The notes under the pieces were generated by a model. The model was not told where the DNA came from, did no database searches, and saw only the letters and a program-made list of their open reading frames with translations. A stretch of 64,000 bases of DNA from Paraburkholderia ginsengiterrae (GTDB lineage: Bacteria; Pseudomonadota; Gammaproteobacteria; Burkholderiales; Burkholderiaceae), in the NCBI RefSeq assembly GCF_001645125.1, contig NZ_LXKA01000243.1, positions 33,297 to 97,296 of the forward strand, in the 5' to 3' direction. Positions 1 to 64,000 of the stretch are shown here, piece after piece; the stretch's first letter is position 1; every line of letters begins with the position of its first letter. A program made the translations under genes and the position numbers.

Positions 1-1964
1 TTCTGCGAGAGCGTCTCGTCGATGCGCTGGCTGTCCGACACGCCGAGGGTCAGGTTGTGCCCCACCGGCCCCGTGTCGAACACACCCTGCAATTCGGCCC
101 GCTTGTACTTGTTGAAGTAGTTCGCCGAGATCTCGCTGACCGTCGGCACGCCGCCGGCGCCCGTAAAGACGTTGTAGCCGCCGATCCGCGTGGTCAGGCG
201 CGAGCGGTCGCCGTCCGACTGACCGATTTCGGCGAGGGCCTGCCAGCCTGGCGCGATGGTGTAGTCGACCCGCCCCTGCACGTTCTCTATCCTGGCGTTG
301 AATAGCGCCCACGGGCCCGACAGCAGAATCCTCGGGTCCGGCACGCGCGGCACCGTGATCTGGCCGTTGACGGCCTTCGGCAGACTGATGCCGGCCTGTT
401 CGACCACCTGCTTGCTGTACGCTTCGTAGTCGAACTCGACGTGCAGCCGGTCGGTCACGTTCCAGTCCGCGCCGACGCTGCCGAACCAGCCGCGTCCGCC
501 CGTGCCCCGCACGCCATTCTCGAGATGCGTATCGGACGCATTGACGCGGATCCCGAACTGCTTCTCGTTGCCGAACCGATGGCTCACGTCGGCCGCGACA
601 CCTATTTGCCCGAACGAATTGCCGAGTATCGCGAGCGACGCCACGTCCTGATCGGGCGCGCGCTTCGTCACCATGTTGATGATGCCCGCCGGGCTCGCGA
701 CGCCGAACATCAGCGCGTTCGCGCCCTTCAGCGTTTCGACGCGTTGCTTGTCCTCCGACGGCACCGACATCACGTTCGCGGTCGGGAGGCCGCCGTTGAG
801 CCGGTAGTTCGCGAACAGGTTGACCTTGATGCCGCGGATCTGCGCCGCATCCGCCGGGCTGCCCGACGAGTTGGTCGGCGACACGCCGGCCTGGTTCTTG
901 ACCGCGTCGGTCACGCCGTCCTGCGCACTCTGCAGCGCGGCGGCGCCCGTCACCTGCTTGCTCACCGGCATCGAATCGGTGTTGCCGACCGATTCCTGAG
1001 CGAATTGCTCTGCGATCACCGACGTTGCAGCCTGCGAGCGCGTCGGTACGTAGAGCGCGGCCGCGTCGCGGATGCGCGGGCGCAGTTCGTCGCGGATCTT
1101 CTCCGCTTTCTTCACGAGCGCCGCCTGCTCGTCGCCGCTGCGATACGGCATCACGACGCCGAGCGCGCCGACGGTCGCCCCTGCCGCATCCTGCAGCGGC
1201 AGTTCCACTTCCAGGCGATCGCCGTCATGGCCGACTTCGACATGCGGCTTGCCCGATTCGATCACGGCCAGGTCGTCCGCATCGGCGGGCTTGCCGATGC
1301 GTCCGATGTTCGACGCGACGATCGGATAGTCGCCGCTCGGGCCCGGGCGCGCGGCGTGCATCGCGAGCACCATCACGTCCCGGCGTTTGCTGATCACGTC
1401 GTCGACGAGGTTCTGCGCATACGGATTCGCCGGGATGCCGGTATCGGCGAGCACTGGGTCGAACATCTCATTGGCGTAGCGGATCTGCCGGCTCAGTTCG
1501 TCGCGAATGAGCGCGCCCGCGCTGATCAGCGCGTCCTTATCCATGCTCGATCCCGGCGGATACGGAAACGACATCTCGACTTCGCCGATCACCTTGCGCG
1601 TCACGTCGAGGAGCGGCAAATGCACCTCGACGTTCTGATCGGCGCGCTTATTGATTTCGATGAAGGGCGTATCGGTCTTGACGACCGCAAGATCGTCCGG
1701 GTCCGACTTCGCGCCGATCCGCTTCGCCGATTTCGCGGCGACGATGACGCTTGTGGTGCTGCCGGGCGGCCGCATGTGAAGATCAAGCTCGACGAGCTCC
1801 GGGTGCCGTGCCGTCGTGCGGTCGACCAGCTGCTGCGCGTAAGTCTTCGACTGCCCCGGCTGTTCAGCCTGCGCCCCCCCCTGCGGAGCGTTGTCCGCCT
1901 GCGCGTAGAGCGCGGGTGAAAACACGGCCAAGACGGCCATCGCCACCATCGTCCTTTTTATCAC
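1..1964 (-). CDS. TonB-dependent receptor with two N-terminal repeat domains (partial)
   Basis: An outer-membrane TonB-dependent receptor whose C-terminal barrel is cut by the left edge; about 654 codons are visible. The GTG start at 1964 follows a GGAGGAG ribosome site and gives a signal peptide of about 22 residues. Residues 42-160 and 182-308 are two copies of one domain (YAQ-LVD, a DPDD/DADDLAV motif, an E-LPL-D strand, IRDEL at the end). The second contains ASNIGRIGKPADADDLAV, which is nearly identical in the small secreted protein at 13576-14040. A plug domain follows from about residue 325 (DAAQIRGI, then LFANYRLNGG), and the barrel from about 430. The repeats sit where siderophore receptors often carry a signalling (STN) domain, so a ligand-presenting or signalling role is plausible but inferred. 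It lies 98 bp behind the PepSY reductase gene, with no promoter element between, so the two are probably one operon. The substrate is unknown. Confidence 0.85.
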   Translation of the reverse strand, partial: MIKRTMVAMAVLAVFSPALYAQADNAPQGGAQAEQPGQSKTYAQQLVDRTTARHPELVELDLHMRPPGSTTSVIVAAKSAKRIGAKSDPDDLAVVKTDTPFIEINKRADQNVEVHLPLLDVTRKVIGEVEMSFPYPPGSSMDKDALISAGALIRDELSRQIRYANEMFDPVLADTGIPANPYAQNLVDDVISKRRDVMVLAMHAARPGPSGDYPIVASNIGRIGKPADADDLAVIESGKPHVEVGHDGDRLEVELPLQDAAGATVGALGVVMPYRSGDEQAALVKKAEKIRDELRPRIRDAAALYVPTRSQAATSVIAEQFAQESVGNTDSMPVSKQVTGAAALQSAQDGVTDAVKNQAGVSPTNSSGSPADAAQIRGIKVNLFANYRLNGGLPTANVMSVPSEDKQRVETLKGANALMFGVASPAGIINMVTKRAPDQDVASLAILGNSFGQIGVAADVSHRFGNEKQFGIRVNASDTHLENGVRGTGGRGWFGSVGADWNVTDRLHVEFDYEAYSKQVVEQAGISLPKAVNGQITVPRVPDPRILLSGPWALFNARIENVQGRVDYTIAPGWQALAEIGQSDGDRSRLTTRIGGYNVFTGAGGVPTVSEISANYFNKYKRAELQGVFDTGPVGHNLTLGVSDSQRIDETLSQ

Positions 1965-2062
1965 TGTCTCCTCCACGTTACTTGTAATGTCGATATCCAA
2001 ATCGTCCCGGTCAAGCTTCGCGTCGGATCCGCACGCGTGCAACGCCGCCGCCCGCCCTCCGA

Positions 2063-4123
2063 TCAAATGTCCAGCACCAGCAAATCACTCTTCGCTCTCG
2101 AGCAGCAGGGCGTGAAATGCCCGTCGTCCTCGCGCTGCTCAGCCGTCAGCACGCAGTCGAGGTGCTCGACCTCGCCGTCGATCACGCGCGTCACGCAGGA
2201 GCCGCAGAAACCTTGCTCGCACGAGGTCGGGATACGGATGCCGTATTCGGCCAGCGACGCGGTGATGGTCTTGTGCTCCGCGATCCGGTAGATCCGCCCC
2301 GTGCTCGCGAGCTGGACGTCGAAGGCACGTGCGAGCTTCGGCTTGCCCGCGTGCGCGGCGAAGCGCTCGCAGTGCAGTTGCCGCTCCGGCCAGCCGCGCC
2401 GCCGCGCCGCGAACATCGTCGCGTCGATGAAGCCGGCGGGTCCGCAGACGTACAGATGCGTGATCGGCGACTGCCTGTTGAGCACACGCTCAATATCGAA
2501 GCGCTGCTCGACGGGGCCGTCACTGAAGTGGCACTGCACGCGATTCGCGAACGGCGCACGCACGAGCCGGTTCAGGAACGCCGCGCGGGGCCGTGAACGC
2601 GCGCAGTAATGCATCTCGAAGTCGGCGTCGCGTCGCGCGAGGCGCTCTGCCATGCCGAGAATCGGCGTGATGCCGATGCCGCCCGCGAGCAGCAGCGAAC
2701 GCGGCGCCGCTTCATCCAGCGCGAAGCGATTGCGCGGCGCGCCGATGTCGAGCAGGTCGCCTTCGCGAACACGATCGTGCAACGCGGTCGATCCGCCGCG
2801 CGATCCGTTGACGCGCAGCACGGCTATCAGGTAGCGCCGTCGCTCGCTCGGAGCGTTGCACAGCGAGTACTGACGCACGAGGCCGTCGCCGAGAAACACG
2901 TCGATATGCGCGCCGGCGGCGAACGGCGGCAATTTTCGTCCGCGCGGGTCGATCAATTCGAACGCGCACACGCCGTCGGCTTCGATCGTCTTCTTCGCGA
3001 CGCGCACTGTCAGCCGGGCGTCGCCGGATGCCGCGCCGCGAATGCGGCGCAGGAAGTTGCGCACGCCGGTGTAAGCGAGCACCGGCACCGCCAGCGCGCC
3101 GAACAGCAGCAGCAGCTGCCCGAACACGCCGCCGACCGCGCCGGTATGCCATGACAGCACCCAGAAGTACAGCTTGTGCCCGGCGCTGCTCGTCGAATAC
3201 GGCACGAAGCGCAGCACGTTGCCCGAATACGCGTCGAGGTCCAGCATCGTGCGCGCATTCGGATGCGGCGCGTAGCGATCGATCAGATACATCTCGACCG
3301 GGTCGCGCGACGTCTCAGGGATGTGCATCAGCGCATCCTGCGGGTCGGGCGACAGCAACTGAGCGGTGCGCCAGAACGTCTCGAGCGGCAGGCGCTTCGC
3401 GCCGTCCGCCGGCGCCGCCGACTGCGGGGCCTTGGCGGGCTGCGGCGAGCCGGCGATCGCATAGATGCCGTGCGCGTACCAGTCGAATGCCCACGGCAAT
3501 CCGGTCAGTACCATCGACAACAGCACCGCGCTCGCATACGCGCCGACTGTTCGATGCAGCCGGAACGTGAACGCGGGGCCTCGCGAAGCGGCGCCAAGCG
3601 TGACCGCGTACCGCCAGCCACGACGCGTGCGCGGCCACCAGAGCACGACACCGCCCACGATCAGCAGCAATCCGAACGACATCGCGCTCGTGCCGGTGAT
3701 CAGGCTGCCGTGCTTCATGAAACGAAAGCGATGAATCTGCTCGATCGTGCCGAGCAGGCCGCCATAGCGCGAGCGCTCTCCCAGCACCGCGCCGGTACAC
3801 GGATTGAGATAGACCGAATGCTGATCGTTGAAACGCACCATCGCGGCGGGCATGCGCGGCTCGCCCTCTTTGCCGGCGACAAGCCGGATGTAATCGGGCA
3901 TCGCAGTCGGCCGGACGTGTGCTGCGTTGTCGACCAGCGTATCGAGCGGCACGCGCTCGGTGCAGGTCGGCACCGTCAGCAGGTCACGCTCGAGCACGGC
4001 CTCGAGGTCGGAACGGAAGACGATGGATGCGCCGGTGATCGCCATCAGGAGAATCACGCATCCAAAGGTCAAGCCGCACCAGCGATGGACTTGCAGCACG
4101 AAAGGACGAAAGACCGATTTCAT
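2063..4123 (-). CDS. PepSY-domain membrane protein fused to flavin/2Fe-2S reductase
   Basis: A 686-residue inner-membrane reductase. The N-terminal half is a PepSY-associated transmembrane module (first helix within residues 15-35, then further helices around large periplasmic segments). The C-terminal ~300 residues are a phthalate-dioxygenase-reductase-like module: the flavin motif RQYSL, the nucleotide motif GGIGITP, VCGPAGF, and a plant-type 2Fe-2S site with Cys spacing CEQGFCGSC and a fourth Cys about 30 residues on. In characterised relatives such as FpvG-type proteins, PepSY membrane proteins take part in reducing ferric siderophores in the periplasm. Here electrons could pass from cytoplasmic NAD(P)H through flavin and the iron-sulfur centre. 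The ATG at 4123 starts just before the first membrane helix; longer in-frame starts upstream have no ribosome site. The TonB receptor follows downstream. Two TTCAG-repeat elements lie upstream. Confidence 0.85.
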   Translation of the reverse strand: MKSVFRPFVLQVHRWCGLTFGCVILLMAITGASIVFRSDLEAVLERDLLTVPTCTERVPLDTLVDNAAHVRPTAMPDYIRLVAGKEGEPRMPAAMVRFNDQHSVYLNPCTGAVLGERSRYGGLLGTIEQIHRFRFMKHGSLITGTSAMSFGLLLIVGGVVLWWPRTRRGWRYAVTLGAASRGPAFTFRLHRTVGAYASAVLLSMVLTGLPWAFDWYAHGIYAIAGSPQPAKAPQSAAPADGAKRLPLETFWRTAQLLSPDPQDALMHIPETSRDPVEMYLIDRYAPHPNARTMLDLDAYSGNVLRFVPYSTSSAGHKLYFWVLSWHTGAVGGVFGQLLLLFGALAVPVLAYTGVRNFLRRIRGAASGDARLTVRVAKKTIEADGVCAFELIDPRGRKLPPFAAGAHIDVFLGDGLVRQYSLCNAPSERRRYLIAVLRVNGSRGGSTALHDRVREGDLLDIGAPRNRFALDEAAPRSLLLAGGIGITPILGMAERLARRDADFEMHYCARSRPRAAFLNRLVRAPFANRVQCHFSDGPVEQRFDIERVLNRQSPITHLYVCGPAGFIDATMFAARRRGWPERQLHCERFAAHAGKPKLARAFDVQLASTGRIYRIAEHKTITASLAEYGIRIPTSCEQGFCGSCVTRVIDGEVEHLDCVLTAEQREDDGHFTPCCSRAKSDLLVLDI

Positions 4124-4173
4124 AAGGTTGCCTAAGCGACGACGGTTTACATCCACCATCTTTGTCGGCAAAC

Positions 4174-4189
4174 CTGAATGAAAGCTGAA
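4174..4189 (-). promoter_or_regulatory. TTCAG direct-repeat pair upstream of PepSY reductase gene
   Basis: On the minus strand two perfect TTCAG half-sites lie 11 bp apart (4189-4185 and 4178-4174), 51 bp before the ATG at 4123. Half-site and period match the elements before the other operons of this locus. No clear third repeat and no good -10 hexamer at the expected offset are visible, so this may be an accessory site for the stronger element at 4277-4314. Confidence 0.5.
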
Positions 4190-4276
4190 TTTAGGGCTGC
4201 GTCGGGGTAAGTCCCGATAGGTGATCTGCATGCGAAGATCGCATGCGGCGCCGATACGACCGAACACACCGCGAAC

Positions 4277-4314
4277 CTGAAACGGGCATGAACGCTTCCT
4301 GAATTTCTATTCAG
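4277..4314 (-). promoter_or_regulatory. Candidate response-regulator binding element between PepSY operon and regulator gene
   Basis: Read on the plus strand, half-sites CTGAA (4277), ATGAA (4288), CTGAA (4299) and then inverted TTCAG (4310) are spaced exactly 11 bp apart. This is the same three-direct-plus-one-inverted layout found before the ABC operon and the PstS-like genes. The direct repeats point toward the PepSY/TonB operon, and the site is 96 bp from the regulator ATG at 4410, so both directions could be controlled. Binding by the neighbouring OmpR-type regulator is inferred. Confidence 0.6.
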
Positions 4315-4409
4315 GAATATCGGGAGAAACCCGGCTCATCGCGATGCTTCGCTTGTCACGTCAATCTGCGTGCGCTAGCCTGAAGTTACCGTCGACTGGC
4401 CCATTTATC

Positions 4410-5075
4410 ATGAAAATCCTGATTCTCGAAGACCAACGCAAGCTGGGTCTTTTCCTCAAGCAGGCGCTGTCCGAACGCGCGTACACCGTGACTTGGGTCG
4501 AAAGCTGCGCGCAGGCACGCGAAGCGCTGTGCGAATCGAGCTACGACGTGATCGTGCTCGACCTGGGCCTGCCCGACGGCGATGGTCTCGACCTGCTGCG
4601 CGAGTGGCGCGGGGCCGGCTTCAACGAGCCGGTGCTGATCCTGAGCGCGCGCGACGCGGTCGAGGATCGCATCAAGGGACTCGACGTCGGCGCGGACGAT
4701 TACCTGCCGAAGCCATTCAGCCTCGAAGAGCTGCTCGCGCGCATGCGCTCGCTGTTGCGGCGCCAGTCGTCGGTGAAGGAAACCGTGCTCCAGCATCAGG
4801 GCATCAAGCTCGACCTGCTGAGCCGCACCGTTCACCTGAACGGCAAACCGGTCGACCTGACGAGCCGCGAATTCGCGCTGCTCGAGATCTTCCTGCAGAA
4901 TCCGGGCCGCATCCTCACGCGCACGCTGATCGCGGAAAAGATCTGGGAATCCCATTACGACGTTGACACCAATCTGCTCGACGTCTACATGAGCCGCCTG
5001 CGCGGCAAGTTCGAGGCGCCGCTCGGCAAGCCGTTGTTCAAGACGGTGCGCGGCGTCGGCTATCAGCTGCTATGA
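4410..5075 (+). CDS. OmpR/PhoB-family response regulator
   Basis: A 221-residue transcription factor: an N-terminal receiver (acidic pair E7/D8, phospho-acceptor D51 in VLDLGLPDGDG, conserved Lys in LPKPF) and a C-terminal winged helix from about residue 125 (LTSREFALLEIFLQNPGR; VDVYMSRLR-type recognition region; TVRGVGYQL end). The ATG at 4410 begins the typical first receiver strand MKILILED; an upstream in-frame start adds residues outside the fold. The stop overlaps the kinase start (ATGA), so the pair is translationally coupled. Regulators of this class bind head-to-tail at 11-bp spaced half-sites, which fits the TTCAG elements around this locus. It is therefore the obvious candidate to control the whole 1-17 kb region. 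Confidence 0.95.
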   Translation: MKILILEDQRKLGLFLKQALSERAYTVTWVESCAQAREALCESSYDVIVLDLGLPDGDGLDLLREWRGAGFNEPVLILSARDAVEDRIKGLDVGADDYLPKPFSLEELLARMRSLLRRQSSVKETVLQHQGIKLDLLSRTVHLNGKPVDLTSREFALLEIFLQNPGRILTRTLIAEKIWESHYDVDTNLLDVYMSRLRGKFEAPLGKPLFKTVRGVGYQLL

Positions 5076-6487
5076 AATCCATCGGCGCGCGCCTCGCGAT
5101 CTGCTACGTTCTCGCGTCGACCATTACCTTCGCGGCACTGTTCCTGACCGGGCGGTATTTCGTCGAATATCACGCAATCCACGCGCTGGACCTGGTCATC
5201 CATTCGGAGTTCGAGCAGATCCGCGCGAATGTCGCCGCGCTTGGTCCGACGCCGCCGGAAGCGGCGCTGCGCGAGCGCATGCAGGCTGTGACGCGCAACG
5301 ATCTCGAACTGTTCTTCACCGAGATCTACGGGCCCGGCGGCACGATCGTCTATCGCTCGCCCGGGCTGCGCGGATTCGACATGATTCCGTCTGCCCGCGA
5401 TCAGGAGTTCAACGTCAATCTTGCGGGCCTCGACGAGCTGCGCGCCGGCAAGTTCGCGCTCGGCCCGTACACGGTCGTGATAGCGACGACGAAGCACCAC
5501 GTGCGCGTGGTCATGAGCGGATACGAGCGCACGTTCTACGGGCTGCTGCTCGTGATGATCGCGGTCAGCAGCGTGATCGGCTATGGCTTCAGCCGTATGG
5601 CACTGCGTCCGCTGCGGCTGATTCAGGATACGGCCGACCGCATCCGCTCGGACAATCTGAGCGAACGCATTCCGGTATCGAGTGCGCGTGACGAGATTTC
5701 GGATCTCGCGCGCCTGCTCAATCAGATGTTCGACCGCCTCGAAGAGTCGTTCACCCAGATCCGCCGGTTTACCGCCGAGGCCTCTCACGAACTCAAAACC
5801 CCGCTGACCCTCGTGCGCCTGCAGGCCGAGAAGCTCGTCGTCGACGGCCAGTTGACGCCGGCGCAGGAACATGCGGTGCAGATCCAGATCAAGGAGCTCG
5901 CGCAACTCAACCGGATCATCGAGGATCTGCTGTTTCTGTCGCGCGCCGACGCGTGCGCGATCACGCTCGATCTGCGGCAGCAGGATCCCGAACCGTTCCT
6001 GCAGAGCTTCGCGCAGGACGCGCACGTGCTCGCCGAGTATCGCGAGCAGCGCTTTAACCTGACGCACCACGGCGCGGGGCAGGTTGCAATCGAGCCGAAG
6101 TGGATACGCCAGGTGCTGCTTAACCTGCTCAGCAATGCGCTGTCGGCGTCCCCGCCGGGCAGCCGCGTGACTGTGCGCTCCACGCTGGTCAATCGCTGCT
6201 GGCAAGTGCGTGTCGAGGACGAGGGCCCAGGCGTGCCAGCCGAGCAGCGCGAGCGGATTTTCGAGCGTTTCGTCCGCATCAATCGCCCCGGCAACGAAGA
6301 CAAGGGCAGCGGCCTCGGCCTCGCGATCTGCCGCAGCATCGTCGCGCTGCACGGCGGCCGCATCTTCGCAGAAGCCGGCCCCGGTGGCCACGGGCTGTCG
6401 ATGGTGTTCGAGATTCCGGCAACAACGTCTCCCGACGATGCCGGCAGCGTGCCGTTCGGCACCCCGCATTTGACCGACGCCGCCTGA
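5072..6487 (+). CDS. Membrane sensor histidine kinase
   Basis: A 471-residue kinase, partner of the preceding regulator. Membrane helices at about residues 8-28 and 156-174 enclose a ~125-residue periplasmic sensor. A HAMP domain (about 175-228), a dimerisation domain with H239 in SHELKTPL, and a complete ATPase domain follow: N-box NLLSNALSASPPGS, G1 DEGPGVP, FERF and G2 GSGLGLAI. The periplasmic sensor has no family I recognise, and it could read either the ligand itself or one of the many secreted binding proteins of this locus. The start overlaps the regulator stop by 4 bp. The gene converges on the outer-membrane protein gene ending at 6521. Confidence 0.95.
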   Translation: MKSIGARLAICYVLASTITFAALFLTGRYFVEYHAIHALDLVIHSEFEQIRANVAALGPTPPEAALRERMQAVTRNDLELFFTEIYGPGGTIVYRSPGLRGFDMIPSARDQEFNVNLAGLDELRAGKFALGPYTVVIATTKHHVRVVMSGYERTFYGLLLVMIAVSSVIGYGFSRMALRPLRLIQDTADRIRSDNLSERIPVSSARDEISDLARLLNQMFDRLEESFTQIRRFTAEASHELKTPLTLVRLQAEKLVVDGQLTPAQEHAVQIQIKELAQLNRIIEDLLFLSRADACAITLDLRQQDPEPFLQSFAQDAHVLAEYREQRFNLTHHGAGQVAIEPKWIRQVLLNLLSNALSASPPGSRVTVRSTLVNRCWQVRVEDEGPGVPAEQRERIFERFVRINRPGNEDKGSGLGLAICRSIVALHGGRIFAEAGPGGHGLSMVFEIPATTSPDDAGSVPFGTPHLTDAA

Positions 6488-6520
6488 GCGCGGCTCAGGG
6501 ACGCACATCCGGGACGCGCA

Positions 6521-7330
6521 TCAGAGGTCGCGCTGATAGCCGACGTAGTAGGAAAAGCGATTGGTGTCGTTGACGTGCGTGATGCCGCGCCCAACGGAGA
6601 ACAGGATCCGATCGTGCTCGCTCAGTCCGTAGCTGCCGCCAACGTTGAAGCCGAGCGCGGAAGGATCGATCGTGGTCGCCGCGCCGGTGTAGAACAGCTC
6701 GCCGCCGAGTTCGAGCTTGTCGCCGAACTTGCGCAGCACGGCCCAGCCGGCGGTCCAGTAGCCCTTCTGTCCCGCGTGACGGTTGACGACGTAGCCGCCG
6801 CCGCCGAAGGTTGTCCAGTCGCCGATCGACTTCTGCATCCACAGCGGCAGCAGCACCTGCACATGTCCGGTGCCAAGATCCAGGTGATCGTTGCCGGTCG
6901 GCAGCGTCACGCTCGGCGAGAACGCGACCTGCGGACGCCAGCCCGCTTCGTCCTCCGTAATGAAGCGATATTTCGCACCGAGGTCGATATCGCCGAAACC
7001 GTATCGGGTCGGGTTGCCCGACTCGTGCGTGAACGCCATGCCGAACTTCGTGCCGATCTCCAGATTGTCCAGCAATCCATAGTTGACTTCGAGACCCGGC
7101 AGCATCCCGCTGTGGCTGCCCTCGCGCACGGTGCCGATCGCGGCGGCGTCGATCTGGAAGTGCCCTCGGTCGATGGGCTCGGGATCGTCGGTCACGAACG
7201 GCGGGCCGGCGAACGCGCCATGACTGGCAAGGCAGGCACCGAGCGCGAGCATCGCATGAATGATCCGGACGCGACGCGGCCTGCGCCGTGCGGCTGGTTG
7301 CCGCGGCGTCGAATGACGGCTGAATAACAT
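6521..7330 (-). CDS. Outer-membrane beta-barrel protein, MetA/SphA-like transporter family
   Basis: A 269-residue secreted protein. Its signal sequence ends near ASHGAFA, and amphipathic beta strands rich in Gly and aromatic residues follow (GLEVNYGLLDNLEIGTKFG; FGDIDLGAKYRF; FGGGGYVVN), ending in an aromatic-rich C-terminus (YYVGYQRDL). This resembles the 'phenol-degradation MetA-like' putative outer-membrane channel family. The ATG at 7330 has an AGGAG about 10 bases upstream; a start at 7363 has none. It is the last gene of the ABC importer operon (90 bp after the permease), so a role in passing the substrate across the outer membrane is likely. A beta-barrel beside an NrtABC/TauABC-type importer is uncommon. 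The substrate is not evident. Confidence 0.75.
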   Translation of the reverse strand: MLFSRHSTPRQPAARRRPRRVRIIHAMLALGACLASHGAFAGPPFVTDDPEPIDRGHFQIDAAAIGTVREGSHSGMLPGLEVNYGLLDNLEIGTKFGMAFTHESGNPTRYGFGDIDLGAKYRFITEDEAGWRPQVAFSPSVTLPTGNDHLDLGTGHVQVLLPLWMQKSIGDWTTFGGGGYVVNRHAGQKGYWTAGWAVLRKFGDKLELGGELFYTGAATTIDPSALGFNVGGSYGLSEHDRILFSVGRGITHVNDTNRFSYYVGYQRDL

Positions 7331-7419
7331 GAAGCCGATACTCCTGATCGGAAGTTGAACCATGCACTGCGCGCCGCGCCGGTCCGGCAGACTGACGGAC
7401 CGGCGGGATGGAGATAGGG

Positions 7420-8289
7420 TCAATGACCTGCGTCGGAGAACTGCGGCGGGCGCCACTTCAGCAGCTTGTTCTCGACTTGCGTGAGGATGAACTCGGCGCC
7501 GAGCGCGACGACGGCGAGCACGATCATCGCGGCGAACACACCGGCGGCGTTGAACGCGCCTTGCGCGGTCGAGATCAGGAGGCCAATGCCCTGCTTCGAG
7601 CCGAGAAACTCGCCGACCACGGCGCCGACGAGCGCAAAGCCGAAGCTCACGTGCAGACTCGCGAGAATCCAGCTCATCGCGGCCGGCAGCACGACCGTCA
7701 GCGTCACATCGCGATTTGTTGCACCCAGGATGTGCGCGTTGGCGATCAGATTGCGATCCGCCTCGCGCACGCCCTGGAACGCATTCGCGAACACCACGAA
7801 AAACACCATCACGACCGCCAGCGCGACCTTCGACGCCATGCCGAGCCCGAGCGCGATGATGAACACCGAGCCGAGCACCACACGCGGAATCGAGTTGGCG
7901 ATCTTGATGTAGATGCTGAACACGTCCGCGAGCAGCTTGTTCCGGCCGAGCGCGATCCCGGCTACCACTCCGCCCACCGCGCCGATCAGGAAGCCGAGCG
8001 AAGTCTCTTCGAGCGTCACCAGCACCTGCACCCACAACGGCCCTTGCGACGTGCCCTCGGTCAACCACTGCCAGATCTGCGCGGCGATCAGCGAGGGCGT
8101 CGAGAAAAAGAACGGATCGATCCAGCCGAGCCGGCCGGCCAGCTCCCACCCGCCGAGCGTCACGACTAGCACGGCGACTTGCAACGTGTGCACCAGCATC
8201 TTGCGCCGGCGCATGCTCTCCTGAGCCCGCGTTTCGAGCTGACGCATCTCGGCTTCGTGCGGGGCGGTTCCTGTCATCGGTGTATTCAT
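7420..8289 (-). CDS. ABC transporter permease, SsuC/TauC/NrtB type
   Basis: A 289-residue inner-membrane permease with about six helices and the family's EAA-like cytoplasmic loop (FQGVREADRNLIANAHILGATN). The ATG at 8289 is preceded by TTGAGGAAC; the slightly longer TTG frame at 8301 overlaps that ribosome site and is less likely. The gene sits 27 bp after the ATPase gene. Relatives import nitrate, sulfonates, taurine or thiamine precursors, and sequence alone does not choose between them here. Part of the operon 10232 to 6521. Confidence 0.92.
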   Translation of the reverse strand: MNTPMTGTAPHEAEMRQLETRAQESMRRRKMLVHTLQVAVLVVTLGGWELAGRLGWIDPFFFSTPSLIAAQIWQWLTEGTSQGPLWVQVLVTLEETSLGFLIGAVGGVVAGIALGRNKLLADVFSIYIKIANSIPRVVLGSVFIIALGLGMASKVALAVVMVFFVVFANAFQGVREADRNLIANAHILGATNRDVTLTVVLPAAMSWILASLHVSFGFALVGAVVGEFLGSKQGIGLLISTAQGAFNAAGVFAAMIVLAVVALGAEFILTQVENKLLKWRPPQFSDAGH

Positions 8290-8316
8290 GCTGTTCCTCA
8301 ACGCGCCGCGAAGCGC

Positions 8317-9135
8317 TCAGATGTGGACCTCGTCGCGGAGATCGTTCCAGATCTGACGCGACAATTCGATAAAGCGGGGGGAATAGCGCGCCTCCCCGAC
8401 ATCGCGCGGGCGCGCCAGATCGATCTCATACGACGTCTTGACGGTAGCGGGCCCCGCCGTCAGCACGAACACCTTGTCGGCCAGCGCGATCGCCTCCTCG
8501 ATGTCGTGCGTGACGAACACCACCGATGCGCCGTTCGCGCTCCACAGGTGCAGCAGCTCGTCCTGCATCAGCGTGCGCGTCTGCACGTCGAGGGCGGAGA
8601 ACGGCTCGTCCATCAGCAGGATTTCGGGCTCGTTAATAAAGGTTTGCGCGAGCGCGACGCGCTTGCGCATGCCACCCGAGAGCTGGTGCGGATAGTGGTG
8701 CTCGAAGCGCACGAGGCCGACGCGGCGAATCCATTCCATCGCGCGGTCGCGCGCCGCCGACTTGTTCTCTCCGCGATACAGCGGACCGGCCGCGACGTTG
8801 TCGAGCACGCTCTTCCACGGAAATACCGCGTCGGCCTGGAACACGAAGCCGATGCGCGGATCGATGCCACTCACCGGATTGCCCCAGATGCGGACGTTAC
8901 CGGCACTGGGCTTCGCAAGACCGGTGATGAGGCTCAGCGTGGTGGATTTGCCGCAGCCGGTCGGGCCGACGACGGCGCAGAACTCGCCCTTCGCGACAGT
9001 CATGCTGAAGTTGCGCAGCGCCATGATCGCCTTGCCTTCCGGGCTGACGAAGCGGCGGCTGACGCGATCGAGCTCGATCGCCGGCACGTCGTTGCCGGCG
9101 CAGGTGTGCAGCGCGGTTACCTTGGGGGCTGTCAT
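8317..9135 (-). CDS. ABC transporter ATPase, SsuB/TauB/NrtD type
   Basis: A 272-residue cytoplasmic ATPase that powers the adjoining permease. Walker A is GPTGCGKSTT, the signature is LSGGMRKRVALAQ and Walker B is ILLMDEPFSALD, followed by the switch His in FVTHDIEEAI. The ATG at 9135 follows an AGGCAGG ribosome site, and an upstream in-frame start is not supported. It lies 89 bp behind the binding-protein gene and 27 bp before the permease gene, all on the minus strand. Confidence 0.95.
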   Translation of the reverse strand: MTAPKVTALHTCAGNDVPAIELDRVSRRFVSPEGKAIMALRNFSMTVAKGEFCAVVGPTGCGKSTTLSLITGLAKPSAGNVRIWGNPVSGIDPRIGFVFQADAVFPWKSVLDNVAAGPLYRGENKSAARDRAMEWIRRVGLVRFEHHYPHQLSGGMRKRVALAQTFINEPEILLMDEPFSALDVQTRTLMQDELLHLWSANGASVVFVTHDIEEAIALADKVFVLTAGPATVKTSYEIDLARPRDVGEARYSPRFIELSRQIWNDLRDEVHI

Positions 9136-9224
9136 TGGATTGCCTGCCTTAGCCAGATTGGGCCAGATTGAAATCGACGAAGTGCCCGCGACTGTCCGGC
9201 GGAGGAACATCGCGGCGGGCGCGG

Positions 9225-10232
9225 TTACTTGACCTGCACGGCGCTGACGAACTCGGTCGTGTAAGTCTTCGACAGATCGATCTTGTGGCCCGCCACCGCT
9301 TTGTCGAACGACGACAGGACCTTGAGCACGGTCGGCGGACCCGATTCCGGCATGCGGCCATCCGGGATGAACGTGACCTTGCCGCCAGCGAGCGCCTTCA
9401 CGTACGCGGTGCGATCGCCCGCGTAGTAGTCGGTGGGCATCTGCGCGGTGATCTCGTCGGCGCTATGCGTGTTGATGTAGTGCAGCGTCTTGACGAACGC
9501 ATTCGTGAGCTTCTGGACCGTCGCCTTGTGCGATTGCACCCAGTCGTTCTGCATGTAAAGGCTTGCTGCCGGATAGAGTCCGCCTAGCCATTTCTGCGTG
9601 CTTTCCGGCGAGCGCAGATCGATCAGCACCTTCGCGTCGCCGCCGTTGACGAGGCGCGAGACCGTTGGCTCGGTCGTCATGCCACCGTCGATCTTGCCCT
9701 GCTTGATGGCGGCGATGAACGTGTTGCCGGCGCCGACCGCGAGCGAAGTCATCTCCGACGTCTGCACCCCGTGCGACACGCCCAGATACTGCGTGAGGAA
9801 GTTCGTCGACGAGCCGAGCCCGGTGACACCGAGCGTCAGCCCGCGAAAGTCCGCTGGCGATTTGACCTTGTTGGCCAGCCTCGTCGAGATCACCTCGACT
9901 TCGCCCGGCGTATGGCTGAACTGCACGACCGACTCGATGTACTTGCCCTTCGCCTGCAAGTCAATCGTGTGATCGTAGAAGCCGACGACGCCTTGCACCG
10001 TTCCGGCGACGAGTTCGTTCTCGGCATCGACGCCGGCCGCCTCGTTGATGAGCTCGACGTCGAGGCCCTGTTCCTTGAAATAGCCGAGACGCTCGGCGAG
10101 CTTGGCCGGCAGATAGATCTGCTTTTCCATGCCGCCGACAATCAGCGTGAGCTTCTCGTCGGCGTGGACGGCCGGGGCCAGGGCGCCGAGCGACAGCGCG
10201 CCAACGGCAAGGCGCAGGATTGTCTGTTTCAT
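9225..10232 (-). CDS. ABC transporter substrate-binding protein, NMT1/SsuA-like
   Basis: A 335-residue periplasmic binding protein with a cleavable signal ending APAVHA. The mature chain has the NMT1/NrtA-like two-lobed pattern: LPAKLAERLGYFKEQGLDVEL, a central SPADFRGLTLGVTGLGSSTN segment, and an IKQGKIDGG hinge. It is the first gene of the four-gene operon (binding protein, ATPase, permease, outer-membrane protein). A TTCAG-repeat promoter element lies about 100 bp upstream. Members bind nitrate, sulfonates, pyrimidines or other small molecules; the ligand here is unknown. Confidence 0.92.
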   Translation of the reverse strand: MKQTILRLAVGALSLGALAPAVHADEKLTLIVGGMEKQIYLPAKLAERLGYFKEQGLDVELINEAAGVDAENELVAGTVQGVVGFYDHTIDLQAKGKYIESVVQFSHTPGEVEVISTRLANKVKSPADFRGLTLGVTGLGSSTNFLTQYLGVSHGVQTSEMTSLAVGAGNTFIAAIKQGKIDGGMTTEPTVSRLVNGGDAKVLIDLRSPESTQKWLGGLYPAASLYMQNDWVQSHKATVQKLTNAFVKTLHYINTHSADEITAQMPTDYYAGDRTAYVKALAGGKVTFIPDGRMPESGPPTVLKVLSSFDKAVAGHKIDLSKTYTTEFVSAVQVK

Positions 10233-10333
10233 CAGATGTTCTCCTCAGGTTCGATATGGGTCGCGTGCCGCGCTCGATGCGGCGGCCGCGCCGTGTTCCG
10301 GATCTGCATGTGCGGACTCACGGACTGCTGTCA

Positions 10334-10387
10334 GTTATACGGAGCAACCTTAAAATCAGGCTGAACCGAAAATGAATGTCCGTTCAG
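10334..10387 (-). promoter_or_regulatory. TTCAG-repeat activator site and -10 box for the ABC operon
   Basis: On the minus strand the half-sites are an inverted one at 10387-10383, then TTCAT (10376), TTCAG (10365) and TTTAA (10354), all exactly 11 bp apart. TATAAC begins 15 bp after the start of the last half-site, at 10339-10334. No separate -35 hexamer is needed if an activator occupies the repeats, as in class II PhoB-type promoters. The first ATG of the operon is at 10232, leaving a leader of about 95 nt. Confidence 0.7.
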
Positions 10388-10415
10388 GGACCGCCGGAAC
10401 GGACCCGCACGGCGG

Positions 10416-11969
10416 CTACCGTAGCTTCGCCAGTTCCTCGCGCGCCTCGGCCGCGGTCAGCGGGAAATAAGCCGAATAGCGCACCGGCTCCTGACCCTCG
10501 CGGCTCAGGATGTAGCGCAGGAACGCCTTCACCGGCGCACTCAGCGGACGGTTGATCCGGATGTACATGTAGCGCGTCAGCGGATAGCGGCCGCTCGACG
10601 CGTTCTGCGCATCGAGCGTGTAGAACGGCTCGCCCGCGCGTCGCGCTACCTCGAGGGTCTTCAGGCCGGGGCCGCCTTCCTCGAGCCCGCCGAAACCGAT
10701 TGCGCCGGCATCGCGGGCGATCGCTCGCGCGGTATCGTCGATCGAGCCCTCCTGCACGGCAGCGTTCCACGGCCCGCCTCCAAGCACCATGATCTGCATC
10801 GACATCGCGTTGGGTGCGACGTGCGGCGGCATGTAGATCGTGATCGGACGGTCCGCCCACGCGCCGGTCAGGCCGAGCTGCCCCCAGCGGGTAATGCCGG
10901 GGTTGCGCTGCAGGATCGACGCGAGCTGTGTCAGCGTGATGCCGGTAAGTGGATTGTCCGGGTGCACGAAGACCGCCTGCGCCGTCGTGCGCTGCGGCGT
11001 GTTGAAACCGCCGCGTGCGACGCGAATTTCGAGCGGCTCGGCGCCGTGACGGACCTGCGCGTATGCTGCCCGCTCGTCCGGCCACAGCTCGCGGCCCATC
11101 GGCGCGATCTCGGTGTCCCCGTCGAGCAGCGCGTGAAAACCGTTCAGCGTGCCGAGATGCTCCCATCGCTCGCCCTTTTGCACGCCCGGCTGCACGTGCT
11201 CGAATGCACCGATCCAAGTGTCCATTAGCGATTTCATGCCGTCGCTGCCGATGCTGTCGATCGCGCCGTGCAAGCCGGCCACCGGACGATAGCCGGGCAG
11301 CGCCGCATCCAGGGGCGGCAGGAAGCCGTCGAGCTTCGCGCGTTCGCGAGCCGCATCATCGGCGGTGAGCGGTGTGTAATGCGGCTGCGCCGAGACGATC
11401 GACTGCCCTTCCCCGCTCAGCGCGAATTCTAGAAACGCCTTGATCCTGGGCGGTAACGGCGCGCCGGGACGCCGGTTCACCGCGAGATACGCGGGCTGAC
11501 CGTCGCGATCCGCGACGCGCACGAGCAGCGGCGCCTTCATCATGTCGCCCGCGTACTGATGCGCGTACGGCTGCAACTCCGTCGGCAACGGCTCGCGCGC
11601 GAGCGGCGCGATGTCGGCGTCGCCGAACATCAGCCCGCCGAACGCGGTCGCACTGCCCGCGTGACGCCAGTTTGGCCCGCGCCGGATGCCGGGCTGGTAT
11701 CGCTCGAATGCCGCCAGCCATGCGTCGAGCAGCGGCCCCATCGCATCGTCGCCGACGCAATTCAGTGCTCCGCTCAGATTCGCGTCGGGTCGATAGGTGG
11801 GCAGGCTGGCGCCGGGATCCGCCGCGAACGCGAGACAGGCGGCCAGTGCGAGACCGGCCGCGGCACCGCGCCGGAGCACCGGTCGCAAGCCCTGCGCGTG
11901 AAACTGGGAGGGGCGCGACGCGCGCGCGAGCGGCCGGGCGCGCCACAAGGAAAAACCGAAAGGGACCAC
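10416..11969 (-). CDS. Secreted PstS-fold protein with an extra N-terminal partial repeat
   Basis: A 517-residue secreted protein of the phosphate-binding-like (PstS) periplasmic fold. The GTG at 11969 follows AGGAGAC; a signal sequence ends near LAFA. Residues about 60-220 form a shortened copy of the domain (NLSGALNCVGDDAMGPLLDAW ... FLEFALSGEGQSIV ... TPLTADDA). Residues about 230-517 form a full copy that begins with the matching IDSIGSDGMKSLMDTWIGAF and ends FLRYILSREGQEPV then PLTAAEAREEL. The full copy has the TRWGQLGLTG hinge also seen in the two paralogues at 12266 and 14221. No pstCAB genes are nearby, so it is not a standard phosphate importer subunit. The gene is divergent from 12266 and has its own TTCAG-repeat promoter. 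Confidence 0.85.
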   Translation of the reverse strand: MVPFGFSLWRARPLARASRPSQFHAQGLRPVLRRGAAAGLALAACLAFAADPGASLPTYRPDANLSGALNCVGDDAMGPLLDAWLAAFERYQPGIRRGPNWRHAGSATAFGGLMFGDADIAPLAREPLPTELQPYAHQYAGDMMKAPLLVRVADRDGQPAYLAVNRRPGAPLPPRIKAFLEFALSGEGQSIVSAQPHYTPLTADDAARERAKLDGFLPPLDAALPGYRPVAGLHGAIDSIGSDGMKSLMDTWIGAFEHVQPGVQKGERWEHLGTLNGFHALLDGDTEIAPMGRELWPDERAAYAQVRHGAEPLEIRVARGGFNTPQRTTAQAVFVHPDNPLTGITLTQLASILQRNPGITRWGQLGLTGAWADRPITIYMPPHVAPNAMSMQIMVLGGGPWNAAVQEGSIDDTARAIARDAGAIGFGGLEEGGPGLKTLEVARRAGEPFYTLDAQNASSGRYPLTRYMYIRINRPLSAPVKAFLRYILSREGQEPVRYSAYFPLTAAEAREELAKLR

Positions 11970-12000
11970 GTGTGTCTCCTGCCTGATAAAAACCGTCCCA

Positions 12001-12054
12001 ACGGTACGGCGGCACGCTGAAGCGAACCTGAATCAACGCTGAAATTTCGTTCAT
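12001..12054 (-). promoter_or_regulatory. TTCAG-repeat activator site and -10 box for the 11969 gene
   Basis: On the minus strand three perfect TTCAG half-sites start at 12043, 12032 and 12021 (11-bp period), preceded by an inverted half-site at 12050-12054. TACCGT, a TAnnnT -10, lies at 12006-12001, 15 bp from the start of the last repeat. This is the cleanest copy of the element. It stands back to back with the divergent copy at 12072-12125, separated by only 17 bp. Confidence 0.75.
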
Positions 12055-12071
12055 CCTCGGCCCGGCATTCC

Positions 12072-12125
12072 ATGAACGCATTTTCAGGATGCCTTCAGAC
12101 TGCGTTCATTCAACGGCGGTATCGT
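12072..12125 (+). promoter_or_regulatory. TTCAG-repeat activator site and -10 box for the 12266 operon
   Basis: Plus-strand half-sites are an inverted ATGAA at 12072, TTCAG at 12083, TTCAG at 12094 and TTCAT at 12105, on an exact 11-bp period. TATCGT follows at 12120, again 15 bp from the start of the last repeat. The leader to the GTG at 12266 would be about 135 nt. Confidence 0.72.
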
Positions 12126-12265
12126 GATTTCGCATTGGCTCGCTCCCTGGTTTGCCTGATTTCGCGCCGGTCGGCACTACGCTCACAATTGACCTATTGG
12201 CGCCGCCGACCACACATCGAAGCGGTCCGTAAAACGCACGCATTCAAAAAAGGAGGAGATATCTC

Positions 12266-13477
12266 GTGAATCGAAACGAACCCTGTTTCGCGGCGCCCGC
12301 GTCCGGCCCGGCCCACCATCTGCGCTATCTGGCCGTGGCCGCGGCCGCTGCGACAGCCGCGTCATGGGCGATGAACGCCGAATGCGCGGACGCCCAGGGC
12401 ACCACCGCACCGCCGATGGTCGAATGGGTTGTGCCTGCGCTGAAAACAGTCGCGCCGCAGACCAAGGAGCAAGCCGACGAGGGCGAGAAGTCGGGACGCG
12501 CGCTGCCCGAGCCGGAAATCCTGCAGCCACGCCTCGACGCCGCATTGCCCGACTATCAGCCCCGCACCGACCTCAAACTGTCAGGCTCGTTCGCGGGCGC
12601 GACCTCGGACGTGCTGCCATTTCTCGCTCAACGCTGGATCGAAGGCTTCAAGAAGTACTATCCAAACGTCGACATTCACATTGCGCCGCCGTACGCGGGC
12701 AGCCTCGGCGCGAAGGAACTGGTCAAGCAGAAGCTCGACTTCGTGTTCGTGTCGCGCGAGCTGAAGCCGAGCGACATCACCGACTTCAAGGCCAAATTTG
12801 GCTACGACCCGCTGAGCGTTCCGGTCTCCGGCGGCTCGTACCGGCATTTCGGCTTCCTCGACGCCGTCGGCTTCTTCGTCAATAAGGACAACCCGATAGA
12901 GAAGCTGACGTATCAGCAGATCGACGCGCTGTTCTCGCGCACGCACCTGCGCGGCGGCAAGCCGATCAAGACCTGGGGCGATCTCGGGCTGACCGGTGAC
13001 TGGGCGGACAAGCCCGTGCACGTCTACGCGATCAAGCCGTGGAACGGTTTCGAGGAGTTCGTCCGGCAACGCGTGCTGAGCACCGACGGTCAGCGCGGCG
13101 AGTGGCGCGACGACATCCATTACGACAAGCTGGTGTTCCCGCTCGCGAAGGACGTTGCCGACGATCGCTACGGCATCGGCTACTCCGGCATCGCGTACAT
13201 CGACGCGCCGGTCAAGATGCTGCCGCTCGCCGTTTCGGACAACGCCCCGTTCGTCGCGCCGACTTACGAAAACGTCGCGCGTGCAACGTACCCGCTAAGC
13301 CGCCTGATCTGCTTCAACACCAACAAGGCGCCAGGCAAGCCGCTCGAACCTGCTATCGCCGAGTTTCTGCGCTACGTGCTCAGCAAGCAGGGCCAGCAAG
13401 CCGTGCTCGACCACGGGATGTACATGCCGCTGCGCGCGCAGCAAGTAGACAGCTCGCGCGCGATGCTGAGCCCCTGA
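12266..13477 (+). CDS. Secreted PstS-fold binding protein
   Basis: A 403-residue secreted protein of the PstS-like periplasmic fold. The GTG at 12266 follows AAGGAGGAGATATCTC; a membrane-spanning signal region covers about residues 15-35. The domain runs from LKLSGSFAGATSDVLPFLAQ through LGAKELVKQKLDFVFVSREL, NKDNPIEKLTYQQIDALFS and TWGDLGLTGDWADKPVHVY to FLRYVLSKQGQQAV. The equivalent of the PstS N-terminal phosphate-loop is changed (SGSFAGATSD), so phosphate specificity cannot be assumed. It is the first gene of a two-gene unit with 13576, and its nearest relatives are the paralogues at 10416 and 14221. No permease of the PstCA type is present. Confidence 0.88.
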   Translation: MNRNEPCFAAPASGPAHHLRYLAVAAAAATAASWAMNAECADAQGTTAPPMVEWVVPALKTVAPQTKEQADEGEKSGRALPEPEILQPRLDAALPDYQPRTDLKLSGSFAGATSDVLPFLAQRWIEGFKKYYPNVDIHIAPPYAGSLGAKELVKQKLDFVFVSRELKPSDITDFKAKFGYDPLSVPVSGGSYRHFGFLDAVGFFVNKDNPIEKLTYQQIDALFSRTHLRGGKPIKTWGDLGLTGDWADKPVHVYAIKPWNGFEEFVRQRVLSTDGQRGEWRDDIHYDKLVFPLAKDVADDRYGIGYSGIAYIDAPVKMLPLAVSDNAPFVAPTYENVARATYPLSRLICFNTNKAPGKPLEPAIAEFLRYVLSKQGQQAVLDHGMYMPLRAQQVDSSRAMLSP

Positions 13478-13521
13478 CGCTTCCGCTGAACTTTCGCCGC
13501 CTCACTTCCGCCGTATCCCGT

Positions 13522-13554
13522 GCCGCCCGCTCGCCTTTTTCGTTTGCGGGCGGC
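13522..13554 (+). other. Intercistronic hairpin between PstS-like and small secreted gene
   Basis: A perfect 9-bp inverted repeat, GCCGCCCGC at 13522 and GCGGGCGGC at 13546, with a 15-nt loop. No U-run follows, so it is not a normal intrinsic terminator. It could stabilise the upstream message or reduce read-through into the gene at 13576. Confidence 0.4.
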
Positions 13555-13575
13555 AACTTCTTCAGGAGCTTCCCC

Positions 13576-14040
13576 ATGCACCGCTCATCCAGAGCCGCGA
13601 CCGCGGCGCTGCTGCTCGCATTCGCGCTGCCCGCGCGCGCCGGGATGCAAGCCGCGCCTTACGCGCAGCAACTCGTCGACACCACGCTCGCCGCGCATCC
13701 CGAGTTGACGATTCTCGCGCTTCACGTCACGCCGCCCGCCGGCGCGGAAAACGTGATCATCGCGTCGAATATTGGCCGCATTGGCAAGCCGGCCGACGCG
13801 GACGATCTGGCCGTGCTCGGCAGCGGCAAGCCGCGTGTCGAGACCACAAAGACCGGCGACCTCTCGGTCGAGCTGCCGATGCGCGACGCCGCGGGCCAGA
13901 CCATCGGCGTGATCGGCTCGACATTCCACTACACGCCCGGCGGCGACCGCGACGTAATCGTGCAGCAGGCCGAGCGCGTGCGCGACGAACTCGCTGCCCG
14001 CACGCCGTCGCTGTCCGCGCTGTTCCAGCCGGCACACTGA
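13576..14040 (+). CDS. Small secreted single-domain protein, same domain as TonB receptor N-terminus
   Basis: A 154-residue exported protein. The ATG at 13576 follows AGGAGC; a signal peptide ends near LPARA. The mature part is one copy of a ~120-residue domain: YAQQLVDTTLAAHPEL, NVIIASNIGRIGKPADADDL, SVELPMRDAAGQTIGVIGS and VRDELAARTPSLSALF. It matches the second N-terminal repeat of the receptor at 1-1964 almost word for word across the GRIGKPADADDLAV stretch, and more distantly the protein at 15460. I do not recognise the family; the strand pattern resembles an extracytoplasmic PAS/Cache-like sensor fold, but that is a guess. Probably co-transcribed with 12266 (99-bp gap). Confidence 0.8.
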   Translation: MHRSSRAATAALLLAFALPARAGMQAAPYAQQLVDTTLAAHPELTILALHVTPPAGAENVIIASNIGRIGKPADADDLAVLGSGKPRVETTKTGDLSVELPMRDAAGQTIGVIGSTFHYTPGGDRDVIVQQAERVRDELAARTPSLSALFQPAH

Positions 14041-14057
14041 ACGTCGCCGGCGCATTC

Positions 14058-14111
14058 CTGAATTTTCATTCAGACGAACTTCAGGTCGGCTTTAACTTCG
14101 TGGACGACGAT
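14058..14111 (+). promoter_or_regulatory. TTCAG-repeat activator site for the 14221 gene
   Basis: Inverted CTGAA at 14058, TTCAG at 14069, TTCAG at 14080 and TTTAA at 14091, on an exact 11-bp period. The hexamer at the standard offset is GACGAT (14106-14111), a weak -10; GATATT lies 3 bp further on. The ATG is at 14221. Confidence 0.65.
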
Positions 14112-14220
14112 ATTGACAGGCGACCTCATTGAGCGCGGTACGCACCGGCTCCGCCACCGCCGTCGGGCCTGCATGCGCGGCCACCCGATCGACAACGACG
14201 ACACAAATCAGGAGACGTCC

Positions 14221-15321
14221 ATGAAGCAACAGAAGGAGATGCGCGTTTTGCGCAAGTACGCGGCAGTCTCGAGCGCAGCGATGATTGGCATCGCGGCGCT
14301 CGGCACGCTAGCGTCGCCGTCCGCGTTCGCGCTGAAATATGCAGCGGTCGAGCATCACCTCACGGTCGACTCGTCGATTCCGAGCTGGCAGCCGGGCCCG
14401 GTCGACGTGCACCCCGAAGAGGAACTGAACATTGTCGGCGCGGACGTGATGGACGAAATCACGCTCGGCTGGATCAAGGAATTCCGCGAGGCGTATCCGC
14501 GCCTGAGCGTGACGATGGAAGCGCGGGCGTCCGGCTCGGGCGGCCCGGCGCTCACCGCGGGAACGGCGGATCTGGCGCCAGTCGGACGTGAGCTGCTGCC
14601 CGCCGAGGAGAAAGCGTTCGTCGACAAGTACGGCTACAAGCCGCTCGCGATCCGCGTGGCGACCGGCAGCGTCGGCTCGCTCGGCAAGACCGCGGCGTCG
14701 GTCGTGATCGTCGACAAGGACAATCCGATCAAAGGCCTCACGCTCGCGCAACTCGACGCGATCTATTCGAAGACGCGCAATCGCGGACACGCCGACATCA
14801 GCACATGGGGCGATCTGGGGCTCGGCGGCGACTGGGCCAACCGGCCGATACACCTGTACGGCCTGAAGCCGGTCAACGGCATCGAGTACTACCTGCAGAT
14901 GAACGTGCTCGAAGGCGGCGCTTACAAGGACAACATCCAGTTCGTGAAGGGCAAAGGCTTCACGCACGCGTTCACGGTCGCTGCCGAGGACATGGCAACG
15001 CATCCGGGCGGACTCACCTACGCGCTGCTCGCGAACGTCAGGCCGAACGTGAAGGTCGTGCCGCTCGCCACAACCGACGGGCAGCCGTTCGTACTGCCGA
15101 CGGTGCAGACCGTCTACACGCACCAGTATCCGCTGTCGCGCTATGTGTACATCTTCGTGAACAAGAAGCCCGGCGAGCCGCTGCAGCCGAAGATCAAGGA
15201 GTTCCTGAAGCTCGTGCTGAGCAAGCAGGGCCAGGACGTCGTTGCGAAGGAAGGCGTCTACATTCCGCTGACCCCGGCCGTCGTGAAGGAAGAGCTGGCG
15301 AAGCTCGATCAGGCGAGTTGA
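14221..15321 (+). CDS. Secreted PstS-fold binding protein
   Basis: A 366-residue exported protein. The ATG at 14221 follows CAGGAGACGTCC, and a signal peptide ends near PSAFA. The mature PstS-like domain begins LNIVGADVMDEITLGWIKEF and keeps a ligand-loop pattern EARASGSGGPALTAGTADLA that is closer to true PstS proteins (which carry GSGG) than its two paralogues. The hinge DISTWGDLGLGGDWANRP and the end FLKLVLSKQGQDVVAKEGVY are shared with the 12266 product. It has its own TTCAG-repeat promoter, and no transporter partner of the PstCAB type is present. It is followed by the small secreted gene at 15460, again under a separate copy of the element. Confidence 0.88.
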   Translation: MKQQKEMRVLRKYAAVSSAAMIGIAALGTLASPSAFALKYAAVEHHLTVDSSIPSWQPGPVDVHPEEELNIVGADVMDEITLGWIKEFREAYPRLSVTMEARASGSGGPALTAGTADLAPVGRELLPAEEKAFVDKYGYKPLAIRVATGSVGSLGKTAASVVIVDKDNPIKGLTLAQLDAIYSKTRNRGHADISTWGDLGLGGDWANRPIHLYGLKPVNGIEYYLQMNVLEGGAYKDNIQFVKGKGFTHAFTVAAEDMATHPGGLTYALLANVRPNVKVVPLATTDGQPFVLPTVQTVYTHQYPLSRYVYIFVNKKPGEPLQPKIKEFLKLVLSKQGQDVVAKEGVYIPLTPAVVKEELAKLDQAS

Positions 15322-15356
15322 ATGCGCAACCGCGCGGGCGGGCGCGCCGTTGCAAG

Positions 15357-15410
15357 CTGAATTCGCATTCAGATGACGTTAACGCTCGTTCAAGGTGGCG
15401 AACCTACACT
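15357..15410 (+). promoter_or_regulatory. TTCAG-repeat activator site and -10 box for the 15460 gene
   Basis: Inverted CTGAA at 15357, TTCAG at 15368 and TTAAC at 15379 on an 11-bp period; a further TTCAA at 15389 is one base out of register. TACACT at 15405 is exactly where the register predicts the -10. The leader to the ATG at 15460 is about 45 nt. Confidence 0.65.
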
Positions 15411-15459
15411 CGACTCGCACCTGCTTTCATCACGCTCGTATGACAAACAGAGGAGAGAC

Positions 15460-16014
15460 ATGAAGACCCTGACCCAAACCCTTCTCATCGCGATGTTCGG
15501 CGCCATGTCGGCATCCGCGGTGTACGCGGCCGATGCAGCGCCTGCCGCTCCCGCCGCCCCTGAAGCGCACCCGAAGAACTGGACGCCGCCGAGCGAGAAG
15601 ATCTACGCGCAAAAGCTGTCCGACCAGATCATGGCGCAGCACCCCGAACTGCTCAGCGTGACGTTCCACGGCACACCTCCGGGCATGACGGATGGGTACA
15701 CAATGTTCGCCGGCTCCTATCACGACCGCATCGGCAACGCCGACGATCCGGATGACATCGACATCTCGAAGAAGGGCATCACGATCGTCGATCCGCGCTG
15801 GCACCGCCCGAACGATACCGTCCAGAAGTTCGTCATGATGCTGCCGCTGCGTGACGCGAAAGGCAATAACGTCGGCGAAATCGTGCTCGCGTACAAGAAC
15901 GACGCCGCGCACACGAAGAGCGAGACGCAGTTCTTCCTCGCGTCGACGCACCTGCGCGATGCGCTTGCCAAGCAGATTCCGACCTTCGGCACGCTGTTCG
16001 AGGCCGCCAAGTAA
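15460..16014 (+). CDS. Small secreted protein of the receptor N-terminal domain family
   Basis: A 184-residue exported protein. The ATG at 15460 follows GAGGAGAGAC; a signal peptide ends near VYAADAAPA, followed by a short Ala/Pro linker. The single domain has the same landmarks as its paralogues: YAQKLSDQIMAQHPELLSV, a TMFAGSYHDRIGNADDPDDI segment, VMMLPLRDAKGNNVGEI, and LRDALAKQIPTFGTLFEA at the end. It is closer in pattern to the first N-terminal repeat of the TonB receptor (DPDD, IGE). No known family is recognised. Its own regulated promoter and a downstream terminator make it a single-gene unit. Confidence 0.8.
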   Translation: MKTLTQTLLIAMFGAMSASAVYAADAAPAAPAAPEAHPKNWTPPSEKIYAQKLSDQIMAQHPELLSVTFHGTPPGMTDGYTMFAGSYHDRIGNADDPDDIDISKKGITIVDPRWHRPNDTVQKFVMMLPLRDAKGNNVGEIVLAYKNDAAHTKSETQFFLASTHLRDALAKQIPTFGTLFEAAK

Positions 16015-16043
16015 GCGGCGCGCGACCCGGCATTGACTCTTTG

Positions 16044-16083
16044 AAGCGCCTTCTCCGGTAGGACCGGTGGGGCGCTTTATTTA
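16044..16083 (+). terminator. Intrinsic terminator after the 15460 gene
   Basis: Stem AAGCGCC (16044) with GGCGCTT (16071), an inner stem CCGGT/ACCGG, then TTTATTTA. It lies 30 bp after the stop codon at 16014 and 27 bp before the next start. Confidence 0.7.
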
Positions 16084-16109
16084 ACGATCCCCCTTTCAGG
16101 AGATTGAAC

Positions 16110-17213
16110 ATGCGTGTGCGAATTTCCGTGATCCTGTCGCTGGCGGCATTCGCGGTCGCGGGACTGGGCGCGACGCTGCCGGACAACGCGCTCGCCACGA
16201 CGCCGGCGTCCGACGTATCCGCACCAGTCGGCACGCCGCTGCGGCTTGCCAGCAGCACGTTATTGCCCGACTACAAAGGCGATTTCGACCACTTCGCGGT
16301 CGACGTGGCCGGCGGCCGGTTGTTCCTTGCCGGTGAAGACGGCGCAACGCTCGAAGTGTTCGATCTCGGCAGCGGCAAGCATCTGCATACGATCAAGGGC
16401 TTCGATCAGCCGCACGCGCCGCTCTTCCTGCCCGACGTGAACCGCCTGGTCGTCACTGACAGCGGCACCGGCATGACGCGCATCGTCGACGGCGCGAGCT
16501 ATCGGATCATCGGCTCGATCCCGCTCGTCGTCGGCGCGGACTCGATGCTCTACGATCCGTCGAGCCGGCACATGTACGTCGTGACCGGCGGCAAGAACGC
16601 CGAGCCAAAGATGGCGAAGACGGTCGTCTCGGAGGTCGATCCGCGTACCGGCAGCCACATCGGCGACGTGACGTTCGACACCGACTTCACCGAATCGATG
16701 GCGGCCGAGCAGCACGGCAATCGCCTGTTCGTCAACGTGACCGGCCAGAGTACGCTGGCGGTCGTCGACAAGAAGACGCGCAACGTGACCGCGAACTGGC
16801 CGATCCACGGTGCGGAGCTCAATGCGCCGATGGCGTTCGACGAAAAGCACCACCGGTTGTTCGTCGGCACGCGCAAGCCGTTCAGGCTGCTCGTGCTCGA
16901 TGCGGCCAACGGCAACACGATCGCGTCATTCGATGCGCCGCAACGTACTAATCAGGTGATCTTCGACGAAGCGAACCGGCGCATCTACATGGCCGGCGAC
17001 GACTATCTGGGCGTGATCGAGCAGAAGGATGCCGACCACTACCAGGAGATCGCGCACGTGCCGACTGCCAAGGGCGCAAAGACAGCGATCCTCGTGCCCG
17101 AGCGCCACGCGCTGTTCATCGCGGTCTCACCCGGCGAGTCCGGCGCGGGCGGCAAGGTGCTGCGCTTCAACGTGCTGCCGGGTAATGGGGTGAAGACGGT
17201 CGCGGGGAAGTAG
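16110..17213 (+). CDS. Secreted YncE-like beta-propeller protein
   Basis: A 367-residue exported protein. The ATG at 16110 follows CAGGAGATTGAAC; a signal peptide ends near NALA. The mature chain is built of repeated propeller blades with the YVTN-like pattern: FDHFAVDVAGGRLFLAGE, LFLPDVNRLVVTDSG, SRHMYVVTGG, and HHRLFVGTRKPFRLLVLDAANG. Such propellers occur beside TonB receptors (as in yncE/yncD) and in periplasmic binding or cofactor roles. It is the last gene of the locus, and a terminator separates it from 15460. No TTCAG element was found before it, so it may rely on read-through or a separate promoter. Confidence 0.8.
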   Translation: MRVRISVILSLAAFAVAGLGATLPDNALATTPASDVSAPVGTPLRLASSTLLPDYKGDFDHFAVDVAGGRLFLAGEDGATLEVFDLGSGKHLHTIKGFDQPHAPLFLPDVNRLVVTDSGTGMTRIVDGASYRIIGSIPLVVGADSMLYDPSSRHMYVVTGGKNAEPKMAKTVVSEVDPRTGSHIGDVTFDTDFTESMAAEQHGNRLFVNVTGQSTLAVVDKKTRNVTANWPIHGAELNAPMAFDEKHHRLFVGTRKPFRLLVLDAANGNTIASFDAPQRTNQVIFDEANRRIYMAGDDYLGVIEQKDADHYQEIAHVPTAKGAKTAILVPERHALFIAVSPGESGAGGKVLRFNVLPGNGVKTVAGK

Positions 17214-17413
17214 GTACTGGCGCGCCTTTGCAGCGAGGATCAACAGATCCCGGGCAGCCAGCAAAGGACACTAGCTGAAAAATAGAGCAGTACGATATTG
17301 CGCTGATGTGAATTGTCGTCGCCTGACTAGCCCGCCCGCGGCGCTGGATCAACCTCAATAGTTCAGGGGTTGGCATGACCCACACAATCAGGTAATGCCC
17401 CCTTTTTTCCCCA

Positions 17414-17463
17414 TTGACCGCGCTCCGCCGCAAGGCGTATAACCATCCCATTGGATGTTATAC
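17414..17463 (+). promoter_or_regulatory. Promoter and probable operator of the RHH regulator gene
   Basis: TTGACC at 17414 and TATAAC at 17438 with an 18-bp spacer form a sigma-70 promoter. A perfect 7-bp inverted repeat, GTATAAC (17437-17443) and GTTATAC (17457-17463), straddles the -10 and the start region. It lies 32 bp before the ATG of the ribbon-helix-helix gene. Autorepression by that protein is the simplest reading, by inference. Confidence 0.6.
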
Positions 17464-17494
17464 GGATGGCGATCAGATGCCTCCGGGAGTGCAA

Positions 17495-17920
17495 ATGCCC
17501 AAACTCAGCCTCATCGACACCTCGCGCCCCAAGGGCGGCGAGACCGAAAAAATCACCATCAACCTCGGCCCGGTCGACCTCGGCCAGATCGATCTGCTGG
17601 TCGAGGAAGGTTTTTATACGAACCGCACCGACCTGATCCGCACCGCCATCCGCAACCAGCTCGCGGTGCATGCTCAAGTCGTGTCGGAAACGGTGACCCG
17701 GCGCGAAATGGTGCTTGGCCTGCAGCACTTCTCGCGGCAGGACCTCGAAGCTGCTCGGGCCGCCAAAGAGCAACTCGACATTCACGTGCTCGGCCTCGCC
17801 AGCATCGCAGCAGATGTGCCGCCCGAACTTGCCGCGGCCACAATTGCTTCGGTGGTGGTGCTCGGCGCGTTTCACGCGTCGCCCGCCGTCAAGGCAGCCC
17901 TCGCCGGCCGCATCAGCTAG
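17495..17920 (+). CDS. Ribbon-helix-helix (CopG-like) transcriptional regulator
   Basis: A 141-residue protein. The N-terminal part has an RHH pattern: a beta strand in EKITINLGPVDLGQIDLLVE, then FYTNRTDLIRTAIRNQLAVH. The remaining ~70 residues are an uncharacterised helical C-terminal region. The ATG at 17495 follows GGGAGTGCAA; a longer in-frame start runs through the promoter. The esterase gene starts 57 bp downstream, suggesting an operon and local control of it. RHH proteins with a toxin partner are antitoxins, but no toxin-like gene is adjacent. Confidence 0.75.
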   Translation: MPKLSLIDTSRPKGGETEKITINLGPVDLGQIDLLVEEGFYTNRTDLIRTAIRNQLAVHAQVVSETVTRREMVLGLQHFSRQDLEAARAAKEQLDIHVLGLASIAADVPPELAAATIASVVVLGAFHASPAVKAALAGRIS

Positions 17921-17976
17921 GCTCGTCGGCTCCCCATCTCCGCCACTAACCAAGGCCAACCCAGGTCATCATCAAG

Positions 17977-19062
17977 ATGAACGACGACTTCCTGAAGTCG
18001 ATGAAAGACGCCTTCGAGCTATTGCGCACGAAGGGTCCGAAAGAAGCCACTGCGGCGATTCAACGCGCGCTCTCCGGCAGCAAGGGCCATGTGCAGCGCA
18101 CACGAGCATCGCAGGCGCCATCGACGGCCAGTGATTGGGCGCAAGCCTGGACACAGACGCAAACGCAAACGAACCCCACACCACACGCCCCTGCCGCGCC
18201 GACCTTCGACGCCGACACCCCCGGCACCTTCAGCACACACACGTTCAGCAACGCAGCGGGACAACGCCAGTACAAGCTGTACGTGCCGGCCGTCTACAAC
18301 GGCCAACCGTTGCCGCTGATCGTGATGCTGCACGGCTGCACCCAGAACGCCGACGACTTCGCAGCCGGCACGCGCATGAACGCGTTGGCCGAGCGCCACG
18401 GATTCATCGTCGCTTACCCGAATCAATCGAAAGCGGCCAATCATTCGGTGTGCTGGAACTGGTTCAGGCCTGCCGACCAGCAGCGCGATCACGGCGAGCC
18501 CTCGTTGATTGCCGGCATGACACGCGAAGTGATGGAACACTATCGCGTGGATCCAGCGCGCGTGTACGTGGCCGGTTTATCGGCAGGCGGCGCCATGGCG
18601 GACGTCATGCTGAAAACCTCGCCCGATCTGTACGCGGCAGCGGGTGTGCATTCGGGCCTCGCCTATGGCAGCGCACGGGATCTTCCCTCGGCGCTCGCCG
18701 CGATGAAAGGCGGCAAGGTGCGCCACACTCGCTCGCATGGCGCGCCGCAGCGCCCGCTCATCGTGTTCCATGGCGACGCGGATTCGACGGTTCATCCGGC
18801 CAACGCCACCGAGATCGTTGCGCCATTCGATGCCCACATCAGCACGCAATCGAGCGGCGCGACCGGCACGAGCAACCGCCGCGCCTACACGCAGCAACGT
18901 CGCATCGCGGCGAACGGTGTCGAAGCGGAATATTGGGTCATCCACGGCGCAGGCCACGCGTGGGCCGGCGGCAGTCAGCGGGGCTCCTACACGGACCCGT
19001 CCGGGCCCGACGCCGCCGCGGAAATGGTTAGATTTTTTCTCGCTCATCCGCGCGCTCAGTGA
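17977..19062 (+). CDS. PHB-depolymerase-family esterase
   Basis: A 361-residue alpha/beta hydrolase of the poly(3-hydroxybutyrate) depolymerase/LpqC esterase family. The core begins [22 protein letters not shown], with the oxyanion turn [10 protein letters not shown], the nucleophile Ser in GLSAGG, an Asp in [11 protein letters not shown] and the His in GAGHAWAGG near the C-terminus. The first ~65 residues are a helical extension ([19 protein letters not shown]), and there is no clear signal peptide, so it may act inside the cell. Substrate could be short PHB oligomers or other esters. It follows the RHH regulator by 57 bp. Confidence 0.88.
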
Positions 19063-19077
19063 GCAAGGCCCGGCGCG

Positions 19078-20814
19078 TCAAATCGCGCCCAAAGGCCTCA
19101 ACAAATTGCGCAGCGCCGCGACGGTGATCGGCCGCGAAAACCAGAAGCCTTGCGCCTCGTCGCAACCGAGCGCCTCAAGTTGCACGGCCTGCTCTGCGGT
19201 TTCGACGCCTTCCGCCGTCACACGCAGCTTGAGCGAATGCGCCATCGCGATGATCGCCCCAACCAGCGCCGCGCTCTGCGGATCGGTGTTCATGCGCATC
19301 ACAAACGAGCGATCGATTTTCAGGCGATGCAGCGGAAAGCGCGTGAGATAGGCGAGGCTCGAGTAGCCGGTTCCAAAGTCGTCCACCGCGACCTCCACCC
19401 CCAGTTCACGCAACGCATGCAGTGTCTGCAAGGCCTGCTCGGTATCGTCGAGCAACACGCCCTCCGTGATTTCCACCTCGAGATAACAAGGATCGAGCGC
19501 GGCGTCGGCCAGCGCTTCCTGAATCGTTTCGAACAGGTTGTGCCGCTGAAACTGTTGCGGCGAGACGTTCACCGCGAAACGCGGCAAGTTGCCGGTCTGC
19601 CTCAGCAATTTACCCGCGTCGCGGCACGCGGTCCGGATCACCCACTCGCCGATCTGTTCAATCAGGCCGGCCTCTTCCGCCACCGGCACGAACTCTAGCG
19701 GGCTGATCAAGCCACGCTGCGGATGATTCCAGCGCAGCAGCGCCTCCACTTGTGCGATGTGTCCGTTGGAGAGCGTCACCTGCGGCTGATACACCAGATG
19801 CAGTTGCTGACGCGCAATCGCTTCGCGCAACATCGCCGCCAGTTCGAAGCGTCGCGCCGCCTGGCCTTCGAGCGCGGTGGAAAACCGCCGCACCGCGTTG
19901 CCGCTCACCGCCGATGCCGCCGACAATGCCACCCCCGCGCGGCGCATCAGCGTAGGGGCATCGGCGCCGTCGGCCGGATAAGCCACGATGCCGATGCTCG
20001 CGGTAATGCTCAGCGCGGTCCCGGCGTAGTCGATCGATTCGGCGATGCGGCCCAGCGCCTCGGCAGCAAACGCATCAGCGGCCGCGCCGCTTTCGTTGAT
20101 CAGCAGCGCAAACTGCGTACCGCCAATCGACGCAATCGTGCCGTCGTTCGGAAACAGGCCGCCCAACCGTTCGCCGACAATCTGCAGCACGAGTTCCGCC
20201 GCGTGCAAACCCAGCGCGTCGCGCAGTTTGCGCAGATGATCGAGTTCGGCGATCAGCACGGTAAAGCCGCTGCCGCTGCGCTGACAACGCGCGATCGTCA
20301 ACTCCAGGCGTTCGGTGAACAGCGTCTGATTCGGCAGGCGAGTCACGCCGTCGTGATGGGCGACGTACCACAGGCGCGCTTCGGATTGCGCATAGCGCGT
20401 CATGTCGACGACGATGCCAACGTAGCCCGGCGGACAGGCCGCCTGCGCCGTCTCCGTAACGAGCGGCGCCAGCGCGAGGACCACGCGAACCGGCGTGCCG
20501 TTACGCCGCAACACAATCCATTCGCCTTCATAGCGCGTGCTCACCGTCGCCAGCGGCGGCAGTTCGGCGCGGCGCTTGGCGAACTCGGCCGGATCGAGCA
20601 AAGACTCAAACGTACGGCGCCCAATCAACTCCGTGGCCGCGAATCCAGTCAGCTTTTCGAAAGCGGCATTGACGGATTCGAGCGTGCCATCCGCGGCGCA
20701 GATGAACATGCCGTTGGGCGCCGAGGCAAGCACGGCGTCGTGTGGACGTGTTTCGGCGTAGAGGTCGTCTTGCATCGCGCCGGTCTGTTGATATTTATGG
20801 GTGGTGAAAGGCAT
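19078..20814 (-). CDS. PAS-GGDEF(degenerate)-EAL protein, probable c-di-GMP phosphodiesterase
   Basis: A 578-residue cytoplasmic signalling protein. A PAS domain (about residues 25-150; APNGMFICAADGTLESVN, FEKLTGF) is followed by a GGDEF-like domain whose active-site motif reads GGTQF instead of GGDEF, so cyclase activity is probably lost. The C-terminal EAL domain keeps EALLRWNHP, EVEITEG, VAVDDFGTGYSSL and IDRSFV, the residues expected for cyclic-di-GMP hydrolysis. The start is uncertain (ATG at 20814 or 20775, TTG at 20844; none has a strong ribosome site). Its stop is 15 bp from the convergent esterase gene. Confidence 0.9.
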   Translation of the reverse strand: MPFTTHKYQQTGAMQDDLYAETRPHDAVLASAPNGMFICAADGTLESVNAAFEKLTGFAATELIGRRTFESLLDPAEFAKRRAELPPLATVSTRYEGEWIVLRRNGTPVRVVLALAPLVTETAQAACPPGYVGIVVDMTRYAQSEARLWYVAHHDGVTRLPNQTLFTERLELTIARCQRSGSGFTVLIAELDHLRKLRDALGLHAAELVLQIVGERLGGLFPNDGTIASIGGTQFALLINESGAAADAFAAEALGRIAESIDYAGTALSITASIGIVAYPADGADAPTLMRRAGVALSAASAVSGNAVRRFSTALEGQAARRFELAAMLREAIARQQLHLVYQPQVTLSNGHIAQVEALLRWNHPQRGLISPLEFVPVAEEAGLIEQIGEWVIRTACRDAGKLLRQTGNLPRFAVNVSPQQFQRHNLFETIQEALADAALDPCYLEVEITEGVLLDDTEQALQTLHALRELGVEVAVDDFGTGYSSLAYLTRFPLHRLKIDRSFVMRMNTDPQSAALVGAIIAMAHSLKLRVTAEGVETAEQAVQLEALGCDEAQGFWFSRPITVAALRNLLRPLGAI

Positions 20815-21182
20815 CAAGCGAGCTGTTGGCGCGTCGGAAGCCAACGGTAAGGCCGGGCAATTTCGGTCCCGATCCGGCCAACCGTCCGTATGATAGCGGC
20901 TTTCCTGCTCCCCGCTCCCTCACCGGCCGTACATTCTTCACGTCTGTCGTTTCCATCGGCTGGCCCTCCATTTATTCAAACCGGCACCCGCACCATACAC
21001 GGCTCGCTATTGCCAGGATACCCCATCCTTCATGAGTCAATGCACAAGGGCACTCGAAGCTCGCATGCAGGGCTGTGCCGGATTGACGACCGTTATATCC
21101 GTATATATATTTCGATGACGATTCCCCTCTAAAAACCGCTGTTGCGCCGCGCGAATCCGCGCGCGCCGGCGCTCCGCATTTC
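20815..21182. other. Intergenic region between the EAL gene and the LysR gene
   Basis: This 368-bp divergent region holds no convincing gene. Its right part (about 21080-21140) is AT-rich and carries the promoter of the LysR-type gene. No clear promoter for the minus-strand EAL gene was found. Confidence 0.5.
21083..21111 (+). promoter_or_regulatory. Sigma-70 promoter of the LysR-type gene
   Basis: TTGACG at 21083 and TATATT at 21106 with a 17-bp spacer, about 70 bp before the ATG at 21183. The spacer includes alternating TATA sequence. Confidence 0.65.
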
Positions 21183-22103
21183 ATGTCCAAGGAAGTCATT
21201 GACTCGCACCTCCTCAAGGTGCTGCACACGCTGCTGACCGAATCAAGCGTGTCGCGCACGGCGGCGTTGCTCGGACAATCGCAGCCCACTGTGAGCGTGG
21301 CGCTGCGCAAACTGCGGGAGATGACAGGCGATCCGCTGCTGGTGCGCAGCGGCAGCCGGATGGTGCCCACGGCGCACGCGCTGACACTAATCGAACCGAC
21401 CGCGCAGGCACTGAGCAGCATCGCGGCGATACTGAATCCCACCACGTCGTTCAATCCCGCCACCACCAGCCAGACCTTTCGCATTGGATCGCCGGACTAT
21501 CTCGACGCGTTCTTCGTGCCCGCCGTGGTCGATGCGTTTCATCGCGAAGCGCCGCACGCCAAGCTCGAATTCCGGCACCTGATGATGGTGGATGGTGGCT
21601 ACGAACACGGTCTGGAAAGCGGCTTTCTCGACCTGGTGATCGGCAATTGGCGCACGCCGCCGGAACATCTGCATTTGCAGCCTCTGTGCAAGGACGAACT
21701 GGTGTGCCTGATGCGCAACGGCCACCCGATCAACCCGGGACACCTGAGCAAGCCCGTCTATGAAGAGGCCGACCATCTGGCCGTCACGACCTACAACACC
21801 ACGGCGTGGGGCACGGTCGATGTGGAACTCGCACGCAATGGCCTGTCGCGTACCGTCACGACAACGCTGCCGTACTTCGGCATGGCGCCTTATGTTCTTG
21901 CGCGCTCCAACCTGCTGTTCACCACCACTCGCGCACTCGCCACGCATTACACAAAACTCTTGCCGCTGCGTATCGAGCCGGTGCCAGGGGAGCCGCGCGC
22001 TCTCACCTACTACCAACTCTGGCACGACCGCACGCATCGCAGCGTGGCCGCGGTATGGCTGCGCAGGCTGATTGCCACTGTCGCCAAAGAGCTGGCTTCC
22101 TGA
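21183..22103 (+). CDS. LysR-family transcriptional regulator
   Basis: A 306-residue regulator. The N-terminal winged helix-turn-helix has VSRTAALLGQSQPTVSVAL followed by LREMTGDPLLVRSGSRMVPT. The C-terminal type-2 periplasmic-binding-like effector domain starts near FRIGSPDYLDAFFVPAVVD. The gene converges on the rubredoxin reductase gene and is the nearest regulator to the Rieske operon, so it may control that operon; it is not in the usual divergent position, which weakens the link. Confidence 0.93.
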   Translation: MSKEVIDSHLLKVLHTLLTESSVSRTAALLGQSQPTVSVALRKLREMTGDPLLVRSGSRMVPTAHALTLIEPTAQALSSIAAILNPTTSFNPATTSQTFRIGSPDYLDAFFVPAVVDAFHREAPHAKLEFRHLMMVDGGYEHGLESGFLDLVIGNWRTPPEHLHLQPLCKDELVCLMRNGHPINPGHLSKPVYEEADHLAVTTYNTTAWGTVDVELARNGLSRTVTTTLPYFGMAPYVLARSNLLFTTTRALATHYTKLLPLRIEPVPGEPRALTYYQLWHDRTHRSVAAVWLRRLIATVAKELAS

Positions 22104-22134
22104 TCCAACGGCCAGGCGCTTTCCTTCTGCATGC

Positions 22135-22166
22135 AAAAAAAACGCCGCAAGCAGAGCTTGCGGCGT
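22135..22166 (-). terminator. Intrinsic terminator of the Rieske/rubredoxin operon
   Basis: An 11-bp perfect stem, ACGCCGCAAGC (22142-22152) with GCTTGCGGCGT (22156-22166), and a loop of three. On the minus strand it is followed by a run of eight T, so it ends transcripts from the reductase gene; it may also end the convergent LysR transcript. Confidence 0.85.
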
Positions 22167-22260
22167 GAATGCAATCATCGGATACCTTCGAGGTGACAGG
22201 CCCCTTTCAGACACCGAGCGATCACAAAGTGAGGTCGGTCAGACGGAACATTGTTATGGG

Positions 22261-23445
22261 TTAGTTTGCGCGTCCCGCGGCCATCGCCTTGACGAGTGCC
22301 GCTTTGCCTTCCACCGCGGCGCCGAGCAGTGCGAATCCTAACGGCCGTTCACTCGCGGCGTCCTTGCACACGGCACGTGCCGCGTGGTCGGCCGCATCGG
22401 CGCCCATTTCGATCGACCACGCGCCCTCGCCTTCGGGCGTCACGACGACTGCCGGGCTCGCCGGCGTTTTCACCGTGATCGGCATGACCGGAAAGGCGAC
22501 GCGCGTCGGTTCGCCTACGAGCGTTCGTGCAAGTGCCCGCGCGGCGTGCATGATTGGCAGAACGTACGGTTGCACTTTGCCATCTATAGCCGCGCAGTCG
22601 CCGAGCGCATAAATATCCGGCGCGCTGGTGCGGCACCACGCATCGGTACGGATACCCTGATCGATTTCGAGTCCTGCGTCCGCGGCCAATGCCGTGCGCG
22701 GCGCAAGTCCGATCGCCGACACGACCAGGTCGGCGGCGATCGGCTCGCCTTCCACGAAGCTCAGCCGGTAACCGTCCGGCAAACGGTCGATCCGCTGCAC
22801 ACTGCGCCCGGGATGAAAGCGGATGCCACCCGTGCCGAGGCCGCGCGCAAAAATCTCGCCGACTTCTTGCGGAAGCAAACGCGCCAGCGGCGTCGCGGCA
22901 GGATCGATCAGGTTGACCGCATAGCCGGCGGCCGCCAGATCGTTGGCGAATTCGCAGCCGATCAGGCCCGCGCCCAGAATTGCCACTGAACGGCAAGGCG
23001 TGAGCGCCGATCGGAAGCGCGCGTAGTCGTCGAGATCGTTGATCGACAACACGTCGCCCGCACCGTCACCCTCCAGTCGCAGGCGGCGCGGATCGGCGCC
23101 GGTGGCCAGCACCAGTTTGCCGTAGCCAACCAGCGCGTTATCCACGACCAGCGTGTGCTCCGCCGGCAAGATGCGCTCGACCTTCTGACGCACACGAATC
23201 CACGCGCCCAGTTGCGCGGCCATCGCCATCGCGTCGAAACTGACCAGCGTTTGCGGCTCTTTCTTCATCGCCAGCGCGTTCGACAACATGGGCTTCGAAT
23301 AGAAACTGCCGTCGTCGCGGCTGATCATCACGATCGGCACCGTGCTGTCGAGCTTGCGCAATTCGCGCGCAACGGTATAGCCCGCCATGCCGGTGCCCAC
23401 GATTACCACCGGCGGCTCCTTGCCCGCCTGCTGCGCGGCCGTCAT
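22261..23445 (-). CDS. FAD-dependent rubredoxin reductase
   Basis: A 394-residue flavoprotein of the rubredoxin/ferredoxin reductase type. An FAD fold at the N-terminus ([20 protein letters not shown]), a second nucleotide fold for NAD(P)H ([20 protein letters not shown]) and the FAD-contacting [12 protein letters not shown] are present. It passes electrons from NAD(P)H to the rubredoxin encoded just upstream; the two genes overlap by 4 bp (ATGA), implying coupled translation. It is the last gene of the operon, and a strong terminator follows. In alkane-oxidising bacteria the same pair serves AlkB; here the partner is a Rieske oxygenase. Confidence 0.9.
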
Positions 23446-23609
23446 ACGACCACCTGCATCTCGAAGTCGTGCTTGCCGGTCGCGCAATCCGGACACAACC
23501 AGTCGTCCGGCACATCCTCCCAACGCGTGCCCGGCGCGATGCCCGCTTCAGGCAAACCCAGCGCCTCGTCATAGCGAAAGCCGCAGATCACACATTCCCA
23601 TACTTTCAT
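23442..23609 (-). CDS. Rubredoxin
   Basis: A 55-residue iron protein, the family's usual length. The two metal-binding pairs are C6-x2-C9 (ECVICG) and C39-x2-C42 (LCPDC), with the family aromatic residues (W4, Y13, W30, W37) in place. The ATG at 23609 lies 27 bp after the Rieske oxygenase stop, and the stop overlaps the reductase start. It would carry single electrons from the reductase to the oxygenase. Confidence 0.95.
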
Positions 23610-23636
23610 CACATCTCTCCCGAATCGCCGCGTGTT

Positions 23637-24752
23637 TCAGCGCACATAAGCCTGGCCGAGACCGATCTCGGCCAGCGCGCGCCGGTATGCGCCCGACGAA
23701 CGATCGGCCAGAATCGGCGCTTCCGCCGCCCGGTCGATCGGCAGGTCTTCCGGACGCTGCTGCTCGACGATCGCGCGATCTTCTTCGAACACCTGACGAT
23801 TGAACGCGTACACATCATCGAGCGGCAGGTCCTTGTCGAAGTTGCGCACGATCGGTACGAACAGACGCGTCTTGCGCGCCGACACAGGACTTGCGGCGTT
23901 CAGGATCGACAGACGTCCGCCTTCGGGAAAGTGCACTGTCAGACGCGCGAAGAACGGCACGTCCACTTCGAACACGCGGCGCCACTCATAACCTTCGGGC
24001 GCGCGATGCTGCATGGACTTCGGAAAGTTGCTGACAGTGCTCACGTACTCCGCATGCATGCCGCGTTCGCGCCGCTCAACGGAATATTGCGGCACGACCG
24101 GATTCCGCCGGTCGGCGAAACTATCGTGATGGATCCACGCAAAATGCGCGACGTCGATGAAGCCTTCAGTCTGGCGCCCGGCCGACGCGTTGATATCGAT
24201 CGAAGGCGGCAGGATCTGCTGGAAGTCGGGGTCGTCCCAGTTAGGAAATGCCGGCAACGGTTCGGTGCCGCCGCCGAGCGACACCCACACGAGGCCATAC
24301 GCCTCCTGCGTCGCATAGGTGACGAGATGCAGGCGATCGGGAATCGGCCCGTCGGTTTGCGACGGAATATGTTTGCACTTGCCCTCGCTGTTATAGGCAA
24401 GGCCGTGATACGGGCACACGATGTTGCCGTTATCGACCCACCCCTGGCTGAGCGGCGCACCCCGATGCGGGCAGACGTCGCGCGCGCTCACCAGTTGACC
24501 GTTCGAGCGGAACACGACCAGCGGCTCATCGAGCAGCGTCACGCTAATGGGCTTGTCGGCGACGTCGGCGGCGAATGCCACCGGATGCCAGTAGCGGCTG
24601 AGAATCTCCCAGTCGTGGCTGTCGAAAGTGCAGTTGCGGGGTAAAGCGGGGGAACGTTGAAACGTCAGCGGGGCAGAGGTGGAATTAGCAATGACAGTAG
24701 CGGCGGAACTCATGCGTGTCTCCAAAACCTGGTGGGGGTTCGTCGCGCTCAT
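23637..24752 (-). CDS. Rieske non-heme iron oxygenase, alpha-subunit type
   Basis: A 371-residue oxygenase. The Rieske cluster motif is CPHRG ... CPYHG (C-x-H-x17-C-x2-H), and the mononuclear iron site is D-x2-H-x4-H in DVAHFAWIHH. The ATG at 24752 has AAGGGG upstream; a shorter start at 24713 is possible. The pattern fits single-component-oxygenase families such as vanillate O-demethylase/PaO-like enzymes, which hydroxylate or demethylate substrates; the substrate is not clear. It heads an operon with rubredoxin and rubredoxin reductase, an unusual electron supply for a Rieske oxygenase. Confidence 0.92.
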   Translation of the reverse strand: MSATNPHQVLETRMSSAATVIANSTSAPLTFQRSPALPRNCTFDSHDWEILSRYWHPVAFAADVADKPISVTLLDEPLVVFRSNGQLVSARDVCPHRGAPLSQGWVDNGNIVCPYHGLAYNSEGKCKHIPSQTDGPIPDRLHLVTYATQEAYGLVWVSLGGGTEPLPAFPNWDDPDFQQILPPSIDINASAGRQTEGFIDVAHFAWIHHDSFADRRNPVVPQYSVERRERGMHAEYVSTVSNFPKSMQHRAPEGYEWRRVFEVDVPFFARLTVHFPEGGRLSILNAASPVSARKTRLFVPIVRNFDKDLPLDDVYAFNRQVFEEDRAIVEQQRPEDLPIDRAAEAPILADRSSGAYRRALAEIGLGQAYVR

Positions 24753-24910
24753 GTGCTGCCCCTTGAACGAAACTCTTTCGGGGCATGCCGAGCGCGTGGA
24801 GAGAACGATAACGGGATGAGGTCCGCCGACCCATCCCCTGAACTGCATCTACTCTATGTACGAAAGCGCATGGGCGCCCCGCGCATAGGCGCCCCGCTGC
24901 CGCGTGTTCT

Positions 24911-25420
24911 TCAGGACGCCGATGCGGCGCGCGGCATCGCTGCTTCGATGAACACCGCGCACAGCGCTTCCATGCCCTTCGCGTCTTCTTCGTCGAAGCG
25001 CGCCACGATCGGGCTGTCGACGTCCCACACGCCGATCAGCGTGCCGTCTGGAGCTACGAGCGGCACGACGATTTCCGATTGCGAAGCCGAGTCGCAGGCG
25101 ATATGGCCGGGAAACTCATGCACGTCGCGCACGACCTGCGTCTGCCGGGTTTGCGCGGCCGTGCCGCACACGCCCTTGCCAAGCGCGATGCGCACGCACG
25201 CGGGCTTGCCCTGAAACGGTCCGACGACCAGTTCGCGGCCGTCGTGGAAATAGAAACCGGCCCAGTTCAGGTCGCTGAGGGAATGAAACACGAAGGAAGA
25301 AAAATTGGCCGCGGTGGCGATCCAGTCGGTTTCGCCCGCGAGCAGCGAGCGCGCCTGGGCGACCAACTCTTCGTATTGCGCGGCTTTGGACAGATGCGAG
25401 GTGGAGGAGACTTCGAACAT
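24911..25420 (-). CDS. msrC: Free methionine-(R)-sulfoxide reductase (GAF domain)
   Basis: A 169-residue GAF-domain enzyme that reduces free methionine-R-sulfoxide in the cytoplasm. The three family cysteines are present: C75 (KPACVR), C85 (GKGVCGTA) and C109 (GHIACDSAS). Their 10- and 24-residue spacings match the characterised YebR/fRMsr enzymes. The ATG at 25420 gives the expected length; longer frames extend into unconserved sequence. It stands alone on the minus strand. Confidence 0.9.
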   Translation of the reverse strand: MFEVSSTSHLSKAAQYEELVAQARSLLAGETDWIATAANFSSFVFHSLSDLNWAGFYFHDGRELVVGPFQGKPACVRIALGKGVCGTAAQTRQTQVVRDVHEFPGHIACDSASQSEIVVPLVAPDGTLIGVWDVDSPIVARFDEEDAKGMEALCAVFIEAAMPRAASAS

Positions 25421-25609
25421 AACGGCGTCCGTGGAAAAAGCGGAAAGGGATGGCAAGTCTTGCAGTGTAAAGCAAGCTGGCATTTCCTTCGCGGAACGCC
25501 GCAAGCGGCAGCGCGTACGCCGCGATGAAAATCCGCCTTCCCTGCGTTTCCAGGCATTCCGTTGGCCGTCACCGCGCGCGACGAGCCAACGGGACAAGCC
25601 GTACGGCCA

Positions 25610-26032
25610 TTATTCGACGCCGACGATCACGCTCGACGCCTTGAAAATCGCCGTCGCCGACTTGCCGTTCGCGAGGCCGAGACGCTCGACGCTCTCATTG
25701 GTGATGATCGCCGCGATCTGCGCACCACCCGCGCTGATGCTCACTTCCGAATTCACCGCGCCCTTGGTGACCGCCGACACCGTGCCGGCGATGCAATTGC
25801 GCGCCGACACCTGGTTCTTCGCCACGTCGACCATCACGATCACCGACGAAGCCTTGACCAGCGCGAACGCTTTCTTGCCCACCGAGAGGCCGAGCGAACT
25901 CGCGCTGCCGTGCGTGATGATCGAGACGATCTCCAGGCCGTCCTGGGTGCGCAGCGTGACTTCGTCGTTCACGGCGCCGTGTTTGAGATCGGTGACTTCG
26001 CCGGCGAATTGATTACGTGCGCTAGTTTGCAT
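25610..26032 (-). CDS. Molbindin: tandem molybdopterin-binding (Mop/TOBE) protein
   Basis: A 140-residue cytoplasmic protein made of two Mop repeats: SARNQFAGEVTDLKHGAVND ... VKASSVIVMVD and SARNCIAGTVSAVTKGAVNS ... FKASSVIVGVE. Such proteins bind molybdate or tungstate at subunit interfaces and buffer or store it. The ATG at 26032 follows CAGGAGAGCAAC. No molybdate transporter gene is adjacent. Confidence 0.92.
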   Translation of the reverse strand: MQTSARNQFAGEVTDLKHGAVNDEVTLRTQDGLEIVSIITHGSASSLGLSVGKKAFALVKASSVIVMVDVAKNQVSARNCIAGTVSAVTKGAVNSEVSISAGGAQIAAIITNESVERLGLANGKSATAIFKASSVIVGVE

Positions 26033-26289
26033 GTTGCTCTCCTGGTTGTGCGGCCCCGCACGAGCATGTCGAGGCGCTGCGTTGGGGTAGGCGGCGAGTG
26101 TAGTGGAACGCTCGGCGGTTGCGGCCGCACGCACGTGAAGTGCGGTATGGCGCGGCCGCTATTGACGGTTCAACAATCAATGAAACCACATAAACGTTGT
26201 GTATAGATATGCATAACGGGTGGGCGCAACGTGCCGCACACTCCGCCGACACCGTATCATCATGCCCTGCACTTTCTCCTTCGAATCTC

Positions 26290-27891
26290 ATGCCCGCTGC
26301 CGCTCTATCCCGCCTTGCCGCCACATGGCCGACCGCCTGCCGCGCCGCCGTGTTATGCGCCGCTCTGGCGGCGATCAGCGCCTGCAGCAACCCATCGCCG
26401 GCGCGCGACGCGCACGCACCGGCCGACAACGTCACGCTGTTCCCGATGGCCGGTTACGACCAGAATGTCGACCACTGGCTGGAGCCGGACAGCCCGAACT
26501 ACGACCAGCCGTTCCTGAGCCGCGAGGATCAGCAGGCCCACTTTCAGGCGCTTTACGCGCGCTACTTCGGCACCGGCACCTCGGCGCCCTCCCCGTGGAA
26601 TGCGGCGTTTGTGACCACGCGCATCTATCGCGAGCAAGGCGCGGACATTGCCGCATGGCAGCAGCGGCGCATCGACAAATTCGACAACACCGGCAAGCAA
26701 GGCGCGGAGCTCGGCTACGGCGAGAACTTCCGCCCGCACGACAAGGCGTGGATCGACGCCATTGCGCAAAACATGAATGTCGGACAGTTCACGCAGGCGC
26801 CCGTTTATCAGCCCGAGCGCCGCGCGATCGCCACGAGCAACCTCATGGTGCGCGAACTGCCGACCATGGATCCGTCGTTTTACGACCATCATCTGGCGGG
26901 CGAAGGCTATCCGTTCGACAACCTGCAAATCTCGGCCGTGCGGCCGGGTACGCCGCTGTATGTGCTGGGCAGCAGCGCCGACGGCGCATGGCAGTACGTG
27001 CAGACACCCGACGTGCAGGGCTGGGTGCGCAGCGACGGCGTCGCCATGGCCGACGGACGCTTCGTCGACATGTGGCGCGCCGCGACGGGCAAAGCGCTCG
27101 GCGCGGTGATCGTGGCGTCGGCGCCGGTGCGCGACAGCCGCGGCGTGTTCCGTTTCGACGCGCCGGCCGGCACGCTGCTGCCGATCGTCCCGGCCACCGC
27201 TGTGCGGCCGGCGGCCGGACAACCCGCCGCGAGCCAGGCAAGCGGCACGGACACGGCCAACGCGGCACGCCATATCCTCGTGCCCGCTCGCGATACGGAA
27301 GGCCGGGCGTTGATCCGCAGCGCCGTCCTGAGCGACGCGCAGATCGCGCCGGCGCCGCTCGCCGCCACGCCGCGCCATCTGGCCATGCTGATGAAAGCGC
27401 TGATCGGGCGGCCCTATGGCTGGGGCAATAGCGGCCTCTATAACGATTGTTCGTCGGAACTGCAGAGCATCTTCGCGGCATTCGGCGTCTGGCTGCCACG
27501 CCATTCGTCCACGCAGATGGACGCCGGGCGCATGGTCGATCTGTCGTCGTCCACGCCCGCCGAACGGCTCGAGTATCTCGCGCAGCACGGCGAACCGATG
27601 CGCACGCTGATCTATATCGGCGGCCACGTGATGCTGTACATCGGCAACACGACCCGCAACGGCAGCGTGGTGCCGGTCGTCTATCAGGACGTGTGGGGCC
27701 TGCGCCCCGCCGATAACAGCCGGCGCGCGGTGATCGGCGGCTCGGTGATTCTGCCGCTCGTCGAACGCATTCCCGAAGACGCCACGCTCCAATCGCTCGC
27801 GGCCACGCGAACGTTCCAGATCAGCATTCTCGGCGCGCCGCGCGGCAGCACCGCGTCGCCGTCACCGGATGAGGACAACCCGGCCGGGTAA
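26290..27891 (+). CDS. NlpC/P60-family lipoprotein with SH3 domains
   Basis: A 533-residue envelope protein. The ATG at 26290 opens a lipoprotein signal with lipobox AISAC (Cys about residue 33). The middle carries SH3b-like segments (YVLGSSADGAWQYVQTPDVQ and GWVRSDGVAMADG). The C-terminal NlpC/P60 peptidase has a Cys in YGWGNSGLYNDCSSEL and a His in YIGGHVMLYIGN. Proteins with this layout cleave peptidoglycan stem peptides. The gene has its own upstream region and no operon partner. Confidence 0.88.
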   Translation: MPAAALSRLAATWPTACRAAVLCAALAAISACSNPSPARDAHAPADNVTLFPMAGYDQNVDHWLEPDSPNYDQPFLSREDQQAHFQALYARYFGTGTSAPSPWNAAFVTTRIYREQGADIAAWQQRRIDKFDNTGKQGAELGYGENFRPHDKAWIDAIAQNMNVGQFTQAPVYQPERRAIATSNLMVRELPTMDPSFYDHHLAGEGYPFDNLQISAVRPGTPLYVLGSSADGAWQYVQTPDVQGWVRSDGVAMADGRFVDMWRAATGKALGAVIVASAPVRDSRGVFRFDAPAGTLLPIVPATAVRPAAGQPAASQASGTDTANAARHILVPARDTEGRALIRSAVLSDAQIAPAPLAATPRHLAMLMKALIGRPYGWGNSGLYNDCSSELQSIFAAFGVWLPRHSSTQMDAGRMVDLSSSTPAERLEYLAQHGEPMRTLIYIGGHVMLYIGNTTRNGSVVPVVYQDVWGLRPADNSRRAVIGGSVILPLVERIPEDATLQSLAATRTFQISILGAPRGSTASPSPDEDNPAG

Positions 27892-28054
27892 GCAGGACCT
27901 GTGCCCGGCTTGCGGACGTCCGGACTCAAGAATATTTTTTCCGGAGTGTCGATTCGCCGGTGATGCGTTCGTCGTAACGTTGAAGGCCTGGCTCACAAGG
28001 CTCGCCCAGCCGGTCTTTCAAGTCACAAACCTGTCACTTCAAGGAGTCGCTGTC

Positions 28055-28519
28055 ATGTCCAGTTCCGCTGTCAAACCGATCCCCGAAGGGATGCACTCGA
28101 TCACCCCGCATCTGGTCTGCGCCAACGCGGCCGAGGCCATTGAGTTCTACAAGAAGGCCTTCAACGCCGTCGAACAGTTTCGCCTGCCCGGTCCGGGCGG
28201 CAAGCTGATCCACGCCTGCCTGAAGATCGGCGACTCCATGCTGATGATGACCGACGAATGGCCGGAGCATCGGGCGCTCGGTCCGCTTTCGCTGAACGGC
28301 ACGCCGGTCACGATTCACCTCTACGTGCAAGACGTCGACGCGAGCTTCAAGCAGGCCGTGGACGCCGGCGCGACCGTCGTGATGCCCGTCGCCGACATGT
28401 TTTGGGGCGATCGCTACGGCCATGTGAAGGACCCGTTCGGCCATAGCTGGTCGCTAGCGACCCACACGCGCGACCTGAGCCCGGAAGAAATCCAGCAGGG
28501 CATGGCCGCCATGAAGTAA
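28055..28519 (+). CDS. VOC-superfamily protein, PhnB-like
   Basis: A 154-residue protein of the vicinal-oxygen-chelate (glyoxalase-like) superfamily. ITPHLVCANAAEAIEFYKKA opens the domain, and DVDASFKQAVDAGATVVMPV and WGDRYGHVKDPFGHSWSLA close it. The ATG at 28055 follows AAGGAGTCGC. The closest pattern is the PhnB-like/YdfO-type group of unknown substrate. A second VOC gene follows 65 bp downstream. Confidence 0.88.
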   Translation: MSSSAVKPIPEGMHSITPHLVCANAAEAIEFYKKAFNAVEQFRLPGPGGKLIHACLKIGDSMLMMTDEWPEHRALGPLSLNGTPVTIHLYVQDVDASFKQAVDAGATVVMPVADMFWGDRYGHVKDPFGHSWSLATHTRDLSPEEIQQGMAAMK

Positions 28520-28583
28520 TACGCGGCATACGCAGGGACAAGCAGGAACACACGGCCCGTCCGGTGCCAGGGAGGAAAACGTC

Positions 28584-29057
28584 ATGCAGAAAATTGCGCC
28601 GTGCCTGTGGTTCGACGGCAATGCGGAAGAAGCCGCGCGCTTCTATACGTCCGTCTTCGGCGATGCCCGCATCGCCACCACGATGCATCACACCGAAGCC
28701 GGCCCAGGACCCAAGGGCAGCGTGCTGGCCGTCACGTTCGAGATCGAAGGCCAGGAGTTCATTGCCCTGAACGGCGGCCCGCAGTTCCCGTTCACGCCGG
28801 CGATCTCGCTGTTCGTGCACTGCGGCTCGCAAGAGGAAGTCGACCGGTATTGGGCAAAACTGGCCGACGGCGGGAAGGAGTGGCAATGCGGCTGGCTTCA
28901 GGACCGGTTCGGCGTCTCGTGGCAGATCGTGCCGGATGTACTCGACGTGATGCTGCGCGACCCGGACGCCGCCCGCGCCAGCCGCGTGATGGCGGCCATG
29001 ATGAAAATGGTCAAGCTGGACATCGCGCAGCTCGAAGCAGCCTATCGGGGTGGCTGA
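28584..29057 (+). CDS. VOC-superfamily protein (PhnB/3-demethylubiquinone-methyltransferase-like)
   Basis: A 157-residue VOC protein: IAPCLWFDGNAEEAARFYTS, FALNGG-type central loop (FIALNGGPQFPFTPAIS) and WQCGWLQDRFGVSWQIVPD. The ATG at 28584 follows GGGAGGAAAACGTC. Members are often annotated as 3-demethylubiquinone methyltransferase-like, but the fold is a metal-chelating VOC and the function is unknown. Probably co-transcribed with 28055. Confidence 0.88.
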   Translation: MQKIAPCLWFDGNAEEAARFYTSVFGDARIATTMHHTEAGPGPKGSVLAVTFEIEGQEFIALNGGPQFPFTPAISLFVHCGSQEEVDRYWAKLADGGKEWQCGWLQDRFGVSWQIVPDVLDVMLRDPDAARASRVMAAMMKMVKLDIAQLEAAYRGG

Positions 29058-29141
29058 AGCCGGGGTACCTGAAACCAGGGTAACTGAAACCGCCATCTTT
29101 GATAGGATCGGTTTCGACCCATCACCGGCGGAATTCGAACA

Positions 29142-30350
29142 GTGCGCGTCAACCATCTGGCTTTCTTCTGCTCGCTGTTTGTCGCGCGCCTGGCCGATCA
29201 GGTCCTGCTGTTTCTCGTGCCGCTCGTCGTCTTTCAAACGACGCACCAGGTCTCGTGGTCGGGGCTGGCGTTCTTTATCGAAACGCTGCCCCGCTACCTG
29301 GTGTTTCCTTTCTTCGGCGCGTTATGCGACCGCGTCTCGCCGCTCAGGCTGATGCGGGTGAGTCAGGCCGTGCGGGCACTGGTGTGCTTCGGCGGAGTGC
29401 TCGGCTATGCGCTGTTCGGCGGCATCGGCTGGCTGATCGCGCTGTCGGCCGCATGCGGCGTGCTGACGAGCCAGGGGCTGGTCGCGCGTGAAGTCATGCT
29501 GCCGCAGATTTTCAGCACGCAGCAGTTTCAGCGCGTGCTCGCCTACTCGCAATTGGCCGACCAGTTGGGTTTCGTGCTGGGTCCGATGCTTGCCGCGCTG
29601 CTGCTCGGCCTGTGGCGTTGGGAATGGGTGGTCGGCGCGACCGGCGGGCTGTTCCTGCTGGCCGACGGCGCGCTGCTGCTATGGCAGCGCACAAGCGGTT
29701 TTCGCGCCGCCGCAGTGGCGCCCGCTGCTCCGGGTCACTGGACGCTGCCGGTGCGCATCGCACTGCGCCATGTGCTGCTGTTGCCGGGTTTGAAAAAAGT
29801 CGTGCTGCTCGCGGCCGCCGAAAATCTGGTGATCGGCGTGACGCTCGCGACTTCCGCCGCGATGGTGACCGGCTTTCACGCACAATCGAATCGCTACTAT
29901 GCCGGGCTGCAAACGGCCGGCGCGGTAGCCACGGTGCTGATCCTTCTGACGATCGCGCGCGCCGCGTGGCCGGCCCGGATGTTGGGCCGGGTCGCCTTCG
30001 CCGCGATCTGCGCGGGCGGCGTCATCGCCGGCGCGAGTGCGGCGCCGTGGGGCTACGCGCTGGGCTTCCTGTTGATCGTCGGCTTCGACAAGATGTTCAA
30101 CGTCTATATTCGCAGCGCGCGGCAGCGAATCATTCCGCCGCAGGACTACGGCAAAACGACTGGCGTGGTGATCCTCCTGAACAACATGACGCAGCCGCTT
30201 GCCGGTTTGCTGGTCAGCCTGTTCTCGGCGCGCGCGCAGACCGGCCCGCTGATCGTGATTCTGTCGCTGACGATGGGCGGCATTGGCGCGGCGGTATGGA
30301 CCGCCGCGAAACTGGTGCGGCGCAGGCGCCCGCTGGCACTCGGGGATTAG
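29142..30350 (+). CDS. MFS transporter
   Basis: A 402-residue major-facilitator membrane protein with about 10-12 helices; the first loop carries the MFS signature in FGALCDRVSPLRLM. The GTG at 29142 gives MRVNHLAFFCSLFVARLADQ. It resembles the enterobactin-exporter-like/drug-exporter group. The substrate is unknown, and it may be in one unit with the VOC genes 84 bp upstream. Confidence 0.85.
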   Translation: MRVNHLAFFCSLFVARLADQVLLFLVPLVVFQTTHQVSWSGLAFFIETLPRYLVFPFFGALCDRVSPLRLMRVSQAVRALVCFGGVLGYALFGGIGWLIALSAACGVLTSQGLVAREVMLPQIFSTQQFQRVLAYSQLADQLGFVLGPMLAALLLGLWRWEWVVGATGGLFLLADGALLLWQRTSGFRAAAVAPAAPGHWTLPVRIALRHVLLLPGLKKVVLLAAAENLVIGVTLATSAAMVTGFHAQSNRYYAGLQTAGAVATVLILLTIARAAWPARMLGRVAFAAICAGGVIAGASAAPWGYALGFLLIVGFDKMFNVYIRSARQRIIPPQDYGKTTGVVILLNNMTQPLAGLLVSLFSARAQTGPLIVILSLTMGGIGAAVWTAAKLVRRRRPLALGD

Positions 30351-30446
30351 CGCAATTCACGCCGGCTTCGCAGCCTTCATTAATATCGCATACCGGCACA
30401 CATTAGATCATCGACACCGGTTTAATGCCCGCGCCTCAAATACGCC

Positions 30447-30475
30447 AATTCGAATTTACTGCTCAATTCGAATTG
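30447..30475. promoter_or_regulatory. Two tandem AATTCGAATT palindromes
   Basis: AATTCGAATT at 30447-30456, and CAATTCGAATTG at 30464-30475, a perfect 12-bp palindrome. Their centres are about 18 bp apart. They are a candidate double operator about 360 bp upstream of the first pilus gene. Confidence 0.4.
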
Positions 30476-30750
30476 CATAGTCACACATATTTACAATATG
30501 AATCTTGAATTTTAAGAACAATAGATAGTTAGAAAAAACTACCGCGTATAAGCATTTCGCCCTTCGTCAATTCAGAAACAATTGCTCACACCCAACCGAC
30601 AGCCCATTATTAGCGCGACTCTTATCCGATATCGAAGAAAAATTCACTAAGTCACTATTTGTATGACATTGAAAGTATGGTGTAGACTTATTTCCAAGAA
30701 TTACATTGATTGAATGCACAAGGCAATTGCCCGATACAACACTTTCAAGC

Positions 30751-30780
30751 AATCGATGCCGTAATTCTACGGCGTCGATT
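30751..30780. promoter_or_regulatory. 13-bp stem-loop in the pilus operon leader
   Basis: AATCGATGCCGTA (30751-30763), loop ATTC, and TACGGCGTCGATT (30768-30780) pair along 13 bp with a single G-U. No U-run follows. It lies 53 bp before the ATG at 30834, so it could be an operator or a structured 5' leader. Confidence 0.45.
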
Positions 30781-30833
30781 CAAATGACCACGCAATAACT
30801 ACCCTTTGTTCGGTCGGCCTGAGAGGTTTCATA

Positions 30834-31358
30834 ATGAAACGAAAACTGCTGTCATCCAGCCTCGTCGTCGTATTGATGTTCGGTTTGCCTCTGCAGCTCG
30901 CACGCGCCGCCACTTATTCGAATGGCACCGCGGTCGCCACCTTCACCGTCACCCTCACCCTCAACGCCAATTGCTCGATCAGCGCCAACCCGCTGAACTT
31001 CGGCAGCAACGGCGTGCTGGCCACCGCCATCAACCAGCAAAGCACGGTCGCCGTCACCTGCACCAACACCACGCCGTACAACGTCGGGCTCGACGCCGGC
31101 ACGGTCACCGGTTCGACCGTGACAAGCCGGCTGATGGCCGGCACGGCGACCGGCAACACCGGCACGACCGTCGGCTTCCAGTTATATCAGGACGCCGGCC
31201 ACACCACGCTGTGGGGCAATACGCAGGGCACCAACACGGTTAGCGGCACCGGCAGCGGGTCGGCGCAATCGATCGTGGTGTACGGCCAGGTGCCGGCGCA
31301 GACCACCCCGAAGCCTGACACCTACCAGACCACCATCACCGCCACGGTCTACTTTTGA
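30834..31358 (+). CDS. Csu-type major pilin (spore coat U domain)
   Basis: A 174-residue secreted pilin subunit. A signal peptide ends near LARAA, followed by one SCPU (spore coat U) domain: VTLTLNANCSISANPLNFGS, VAVTCTNTTPYNVGLDAG, YQLYQDAGHTTLWG-type strand (FQLYQDAGHTTLWGN) and the C-terminal ITATVYF. In archaic chaperone-usher pili this is the CsuA/B-like rod subunit. The usher, chaperone and tip genes follow in order. The start has GAGAGGTTTCATA upstream. Confidence 0.9.
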   Translation: MKRKLLSSSLVVVLMFGLPLQLARAATYSNGTAVATFTVTLTLNANCSISANPLNFGSNGVLATAINQQSTVAVTCTNTTPYNVGLDAGTVTGSTVTSRLMAGTATGNTGTTVGFQLYQDAGHTTLWGNTQGTNTVSGTGSGSAQSIVVYGQVPAQTTPKPDTYQTTITATVYF

Positions 31359-32086
31359 CGCGCCGTGCGCTGTGCCTGCTACTCGCCGCAACCGCATGCG
31401 CGTGGCGTCTGAGCGCGCCGCCCGCGCAAGCCGCGACGCTGCAGATTTCACCGGTCATGATCCAACTGCCGGCGCAGGCGAACGCGACCGGCATCACGCT
31501 GAAGAACCCCGGCGACAAGCCGCTGTTCGGCCAGGTGCGCGTATTCCGCTGGGATCAGGCTAATGGCGAAGACACCCTCACGCCCACGCAGGACCTGGTG
31601 GCGAGCCCGCCGCTGCTGCAGATCGGCGCCCATGCGGACCAGCTGGTGCGGCTGGTACGGACCAGCCCCGGCCCCGCCACCACCGAACAGGGTTATCGCG
31701 TGCTGATCGACGAGTTGCCCGAACCCGACGCGGCACCCACCAGCGGCGTCACGATCCGCCTGCGCTATTCGGTGCCGGTGTTCGTCGAACCGGCGACCGA
31801 TGTCGGCCAGCCCAGGCTGTCGTGGCACCTCGCGCGCGGCGCGCAAAGCTGGATGCTGCGCGTCGACAACGCGGGCGGCAAACGCGCGCAGATTGCCGCC
31901 GTGCAACTCATCGACGTCACCGGCAACGCCTACCCGATCAACAAGGGGCTGCTCGGCTACGCGCTGGCCGGTCGCGAGCGTCACTGGCCGGTCACGTTGC
32001 CGGAGAACGTCGGGCGCAACGGACCGCTGAAGGTGCGCGCCGCGGTCAACTCGCTGCCGACCGAAGCGACCGTCAATGTCGAGTAA
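31355..32086 (+). CDS. Csu-type periplasmic pilus chaperone
   Basis: A 243-residue chaperone that donates a strand to pilin subunits in the periplasm. A signal peptide ends AQA. The first immunoglobulin-like domain has ATLQISPVMIQLPAQANATGITLKNPG, and the second begins near QPRLSWHLARGAQSWMLRVDNAGG. The TTG start at 31355 overlaps the pilin stop, so translation is coupled. CsuC-like. Confidence 0.9.
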   Translation: MTRRALCLLLAATACAWRLSAPPAQAATLQISPVMIQLPAQANATGITLKNPGDKPLFGQVRVFRWDQANGEDTLTPTQDLVASPPLLQIGAHADQLVRLVRTSPGPATTEQGYRVLIDELPEPDAAPTSGVTIRLRYSVPVFVEPATDVGQPRLSWHLARGAQSWMLRVDNAGGKRAQIAAVQLIDVTGNAYPINKGLLGYALAGRERHWPVTLPENVGRNGPLKVRAAVNSLPTEATVNVE

Positions 32087-32183
32087 GCAAGCGAGAGCGG
32101 CGCGCAAAAAAGTAAGCACACGGGTGGCGCCATGAGCGCGCCCCGGTTATAGGACATGAACGCGATGCACCGCCACGCAATCG

Positions 32184-34601
32184 ATGAGAACGACACGACG
32201 GCGAACACATCATGGATGGAAGCCGCCTGCGATTGCACTCGCGGCTGCGTTGCACACGCTCTGCATGAATCCCGCCGATGCGCAGTCGCCGACGCGCCCC
32301 GCGGTTACCGGCGCCGATGCGCGCTTGGAGATGGGCACGAGCCATGATCTGTACCTGGAAGTCATGCTCAACGGCCAACGCACCTCATTGATCGCGCACT
32401 TTCGCGAAAGGGACGGCAAGCTCAGCGCGACGGCCGAGGATCTGAGCGACATCGGCATCGCCACCGGGAAGCTCGGCGCGACCGGCAACGCGCTGCTCGA
32501 ACTCGACCAGATCCCGGGCCTGCGCTACCACTACGACGCCGCGAGCCAAAGCATCGACCTGCAGGTGCCCGACGCCATCCGCAAACCGTACGCCGTCGAC
32601 ACGCGCGAGCTGACGCGAACGCCGAACGCCACCGCATCGCGCGGATTTCTGATCAACTACGACGCGTTCGCGCAAACCCAGACGAACGCACAGCTCGCGC
32701 TGTGGAGCGAGGAGCGCTACTTCGATCCGGCCGGCGTGCTGAGCAATGCCGGGATTGCCTACCTGTACCGCGATCTGCATCACTACGTGCGCTACGACAC
32801 CTCGTGGAGCATGTCGAACCCCACCACGCTCAGCACCACGCAGTTCGGCGACACCATTTCGTCGTCGCTGGACTGGAGCCGGTCGATCCGCATCGGCGGC
32901 TTTCAGTGGCGCAGCAATTTCGCGCTGCGCCCCGACCTCGTGACGTTTCCCGTGAAGGCGCTTGCGGGCACGGCCGTCGTGCCGTCGGCGGTGGACCTGT
33001 ATATCAACAACGTGCGCCAGTACAGCGGCAACGTGCCGAGCGGGCCGTTCATCGTCAACAACGTGCCGGGTATCACCGGCGCGGGCGAAGCCACCGTCAT
33101 CACGCACGATGCGCTCGGCCGCACCATCTCGACCACGCTACCGCTCTACGTCGATACCCGCATGCTGGCCGCGGGCCTGTCGAGCTATTCATTCGAAGCG
33201 GGTTTCCTGCGCCGCGCCTACGGCATCGATTCGTTCTCCTACGATCCCAACCCGGCGGTGAGCGCCACCGCGCGGCGCGGCATGAGCGACTCGCTGACCG
33301 TAGAGGGTCATGCGGAAGCAACCGGCGGCCTCGTCAACGCGGGCGCCGGCGCGCTCGTGCGCATTGGCATGGCGGGCGTGATCAACGGCTCGCTATCGGC
33401 GAGCGCGGGCAAGCTGAGCGGCACGCAAGTCGGGCTCGGCTATCAACTGATCGAGCCGCACTTCTCGATCGACGCGCAGACCCTGCGCGCCTACGGTAAC
33501 TACGGCGACCTCGCCGCGCGCGACGGCACGCCGGTGCCCACCGCCACCGACCGCGTCACGGTGGCACTGCCCTTCTTCAGCCGCCAGACCCTGTCGCTCA
33601 GCTACGTCGGCTACCGCTTCCCGGGCATTCCCGCCTCGCGCATCGGCTCGCTGTCGTACACGCTGAATTTCGGCAATCTCGCCTCGCTCACGCTCAGCAC
33701 TTACAAGGACTTCCTTCAGCATGGCACGCAAGGAGTGTTTCTGACGGCGAGCTTCGGCCTCGGCAACAACACCGCGATCAATGCGAGCGTGGGCCGCCAG
33801 AACGGCGAGTCCACCTACAACATCAACGCCCAGCGTCCACCCGACTATGCGGGCGGCTGGGGTTGGGGCGTGCAGGCGGGCGGCTCGGGCGCGGCGCCCT
33901 ACCGGCAGGCGCAGGCGCAATATCTCGGCAAATACGGCGAAGTGACGACGCTCGCGCAGGACATCGACCGGCATGCGGGGGCCTCGCTCGACGTGACCGG
34001 CGCGATCGTGCTGATGGATCGCACCATCGCGCCGGCCCGCCGGATCGACGACGGCTTTGCGCTGGTCTCCACTGATGGCGTCGCGGGCGTGCCGGTACTG
34101 CACGAAAACCGCGTGATCGGCACGACAGACCGCGGCGGCCACCTGCTGATTCCCGATCTGAACGCGTACCAGCACAACCAGGTCGCGATCGACAGCATGA
34201 CCCTGCCCGCCGACGCGCGCATCGCCACCACCTCGATGGATCTCGTGCCGGAATCGCATGCGGGTGTGCTGGCTGCGTTCCAGCTGTCGCGCTACAGCGC
34301 CGCCTCGGTAATTCTGCGCGACGCCGACGGCAAGCTGCTGCCGCCGGGCACGCGCGTCCATCACGTGGAAAGCGGCGCCGACACGATTGTCGGCTACGAC
34401 GGCCTGACCTTTATCGAGAACCTGCAGCGCGACAACCATCTGGTCATCGACAACGGCACCGCGACGTGCCGCCTCGAATTCATCTATGAACGCCCCGCCA
34501 ACGGCGCGCTGCCGACCATCGGGCCGTTGACCTGCGACACGCGGATGCCGGCCGCCGCGCCCGAGCCGGCGCCTCCGCCATCGGCCAAGGCAGCGCCATG
34601 A
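32184..34601 (+). CDS. Csu-type outer-membrane usher
   Basis: An 805-residue outer-membrane usher (FimD/CsuD-like). N-terminal periplasmic domain (residues ~45-160; YLEVMLNGQRTSLIAHFRER), then a beta-barrel with the usher signature stretch YSGNVPSGPFIVNNVPGI and plug region, and C-terminal domains (PAGTRVH-type PPGTRVHHVESGADTIVGYDG). The ATG at 32184 is a reasonable start ahead of a signal sequence ending ADA, although the ribosome site is weak. It follows the chaperone by 97 bp and overlaps the tip gene by 4 bp. Confidence 0.93.
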   Translation: MRTTRRRTHHGWKPPAIALAAALHTLCMNPADAQSPTRPAVTGADARLEMGTSHDLYLEVMLNGQRTSLIAHFRERDGKLSATAEDLSDIGIATGKLGATGNALLELDQIPGLRYHYDAASQSIDLQVPDAIRKPYAVDTRELTRTPNATASRGFLINYDAFAQTQTNAQLALWSEERYFDPAGVLSNAGIAYLYRDLHHYVRYDTSWSMSNPTTLSTTQFGDTISSSLDWSRSIRIGGFQWRSNFALRPDLVTFPVKALAGTAVVPSAVDLYINNVRQYSGNVPSGPFIVNNVPGITGAGEATVITHDALGRTISTTLPLYVDTRMLAAGLSSYSFEAGFLRRAYGIDSFSYDPNPAVSATARRGMSDSLTVEGHAEATGGLVNAGAGALVRIGMAGVINGSLSASAGKLSGTQVGLGYQLIEPHFSIDAQTLRAYGNYGDLAARDGTPVPTATDRVTVALPFFSRQTLSLSYVGYRFPGIPASRIGSLSYTLNFGNLASLTLSTYKDFLQHGTQGVFLTASFGLGNNTAINASVGRQNGESTYNINAQRPPDYAGGWGWGVQAGGSGAAPYRQAQAQYLGKYGEVTTLAQDIDRHAGASLDVTGAIVLMDRTIAPARRIDDGFALVSTDGVAGVPVLHENRVIGTTDRGGHLLIPDLNAYQHNQVAIDSMTLPADARIATTSMDLVPESHAGVLAAFQLSRYSAASVILRDADGKLLPPGTRVHHVESGADTIVGYDGLTFIENLQRDNHLVIDNGTATCRLEFIYERPANGALPTIGPLTCDTRMPAAAPEPAPPPSAKAAP

Positions 34602-35554
34602 GACGGCTGCTGCTGCTCCTCGCGCTATGCACCCTGCTCGGCGTGCTGCCTCGCCAGGCGAGCGCGCAGACCTGCAACGCGAGCCCGTCGGCATTGAGCT
34701 TCGGCAACGTCAGCCCGATCGGCCTGAGCGCCGTGTCCGCGACCGGCAGCGTCACGGTGCAGTGCACCTGGCCGGCCATCACGCTGACGCCAAGCGTGCA
34801 GGTGTGCCTGAACATGGGCGGCACGACGCCGCGCTACCTGAGCATCGGCAGCAATCAGTTGCAGTACGGTTTGTATCAGGACGCGGCGCATTCGCTCGCG
34901 TGGGGTTCGAGCGCGCTCGGCACGACGCCGATATCGCTGACGCTCACCAAGCCGGTATCCGGCACAACTGCGTCGGCCACCGTCAACTTCTACGGCCAGA
35001 TCACGGCCAATCAGCCGACCGTGCCCACTACGGGCAACGCCAGCACCAGCTATTCGCAGACGCTGAGCCAGACCTCGCTGACCTATGGTTTCTTTCTGCT
35101 GTTCGAACCGGGGTGCGCCGCGCTCACCACGAGCGCCGGCACCTTCGGCTTCACCGTCATGGCGACTGTGATCAACAACTGCCAGATCAGCGCAACGAAC
35201 GTCGCCTTCACCTCGACGGGCGTGCTGAATTCCGCACTGAACGCCACCGGCGCGATCACGGCGCGCTGCACCAATGGCGACGCCTTCCGGATCGCGCTGA
35301 GCAGCGGCTCGAGCGGCAGCGTCGCGGCGCGGCAGATGCAGCGCTCGGGCGGCGGCGGGACGGTGAATTACCAGCTCTACACCGACGCCGGCTATACGAG
35401 CGCATGGGGCGACGGCACCGCCGGCACGACCATGGCCACCGGCACGGGCAGCGGCAATGCGGTGTCGATCAACGTGTATGGGCGCGTACCCGCGCAGAAC
35501 ACGCCGATCCCCGGCAGTTACAGCGACACGATTACCGCGACGATTACTTTCTGA
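34598..35554 (+). CDS. Csu-type tip adhesin/minor pilin with two SCPU domains
   Basis: A 318-residue secreted protein with a signal peptide ending ASA and two spore-coat-U domains (about residues 25-185, starting CNASPSALSFGNVSPIG; and 190-318, starting NNCQISATNVAFTSTG, ending ITATITF). The layout is that of CsuE-like tip adhesins of archaic pili. It overlaps the usher stop (ATGA) and ends the operon. Confidence 0.88.
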   Translation: MRRLLLLLALCTLLGVLPRQASAQTCNASPSALSFGNVSPIGLSAVSATGSVTVQCTWPAITLTPSVQVCLNMGGTTPRYLSIGSNQLQYGLYQDAAHSLAWGSSALGTTPISLTLTKPVSGTTASATVNFYGQITANQPTVPTTGNASTSYSQTLSQTSLTYGFFLLFEPGCAALTTSAGTFGFTVMATVINNCQISATNVAFTSTGVLNSALNATGAITARCTNGDAFRIALSSGSSGSVAARQMQRSGGGGTVNYQLYTDAGYTSAWGDGTAGTTMATGTGSGNAVSINVYGRVPAQNTPIPGSYSDTITATITF

Positions 35555-35577
35555 CGCGCGAGGACTGCGCGCGATGG

Positions 35578-35904
35578 CTAAAAAGCGATGGTCCAGACGG
35601 TTTGCCGGGCGTCGTGCGTCGCGACGAAGTCCACCGGCTGCACGGGCTTTCTGGCGGGGTCGCCCGAGATCGCCGGATCCAGGCCGGCCTGGGTGATCTG
35701 AAAAGGCGCGTCGTGAATACACGACACGACGGGTTGATTTCCCGTCCCGATCACCTCGTCTGCGGCTTGAACAAGGCACGTTTCCTGCACGGTCAAGCTG
35801 ACCGGAATCGACGCGAGTTCCGTCGGCGCGGCCTGCAAAGTGCGCGCCTGCGGCACGGTCAGAAGACATGCCGTCAACGTGACGGCCAGGGTGCGGGACT
35901 TCAT
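35578..35904 (-). CDS. Small secreted protein of unknown function
   Basis: A 108-residue protein with a probable signal peptide (MKSRTLAVTLTACLLTVPQA). The mature part has two Cys (QETCLVQAAD and PVVSCIHDAPFQIT) and a QPVDFVATHDARQ stretch. The Cys spacing and the final strands are reminiscent of small pilin-like domains, but no family is recognised. It converges on the tip adhesin gene (23-bp gap), and a pilus-related role would be inference from location. The ATG at 35904 is chosen because it begins the signal sequence. Confidence 0.6.
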   Translation of the reverse strand: MKSRTLAVTLTACLLTVPQARTLQAAPTELASIPVSLTVQETCLVQAADEVIGTGNQPVVSCIHDAPFQITQAGLDPAISGDPARKPVQPVDFVATHDARQTVWTIAF

Positions 35905-36191
35905 GCTGTTCGGAAGGCAATCCGGGAACGGATGGGGATGCCGGATATATCGGCATCTCATACTGCAAACTTTAGGTCTTTATTGATCCGTCAGGGGGGA
36001 TTGTCCAGCTTGCCAGCGTACGAAAGTTACCCACAGAAAATGTTCGCAAGGCTGTGCATAACTAGCCGGCAAAATCGGCAACCCGTTGATGCAATTGCCG
36101 ATTTCACCGCGATGCCGAACTTGTGCAGGCCGCCGCCATAGCCTGCCTGCCGCACAGCGCGCTCGCCTTTACGGCTTACCGGTTTCGGCGA

Positions 36192-36767
36192 TCAAACTGG
36201 AATGGGTATGAGAATGTCAATGAAGACAAATAGAATGGTAAGCACTACAGCAGAAATCGTGATGACGCGTTCTTTCTTTCCCTGAGTGAAAAAAGCGAGC
36301 ACCGGCAAAACAATCAGAACGGCGTTGATCGCTGCCCATGTCGAGATCAGTGGAGCCTTCCAGAAGTACAGCGTTTGGCCCATTGATTCAAGATAGTATG
36401 CGCTGACGGCAAACAACGCCCAACGACCGTTGCAGCGGAAGATACGCTGATGATCTTCGCCGGCATGCAGCTCGTGCGCAGGCAGAATCAAGGCAGCCGC
36501 AATAAACAGGAGCAGCGGCGAAGATATGAACAACAGAAAGATGGGGAATGTCCATTCCTTGATGATCGTCCGCAGATCGGACAGCCCCCACCATAGCTCA
36601 AGCTCGAGCAGAAAAATGCAGATCGCCCATGCCACAGGTCTCACGTCCGGAACTGCATTGGCGCGGGAGCGAAACGTCGCGATCATTCCCGTAAGGACTC
36701 GCGTCACACTTAAGCCGACCACCATGCCGATAGCGACAATTGCCCATTGAAATTGCGATGAATTCAA
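36192..36767 (-). CDS. Multi-pass membrane protein, unknown function
   Basis: A 191-residue protein with about five membrane helices (FQWAIVAIGMVVGLSVTRVL, PVAWAICIFLLELELWW, FPIFLLFISSPLLLFIAAAL, WAAINAVLIVLPVLAFF, ISAVVLTILFVFIDILIPI). The TTG start at 36767 has GGAGG seven bases upstream; an in-frame GTG 21 bp earlier lies before that ribosome site. No family recognised. A+T content is higher than that of its neighbours. Confidence 0.65.
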   Translation of the reverse strand: MNSSQFQWAIVAIGMVVGLSVTRVLTGMIATFRSRANAVPDVRPVAWAICIFLLELELWWGLSDLRTIIKEWTFPIFLLFISSPLLLFIAAALILPAHELHAGEDHQRIFRCNGRWALFAVSAYYLESMGQTLYFWKAPLISTWAAINAVLIVLPVLAFFTQGKKERVITISAVVLTILFVFIDILIPIPV

Positions 36768-36885
36768 GCCTTGACCTCCAATACGCACTTGCGAGGATCG
36801 TCACGCTATCATTCAGTCGTTATCCAACTGTTATCAAACTGTCGCGAGGCCATTGCGTACGCTGCCCGCCACGAACCAGGACTTC

Positions 36886-37809
36886 TTACGCCGCCGCGGC
36901 CTGCCGCATCGTCTCGCCCTGTTCGCCGCCCAGCGCGTCGAGCAGATCGCACAGCATGCGGTCGAGTTCGGCGGTCATCAGCGTGACGTCGGAGTCGAAA
37001 CGTTCGTCGTCGTTTTGCGCGGTGGGGTCGCCCGCTTCCTTCAGCACGTCGAGCGGCGCGATGCGCTTGATCGTCAGCGAGGGCGTCAGCACGAACGACA
37101 CGCGATCGTTCCACGTCATCGCGAGGCGCATGCATTGCTTGCCGGCTTCGATATGACGGCGCATATCTTCGGCATCCAAAGTATGTCCGACGTAGCGCAC
37201 GGTCGCGTTGCCTTCGGCCGGCGAGCGCAGCTCGGTGTCCTGGTCGAGCGTGAAGCCCGCGGGACCTTCGCCGGAGAGCAGCCATTCCGTCATGGCCGCC
37301 ACCGGCGCGTGCGTGACTTGCACGGTGCCGAGCGGCAACTGATCGATCGACTTCACCAGCAAGCCGCGTACTTCATCGGCCACGGCCTGCGAGGCCGCGT
37401 CGATCACCAGCCAGCCATTCTTGCAATCGATCCACACGCGCGTGTCGCGGCGAATGCTGAAGGCGCGCGGCAGCAGTTCGTCGGTGACCTGCTCCTTGAG
37501 TTCGCGCATCTGCTTGCGGCCAGGTTTGAAACCCTGCTGCTCTTCGAGTTCGAGCGCGCGCGCCTTGGTGACCTGCGTGACGACCGAAGCCGGCAGCAGT
37601 TTCTTTTCGGCGCGAAACACCAGCAGCATCTGGCCATTCAGCGCATACACGAGCGAGTCGTTATCGCGCGGCGATGCCCAGCCGTGAGACTGCATCTCGA
37701 CGCTGTTGCCGGGCGCGAACGCATACGGCGCGAGCCACTTTTGCATCTGTTCGGGGGTGACGGACCACGGAGCGGGAAGACGGTGCAACTGAAGATTTTT
37801 GAACCACAT
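36886..37809 (-). CDS. rdgC: Recombination-associated protein RdgC
   Basis: A 307-residue DNA-binding protein that forms a ring around duplex DNA and modulates RecA. Family-typical start [11 protein letters not shown], the conserved [11 protein letters not shown] region, [15 protein letters not shown] and the [15 protein letters not shown] segment. Length and order match other RdgC proteins. The ATG at 37809 is preferred over one two codons upstream because family members begin MWFKN. Confidence 0.95.
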
Positions 37810-37998
37810 GGGCAATGTCGTGTACGGGCAAAGCGCACCATTCTATCCGACGAAAGACATCGCGCGTTCGGCCGGAATGCGCGTGACCCAGCGCGGCGCC
37901 ATCGCGCCATTATGGTTTTGCCGAATCCGTCTTCGGGCACGTTCTACGCTGAAATCATCTAGACTTTTTGACAGGCGCACAACTAGACGGAGGAGGCC

Positions 37999-38322
37999 AT
38001 GGCCGATGAAACCGCACCCTGGCAAATGTCGGAGTACGAGGGTTTCGAGATTCACGTCAGGCCTTCTCTGAAAGACCCTCCCGGCGACGCACAGGCCCCC
38101 GCCGCCGCGGCGAATAACCGCTACACGTATGTCGGCTACGTCTGCCATCCGGGTGCGGATCCCGCTATCCCCGGTCATACGGTGCCGTTTCATGCTGACG
38201 GCGAGGAAAGTTTCGCCAACCAGGACGATGCGATCTACGAAGCCGTGCATGTGGGCCGCAGCATCGTCGACGGCACGCATCCGGATCTGACGGTGCTGCC
38301 GCTGGTGACCGGTGGCGTTTGA
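37999..38322 (+). CDS. Conserved small protein of unknown function
   Basis: A 107-residue soluble protein. The ATG at 37999 follows CGGAGGAGGCC, a strong ribosome site. The chain contains YEGFEIHVRPSLKDPPG, YTYVGYVCHPGADP and DAIYEAVHVGRSIVDG. There is no signal peptide, membrane segment or recognised domain. It is divergent from rdgC. Confidence 0.7.
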   Translation: MADETAPWQMSEYEGFEIHVRPSLKDPPGDAQAPAAAANNRYTYVGYVCHPGADPAIPGHTVPFHADGEESFANQDDAIYEAVHVGRSIVDGTHPDLTVLPLVTGGV

Positions 38323-38447
38323 GCCCCGCGTTGGATCGATCCGCTGATCCGCACGCGGCGTCAGCGGCTGGCGCTGGCGTGCCGGCGCAACTCAGCGACG
38401 CGACGCGGTTCGAGGGCGCACTGCGTCTGTGCGTCCGGCGCCGTCCG

Positions 38448-39293
38448 TCAGCTGAATGCGCGCTTGATCCGCGATTTGAGCAGCGCGCGCCGCAAACGGC
38501 CCGTCTGCTCGGGATCGCTGACCGCCGCCCCGCCTTCGACGGCGGTGCCGCGGCGCAAAAAATAGCGGTCGAAGGTGGCTTGCGTCATGCCCCATTTGTT
38601 GAGGAACTGGCGGCGCCCGTCGTTCTTGACGACCTTGCCGGTGCTTTTCTGCTGGAAGTGATAGACCAGGCTGTCGCCGACCCCGAGGAACACCCGGCAG
38701 CCGGCGTCCCACAGCTTCATCGAGAAATCGTTGTCGCTGCTCATGCCGGGGCTCAGTTCGCTGCTGTAGCCGCCTACCTTATGCCACCAGTCGCGGTGCA
38801 CCAGCGTGGGCGGCCATGTCGCGCCGCGCCAGTCGGCGCGCGCGAGCCGTGGAGTGGCGGCAACCAGTTCTTCGGCGCGGAAATTCTCCACCTCGCGGCC
38901 GAAGTTCTGCACCACCACGCAGGGATTGCCGGAGTCGACCGGCTCGATCATCGTGCCGGAGAGCATGAACAGGTTGTCGGCGGGCATCTGCGCGAGGCGT
39001 TTGACCAGCGCGTCGTCCCAGCCGGGGCAGCAGTACATGTCGTCGTTCATGTAGACGATGTAATCGCGCGTGGCGCGGGCGGCCGCGATATTGACCGCAT
39101 GACAGATGCCGATATTGCCGGGCGACGCCGTGTGTTCGATGCCCTCCTCGCGCACCCAGGCGAGCGTGCCGTCCGAACCGTCGTTGACGTGCACGATGAT
39201 CTGATGCGCATGCGTCGAATGACGCCGCAGGCTCTCGATCACGAGGCGCAGGTAAGGCAGGTTGTTCCAGGTCGGGATGATGATTGAGAACAT
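38448..39293 (-). CDS. Family-2 glycosyltransferase
   Basis: A 281-residue GT-A fold transferase: SIIIPTWNNLPYLRLVIESL, NDGSDGT and the DxD-like YMNDDM. The C-terminal basic region ends RRALLKSRIKRAF. The ATG at 39293 begins directly at the fold; upstream frame is proline/arginine-rich and unlikely to be translated. It probably adds a sugar during LPS or O-antigen synthesis, given its neighbours. Confidence 0.88.
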   Translation of the reverse strand: MFSIIIPTWNNLPYLRLVIESLRRHSTHAHQIIVHVNDGSDGTLAWVREEGIEHTASPGNIGICHAVNIAAARATRDYIVYMNDDMYCCPGWDDALVKRLAQMPADNLFMLSGTMIEPVDSGNPCVVVQNFGREVENFRAEELVAATPRLARADWRGATWPPTLVHRDWWHKVGGYSSELSPGMSSDNDFSMKLWDAGCRVFLGVGDSLVYHFQQKSTGKVVKNDGRRQFLNKWGMTQATFDRYFLRRGTAVEGGAAVSDPEQTGRLRRALLKSRIKRAFS

Positions 39294-39631
39294 CGATTCG
39301 GTCCGGTTAGCGTGGTGCGGGCACGGCTCAAAGGCGCGGCGGCCATGGGTTTCGCCGGGGATTGTACCGCCTGGGCCGCAGCGCACGGCAAAGCGCGCCG
39401 CCGGCGGCCGGGACAATCGGCCGGGGCGCCCCGCCGCACGGCCCGGTGGGACGCAGCGCACATGCCGCTGTGAGACGCCCGGCCGTGCCTGAGCGTGTTT
39501 GTGGCAAGCATATTGCAAGGAAACGGACGGTTATAATTCGGATCGCACTACCGTCCCGAAATTGCACTAAATGATCCGGCCCCAGGCAACTTCGTCGCCG
39601 GAACGGTAGTGTTCATACAACTAGTCGCCCT
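39294..39631. other. Intergenic region upstream of the O-antigen ligase gene
   Basis: This 338-bp divergent region has no convincing gene. A perfect TATAAT at 39532-39537, with a weak CATATT 17 bp before it, is a likely promoter for the ligase gene 95 bp downstream. The remainder is GC-rich and unremarkable. Confidence 0.5.
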
Positions 39632-40939
39632 ATGATTTTTGCTTCCAGCCTGGTCTGGCTCAGTACAGCCCTGCTGTTTCTTGCACCCGCGGTCAACCTC
39701 GTGTGGCGCGGCGGCACCGGTTACTGTTTTTTCGCGATTCTCGCGCTGGCGCTGGGCGCCGCCGTGGCCAACCGGCGCACGCCCGGCTATTTCTCCGGCC
39801 TGCGCACCTACCGCTGGTTCACCATCGGCATGCTCGCGTTCGTCGTTGCAATCGGCGTGCAGCAGCTGGTGATGGGCTACTGGCTGCCGCGCCAGCTGGA
39901 CGCGCTGTCGCGCTTCGTGCTGGCAATACCGATCTTCCTGCTGCTGCGGCAATTGCCGTCCCGGCATCTGCGCGTGATCGGCTGGGGTTGTGCGGCCGGC
40001 GCGCTTGCGGTCGGTATCTGGGCACTCATCGATCAACCCGCCGGCGGCTGGACCGATGCGAATCGTCTGAATAATTCGTATACGAATGCCATTCCCTTTG
40101 GCGATACGGCGCTGCTGCTCGCGTTCCTGTCGGTCTTCACGCTCGGCTGGGACAAGCCGCGTGACTGGCGCGTGCTGGGGCTGCGGCTCGTGGCGCTGGT
40201 GGCGGGCGGCTACGCGTCGTATCTGTCGGGCACGCGCGGCGGCTGGCTGGCCGTGCCGTTGTTCGTGGTGCTGCTCGGTTTTCAGTATCAATGGTTTGTC
40301 CGCAAGAAGCGTCTTCTGGTCGCGACGCTGGTGATCGCGATCGTGGCGGGCTCGCTGCTGTCGACCGAGCGGATCCAGAAACGCATCAGCGAGGCGACCA
40401 GCGACGTCTCGATGCTGCATCAGGGCGACGACTACACCTCGCTCGGCCTGCGCCTGCAGTTGTGGAACGCGTCGCGGCAAATTTTCCTGCATCACCCGGT
40501 GTACGGCGTCGGCAAGGGACACCTGGTGGACGAATTGGGCGTGATGGCCAAGCGCGGCGAGGTGAAGACCGAAATCGTCAACGAGCGCGCCCATAGCGAC
40601 TTTTTCTCGACACTCGCCGAGATGGGTGCCGTCGGGGTGGCGTGCCTGCTGCTGTTCTACTACGGCATCTCGGTGTATTTCTGGCGTCACCGGCTCTCGA
40701 GCGATCCGGCCATTCGCGCCGCCGCCTATGCCGGGCTTGCGGTCGCCACCAGCACGGTGATTTTTGGGCTGACCATCGACGTGCTAGTGCCGATCATGGT
40801 GACCGTACTGCTCGCGCTACTCGTCGCCGCCTTCCTCGCGGTGATCGACGCGCGCACGCGTGAACTGCAGACGGCCCAAGCGGCCGCATCGGCCGCGCCG
40901 CAGGCCAAGAAGCGCGAGGCACATGGCGTCAAGGCCTGA
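39632..40939 (+). CDS. O-antigen ligase family protein (WaaL/Wzy_C)
   Basis: A 435-residue inner-membrane protein with about 10-12 helices and one large periplasmic loop. The loop area has SGTRGGWLAVPLFV and the catalytic-type NERAHSDFFSTLAEMGAVGV seen in the ligase family, which joins O-antigen to lipid A-core on the periplasmic side. It could instead be an O-antigen polymerase of the same superfamily; the LPS neighbours favour ligase. Confidence 0.85.
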   Translation: MIFASSLVWLSTALLFLAPAVNLVWRGGTGYCFFAILALALGAAVANRRTPGYFSGLRTYRWFTIGMLAFVVAIGVQQLVMGYWLPRQLDALSRFVLAIPIFLLLRQLPSRHLRVIGWGCAAGALAVGIWALIDQPAGGWTDANRLNNSYTNAIPFGDTALLLAFLSVFTLGWDKPRDWRVLGLRLVALVAGGYASYLSGTRGGWLAVPLFVVLLGFQYQWFVRKKRLLVATLVIAIVAGSLLSTERIQKRISEATSDVSMLHQGDDYTSLGLRLQLWNASRQIFLHHPVYGVGKGHLVDELGVMAKRGEVKTEIVNERAHSDFFSTLAEMGAVGVACLLLFYYGISVYFWRHRLSSDPAIRAAAYAGLAVATSTVIFGLTIDVLVPIMVTVLLALLVAAFLAVIDARTRELQTAQAAASAAPQAKKREAHGVKA

Positions 40940-41042
40940 GACCTTGAACGCTCGGTGACGGGCACCCAGCCGCGACTGCAGCCGGTTCAGGCATGGCTGA
41001 CGGCAACCGCGGCACCCGGCTCAGGCACGCAGCGCGCCACGT

Positions 41043-42146
41043 CTAGCGCGTGAACAGCGCATACAGCGCGGCCACATGGGCGTCGACGCCCGGGTCGTAG
41101 ACGAGACTGTCGAGCGGCGCCGCGATGCGAGCTCCGTCGCCCCGCACGCGCTCCACCGCCGTGTGAATGGCGCGCTCGAAACTCCCCGCCGATTGCCGCG
41201 AAAACTCGATCTTCGCCTCACCGGTGACCGTCTCCGCCGACCCCACGTTGTCCGCGATCACGAGCGGCGTGCCGCACATCACCGACTCGACGCCCACCAG
41301 TCCGAACGGCTCGTACGCCGACGCCACCACCGTGAAATCCGCCGCCGCGAACAGCGTCTCGATCTCCTTGCAGTAGCCGACATAGCGAATCGTGTCGCTG
41401 GTTTTGGGCACGGGCCGGCCAGCCACCACGAGGCAAACCGGCAGCGTGGTCTGCGCGAAAAACGCCTCCAGCAGCGGATAGCCCTTGCGTTCGTGACTGG
41501 TCGAGGAAAACATGAAGATCACGCGGTCTTCGGGCAGCTCGAACTTGCGCCGCGCCGCCGCGCGCGCTTCGTCGTCCAGCGGCCGGAAACGCGTGGTATC
41601 GACCGGCGGATAGAGCACGTCGATACGCGCCGCCGGCACGCCGTAGAAGCGCTGCAACTCGCGGCTCATCAATTGCGAGTGCGCGACGATCGAACGCGCC
41701 TGGGTGTACACGCGCCGCTCGAGATCGATCTGCCATTGGTCGCTGCGGCGAACCGCGCGGCCGGCGGCCTCGAGCGATCCAGGATGCGTGCCGCCGCACA
41801 GTGCGACGTCGGCATGCGTGGAGTGGTTGATCGAAAACACGCACGCAGGCCGGTGCCGTTTCAGGCGCTGCTTGAGACGCCAGTCGAACGCCAGGTTGCG
41901 CAGCTTGCGCGGAGCCCAGCGGACATTGAGCGGTTGCGCGTCGATCCATGCCGCTTCGGGCAGCGCGCGGTCGATTTCGCGGGCAAAGAGCGTGGGACGC
42001 AAGCCCATCCGATGCAAGCCGGCGATCACGTCGCGCGTGTAGCGTTCGGCGCCGCCACTGTTTTTCAGCGCCTGGGCGGTCAGGGCGATGTCGGTGACTG
42101 GACGGCGGATCGGGTCGGACAAGGGTTCGCTCTCGGTAAGACGCAA
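41043..42146 (-). CDS. Family-4 glycosyltransferase
   Basis: A 367-residue GT-B transferase. It carries SGGAERYTRDVIAGLHRMG near the N-terminus, the acceptor/donor linker VLYPPVDTTRF, the donor motif SHERKGYPLLEAF, and the E-x7-E motif EPFGLVGVESVMCGTPLVIA. It is likely an LPS core or O-antigen sugar transferase acting on the inner face of the membrane. Confidence 0.9.
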   Translation of the reverse strand: MRLTESEPLSDPIRRPVTDIALTAQALKNSGGAERYTRDVIAGLHRMGLRPTLFAREIDRALPEAAWIDAQPLNVRWAPRKLRNLAFDWRLKQRLKRHRPACVFSINHSTHADVALCGGTHPGSLEAAGRAVRRSDQWQIDLERRVYTQARSIVAHSQLMSRELQRFYGVPAARIDVLYPPVDTTRFRPLDDEARAAARRKFELPEDRVIFMFSSTSHERKGYPLLEAFFAQTTLPVCLVVAGRPVPKTSDTIRYVGYCKEIETLFAAADFTVVASAYEPFGLVGVESVMCGTPLVIADNVGSAETVTGEAKIEFSRQSAGSFERAIHTAVERVRGDGARIAAPLDSLVYDPGVDAHVAALYALFTR

Positions 42147-42279
42147 CTGCGGCGCAAGGCCGCGCGCGCGGGTGTTGTCGGTGCAGCGGCAATTGTAAAG
42201 GATGGCCCTCGGCGCCCGACATGACGCAGCCCTGCCGTCACCGATTAAAATCTAGTCCAACCGCACCCGCCCCGACTCC

Positions 42280-43314
42280 ATGACCGATAGCTTCCCGACA
42301 TCGCCCGCCTCCGCCGCGCCGGACAGCCAACGCCCGTTGCGTCCGTTGGTATCGATCATCCTGATCGCGTACAACCAGGAAAAGCAGATCGCCGACGCCG
42401 TGCGAAGCGCCCTCGCCCAAACCTACCAGCCGCTCGAAATCCTCATCTCCGACGACGCCTCCCGCGACGGCACGTGCGCTGCGATCGAGGCGGCGGTGGC
42501 GCAGTACAACGGCCCGCACCGGGTGGTGGTCCGCCGCAATGAAACCAACCAGGGGATCAGCGCGCACCTGTCGCAACTCGCGCAGATGGCTCAGGGAGAA
42601 CTGCTGTTCGTTGCCGCCGGCGACGACATGTCGGCACCGAACCGCTGCGAGCGGGTCGTCGACTTCTGGCTCGCACGAGACCGTCGCCCCGACCTGATCG
42701 CCGCCGATCTCGCCGACATGGACGAAGCCGGTAACGTGCACGAGCGGGTGAGCCCAACCGAACTCGACACCTATCGCAGTTTCGACGACTGGCTGGCGGG
42801 CCGGCCGTGGCTGATCGGCGCGGCGCACACCTGGTCGCGGCGCCTGTTCGAGCGTTTCGGGCCGATGCTGCCGGGCACCGCCGCCGAAGATCAGATCATG
42901 GTGCTGCGCGCGATCCTCTCAGGCGGGGCTGTCAGCCTGCGCGAACCGCTGGTGCGCTACCGGCGCGGCGGCCTGTCGCGCAAGCGCCGTTATGGCTCGG
43001 TGGACGAGCTGATCGCGCGCATGCGCCAGAGCAACCGGTATGGTTTGGGAGAAATCGCGCAGTTGCAGCGCGACGCGGAGATCGGCGGCGTGGGCGAACG
43101 CATGCGCGCGGCGATGGCGCCCAAACTGGCGCGTGAACAGTTCATCCACGCCATGTTCGAGGCCGGCGGCCTCCGCGAGCGCGTGGCGCTGCTGTTGCGC
43201 AGCTCCAAAGTGAAGCTCGGGCTGCGCATCCGCATGTTGCTCTATACGAGCTGCCCGGTGGTCTACGCGCCCGGCATCTGGCTCAAGCGGGCGATGCGGA
43301 AAAACCGCAACTGA
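42280..43314 (+). CDS. Family-2 glycosyltransferase
   Basis: A 344-residue GT-A transferase: VSIILIAYNQEKQIADAVRS, ISDDASRDGT and AAGDDM. The C-terminal part has a helix RVALLLRSSKVKLGL and ends in a basic tail. It is divergent from the family-4 transferase 133 bp away. Role in surface polysaccharide synthesis is inferred from the cluster. Confidence 0.88.
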   Translation: MTDSFPTSPASAAPDSQRPLRPLVSIILIAYNQEKQIADAVRSALAQTYQPLEILISDDASRDGTCAAIEAAVAQYNGPHRVVVRRNETNQGISAHLSQLAQMAQGELLFVAAGDDMSAPNRCERVVDFWLARDRRPDLIAADLADMDEAGNVHERVSPTELDTYRSFDDWLAGRPWLIGAAHTWSRRLFERFGPMLPGTAAEDQIMVLRAILSGGAVSLREPLVRYRRGGLSRKRRYGSVDELIARMRQSNRYGLGEIAQLQRDAEIGGVGERMRAAMAPKLAREQFIHAMFEAGGLRERVALLLRSSKVKLGLRIRMLLYTSCPVVYAPGIWLKRAMRKNRN

Positions 43315-43333
43315 CGCTGCGGGTATCGGGCGC

Positions 43334-44392
43334 TTACGACGCGCCGCGCGGCCCGCTGCGCCGCCGGCGCAGGCGTCGGCCGAGCGATGGCCGGCGGGCG
43401 TCGACGCCGAAGGTCAGGATGCTTTTGCGCACGCGGCGCATCATCTTCAACGCACGCAGGAAGGTCTCGCCGGTGTGGCTGATCATCACGAATTCGAGCG
43501 CGCCGCGCCAATGTTCGATGCCGCGTGAGAACGCGTTCAGATCGTCGCGCGCCTCGACCGGCAATTCAGCGCCGAAACGCCGCGCGAACACGCGAATCTG
43601 ATCGGCGATACCGTCGATCTGGCGCCGCCGGCTGGCGCCGCGCCGCGCCGCCGCTTCGCCGCCGCATTCGTCGCGCGCGCCCTTGGCCGGCCGCTGGTTG
43701 GTCGCGCACGCGCCGACCGCGTTGCTCTCGTGCTGGCGGTATTTCAGATGCGCCTGCGCCACGTGGCGAATCTCGCCAAACGATGCGACAACCATCGCCA
43801 GCCACCAGTCGTGCATGACGATGCCGGCCGGAAACGGCAACGCCCGCTCGAGCGTAGCGCGATTGACCAGCATCGCGCAGCCCGGCACATGGTTGCTCAA
43901 CAGAAAATCCCGCAGACGCTCGGCGCGGCGCGACTTCGCGGTGATGTCGAAGAGCGACTTCGACAGGCAGCACAGCTTCGCATCCACCAGTTCGATGTCG
44001 CAGAACGCCAGCGCCGGCGTGCTGTGTCCGCGGGCAGTTTCCACGAACTGCAGCTCACGCATCAGGTCGGCGATTTTCTCGGGCGCCCACACGTCGTCCT
44101 GATCGGCCAGCGCGATGTACTCGCCGCGGCAGCCCGCCAGCGCGCGCTCGAAGTTGCGCACGATGCCGACCCGCTCACCGCTCGCCACCAGCCGGACGGG
44201 CACCCGGCCGGCGTAGGCCGTCAACAGCTCGGGCGTGCCATCGGTAGACGCGTCGTCCGAGACGACCACCTCGAGATGCGGCCAGTTTTGCGCTTCCAGC
44301 GAAGCCAGAAGCTCCGGCAGATAAGTGCGGCCGTTGTACGTCGCAAGCGCAATCGACACCAGAGGCTTGCTGGTCATAGCGTTGTGATGCAT
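43334..44392 (-). CDS. Family-2 glycosyltransferase (rhamnosyltransferase-like)
   Basis: A 352-residue GT-A transferase: VSIALATYNGRTYLPELLASL, VSDDASTDGT and the metal site LADQDDVWAP. The C-terminus is strongly basic. The pattern ADQDDVW is typical of rhamnosyl/galactosyl transferases of LPS loci. Start is ATG 44392 or 44377; neither has a clear ribosome site. It converges on 42280. Confidence 0.85.
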   Translation of the reverse strand: MHHNAMTSKPLVSIALATYNGRTYLPELLASLEAQNWPHLEVVVSDDASTDGTPELLTAYAGRVPVRLVASGERVGIVRNFERALAGCRGEYIALADQDDVWAPEKIADLMRELQFVETARGHSTPALAFCDIELVDAKLCCLSKSLFDITAKSRRAERLRDFLLSNHVPGCAMLVNRATLERALPFPAGIVMHDWWLAMVVASFGEIRHVAQAHLKYRQHESNAVGACATNQRPAKGARDECGGEAAARRGASRRRQIDGIADQIRVFARRFGAELPVEARDDLNAFSRGIEHWRGALEFVMISHTGETFLRALKMMRRVRKSILTFGVDARRPSLGRRLRRRRSGPRGAS

Positions 44393-44522
44393 GGGTAGTG
44401 AGTTCTCTGCAGAGCGGGACGGTGGACGCAAGCCGCTGTGACCCGGCAGCACGACCGGCCGGCGCTGGCAAACAGCGCGGCAGCCGGTCTGGACATGCCG
44501 GAACGGGTGAAACCGCGCCAGA

Positions 44523-46316
44523 TCAGGCCGCGTTCTGCTGGAACTGGATACGGTGCAGGTGAGCGTAGAGCCCGTCCTGCATCAGCAGTTCCCGATGGTT
44601 GCCTCGCTCGACGATGCGGCCCGCTTCCATCACCAGGATCCGGTCGGCGCGCTCGATGGTCGACAGGCGGTGCGCGATCACCAGTGTCGTGCGGCCCTTC
44701 ATCAAGGTTTCCAGCGCGGCCTGCACGTGGCGTTCGGACTCGGAATCCAGCGCCGAGGTCGCCTCGTCGAGAATCAGGATCGGCGCGTCCTTGTAGATGG
44801 CGCGCGCGATCGCCAGACGCTGCCGCTGACCGCCCGAGAGCATCATGCCGTTGTCGCCGACCAGGGTGTCCATGCCGTTCGGCATGGCCTTGACGGTGTC
44901 CCACAGATTAGCAGCGCGCAACGCCGCCTCGACCTTGTTCCGATCGGCCGTCTGCCCGTAAGCGACGTTATTGGCCACCGTGTCGTTGAACAGCACCACG
45001 TCCTGGCTCACCATCGCGATCTGGCTGCGCAGCGCGTGCAGATCGTATTCCGGCAGCGCCACGCCGTCGACCAGGATCTGGCCGCCGGTCGGATCGAAGA
45101 AGCGCGGCAACAGATTCACCAGCGTGGTCTTGCCGCAGCCCGACGGACCGACGAGCGCGACCATTTCACCCGGCGCCACCTTGAACGACACGTGGTCGAG
45201 CGTGTGGCGGTCATGGGTGGCGCTGCTGCCGTAGTTGAACACGACGTCGCGGAACTCCACTTCGCCGCTCGCGCGATCGAGCGGCTTGCCGCCGCCTTCC
45301 GGCTCGGACGGCTCGTCGATCAGGCCGAAGATCAGTTCGCAGGCCGTCATGCCGCGCTGCAAAGGCTGGTTCACGTCCATCAGGTGCTTGAGCGGCGAGA
45401 TGATCAGCAGCATCGACGTGACGAAGGCGACGAAACCGCCCACCGTGGTCTGATCCGACGACGACTGCACCACCGCGATCGTGATGACCACCGCGAGCGC
45501 GATCGACGCGAGAAACTGCGTCAGCGGTTGCGCGAGGCCGCCCGACACCGTCATGCGCATGGAGTAGCCGCGCAGACGCTTGCTCATCGACTCGAAGCGG
45601 TCCATCTCGTACTGCTCGCCATTGTGGACCTTGACGACCTTGTAGCCCCCCACCGACTCTTCGACGATGTACGAGAGTTCGTTGGTCAGCAGTTGATGCT
45701 CGCGGTTCAGACGGCGCAAACGGCGGTTGATCTTGCCGACCAGCCAGCCGATCGACGGCAGCAGCACCGCGACGATCAGCGTCAGACGCCAGTTCAGATA
45801 GAACAGATAGCCGAGCAGGAAGACCACGGTGAGCGAATCGCGCACCAGCGTGACCAGCACGCTAAGCAGCACGTTGAGAATCTGGTTCACCTCGAAGACG
45901 ATCGCGTTGATCACCGTACTCGCGGTTTCGCGCTGGAAGAACGCGACGCTCGTGTGGATCATGCGATCGAACATCTTCACGCGCAGATCGAGCAGGATCT
46001 TGTTCGTCACGTAGGCAAGCAGATAGCCGGACGCGTATTGCGACAGGCTGCGAATCAGTGCGAGGCCAATCACTGCGGCTGGCACGAACCACTTGGTCTT
46101 GTCGTTGGCGTGCGCGCCGAAGCCCTTGTCCAGCAGAGGCTTGAGCAAGGCAGGGATTGCCGCGTCCGTAGCGGCGCTGACGGCCATCGCGACGATTGCG
46201 CCGAGGAGCACCCAGATCAGCGGCTGAATATACGGCCACAGCCGTTTAAAGACGACAGTGGCCGACGACGCCTCGCCTGTGCCGATGGGTTTGCTTAACG
46301 TTGGCTTCGCGCTCAA
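44523..46316 (-). CDS. msbA: Lipid A export ATP-binding/permease protein MsbA
   Basis: A 597-residue half-transporter that flips lipid A-core across the inner membrane. Six-helix membrane domain in the first ~330 residues ([40 protein letters not shown]), then an ATPase with Walker [13 protein letters not shown], signature [14 protein letters not shown] and Walker [13 protein letters not shown], and the switch VIAHRLSTI. Length matches MsbA. Its position among LPS transferases supports the assignment. Confidence 0.93.
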
Positions 46317-46539
46317 GGAATCCTCTGGGAATGCGGGACAGCAGCCGCGCAGCGGACGGAATGCCTGCCGCGCGGAATATCAAAAAGAGCATTGTAATCG
46401 GTCGGAGATGACGCGCCGCGGATCGGGACCGGCTGTGTATACTTGCGCAACCCGTTTTGTGCGGCTCGCTCATCCCACGGGTCTGCACCACCCGCTTGCG
46501 CGATTCGTTCCGTCACTCCGCCCTCCACGCTACTCAGGT

Positions 46540-47301
46540 ATGCAAGAAACCACCCTCGGCGTCGCCATCATTACCAAAAACGCGGCGGCACGGCTGGCCG
46601 AATGCCTGCAAGCCGTGGCGTTCGCCGATCAGATCGTCGTGATCGACGGCGGCAGCACCGACGGCACCGCCGACATCGCCCGCGCACACGGCGCACGTGT
46701 CATCGAACAGACCGACTGGCCGGGCTTCGGTCCGCAAAAGAACCGCGCGGTCGACGCGCTCACCACCGGCTGGATTCTGTCCATCGACGCCGACGAAATC
46801 GTCTCGCCCGAACTGGCGTCGGCGATCCGCGCGGCACTCGCCGCCCCCACCGCAGACGTTTACGCGGTGGACCGGTTGTCGAGTTTCTGCGGCCACTGGA
46901 TCCATCACAGCGGCTGGTATCCGGACTGGATTCCGCGCCTCTTCAAACGCGGCGCAGCCCGTTTCTCCGACGATCTCGTGCACGAACGCCTGGTGTTCGA
47001 CGCGCCGGCGCAGCGCCTCACCGGCAAGCTGATGCACTACTCGTACGAGGACTTCGAAGGCGTGTTGCGCAAGCTCGACGCCTATTCGACAGCCGGCGCG
47101 CAGCAACGCCATGCGGCGGGCCAGCGCGGCAGTTTCGGCAAGGCGCTCGGGCGTGGCGCCTGGGCGTTCGTGCGGACCTATCTGCTACGGCGTGGCTTTC
47201 TGGACGGCCGTGCCGGTTTCATGATCGCAGTGTTCAATGCGGAGACCGTGTATTACCGGTTTTTGAAGCTGGCGCGGCTGGGAGAGAACGCGCGGCGGTA
47301 G
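46540..47301 (+). CDS. LPS-core family-2 glycosyltransferase (WaaE/KdtX-like)
   Basis: A 253-residue GT-A transferase of the beta-1,4-glucosyltransferase group: LGVAIITKNAAARLAECLQA, VVIDGGSTDGT and the metal motif SIDADEIVSPEL; it also keeps WIHHSGWYPDWIPRLFKR and HERLV typical of WaaE-like enzymes. The ATG at 46540 begins the fold. It probably adds the first glucose to the inner core. Converges on dnaE. Confidence 0.9.
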   Translation: MQETTLGVAIITKNAAARLAECLQAVAFADQIVVIDGGSTDGTADIARAHGARVIEQTDWPGFGPQKNRAVDALTTGWILSIDADEIVSPELASAIRAALAAPTADVYAVDRLSSFCGHWIHHSGWYPDWIPRLFKRGAARFSDDLVHERLVFDAPAQRLTGKLMHYSYEDFEGVLRKLDAYSTAGAQQRHAAGQRGSFGKALGRGAWAFVRTYLLRRGFLDGRAGFMIAVFNAETVYYRFLKLARLGENARR

Positions 47302-47380
47302 CCGCATGACACGGGCGAAACGCTTGGCCATCGGTTTCGCCCGCCGTCTCAGCGCGGGCGAAACGCCCATCAGCCGCCCA

Positions 47381-50300
47381 TCAATAGACAATCTCGATCG
47401 AGCTTCCCGCAAACTCGCCGCGCAGTGCCGCGAGCAGCTCGTCGGTCGGCTTGACGCGCCACGCGTCGCCCAGACGCATTTCACCCTGCGCGTTCTGGCT
47501 GCGATAGACGACCTGAACAGCCAGCCCGTTCGGGATCTGCACCTGCTGGCGCTGGCCACCTCCACCATAGCCGCCACCGTTTCGGCCACCGCCGTTGCCA
47601 CCGCCATTTCCACCACGCGGTGAAGCCGCCGGCGCCGCCGCCGGTTGCGGCTCGTCCTTGCCCGCGCTATGCGCTTCAAGCACGCGCCGCAGAGCCAGCG
47701 CGTCCGCATTGCCGTTCATCTGCACCTTCACGGCCTCCGCGTAGCGGCAGCGCGCTCGACCGAGATCCATGACCGTATCGACCGTAAAGCGGATGCCGCC
47801 CGTGAACGCGTCGTTGCGCGCCTGGCCCTGCACGACCAGCAGTTCGTCTTCCTTGAAGAGCTGCTTGTGCGCTTCAAAGGTCTCGTTGAAGACCGTCACC
47901 TCGCACTGGCCCGTGCCGTCGTCGAGCAGCGCGATCAGCATCTTGCCGCGCTGGGTCATCTGCGTGCGCAGCGACGCGATCACACCCGCGACCAGCTTGT
48001 CGCGCCCTTCCTTCAGCTCGCCGATCTTCTGGCGCACGAAGCGGCGCACTTCGTCCTTATAGGCGTCGAACAGATGGCCCGACAGGTAGAAACCGAGTGC
48101 GCCCTTTTCTTCCTGGAGCTTTTTCTTTTCCGGCCATTCCGGCTCGTCGACCAGTTCGTGGCCTTGCGACGGCGCGTCGCCCATGTCGAACAGTCCCGCC
48201 TGCAACGCGTTGGCGCTCGCCTGTTCGGCGGCTTCCATGGCGAGCGAGACGGAGGCGATCAGTTGCGCGCGATTCGCATGCAAGGTGTCGAACGCCCCGG
48301 CGCGGATCAGCGCCTCGATCGTGCGGCGGTTGACGATGCGGCGGTCGACCCGGTTGCAGAAATCGAAGATGTCGATGAACGGACCTTCCTCACGCGCACG
48401 CAGGATTTCTTCGATCGCGTTCTGGCCGCTGCCCTTGATTGCGCCCAGACCGTAGCGAATCGTTTTCGACCGTTTGCCGTCAGGCTCCGCAACCGGCTCG
48501 AAGCGGTACGCGGACAGATTCACGTCCGGCGGCAGCACGGCCATCTTGTTCGTGAGGCAGTCCTCGAACAGGATCTTGACCTTGTCCGTGTCGTCCATGG
48601 CGAGCGACATATTCGCCGCCATGAATTCAGCCGGATGATGCGCCTTCAGCCACGCGGTGTAGTACGCGAGCAGCGCATACGCGGCCGCGTGCGACTTGTT
48701 GAAGCCGTAGCCCGCGAACTTCTCCATCAAGTCGAAGATTTCGTCGGCCTTCTCGCCGGTCAGCCCGTTCTTCGCGGCGCCCTGGCGGAACAGCTCGCGA
48801 TGCTGGGCCATTTCCTCGGCCTTCTTCTTACCCATCGCACGACGCAGCAAGTCGGCGCCACCCAGCGAGTAGCCGCCGATGATCTGCGCCATCTGCATCA
48901 CCTGCTCCTGGTAGACCATGATGCCGTAGGTCTCTTGCAGAACAGGTTCGACACGCGGATCCGGATACTCGACCACTTCACGGCCGTGCTTACGGGCGCA
49001 GAAGCTCGGGATCAGGTCCATCGGTCCAGGACGGTACAACGCGACCAGCGCGATGATGTCCTCGAAACGGTCGGGCTGGGCGTCTTTCAGCATGCCCTGC
49101 ATGCCGCGGCTTTCCAGCTGGAACACGGCGACCGTATTCGCTTTCTTCAGGATCGAGAACGACGCCGGGTCGTCGAGCGGCACCTGCGCGAGCGACCAGT
49201 CCTGCTTCGACGGATCGAGACGGCGGATATAGCGCTCGGCCCAGTCGAGAATCGTCAGCGTGGTCAGGCCCAGAAAGTCGAACTTCACGAGGCCGACGGC
49301 TTCCACGTCGTCCTTGTCGTACTGGCTCACGACTCCGCTTTCGTCGCCCTGCGTATAGAGCGGGCAGAAATCAGTCAGCTTGCCGGGCGCGATCAGCACG
49401 CCGCCCGCGTGCATGCCGACGTTACGCGTGAGGCCCTCCACCCGCTGCGCGAGTTCGAGCAGCTGGTGCACCTCGTCTTCGTTGTCGAACCGTTCCTGCA
49501 GCAGCGGTTCTTCCTTCATGGCGTCGGCAATGGTGACGTGCTTGCCCGGCTTGAACGGAATCAGCTTCGCAATGCCGTCCGTGAACATGTAGCCGAGATC
49601 GAGCACCCGGCCGATGTCGCGCACCGCCGCCTTCGCCGCCATCGTGCCGAAGGTGGCGATCTGCGACACGGCGTCCGCGCCGTATTTCTCCTTCACGTAC
49701 TGGATCACGCGATCGCGGCCGTGCTGGCAGAAGTCGATGTCGAAGTCGGGCATCGACACCCGTTCCGGATTCAGGAAACGTTCGAACAGCAGGTTGTAGC
49801 GCAGCGGATCGAGATCGGTCACGCCGAGCGCGTACGCGACCAGCGAACCCGCGCCCGAACCCCGGCCAGGACCTACCGGCACGCCGTTGTTCTTCGCCCA
49901 GTTGATAAAGTCCGCAACGATCAGGAAGTAGCCCGGAAAGCCCATCTTGATGATCGTGCCGCACTCGAATTCGAGGCGCTGATAATAGGTTTCGCGCTGC
50001 GCGGCGCGCTCGGCCTCAACCGGGTACAACTGCTCGAGACGCTTTTCGAGCCCCTCTTTCGACAGATGCACGAGGTAGTCGTCGAGCGACATGCCGTCGG
50101 GCGTAGGAAAGAGCGGCAGCTTCGGCTTGCCGAGTTCGAGCGTGAGGTTGCAGCGCCTGGCGATTTCCACCGTGTTGGCGAGCGCCGCCGGAATGTCCGC
50201 GAACAGCGCGGCCATCTCTTCCTGCCCGCGGAAATACTGCTCGGACGTGAAGCGTTTCGAGCGGCGCGGATTCGCGAGGATGTCGCCTTCGGAAATACAC

Positions 50301-50953
50301 ACGCGCGCTTCGTGCGCGGTGAAGTCGTCCGGCGTCATGAACTGCATGGGGTGCGTGGCGACCACCGGCAATTTCAACGCCGCCGCGAGCGCGACCGCCT
50401 GCTGCAAGTACTGCTCGCCGCCCGGCTGACCGTAACGCTGCAGCTCGATATAGAAGCCGTTCGGGAATACCTTGGCCCAGCGCAGCGCGTTGCGTTTGGC
50501 CGCATCTTCGTTGCCCGCCGCGAGCGCGAGGCCCACGTCGCCTTGCTGCGCGCCGGACAGCGCGAGCAGCCCCTCCCCCAGCCCGGACTCGAGCCAGCCG
50601 GCCTCGACTTCCGCGCGGCCGCGGTACTGATTCGTGAGCGACGCCTTGCTGAGCAATTCGCACAGGTTCAGGTAGCCGCGCCGGTCTTTCACCAGCAGCA
50701 GCAAACGGGAAGGCTTCTCGCGGTCGTCCGGATTGGTGATCCAGACGTCGCAGCCGGCAATGGGTTTGACCCCTTTGCCACGGGCTTCCTTGTAGAAACG
50801 GACGAGGCCGAACGCGTTGCCAAGATCGGTGAGCGCAAGCGCGCCCTGACCGTCTTTGGCCGCGGCCTTGACGATGTCGTCAAGACGCACGATGCCGTCG
50901 GCAATCGAGAATTCGGAGTGAACGCGGAGATGAACGAAGCGGGGATCTGACAT
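47381..50953 (-). CDS. dnaE: DNA polymerase III alpha subunit
   Basis: A 1190-residue replicative polymerase catalytic subunit. N-terminal PHP domain (FVHLRVHSEFSIADG, with the first metal His replaced by Arg as in E. coli DnaE), the palm with PDFDIDFCQHGRDRVI, the GPGRGSGAGSLVAYALG loop, the beta-clamp region and OB fold. Near the C-terminus, about residues 1115-1136, there is a Gly/Arg-rich insertion (RGGNGGGNGGGRNGGGYGGG), before a conserved 55-residue end. The ATG at 50953 gives the usual MSDPRF start. Confidence 0.97.
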   Translation of the reverse strand: MSDPRFVHLRVHSEFSIADGIVRLDDIVKAAAKDGQGALALTDLGNAFGLVRFYKEARGKGVKPIAGCDVWITNPDDREKPSRLLLLVKDRRGYLNLCELLSKASLTNQYRGRAEVEAGWLESGLGEGLLALSGAQQGDVGLALAAGNEDAAKRNALRWAKVFPNGFYIELQRYGQPGGEQYLQQAVALAAALKLPVVATHPMQFMTPDDFTAHEARVCISEGDILANPRRSKRFTSEQYFRGQEEMAALFADIPAALANTVEIARRCNLTLELGKPKLPLFPTPDGMSLDDYLVHLSKEGLEKRLEQLYPVEAERAAQRETYYQRLEFECGTIIKMGFPGYFLIVADFINWAKNNGVPVGPGRGSGAGSLVAYALGVTDLDPLRYNLLFERFLNPERVSMPDFDIDFCQHGRDRVIQYVKEKYGADAVSQIATFGTMAAKAAVRDIGRVLDLGYMFTDGIAKLIPFKPGKHVTIADAMKEEPLLQERFDNEDEVHQLLELAQRVEGLTRNVGMHAGGVLIAPGKLTDFCPLYTQGDESGVVSQYDKDDVEAVGLVKFDFLGLTTLTILDWAERYIRRLDPSKQDWSLAQVPLDDPASFSILKKANTVAVFQLESRGMQGMLKDAQPDRFEDIIALVALYRPGPMDLIPSFCARKHGREVVEYPDPRVEPVLQETYGIMVYQEQVMQMAQIIGGYSLGGADLLRRAMGKKKAEEMAQHRELFRQGAAKNGLTGEKADEIFDLMEKFAGYGFNKSHAAAYALLAYYTAWLKAHHPAEFMAANMSLAMDDTDKVKILFEDCLTNKMAVLPPDVNLSAYRFEPVAEPDGKRSKTIRYGLGAIKGSGQNAIEEILRAREEGPFIDIFDFCNRVDRRIVNRRTIEALIRAGAFDTLHANRAQLIASVSLAMEAAEQASANALQAGLFDMGDAPSQGHELVDEPEWPEKKKLQEEKGALGFYLSGHLFDAYKDEVRRFVRQKIGELKEGRDKLVAGVIASLRTQMTQRGKMLIALLDDGTGQCEVTVFNETFEAHKQLFKEDELLVVQGQARNDAFTGGIRFTVDTVMDLGRARCRYAEAVKVQMNGNADALALRRVLEAHSAGKDEPQPAAAPAASPRGGNGGGNGGGRNGGGYGGGGQRQQVQIPNGLAVQVVYRSQNAQGEMRLGDAWRVKPTDELLAALRGEFAGSSIEIVY

Positions 50954-51294
50954 GGGCGACATTGTAACCCCAGGCTTCGCGAGTTTTCAGGCCAAAACCG
51001 CGCGTTAGCCGTTCGGCTTAGGACGCCGGTGCGTGAGCGCTGCGCACAGGCCCGCCTCACGCTACGGATCATTCTGGTAAGCGCGCCCAAGGGCAATTCC
51101 ACGGCAAGTTTGCGCACGATTTGCGCCACCTCAAGCGGCCCGCCTTTCGGCCGAGTCCGGGAATGCGCCGGGTTGAGGGATAATAGCGGTTTCGTCCTTT
51201 TCGACGTGGCCGCGCCCCATGGCGTCCGCCCGCGGGCCGCTCAATGCGCCCCCGTTTTTTCGCGGCCCCGGTCACGCCTTACAGCTGAACACCT
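50954..51294. other. Intergenic region between dnaE and the TrhO gene
   Basis: A 341-bp divergent region with GC-rich sequence, no convincing gene and no clear hairpin. A GATAAT-like hexamer near 51178 could be a -10 for the plus-strand gene, but no matching -35 was seen. Confidence 0.4.
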
Positions 51295-52158
51295 ATGAGT
51301 ATCGTCAATCTCGCCGCGTACCATTTCGCGACTATCGAAGACACCGCCGCATGGCGTCCGTTCGTCACCGAGCGCTGCAACGCGCTCGGCCTGCGCGGCA
51401 CCATTCTGCTGGCGCCGGAAGGCATCAACCTGTTCGTCGCCGGTACGCGTGAAGCCGCCAGCGCGTTTATCGACTACATCCGTCACGACGCGCTGTTCGA
51501 AGGCAAGTTCACCAACCTGCAATTCAAGGAAAGCCTGTCGGAGAAGCAGCCGTTCACCCGCATGCTGGTCAAGCTCAAGCGTGAAATCATCACGATGAAA
51601 AAACCGGCCATCCGTCCGGAGCTCGGCCGCGCGCCGTTCGTCGACGCGCCCACGCTGAAGGCCTGGCTGGACCGCGGTCATGACGACGAGGGCCGGCCCG
51701 TCGTGATGCTCGACACGCGCAACGCGTTCGAAGTCGACGTCGGCACCTTCGACAACGCGCTCGACTACCGCATTACGAAATTCAGCGAATTTCCGGAGGT
51801 GATCGAGCAGAACCGCGCCGACCTCGAAGGCAAGACGGTCGTGTCGTTCTGCACGGGCGGGATTCGCTGCGAGAAGGCCGCGATCCATATGAAGGACGTC
51901 GGCATCGAGAATGTCTACCAGCTCGAAGGCGGCATCCTGAAGTATTTCGAGGAAGTGGGCGGCGCGCATTATCACGGCGACTGCTTCGTGTTCGACTACC
52001 GCACCGCGCTGAATCCGCAACTCGAGCCCACGGCCACCGTGCAATGCTTCGGCTGCCGCGCCGTGGTGCCGCCGCAAGCGCAACAATCGCCGCTGTACGT
52101 GGCGGGCAAGACGTGTCCGGAATGCCATCCGGACAGCAAGGCCGCACGCGCCGCGTGA
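51295..52158 (+). CDS. trhO: tRNA uridine(34) hydroxylase, rhodanese family (TrhO/YceA)
   Basis: A 287-residue rhodanese-like protein that hydroxylates uridine-34 of tRNA using a Cys in the active loop [11 protein letters not shown]. The N-terminal acylphosphatase-like part has [17 protein letters not shown], then the rhodanese domain ([20 protein letters not shown]). The C-terminus has a CFGCRAV/ CPECH Cys-rich tail. Its stop overlaps the GluQ-RS start, so the two tRNA-modification genes are coupled. Confidence 0.92.
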
Positions 52159-53042
52159 TCTACCGCGGACGCTTCGCGCCCTCGCCCACCGGGCCGCTGC
52201 ATTTCGGCTCGCTGGTGAGCGCGCTCGCAAGCTGGCTGGACGCGCGCGCGCATCGAGGTGTCTGGCTCGTCCGTATCGAGGACATCGACGGTCCGCGCAC
52301 GGTGCCCGGCGCCGCCGAAGATATTCTCGCCACCCTCGAAGGTTTCGGCATGCGGGCAGACGAACCGCCCGTCTGGCAAAGCAGGCGCCTTGCGCGCTAC
52401 GAGCAGGCGCTGGAGCAATTAGAGTCAGCCGGCGCGATCTATCCGTGCGGCTGCACGCGCAAGGAAATTGCCGACTCGCTGCTGCATGCGCATGCCCGCA
52501 ACACGACTCTCGCCTACCCCGGCACCTGCCGCGACGGCCTGCACGGCAAACCGGCGCGCGCATGGCGCCTGCGCGTGCCCGACGGCGACGCCGCCGTGAT
52601 CACCTTCGAAGACCGCTGGCAAGGTACGCAAACGCAGAACCTCGCGACGGAGGTCGGCGATTTCGTGCTCGAACGGGCAGACGGCCAATGGGCCTATCAA
52701 CTGGCGGTGGTGGTGGACGACGCCGACGCGGGCATCACGCACATCGTGCGCGGCGCGGACTTGATGGATTCAACGGCGCGGCAGATCTATTTGCAGCGCC
52801 GCCTTGGCGTGCCGACGCCCGAGTATCTGCATGTGCCCGTGGTGACCAACGAACAGGGCGACAAGCTCAGTAAGCAAACCGGCGCAACGGCGCTGGACAC
52901 CGACCGGCCGCTTGAAGCGTTGAGCGCGGCCACCCGGCATCTCGGGCTCGATCTGCCGCCCGGCACGGCTCAGAAGACGCTAGAGGGTTTTTATGCCGCC
53001 GCCACGGCGGCATGGGCCGCCCGCATGGGTGTGAGGGTGTAA
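52155..53042 (+). CDS. gluQ: Glutamyl-Q tRNA(Asp) synthetase
   Basis: A 295-residue class-I synthetase fragment-like enzyme that attaches glutamate to queuosine-34 of tRNA(Asp). The HIGH-like [14 protein letters not shown], the zinc site (YPCGCTR with Cys in YPGTCRDG) and the KMSKS-like DKLSKQTG are present; the anticodon-binding domain of full GluRS is absent, as expected. The GTG at 52155 (overlapping the TrhO stop) begins the fold. Confidence 0.95.
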
Positions 53043-53127
53043 ACGCGCTTCGCGTGTGAATATCTGGAGCGCCGGAACGCCCGGACGAGCGCCCAGGCCT
53101 CGACGGCAACCCGCCATCAGGAAGACA

Positions 53128-54597
53128 TCAGGACGACGAAGGCGTCTTCCGCGGCATCCCAAACCCGCCCAGCAGCGCCGCCAACGGTTGCTTGGAAGCC
53201 GGCTTCTGCGGCGCAGCCGAAGCAGCCGCGGCCTCCTCGATCTTCCGAACCGACGAAGGCGACGGCACATAAGGCTTCAGGAAGAAGTCATCCACCGGCT
53301 GCGCGCGATGATGATGCGGACGGTCGAACGAACCCGACGGTGCCCCCGTGCGCCGGCGGCTGCCGCGCTCTTCGCGTCCGTCGACACGCTCGCGGCGCGG
53401 CGGGCGCTCTTCGTGGTGATGACGCACCGGCGCATCCACCGTGAGGTGCTGCACTTCCAGCGGACGCTTGATCAGCTTCTCGATATCGGCGAGCTGCTTG
53501 CGCTCATTCGGGCTGCACAGCGACAACGCATCGCCCGACGCACCGGCGCGGCCGGTACGGCCGATACGGTGCACGTAGTCTTCCGCGTTGAACGGCAGGT
53601 CGAAGTTGATCACGGCGGGCAATTCGGCAATATCCAGACCGCGCGCGGCGACGTCGGTCGCCACCAGTGCCTCGATCTCGCCGCGCTTGAACGCGTCGAG
53701 CGCCTGCATCCGTTCATTCTGCGTGCGGTCGCCGTGAATCGCGGTCGCGACCACGCCGTCGCGCTCGAGACTGCGCGCGAGACGGCTCGCGCCGATCTTG
53801 CTGTTGCAGAACACGATGACCTGCTTGAGGCTACGCTCGCGGATCAGTTGCACAACCGCGCCCGTCTTGTCGCCCTCGGCCACTTCGTACACGATCTGCG
53901 TGACGTTGGTTGCCGTCGAATTGCTGCGCGCGACCTCAATGGTCTGCGGGTTGCGCAGGTAGGTCGCGGCGAGCTTCTTGATTTCGCCCGAGAACGTGGC
54001 CGAAAACAGCAGCGTCTGACGTTCTTTCGGCAGCAGATTCAGAATGCGCTGCAAATCCGGCAGGAAGCCCATGTCGAGCATGCGGTCGGCTTCGTCGAGC
54101 ACGAGGATCTGCACCTGCCCGAGGTTGGCGGTTTTCTGTTGCACGTGGTCGAGCAGCCGGCCCGGCGTGGCGATCAGAATTTCGACGCCGCGGCGCAATT
54201 GATCGGACTGCGGATTCATGTCCACGCCGCCGAACACCACGGCGCTGCGCAGCGCAGTGTGCTTCGCGTACGACTGCACGTTCGCGGCGACCTGATCGGC
54301 CAGTTCGCGGGTCGGCGTGAGGATCAGCGCGCGCACCGGATGGCGGGCGGGCGATGCACTCGTGCTGGCCTGCGGCAACAGGCGCTGGATGATCGGCAGC
54401 GAGAAGCTGGCGGTCTTGCCGGTGCCGGTTTGCGCGGCGCCCATCACGTCACGGCCGGCCAGCACGACGGGAATAGCCTGCGCCTGGATCGGCGTCGGCG
54501 TGGTGTAGCCCGATTCCTTGACGGCTCTCAGGATGTCGGGCGCGAGGCCGAATTGATCAAAAGTCGCAGTACTGGTCGTGACGGCTGTGTCGGACAT
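53128..54597 (-). CDS. rhlE: DEAD-box RNA helicase RhlE
   Basis: A 489-residue ATP-dependent RNA helicase. The Q-motif region (FDQFGLAPDILRAVKESGYTTPTPIQ), Walker A AQTGTGKTASF, DEAD in LVLDEADRMLDMG, SATFS and HRIGRTGRAG are all present. The C-terminal ~110 residues are basic and low-complexity (PPRRERVDGREERGSRRR), typical of RhlE tails that bind RNA. It converges on GluQ-RS. Confidence 0.95.
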   Translation of the reverse strand: MSDTAVTTSTATFDQFGLAPDILRAVKESGYTTPTPIQAQAIPVVLAGRDVMGAAQTGTGKTASFSLPIIQRLLPQASTSASPARHPVRALILTPTRELADQVAANVQSYAKHTALRSAVVFGGVDMNPQSDQLRRGVEILIATPGRLLDHVQQKTANLGQVQILVLDEADRMLDMGFLPDLQRILNLLPKERQTLLFSATFSGEIKKLAATYLRNPQTIEVARSNSTATNVTQIVYEVAEGDKTGAVVQLIRERSLKQVIVFCNSKIGASRLARSLERDGVVATAIHGDRTQNERMQALDAFKRGEIEALVATDVAARGLDIAELPAVINFDLPFNAEDYVHRIGRTGRAGASGDALSLCSPNERKQLADIEKLIKRPLEVQHLTVDAPVRHHHEERPPRRERVDGREERGSRRRTGAPSGSFDRPHHHRAQPVDDFFLKPYVPSPSSVRKIEEAAAASAAPQKPASKQPLAALLGGFGMPRKTPSSS

Positions 54598-54978
54598 GGT
54601 GGCTTTCGCTAAAAATGCGCTTGGCGCGTGCGCGCGGCAGCGGTCGGAACCGCGGAGGGCATCAGGATGAAGGCGGAGCCACGGCGTTCCGCACGGGACC
54701 CGACGGTAATGCGGGTAAAAATGCGGCCGGCTCCGGCCGGCGGATACACCCGCCGGAAAGGCCGGTATTGTAGCACTTCAGCAAAAACACTCATGGCGCA
54801 TGCGCCGGCTTTCTGCTTACGCCGGCGAAAGGGCATAGCCGCAGCGCCTTCCGCCGGTGGGGCAAAGCGCCCGCGCGCTCCGCTGGCAGCGTAGTTCGCG
54901 CAGGCGACAGTTGCGTGACAGGCGACGTGACAGCCGGCCTCTCCCGCGCCGTGGGAAAGGCCGCCTCGCCGCACCGCC
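54598..54978. other. Intergenic region upstream of rhlE
   Basis: A 381-bp region on the far side of rhlE with GC-rich inverted repeats (GGCCGGCTCCGGCC type around 54725-54740; CCGCCGG repeats near 54750). A TACAAT hexamer on the minus strand (54772-54767) is a possible -10, which would give rhlE a structured leader of about 160 nt, as is common for cold-responsive helicase genes. No gene seen. Confidence 0.45.
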
Positions 54979-56415
54979 TCACCACGTTTCGCGCATCACC
55001 ATCAGGCGCGGTTCGGTCATGTCTTCGATCGCGTAGCGCACGCCTTCGCGTCCGAGCCCCGAATCCTTCACGCCGCCATACGGCATGTTGTCGACCCGGA
55101 ACGACGGCACGTCGTTGATCACCACGCCGCCCACGTCGAGTTCGTCCCACGCGCGATGAGCGTGCGCGAGCGAATCGGTGAACACCCCCGCTTGCAGGCC
55201 GAAGTCGCTGTCGTTGACGGCTTCGAGCGCGGCGTCGAAATCGTCGAAACGCTCCAGCATCGCCACCGGCCCAAATGCTTCCTTGCGATACAGATCCGTA
55301 TCGGGCTTGACGCCCTCGAGCAGCGTGGCCTCGAACATCGCGCCCTCGACCTTGCCGCCCGCGACGATGACCGCGCCCGCCTTGACCGCGCTGTCCATCC
55401 AGCCGGCGAGACGCTTCGACTCCGATTCCGAGATCATCGGCCCGACGAAGGTCTTTTCGTCTTTCGGGTCGCCCATCACCAGCGACTTGGTCTTGGCGAT
55501 CAGTTTCTCGCGCAGCGCGTCATAGAGCTTCGTATGGACCAGAATCCGCTGCACGCCGATGCAGCTCTGCCCCGACTGATAGTACGCGCCGAAGGCGAGC
55601 CGTTCGACCACGTAGTCGAGCTTGTCGCCCTGGTCGCCGTCGACGATCGCCGCCGCATTGCCGCCCAGCTCCAGAATCACCTTCTTCTTGCCGGCCTTCC
55701 TCTTCAGGTCCCAGCCCACCGCGGGCGACCCGGTAAAGGACAGCAGTTTGAAACGCTCGTCGGTGGTAAACAGGTCCGCGCCGTCGCGGTGCGCCGGCAG
55801 AATCGAGAACGCGCCCTTCGGCAAGTCGGTCTCCGCCAGCACCTCGCCCATGATGAGCGCGCCGACCGGCGTGCGGCTCGCCGGTTTCAGCACGAACGGC
55901 ACGCCCGCGGCGATAGCCGGCGCCACTTTGTGCGCGGTCAGGTTGAGCGGAAAATTGAACGGCGAAATAAACGAGCACGGGCCGATCGGCACGCGCTTCA
56001 CGTAGCCGTGATAGCCCCGCGCGCGCGGCGAAATCTCCAGATTGATGATCTCGCCGTCAATGCGCACCGACTCCTCCGCGGCCACCTTGAACGTGTCGAT
56101 CAGGCGCGTGACCTCGCCTCTCGAGTCGTTGATCGGCTTGCCCGCCTCGATACACAACGCCAGCGCCAGTTCGTCGTAACGCTCGCGAAAGCGCTTCACG
56201 CAATGCTCGAGCACCGCCTGGCGCTTGAACGGCGGAAAGGCACGCAGGGCCGGCATGGCGTCGACGGCATGGCCGATCGCCTTGTCGATCGCGGCGGCGT
56301 CGGCCATCGCCACGCGGGTGGCCACTTCGCCGCTGAATTTATCGGTGACTTCGAGATCGGTGTTGGCGGCCACCGCCTCGTTGGCGAGGTAGTACGGGTA
56401 AGTCTTGTTCAACAT
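54979..56415 (-). CDS. NAD(P)-dependent aldehyde dehydrogenase
   Basis: A 478-residue aldehyde dehydrogenase: the catalytic Cys in YYQSGQSCIGVQRI, the general-base Glu in VILELGGNAAAIV and the cofactor stretch FTGSPAVGWDLKRKAG are present. The ATG at 56415 has AAGGAG a few bases upstream. Sequence landmarks are closest to the lactaldehyde/non-phosphorylating glyceraldehyde-3-phosphate/phosphonoacetaldehyde groups; the true substrate is open. It follows the ThDP-enzyme gene by 69 bp, suggesting one pathway. Confidence 0.92.
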   Translation of the reverse strand: MLNKTYPYYLANEAVAANTDLEVTDKFSGEVATRVAMADAAAIDKAIGHAVDAMPALRAFPPFKRQAVLEHCVKRFRERYDELALALCIEAGKPINDSRGEVTRLIDTFKVAAEESVRIDGEIINLEISPRARGYHGYVKRVPIGPCSFISPFNFPLNLTAHKVAPAIAAGVPFVLKPASRTPVGALIMGEVLAETDLPKGAFSILPAHRDGADLFTTDERFKLLSFTGSPAVGWDLKRKAGKKKVILELGGNAAAIVDGDQGDKLDYVVERLAFGAYYQSGQSCIGVQRILVHTKLYDALREKLIAKTKSLVMGDPKDEKTFVGPMISESESKRLAGWMDSAVKAGAVIVAGGKVEGAMFEATLLEGVKPDTDLYRKEAFGPVAMLERFDDFDAALEAVNDSDFGLQAGVFTDSLAHAHRAWDELDVGGVVINDVPSFRVDNMPYGGVKDSGLGREGVRYAIEDMTEPRLMVMRETW

Positions 56416-56484
56416 CACGCGTTCTCCTTGATCCAATGCACGTGGGCAGCAACCCAGCCTGCAAGGGCCGGGCTCCGCGGCCGT

Positions 56485-58137
56485 TCACAATTGCGCGGAC
56501 AGCCGCTTGATCTCGCGATTGAGCACGCGCTCGTTATCCGAATAGTCGATCGGCAGATCGATCACATGCACGCCGGGCGTCGCGAAGCATTCGCGCAGCA
56601 ACGGCGCGAACTGGTCCGCTGTTTCGATACGGTGCCCCTTCGCGCCGTAGCTCTCGGCATAGTCGACGAAGTCCGGATTGCGCAGCGTCATGCCGTAGTC
56701 CGGGAAATTCATGTTTTCCTGCTTCCAGCGGATCATGCCGAACGCGTCGTCGCGCAAGATCAGGACCACCAGATCGAGCTTCAGACGCACCGCCGTTTCC
56801 AGTTCCTGCGAGTTCATCATGAAGCCGCCGTCGCCGCACACCGCGATCACCTTGCGCTCCGGATGCACGATCTTGCTGGCAATTGCCGACGGCAGGCCCG
56901 CTCCCATCGACGCCAGCGCATTGTCGAGCAGCAGCGAGTTCGGTTCATGCGCGCGGTAGTAGCGGGCGAACCAGATCTTGTACATGCCGTTGTCCAGACA
57001 CACGATGCCGTCCACCGGCGTGGTCTCGTATACGTCGTTGACGATCCGCACCGGATACATCGGAAAACGGTCGTCGTGCTGGCCTTTGACGAGATGCGCC
57101 TCGAAGTGCGCCTTGATTTCCTTGAAGCGCGTGAAGTCCCAATGCTCCTGCCGCTCCTTGAGGCTTTCCTTGAGCTGCCACACGGCGTTGGCGATATCGC
57201 CGACCACTTCGATCTGCGGGAAGTACACCGTATCGACTTCCGCGCCGAGGAAGTTGACGTGAATCACCGTTTTCTCGTTCGCTTCGCCGGCGCGCATGAA
57301 GAACGGCGGCTTCTCGATCACGTCGTGACCGACGTTGATAATGCAGTCCGCGAGCTCGATCGCGCGGTGCACGAAGTCGCCGTCGGACAAAGTCGCATTG
57401 CCGAGCCACAGCGGGTGCGACTCGTCGATCACGCCCTTGCCCATCTGCGTCGTGAAGAACGGAATGCCGATCTGGTCGACGAACTCGCGCAGCATCTTGG
57501 TGGTGGTCTTGCGGTTGCCGCCCGCGCCGATCATCAGCAACGGATGCTTTGCCCGGGTGATCGCCTCGACCGCGCGCGCCACCGCTTTCTCCTCGGCGAC
57601 GGGCCGGCGGCTGAAGCTCTTCGGAATCGGTTTGCCGTCGCCCTCTTCATGCGCGACGTCTTCGGGCAATTCGAGGTGCGTGGCGCCGGGCCGTTCTTCT
57701 TCCGCCCGGCGAAACGCCTCGCGCACGGCCGCCGGAATATTGGCGTTCGACACGATCTGCCGCGTGTACTTGGTGAGCGGCTCCATCATGCGCACCACGT
57801 CGACGATCTGGAAATGCCCTTGCTTGCTCGACTTGATCGGCTTCTGGCCGGTGACCATCAGCATCGGCATGCCGCCCAGTTGCGCGTAAGCCGCGGCGGT
57901 GACGAAATTGGTCGCGCCGGGGCCGAGCGTGGCGAGACATACGCCGGTGCGGCCGGTCAGGCGCCCGTAGGTGGCGGCCATGAACCCGGCTGCCTGTTCA
58001 TGGCGCGTAAGGATCAGACGAATTTTCGAGCGGCGCAGCGATTCGAGCAGATCGAGATTTTCTTCGCCGGGAATACCGAACACGTACTCGACACCTTCGG
58101 CTTCCAGCGATTTGACGAACAGGTCTGATGCTTTCAT
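56485..58137 (-). CDS. ThDP-dependent acetolactate-synthase-like enzyme
   Basis: A 550-residue thiamine-diphosphate enzyme. The activating Glu is in TRHEQAAGFMAATYGR, and the ThDP-binding site is CGDGGFMMNSQELETAV. FAD-domain residues are partly kept (LGPGATNFVTAA). The sequence is an acetolactate synthase large-subunit/AlsS-like or related 2-oxo-acid decarboxylase; no regulatory small subunit follows, which argues for a catabolic rather than biosynthetic enzyme. The ATG at 58137 begins MKASDLFVKSLEAEGVEYVF. Operon with the aldehyde dehydrogenase is likely. Confidence 0.9.
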   Translation of the reverse strand: MKASDLFVKSLEAEGVEYVFGIPGEENLDLLESLRRSKIRLILTRHEQAAGFMAATYGRLTGRTGVCLATLGPGATNFVTAAAYAQLGGMPMLMVTGQKPIKSSKQGHFQIVDVVRMMEPLTKYTRQIVSNANIPAAVREAFRRAEEERPGATHLELPEDVAHEEGDGKPIPKSFSRRPVAEEKAVARAVEAITRAKHPLLMIGAGGNRKTTTKMLREFVDQIGIPFFTTQMGKGVIDESHPLWLGNATLSDGDFVHRAIELADCIINVGHDVIEKPPFFMRAGEANEKTVIHVNFLGAEVDTVYFPQIEVVGDIANAVWQLKESLKERQEHWDFTRFKEIKAHFEAHLVKGQHDDRFPMYPVRIVNDVYETTPVDGIVCLDNGMYKIWFARYYRAHEPNSLLLDNALASMGAGLPSAIASKIVHPERKVIAVCGDGGFMMNSQELETAVRLKLDLVVLILRDDAFGMIRWKQENMNFPDYGMTLRNPDFVDYAESYGAKGHRIETADQFAPLLRECFATPGVHVIDLPIDYSDNERVLNREIKRLSAQL

Positions 58138-58393
58138 TGAGGGTCTCGCTTGATGATACGGACGTGGGGCGTGAGTCCCACGGTTGGGGTCCGGAAACGA
58201 ACCATCGAAGACGACGAGCGCCACGCAGGCGGCGCGCGGCATTGGGTGACGGCATGCGACGACTGCACGGCCAATGCCACGCCGCACAGCTTACTACTCG
58301 AATGGAAATGACGTGTGCCGGCGGACAACGCGGCGAGAAAAAGGCCGGACATGGCGAGCGGCGGCATAGGAGAGGAAGGCCGCCGCATCGCGT

Positions 58394-58762
58394 CTAGCGG
58401 CTGATGGTGATGCAGTCCGAGAGCATCGGCGGCGCATTTTCGCCGTCCATCGCGTCATAGAGGTCGGCGCGCGGGCCCTTGGTCCACCACGTGTAACTGC
58501 CGGCCTGGTATTTCGCGCCGGACGCCGCGATCGTATTGACGAACAGCAGGCGCTTGCCCTTCACCGGCACGAGCGCGAAGCTCTGCCCGTTTGCCGTATT
58601 CCAGTAGGTGACCTGGAGAATCTTGCCGGTCGCGCAGGTGTATTTGTTCGTCTGGCGGTTCTTGGCCTGCATCTGCGCGAACTGCAACGGTTCGGCCCAC
58701 GCCGTGCCGTTGAGCGCCGCGAGACCCGCCGCCGTGGTTACCGCAACAAGCCATTTCTTCAT
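58394..58762 (-). CDS. MliC-family C-type lysozyme inhibitor
   Basis: A 122-residue exported protein. The ATG at 58762 opens a signal peptide (MKKWLVAVTTAAGLAALNG ... AWA). The mature domain has the MliC pattern YTCATGKILQVTYWNTANGQ, a YQAGSYTWWTKGPRADLYDA segment and a C-terminal Cys (LSDCITI). MliC/PliC proteins protect peptidoglycan from C-type lysozyme. Probably the last gene of a purT-led minus-strand unit. Confidence 0.82.
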   Translation of the reverse strand: MKKWLVAVTTAAGLAALNGTAWAEPLQFAQMQAKNRQTNKYTCATGKILQVTYWNTANGQSFALVPVKGKRLLFVNTIAASGAKYQAGSYTWWTKGPRADLYDAMDGENAPPMLSDCITISR

Positions 58763-58857
58763 GAGATGCCTCGATTGTTGCTGCACTTCGAATCCGGCTG
58801 GCGCGCCGCGCGTGGCGGTGACGGTGACGGTGATAGCTGCGGCTGACGGCGGATCGC

Positions 58858-59070
58858 TTATGGATCGATCACGTCGGCACACGCATCGGTCGGCGCGGCG
58901 GCGACGTGCCCCACCACCGGCAGGATCTTCAGACCGGCCGACGCGATCCTGCACGGTGCAGCCGCGAGGCCGCACCCGGTCAACCCGACACACAAAGCGA
59001 GCGCCACACCGAGTGCGCCGAACCTGCCGGCCCAAGCGCGCCGCGCGTTGTTGCTCAAATCCAGCGCCAT
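58858..59070 (-). CDS. Small lipoprotein of unknown function
   Basis: A 70-residue protein with a lipoprotein signal (LALCVGLTGCG, lipobox LTGC) and a short mature chain with two Cys and the end SAGLKILPVVGHVAAAPTDA. It resembles a small uncharacterised lipoprotein family of Burkholderiaceae. It starts 16 bp behind the purT stop and 95 bp before the MliC gene. Confidence 0.7.
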   Translation of the reverse strand: MALDLSNNARRAWAGRFGALGVALALCVGLTGCGLAAAPCRIASAGLKILPVVGHVAAAPTDACADVIDP

Positions 59071-59086
59071 AAAGACCTCGACTCCG

Positions 59087-60301
59087 TTACTTCGCCGACA
59101 CCGGCCGCACCGCCGCCGCGGCCTGCTTCGCCCGCGAGCGCGCTTCGTCAGTATTCTCGCCGGTGGCCAGCGCCACACCCATGCGGCGCTTGACGAAACT
59201 CTCCGGCTTGCCGAACAGGCGCAGATCCGCATTGGGCACCGCCAATGCCGCTGCAACGCCTTCAAACGCGATGCCCACTTCGTCCCGGCCGCCATAAATC
59301 ACCGCCGACGCCCCCGGCGCACGCAGCGACGTATCGACCGGCAAACCGAGAATCGCGCGCGCGTGCAATTCGAATTCCGAAAACCGTTGCGAGCACAGCG
59401 TGACGAGACCCGTGTCGTGCGGACGCGGACTCACTTCCGAAAACCATACGTCATCGCCGCGCACGAAAAGTTCCACGCCGAACAGGCCCCGGCCGCCGAG
59501 CGCGGCCGTCACCTTGTGCGCCACTTCGCGCGAACGTTCGAGCGCGAGCGGGCTCATGGGCTGCGGCTGCCACGATTCGACGTAGTCGCCCGCCACCTGC
59601 ACGTGGCCGATCGGGTCGCAGAAATACGTGCCGACTTCGCCGTTCGCCGGGTCGATGGCGCGCACCGTCAATTGCGTGATTTCGTACTCGAAGTCGATAA
59701 AGCCTTCGACGATCACACGCCCGTGATTCACGCGGCCGCCCGCCATCGCGTACTGCCATGCGGGTTCGACGTCGGCCTCGCTCCTGAGCACCGACTGCCC
59801 CTTGCCGGACGACGACATGACCGGCTTCACCACGCACGGATAGCCGACCTGGGCGATGCCGGCGCGCAGCTCCTCGAGCGAATCGGCGAAAGCGTACGGC
59901 GAGGTCGGCAAGCCGAGTTCCTCGGCGGCGAGACGGCGGATGCCTTCGCGGTTCATGGTGAGCTGGGTGGCGCGCGCGGTCGGGATCACTTCGGCGAGAC
60001 CGTCGGTTTCGATGGCCGCGAGCGCGTCGGTCGCGATCGCCTCGATCTCGGGGACGATCAGATGCGGGCGTTCCTGTTCGACCAGCGCGCGCAGCGCGGC
60101 ACGGTCGGTCATGTCGATCACGTGTGCGCGGTGCGCGACCTGGTGGCCCGGCGCATTCGGGTAACGGTCGACGGCGATCACTTCGACGCCCAGCCGTTGC
60201 AGCGCGATGATCACTTCCTTGCCGAGCTCGCCGGCGCCGAGCAGCATGACGCGCGTGGCGGACTCAGAAAGGGGCGTGCCGATCCGTTGGCCGATCTGCA
60301 T
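59087..60301 (-). CDS. purT: Formate-dependent phosphoribosylglycinamide formyltransferase
   Basis: A 404-residue ATP-grasp enzyme that makes formyl-GAR from GAR, formate and ATP in purine synthesis. N-terminal nucleotide fold [21 protein letters not shown], the ATP-grasp core [16 protein letters not shown] and [17 protein letters not shown] are diagnostic. Length and order match PurT. Confidence 0.97.
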
Positions 60302-60537
60302 GAGGTCTCCAGATAAAAGTCGGATGAGGGTGGGATTGGGGAGACCACGATGTTAACATGCCACCCCTGATGCCAACCCTGATACCAACCCCGATGCGCA
60401 CCCCGGCCTCATAGCCCGGCCACGCAGCCCGGATGCGCCACCTGCTTTGCACTCCATCTCGCACGCGAACGCTCTCGCGTGCGGCGAGCTTAGTGCGTTA
60501 CCCTTACGCCTTTGCCAGTTTTAAGAGGAACGACGCC

Positions 60538-61077
60538 ATGCTCCAAAGCTCCTCCGCGTGCGGTTTCGCGCGCTTTGCTCCGTATGCCCGCCAGACCATC
60601 GCCGCGTTGAGCGTCGCCGCGCTGCTGAGCGCCTGCGCAATCCCGAAACATCCGGACGCGGAAGCCGCCGCGCCCGATCCGTTCAATCCGGCGGCCGCGC
60701 AACTGCTCGACGACACCAGCTGGGTGCTGAGCGCCTGGAAGCAGGCCGACGGCACGGCGCGCGCGATCCCAACCGCCGATCAGGGCGCGCCGATCACGCT
60801 CACACTCTCCACCGCAGCCGGCCAGCGCCACGCCAGCGGGTTTTCCGGCTGCAACCGCTATATGGGCTCGTATGCGCTGAAAGACGGCAAGCTGAACTTC
60901 GGCACATTGGGCGGCACGCGCATGGCGTGCGCGACGCCGGGCGGACAGATTGAAGGCGCCTATCTCAACGCACTGACGCACATCGACCGTACCGGTGTAC
61001 AGATGCGCGCGCCGCAGCAGATGCAGCTCGTGCTCGATAACGGCGACACGCTGACTTTCGACCGCAGCACAAAATGA
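60538..61077 (+). CDS. META-domain lipoprotein (HslJ-like)
   Basis: A 179-residue envelope protein. The ATG at 60538 opens a signal with lipobox LLSAC. The META domain runs from about residue 55: LLDDTSWVLSAWKQADGTA, FSGCNRYMGSYALKDGKLNF and GGTRMACATPGGQIEGAYLNAL. Family members such as HslJ are linked to stress and novobiocin resistance; the exact role is unknown. Confidence 0.88.
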   Translation: MLQSSSACGFARFAPYARQTIAALSVAALLSACAIPKHPDAEAAAPDPFNPAAAQLLDDTSWVLSAWKQADGTARAIPTADQGAPITLTLSTAAGQRHASGFSGCNRYMGSYALKDGKLNFGTLGGTRMACATPGGQIEGAYLNALTHIDRTGVQMRAPQQMQLVLDNGDTLTFDRSTK

Positions 61078-61311
61078 GCGGCACGCGCAGCGCCCGGCGG
61101 ACCACGCGGTGTGCCGGGGGGCGCAGCGGTCAGCGCGGCGTGGAGTGCCATGTGAAGCGCGACGTGAAGCGCGCGCCGCGGCGGTCGGGATGCACTGAAT
61201 TACACACTGAATTGCAATTGGACGCAGGCATACTTGTGTCCGCCGTCGAAGCATCGGGCTTCGCCGGTTTAAACTCGACGGGTTGCGTTTCCGCGCGTCC
61301 GTCATTCGTTG

Positions 61312-64000
61312 ATGTCTAGTATGCACACGGTAGTTTTCGGCTGGTTCGGCGGGTCAGCCGTCTGGTTTATTCCTCTTTTGTGGCGTCTCGTGAAAGCGGC
61401 GCTGCCGGGCGGCGCGGGTCTGCGCGGCCCCGGCACGATCCGGCTTTGGCTCGGCTTCGTCTGTGCGCTGGTGGCCAGCTGCACGCTCGAGGCGTCGCTG
61501 ATCGGCGCGGCCGGGGTGAATGGTTTCGGCCATGCACTTGCCGCGGGCTTCGGCCATCTGCTCGGGCCTATCGGCACGCCGCTCGTGGCGCTCGCCCTGC
61601 TGCTTGTCAGCCTGCCCTGGCTGATCGACTTCCGCTGGCGCGACTTCGCCGCCTGGGCCGACGCGGCATTCGGCCTCGGCCTGTCACGCGGCCTCGCCAA
61701 ACGCGACGAGCAGGCACGCCGTCATCGCAGCGCCGACGACAGCGCGCCGTCGCACGTTTCGCCGGCTACCAACACGATGGCGCCTAAAACCAACGGACGC
61801 AACGGACGTTATGCGCGGCCGACGGTGTGGCGGCCGCCGGCAAGCGGGCGTGGCGCGAGTGCGGCCGGCGCGGCGGCCGCTGCGGTCGGCAAGGACGCTG
61901 CGGCGCGTGGCACCGGAGCGAACTGGCGCGCCGGCGCGGCAACACCGCGCAGCGCGGCGGCGCAGGCCGAGCCGGTGCTGCGCACGGGCGCGGCGAGCAC
62001 GCCGCCACGGCACGTATCGATGCAGACGTCGCCGCTCGACGCGGAGAAGGCTGGATGGATGCAGGTCGAGCCGGTTGCGCCGGCCGGTTGGCTGGGCGAG
62101 AGCGCGCCCCGCGCGGCCGCATCTGCGGCGGCGGTGCGGCCGGGGGTTGCGGGGACGGCGGCGCGTGGTGGCGCGTCGCAGATTGGTCGTCGCTCGGCTG
62201 GAGAACAGCGGCCTGTGGGATCCACTGGCGTCGGCGGTGGTTTGGCGGCAGCCATGGGTGCTGCCGCTGTTCCGGCTGGCGCGGCGGCGGCTTCAGTGAC
62301 TTCAGGCGCTTTGGCAGCGAAGGCAGCCCATACCATGGCGGGATCGCGTGATGTGTCGGGCGCGGCCGCTAACGCAACGGGTTCGATGGCGGCCGGCGCG
62401 AGCCGTCCGTCGACGACGGTCCGCGGCTCAGCGGGCTCAGTGGGCTCAGCGGGCTCAGCGGGCTCAGCGGGCTCAGCGGGCTCAGCGGGCTCAGCGGGCT
62501 CAGCGGGCTCAGCGGCTAGCCTCAACCGCTCGTCGGCACCTCGTCAACCGTTCTCGCCTGCCCCACGAGCGAACGATGCCACGCCGGCGCCGGCAGCGCG
62601 TCGGCCCGCGCCCAGCTATACGAGGCCGATGCCGACGGCGCAAACAGTTACGCCGCCCCCCAGCGTCCAGGAGACGCTTCGCAGCATCGCGGAAAATACC
62701 GCGCGCTGGACCGACATGGCCGGGGTCAGCCTCGCGCGCAGCAGCAGCCCGGACGGCGTGAAGGTCACCGCTGCGCCGCACGCGGCACCCGCGTTCGCGG
62801 CTGAGCAACCGACTGCGGACGTGCCGCGCGCGGATGCAGCCGAACCGGTTCCGGCACTGCACGCGCATGTGCTCGAACCAGTGGTTGCTGAAGCGGCACC
62901 GATTGATCACGCGATGCAAGCCGAGGCCGAGGCCGACGCAGCTCGCATGGAAGCGGCGTTCGCGGCGTCGTCGGAGGTTGGCCACCAGCCCGTTGTGCAA
63001 TGGCCGATCGAACCGCCAGTCACTCAGACGACGCCGACGGCAATGCAGGCGTTTGCGCCTGCACCAGCAGCCGCAGCAACACTTGCGCCTGTAGCCGCGC
63101 TCGAACCGGCGGCTGTGCCTCCATCGGCATTTGCGCCTGCGCCTGATCCCGAACCGGAGTTTGCGCCTCCATCAGCGCCGGCCGCTGCGCCTTCTTCTGC
63201 GCCTGCATCTACACCTGCGTCGGCGCTCGAACCGGCCTTTGTGCCTCCGCCATCGCCGGTCACCGCACCTGCACGTGCACCGGAGTTTGTGCATCCGCCG
63301 GTACCGGTCGCCGCACCTGCGCCCGCCACATCACAACACCTGGCGCCGGCCGCAACGCCTACGCCGTTCCAGATCTTCGCGGCCCAGTTGCAAGCGAGCG
63401 AGACAACACCGGATGAGCCGCCGTTCGAAGACGACTCAGCGTTGTTGACTACTCACGCCGACACCCACACGGGCCCGAGTACCGAAGTCGAGCATGCCGT
63501 CAGTCAGCTTGCGGAACATGCGGGAATTGCCGAGCCTGCTATCGCTGTACCCGCCACCATTGCAATCGCCGAACAGGTCGGCGAAGCCGCACCGCACGTT
63601 GAACCGCATGCTGCGGCACCGGTCGCCGAAGTCGTCATCGATCAAGCGCTCGTGCCGTGGGAAACTGAAATCGTCGCTGGCGCGACGCGCCACGCTGCAT
63701 CGTCACCGGACGTAGTGCCCGTCGAGCACGCAGCGAATCGCGCCGCCTCCGTGCCACCGCAGGATGCCATTGCGCAGGCATCGAACGTGGTTCGCTTCCC
63801 GGGTTTCGCGGTTCAGGCCGTCTCCGATAGCCCCGAAGCCATCGCCGGCGAATCCGTGACCGGAAACCCTGTCGGCATCCCCGCTACGGCACACGCAACG
63901 CCTGTCACCGCCACGCCCCCGAGCGCCGCGCCTACCGATGCTCTGGCCGCTCCAGCCATCCTGGCCGCCGAACCCGTCACGTCAGTCGCCCTATCCGCCC
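61312..64000 (+). CDS. ftsK: FtsK-type DNA translocase, N-terminal part (partial)
   Basis: About 895 codons are open to the right edge, in one frame with no stop. Residues 1-120 hold membrane helices (VVFGWFGGSAVWFIPLLWRLV; IRLWLGFVCALVASCTLEA; LVALALLLVSLPWLIDFRW). The rest is a very long Ala/Pro-rich linker with an acidic second half, and the ATPase motor lies beyond the edge. The length and the Ala/Pro linker suit the larger of the two FtsK-like proteins usual in Burkholderia. An in-frame stop at 61270 limits the start to ATG 61312 or 61321. The coding region includes ten copies of a 9-bp repeat (62425-62514). Confidence 0.75.
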   Translation, partial: MSSMHTVVFGWFGGSAVWFIPLLWRLVKAALPGGAGLRGPGTIRLWLGFVCALVASCTLEASLIGAAGVNGFGHALAAGFGHLLGPIGTPLVALALLLVSLPWLIDFRWRDFAAWADAAFGLGLSRGLAKRDEQARRHRSADDSAPSHVSPATNTMAPKTNGRNGRYARPTVWRPPASGRGASAAGAAAAAVGKDAAARGTGANWRAGAATPRSAAAQAEPVLRTGAASTPPRHVSMQTSPLDAEKAGWMQVEPVAPAGWLGESAPRAAASAAAVRPGVAGTAARGGASQIGRRSAGEQRPVGSTGVGGGLAAAMGAAAVPAGAAAASVTSGALAAKAAHTMAGSRDVSGAAANATGSMAAGASRPSTTVRGSAGSVGSAGSAGSAGSAGSAGSAGSAGSAASLNRSSAPRQPFSPAPRANDATPAPAARRPAPSYTRPMPTAQTVTPPPSVQETLRSIAENTARWTDMAGVSLARSSSPDGVKVTAAPHAAPAFAAEQPTADVPRADAAEPVPALHAHVLEPVVAEAAPIDHAMQAEAEADAARMEAAFAASSEVGHQPVVQWPIEPPVTQTTPTAMQAFAPAPAAAATLAPVAALEPAAVPPSAFAPAPDPEPEFAPPSAPAAAPSSAPASTPASALEPAFVPPPSPVTAPARAPEFVHPPVPVAAPAPATSQHLAPAATPTPFQIFAAQLQASETTPDEPPFEDDSALLTTHADTHTGPSTEVEHAVSQLAEHAGIAEPAIAVPATIAIAEQVGEAAPHVEPHAAAPVAEVVIDQALVPWETEIVAGATRHAASSPDVVPVEHAANRAASVPPQDAIAQASNVVRFPGFAVQAVSDSPEAIAGESVTGNPVGIPATAHATPVTATPPSAAPTDALAAPAILAAEPVTSVALSA
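62425..62514 (+). repeat. Ten tandem 9-bp repeats encoding Gly-Ser-Ala
   Basis: Ten head-to-tail copies of GGCTCAGCG, all identical except the second (GTG in place of GCG), in the FtsK linker. Each unit is in frame and encodes Gly-Ser-Ala (Gly-Ser-Val in the second). The unit length is a multiple of three, so copy-number changes keep the frame. Confidence 0.9.

Follow-up and report, generated by a model that had tools for sequence, protein, structure and literature searches.

Most operons of this bacterial uptake gene cluster are preceded by an ordered array of half-sites to which a local, uncharacterized regulator of the OmpR/PhoB family very probably binds, because the array is also kept in distant bacteria that have the same two-component regulator. 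Its consensus, CTGAA-N6-TTCAG-N6-TTCAG-N6-TTCAG-N10-TAnnnT, comprises one inverted half-site, three tandem half-sites and a hexamer at a fixed distance. We consider it highly likely that this element is an activator-dependent promoter, at which the regulator would bind the four half-sites and take over the role of a −35 in recruiting RNA polymerase. A literature search of titles and the beginnings of abstracts returned nothing on this motif or locus (one paper, in the portion available, shows Fur sites; PMC545781). The two-component system, which is carried by beta- and gammaproteobacteria as well as by some Verrucomicrobia metagenome-assembled genomes, is apparently unstudied; sequence alone now provides it with a binding motif, a map of promoters and a list of targets, making its signal and regulon directly testable.

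All seven TTCAG-like elements with 11-bp steps described in an earlier, sequence-only reading of this DNA were located in the 64-kb window (the whole stretch analysed). Six of them (E2 to E7) fit the relaxed scan pattern YTGAA-N6-TTCA-N7-TTCA-N7-TTNA-N11-TANNNT with one or two mismatches, in agreement with the description of an inverted half-site coming first in all but the element at 4174. Because the scan pattern was partly derived from the window's own sites, the independent evidence is that from orthologues and other records.

Two elements face the PepSY–TonB operon, which encodes a PepSY_TM protein with a ferredoxin-reductase-like C-terminal part (2063–4123, minus strand; profile matches) and a TonB-dependent receptor that extends past the window edge and carries two P0004-like domains at its N terminus (1–2066, minus). 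E1 (4158–4189, minus) is short, with TTCAG at 4189 and 4178 and a −10-like AAAGAT (4163–4158) that is in register, beginning 15 bp from where the last half-site starts. Its half-sites and hexamer are kept in loci L044, L045, L046 and L049, and it is likely to be the promoter of this operon. E2 (4261–4314, minus; CTGAA, TTCAG, TTCAT, TTCAG) sits between divergent genes and is a possible upstream helper site. The array previously placed at 4277–4314 is present, but it lies on the minus strand, facing the PepSY gene and pointing away from the regulator gene, and its slot reads TGTTCG, which is no −10.

The remaining elements precede genes for importers and exported proteins. E3 (10334–10387, minus; CTGAA, TTCAT, TTCAG, TTTAA; −10 TATAAC) is upstream of the NMT1 ABC importer operon, with a permease (7420–8301), an ATPase (8317–9210) and an NMT1-type substrate-binding protein (9225–10232), all on the minus strand; a protein that is predicted to be exported and has no Pfam match (6521–7327, minus) is annotated as 'transporter' in the PGU19 relative. 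E4 (12001–12054, minus; ATGAA, TTCAG, TTCAG, TTCAG; −10 TACCGT) precedes a double PstS-like gene (PBP_like_2; 10416–11969, minus), and E5 (12072–12125, plus; ATGAA, TTCAG, TTCAG, TTCAT; −10 TATCGT) precedes a second PstS-like gene (PBP_like_2; 12266–13477, plus), with a small P0004-like exported protein at 13576–14040 (plus). E4 and E5 share ATGAA as their inverted half-site. A third PstS-like gene (PBP_like_2; 14221–15321, plus) follows E6 (14058–14111, plus; CTGAA, TTCAG, TTCAG, TTTAA), whose slot reads GACGAT here and, at the equivalent position, CACCAT in L044–L046 and CATCAT in L049. E7 (15357–15410, plus; CTGAA, TTCAG, TTAAC, TCAAG; −10 TACACT), the last two half-sites of which are degenerate, is upstream of the exported protein P0004 (15460–16014, plus) and a YncE-like beta-propeller protein (16110–17213, plus). 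P0004 had no Pfam match and no PDB sequence match below an E value of 0.2; its predicted structure is of low confidence (mean pLDDT 65.4) and gave no Foldseek match at E ≤ 0.001 (best 0.036). Of the four copies for which a TAnnnT-like hexamer at 15 bp had been reported, TACCGT, TATCGT and TACACT conform, whereas TATAAC at 10334 is TAnnnC.

The OmpR-type regulator that had been recognized at 4410–5075 (P0001, plus strand) indeed contains a PF00072 receiver domain (90.6 bits) and a PF00486 Trans_reg_C winged helix (86.9 bits); across the 67 orthologues compared, the phospho-acceptor D51 is conserved within an LDLgLPDGDG stretch. Its gene is overlapped by that of a sensor histidine kinase (5072–6487, plus) with HAMP, HisKA and HATPase_c domains and a sensor region without a Pfam match. 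The regulator–kinase operon is an exception to the claim that the element stands before every operon: it has an ordinary promoter, TTGTCA-N17-TAGCCT (4353–4381, plus), kept by eye as TTGTSA-N17-TAGCCT in 9 of 11 upstream regions compared, and no array element within the window points at it.

The pattern is rare outside this locus. Sixty dinucleotide shuffles of the window yielded no match at up to three mismatches. In the 8.53-Mb genome, a scan that the sequence-only reading had proposed, run here by pattern, found six matches at up to two mismatches, every one within this locus, and only two more places at three mismatches (backward-pattern control, 0). Isolated arrays also occur elsewhere in the genome at one to three mismatches, other genomic arrays being at C67:121808, C311:62686, C134:41930 and C342:49898; the first, judged by eye, is close to the end of a gene and the second coincides in part with a Shine-Dalgarno-like sequence ahead of a PepSY gene, and both were set aside as probable chance. 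Across 200 genomes of the family, the pattern was present in all 8 that bear the kinase and in 10 of the 192 that lack it (Fisher P = 8 × 10^−10). These 10 genomes hold 12 matches in all, somewhat above the backward control (4 over all 200 genomes). The sequence-only reading had named equally frequent sites of the same spacing in unrelated promoters as one outcome that would refute the regulon idea; such sites are less frequent elsewhere.

Nor are the arrays absent or scrambled in orthologous loci. Among 80 loci collected through the sensor kinase, 66 had a site above 16 bits, compared with 0 of 80 after shuffling, in a matrix test that left out the tested locus and kept its relatives in, an arrangement that affects neither the −10 result nor the offset count from half-sites alone. 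The 14 loci that have a kinase relative and no site above 16 bits include some on short contigs. When arrays were picked by three direct half-sites alone (n = 82), CTGAA lay precisely at −11 in 65 of them and TAnnnT precisely at +37 in 45, with 0–3 occurrences at other offsets in either case. In the 80 loci, CTGAA-N6-TTCAG occurred 61 times (0–4 at any other gap between 0 and 15) and TTCAG-N6-TTCAG 71 times (0–7 at other gaps), and the reverse order, TTCAG-N6-CTGAA, once. Across distant bacteria the −10 keeps its distance of +37 from the first direct half-site and of 15 bp from the last; in the logo and the offset counts the spacers differ between sites, whereas the half-sites, their orientation and the −10 register are constant, and the logo contains no −35 apart from the half-sites. 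Of 150 elements, 101 point at a gene of the families seen here and 49 have no labelled gene. Records that did not contribute to the matrix (Paraburkholderia PGU19 and Azoarcus KH32C plasmids) also carry the element, and in the alphaproteobacterial relative a single, weaker site scores 23.1 bits and reads GAAAAA at the −10 position. The element did not occur in five loci that belong to paralogous copper regulators.

We propose that the kinase phosphorylates the regulator upon some signal and that the phosphorylated protein would then bind the upstream inverted CTGAA and the three tandem TTCAG half-sites in 11-bp steps. The last half-site, starting 15 bp before the −10, would assume the −35 contact, so that RNA polymerase could be recruited to a −10 without a −35 of its own, and the regulator would activate rather than repress. 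A fixed −10 register across distant bacteria is expected if a bound protein replaces the −35 contact. PhoB and PmrA are described, in the part of the source available, as occupying tandem half-sites in head-to-tail fashion, sigma4 being located at the half-site that covers the −35 (PMC4660055). The earlier picture of such an activator bound head-to-tail gains from the register in orthologues and has to be amended in that one half-site, invariably the upstream one, is inverted. The regulon would be limited to the locus, comprising PepSY–TonB, the NMT1-type ABC importer, the three PstS-like proteins, P0004 and YncE.

The regulator might instead act as a repressor, or in mixed roles, with the array blocking or tuning a weak promoter and recruiting no polymerase. 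The position of E2 between divergent genes with no −10 in register and the poor quality of certain slots as −10s (GACGAT, CACCAT) point that way; we nevertheless regard this as unlikely, given that the exact −10 distance in distant bacteria and a logo with no other −35 fit an activator replacing the −35. That the arrays are chance, mobile or simple repeats with no regulatory role would accommodate the isolated arrays elsewhere in the genome, but is scarcely credible: it is already contradicted by the shuffled windows, the shuffled loci and the offset counts, by constant half-sites among varying spacers, and by the location of elements before genes in many loci.

It is also very improbable that the element is a site for PhoB or a different OmpR-family protein of the genome, with the local pair a mere neighbour. 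A general phosphate regulator would be expected in most of these family genomes, whereas the pattern tracks the kinase, and its occurrences in this genome are limited to this locus. Some of the genes faced are PstS-like, and PhoB half-sites, from the available part of the source, are likewise direct, spaced 6 bp apart and built on a TCA core (PMC8041468), with the activator over the −35 (PMC4660055). The letters differ, however, as had been observed earlier for the classic Pho box: TTCAG here against GTCA(C/T), with an upstream inverted half-site in addition. P0001 scores 177.8 against the NCBIfam PhoB model, below its cut-off of 296.2. Phosphate as the signal, a candidate suggested only by the PstS-like genes, was set aside; neither the half-sites nor the model scores support it.

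Other OmpR-family operators resemble parts of the array. The PmrA box, as far as the source excerpt describes it, has head-to-tail hexamers that are separated by 5 bp and repeat every 11 bp, like the inner sites here (PMC3973317), but comprises two half-sites (CTTAAT, CCTAAG), none inverted, rather than four with one inverted; P0001 falls below the cut-off of the PmrA model (214.8 against 330). UzcR of Caulobacter recognizes a partly palindromic CATTAC-N6-TTAA of similar 5-N6 geometry and has TonB receptors and other envelope genes among its targets (PMC8963506, in part). Its motif letters are different and further tandem half-sites are not mentioned in that part. We treat it as a probable analogue rather than the same system.

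The closest NCBIfam model for P0001 is CopR/CusR/SilR (TIGR01387; 219.4 bits, below the cut-off of 279.2). The copper box of CopR/CusR/PcoR/HprR, ATTAC-N6-GTAAT within CATTACAAAATTGTAATG (PMC9302797, in the portion available), is an inverted 5-N6-5 pair with the geometry of the outer CTGAA-N6-TTCAG pair, and copies were found in two of the five control loci (exact, 68 bp before copR in L159; with one mismatch, 78 bp upstream of the regulator gene in L160). The array here differs in its CTGAA/TTCAG letters and its two extra tandem half-sites, and it faces PepSY, TonB, binding-protein and YncE genes rather than copper (metal efflux or oxidase) genes. The recognition helix, near-invariant in the 67 orthologues, is VYMSRLR, against VAVRRLR, VAMRRLR or VAIRRLR in the five copper paralogues. 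A tentative extension, which we would lean slightly against, is that the element is a hybrid operator, on which one regulator would sit head-to-head at the outer pair, arranged as in a copper box, and head-to-tail at the sites within, all in one rigid four-site array, so that two dimers of opposite arrangement form one activating complex; it may have arisen from a copper-box-like ancestor by addition of PhoB-like tandem sites and may serve a widespread envelope-uptake regulon. With letters, orientation and register all fixed, the element offers a natural case in which to ask how one OmpR-family regulator might combine inverted and tandem sites.

We re-read the seven places at which the sequence-only reading had seen 11-bp-spaced TTCAG arrays and assigned each a strand (E1, 4158–4189, E2, 4261–4314, E3, 10334–10387, and E4, 12001–12054, minus; E5, 12072–12125, E6, 14058–14111, and E7, 15357–15410, plus). 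Exact TTCAG pairs 11 bp apart number five in 4100–15460 versus none in 17300–64000. Across the genome (8.53 Mb in 393 contigs; window G000:C234:33297–97296), TTCA-N7-TTCA-N7-TTNA has nine matches, five of them in the E1–E7 locus, and the backward-read pattern has none. The full pattern, YTGAA-N6-TTCA-N7-TTCA-N7-TTNA-N11-TANNNT, is matched by six window elements at one or two mismatches and by only two other places in the 8.53-Mb genome, both at three; 60 dinucleotide-shuffled windows contained no match at up to three. The genome scan thus bears out the claim that such sites are not equally common in unrelated promoters, with matches at one or two mismatches confined to this locus. Because the full pattern was partly derived from the window sites, evidence was sought in other loci.

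The sensor histidine kinase (5072–6487, plus) was used to fetch 80 loci, the best 80 of 87 stretches encoding a relative, from Burkholderia, Paraburkholderia, Pandoraea, Ralstonia, Collimonas, Massilia, Roseateles, Polaromonas, Rhodanobacter and Dyella, together with many MAGs, some labelled Verrucomicrobia. Triple TTCAG in 11-bp steps (at least 13 of 15 letters) occurs 85 times in these loci, versus 0–10 times for five permuted motifs. The logo from 80 non-redundant seeds, which were picked on half-sites only and include E2 and a few retained chance-looking ones, reads CTGAA-N6-TTCAG-N6-TTCAG-N6-TTCAG-N10-TAnnnT. A matrix of its 20 half-site columns, built with the tested locus excluded (its relatives not) and the hexamer unused, found 151 sites above 16 bits, spread over 66 of the 80 loci (1.36 Mb), with shuffled loci giving none; 14 loci had no site above this line. 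The arrays are therefore present and unscrambled in orthologous loci, where the earlier reading had named their absence or scrambling as refuting. Counted from the first direct half-site, +37 is where TAnnnT begins in 94 of the 151 sites, and no other offset between 28 and 49 has it in more than two; in the non-redundant set of 87 sites, +37 holds TAnnnT in 50 (at most one elsewhere) and nAnnnT in 71 (at most 11 elsewhere).

For the cleanest test, arrays were chosen only by their three direct half-sites, giving 82 in 43 loci (60 of them non-redundant). CTGAA (at least four of five letters) lies at −11 in 65 arrays, versus 0–3 for any other offset between −25 and −5; at −22 a half-site is absent in both orientations, TTCAG stands at +33 in three arrays, and TAnnnT lies at +37 in 45 (at most two at each other offset). 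Together, these positions define the element as four half-sites, the first inverted and upstream, plus a −10 in fixed register. Gap spectra show the same spacing, with CTGAA-N6-TTCAG found 61 times (0–4 at any other gap between 0 and 15), TTCAG-N6-TTCAG 71 times (0–7 at other gaps) and the opposite order, TTCAG-N6-CTGAA, once.

According to passages in PMC4660055 and PMC3973317, OmpR/PhoB regulators dimerize through their receivers and place their DNA-binding domains head-to-tail on tandem half-sites; in the PhoB–sigma4 structure, sigma4 touches the −35 as well as the domain occupying half-1. Because the start of the last half-site is 15 bp ahead of the −10, and no −35 apart from the half-sites appears in the logo, recruitment of RNA polymerase is the natural reading: a regulator on the last half-site would recruit the polymerase, replacing the −35.

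The element also travels with the regulatory pair. Among 200 family genomes, including the window's own, kinase relatives occur in eight (N-terminal 189 residues as query; E ≤ 1e-20, a threshold that could miss a diverged kinase). The pattern at up to two mismatches was present in all eight, and in 10 of the 192 kinase-less genomes (12 matches together, several AT-rich or repetitive by eye; Fisher p = 8e-10); the backward-pattern control gave four matches across all 200. Further records outside the matrix were scanned as well. On a Paraburkholderia PGU19 plasmid, whose regulator shares 91% identity, five sites exceed 18 bits and a sixth scores 14.7. On an Azoarcus KH32C plasmid (74% identity), four sites exceed 32 bits and a further one scores 14.8; their +37 hexamers are TAGGCT, TACATT, TAGAGT, TATAAA and GACACT. 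Four of these five Azoarcus sites point at a gene annotated as a TonB receptor or substrate-binding protein, and the remaining one at a small hypothetical gene that is itself followed by a substrate-binding gene. A single site of 23.1 bits, its −10 slot occupied by GAAAAA, was found in the alphaproteobacterium Polymorphobacter (64%). Paralogous copper regulators (45–47% identical) gave best scores of 4.2–15.1 in their five loci, all below the 16-bit line.

The copper box CATTACAAAATTGTAATG (ATTAC-N6-GTAAT; figure legend, PMC9302797) has the same 5-N6-5 geometry as the outer inverted pair of the element, whereas the letters differ; this inverted arrangement is the one used by the copper regulators, the closest subfamily. 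An exact box lies 68 bp before copR in one control locus (L159), and another (L160) has a copy with one mismatch 78 bp ahead of its regulator gene; the other three had no copy so near. The recognition helix is near-invariant among 67 orthologues (N188, L189, V192, Y193, L197 and R198 each 67/67) and reads VYMSRLR here, versus VAVRRLR, VAMRRLR or VAIRRLR in the five copper paralogues. Shared geometry with other letters and another helix fits a clade related to the copper regulators with its own DNA specificity. The regulator falls below the cut-off of every NCBIfam model among the best 25 of 93 matched. Judged from sequence, the four-site operator appears to unite two known geometries in a well-marked OmpR-family regulon; searches of an open-access library turned up no published account of the motif or regulon, and the combination seems not to have been described in print.

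The claim that an array precedes every operon is wrong for the operon of the regulator (4410–5075, plus) and kinase, which has an ordinary promoter-like TTGTCA-N17-TAGCCT at 4353–4381. By eye, TTGTSA-N17-TAGCCT is kept in nine of 11 upstream regions (L051 and L157 differ); two of the nine (L050 and L156) show no array. L052 has a pair of TTCAG sites, spaced by 11 bp, that point at the regulator gene, so that species may autoregulate the operon. The array noted at 4277–4314 is real, but lies on the minus strand, aims at the PepSY gene and carries TGTTCG in the slot; equivalents of E2 have no −10 in L044, L045, L046 and L049, and CATCGT in L051. E1, the nearer of the two to where PepSY starts, consists of a half-site pair with AAAGAT at 15 bp from the second, all kept in the same four loci. 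We infer that E1 is the likelier PepSY promoter, with E2 as a putative upstream helper. Between E2 and E1, these four close relatives also keep a short inverted repeat (about 4200–4216, minus; TCGGGACTTACCCCGA or nearly so), which may be a second operator.

By the window annotation, E1 and E2 face a PepSY–TonB operon, E3 an NMT1-type ABC importer operon, E4 a PstS-like gene, E5 a PstS-like gene with a small exported protein encoded behind it, E6 a third PstS-like gene and E7 the gene for an exported protein, P0004, with YncE. In the annotated part, the genes of the three PstS-like proteins (10416–15321) are neither separated nor flanked by Pst permease genes. In relatives, 101 of 150 collapsed elements face a gene of a window-target family (YncE 27, NMT1 17, P0004 14, PstC 9, PepSY 9, PstB 8, PstA 7, TonB 7, small P0004-like 3); the other 49 face no labelled gene, and some of these lie at the end of a contig. 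Elements precede a YceI-like gene in two loci from Verrucomicrobia MAGs (L114, L115) and one from an unassigned MAG (L119), and an Fe/Mn superoxide dismutase gene in a Methylacidiphilales MAG (L123); such phyla are less secure, because MAG contigs can be mis-binned. P0004 is present in seven of the 200 family genomes, all among the eight with the kinase. Its exported domain, which matched no Pfam family and has only a low-confidence structural model, forms two small proteins (13576–14040 and 15460–16014, plus) and is fused, in two copies, to the N terminus of a TonB-dependent receptor (1–2066, minus). Close to the regulator–kinase pair, L158 carries a gene of the ATP-citrate-lyase type together with a 2-hydroxycarboxylate transporter, and L156 a CoA-binding protein gene, neighbours that could hint at organic acid involvement.
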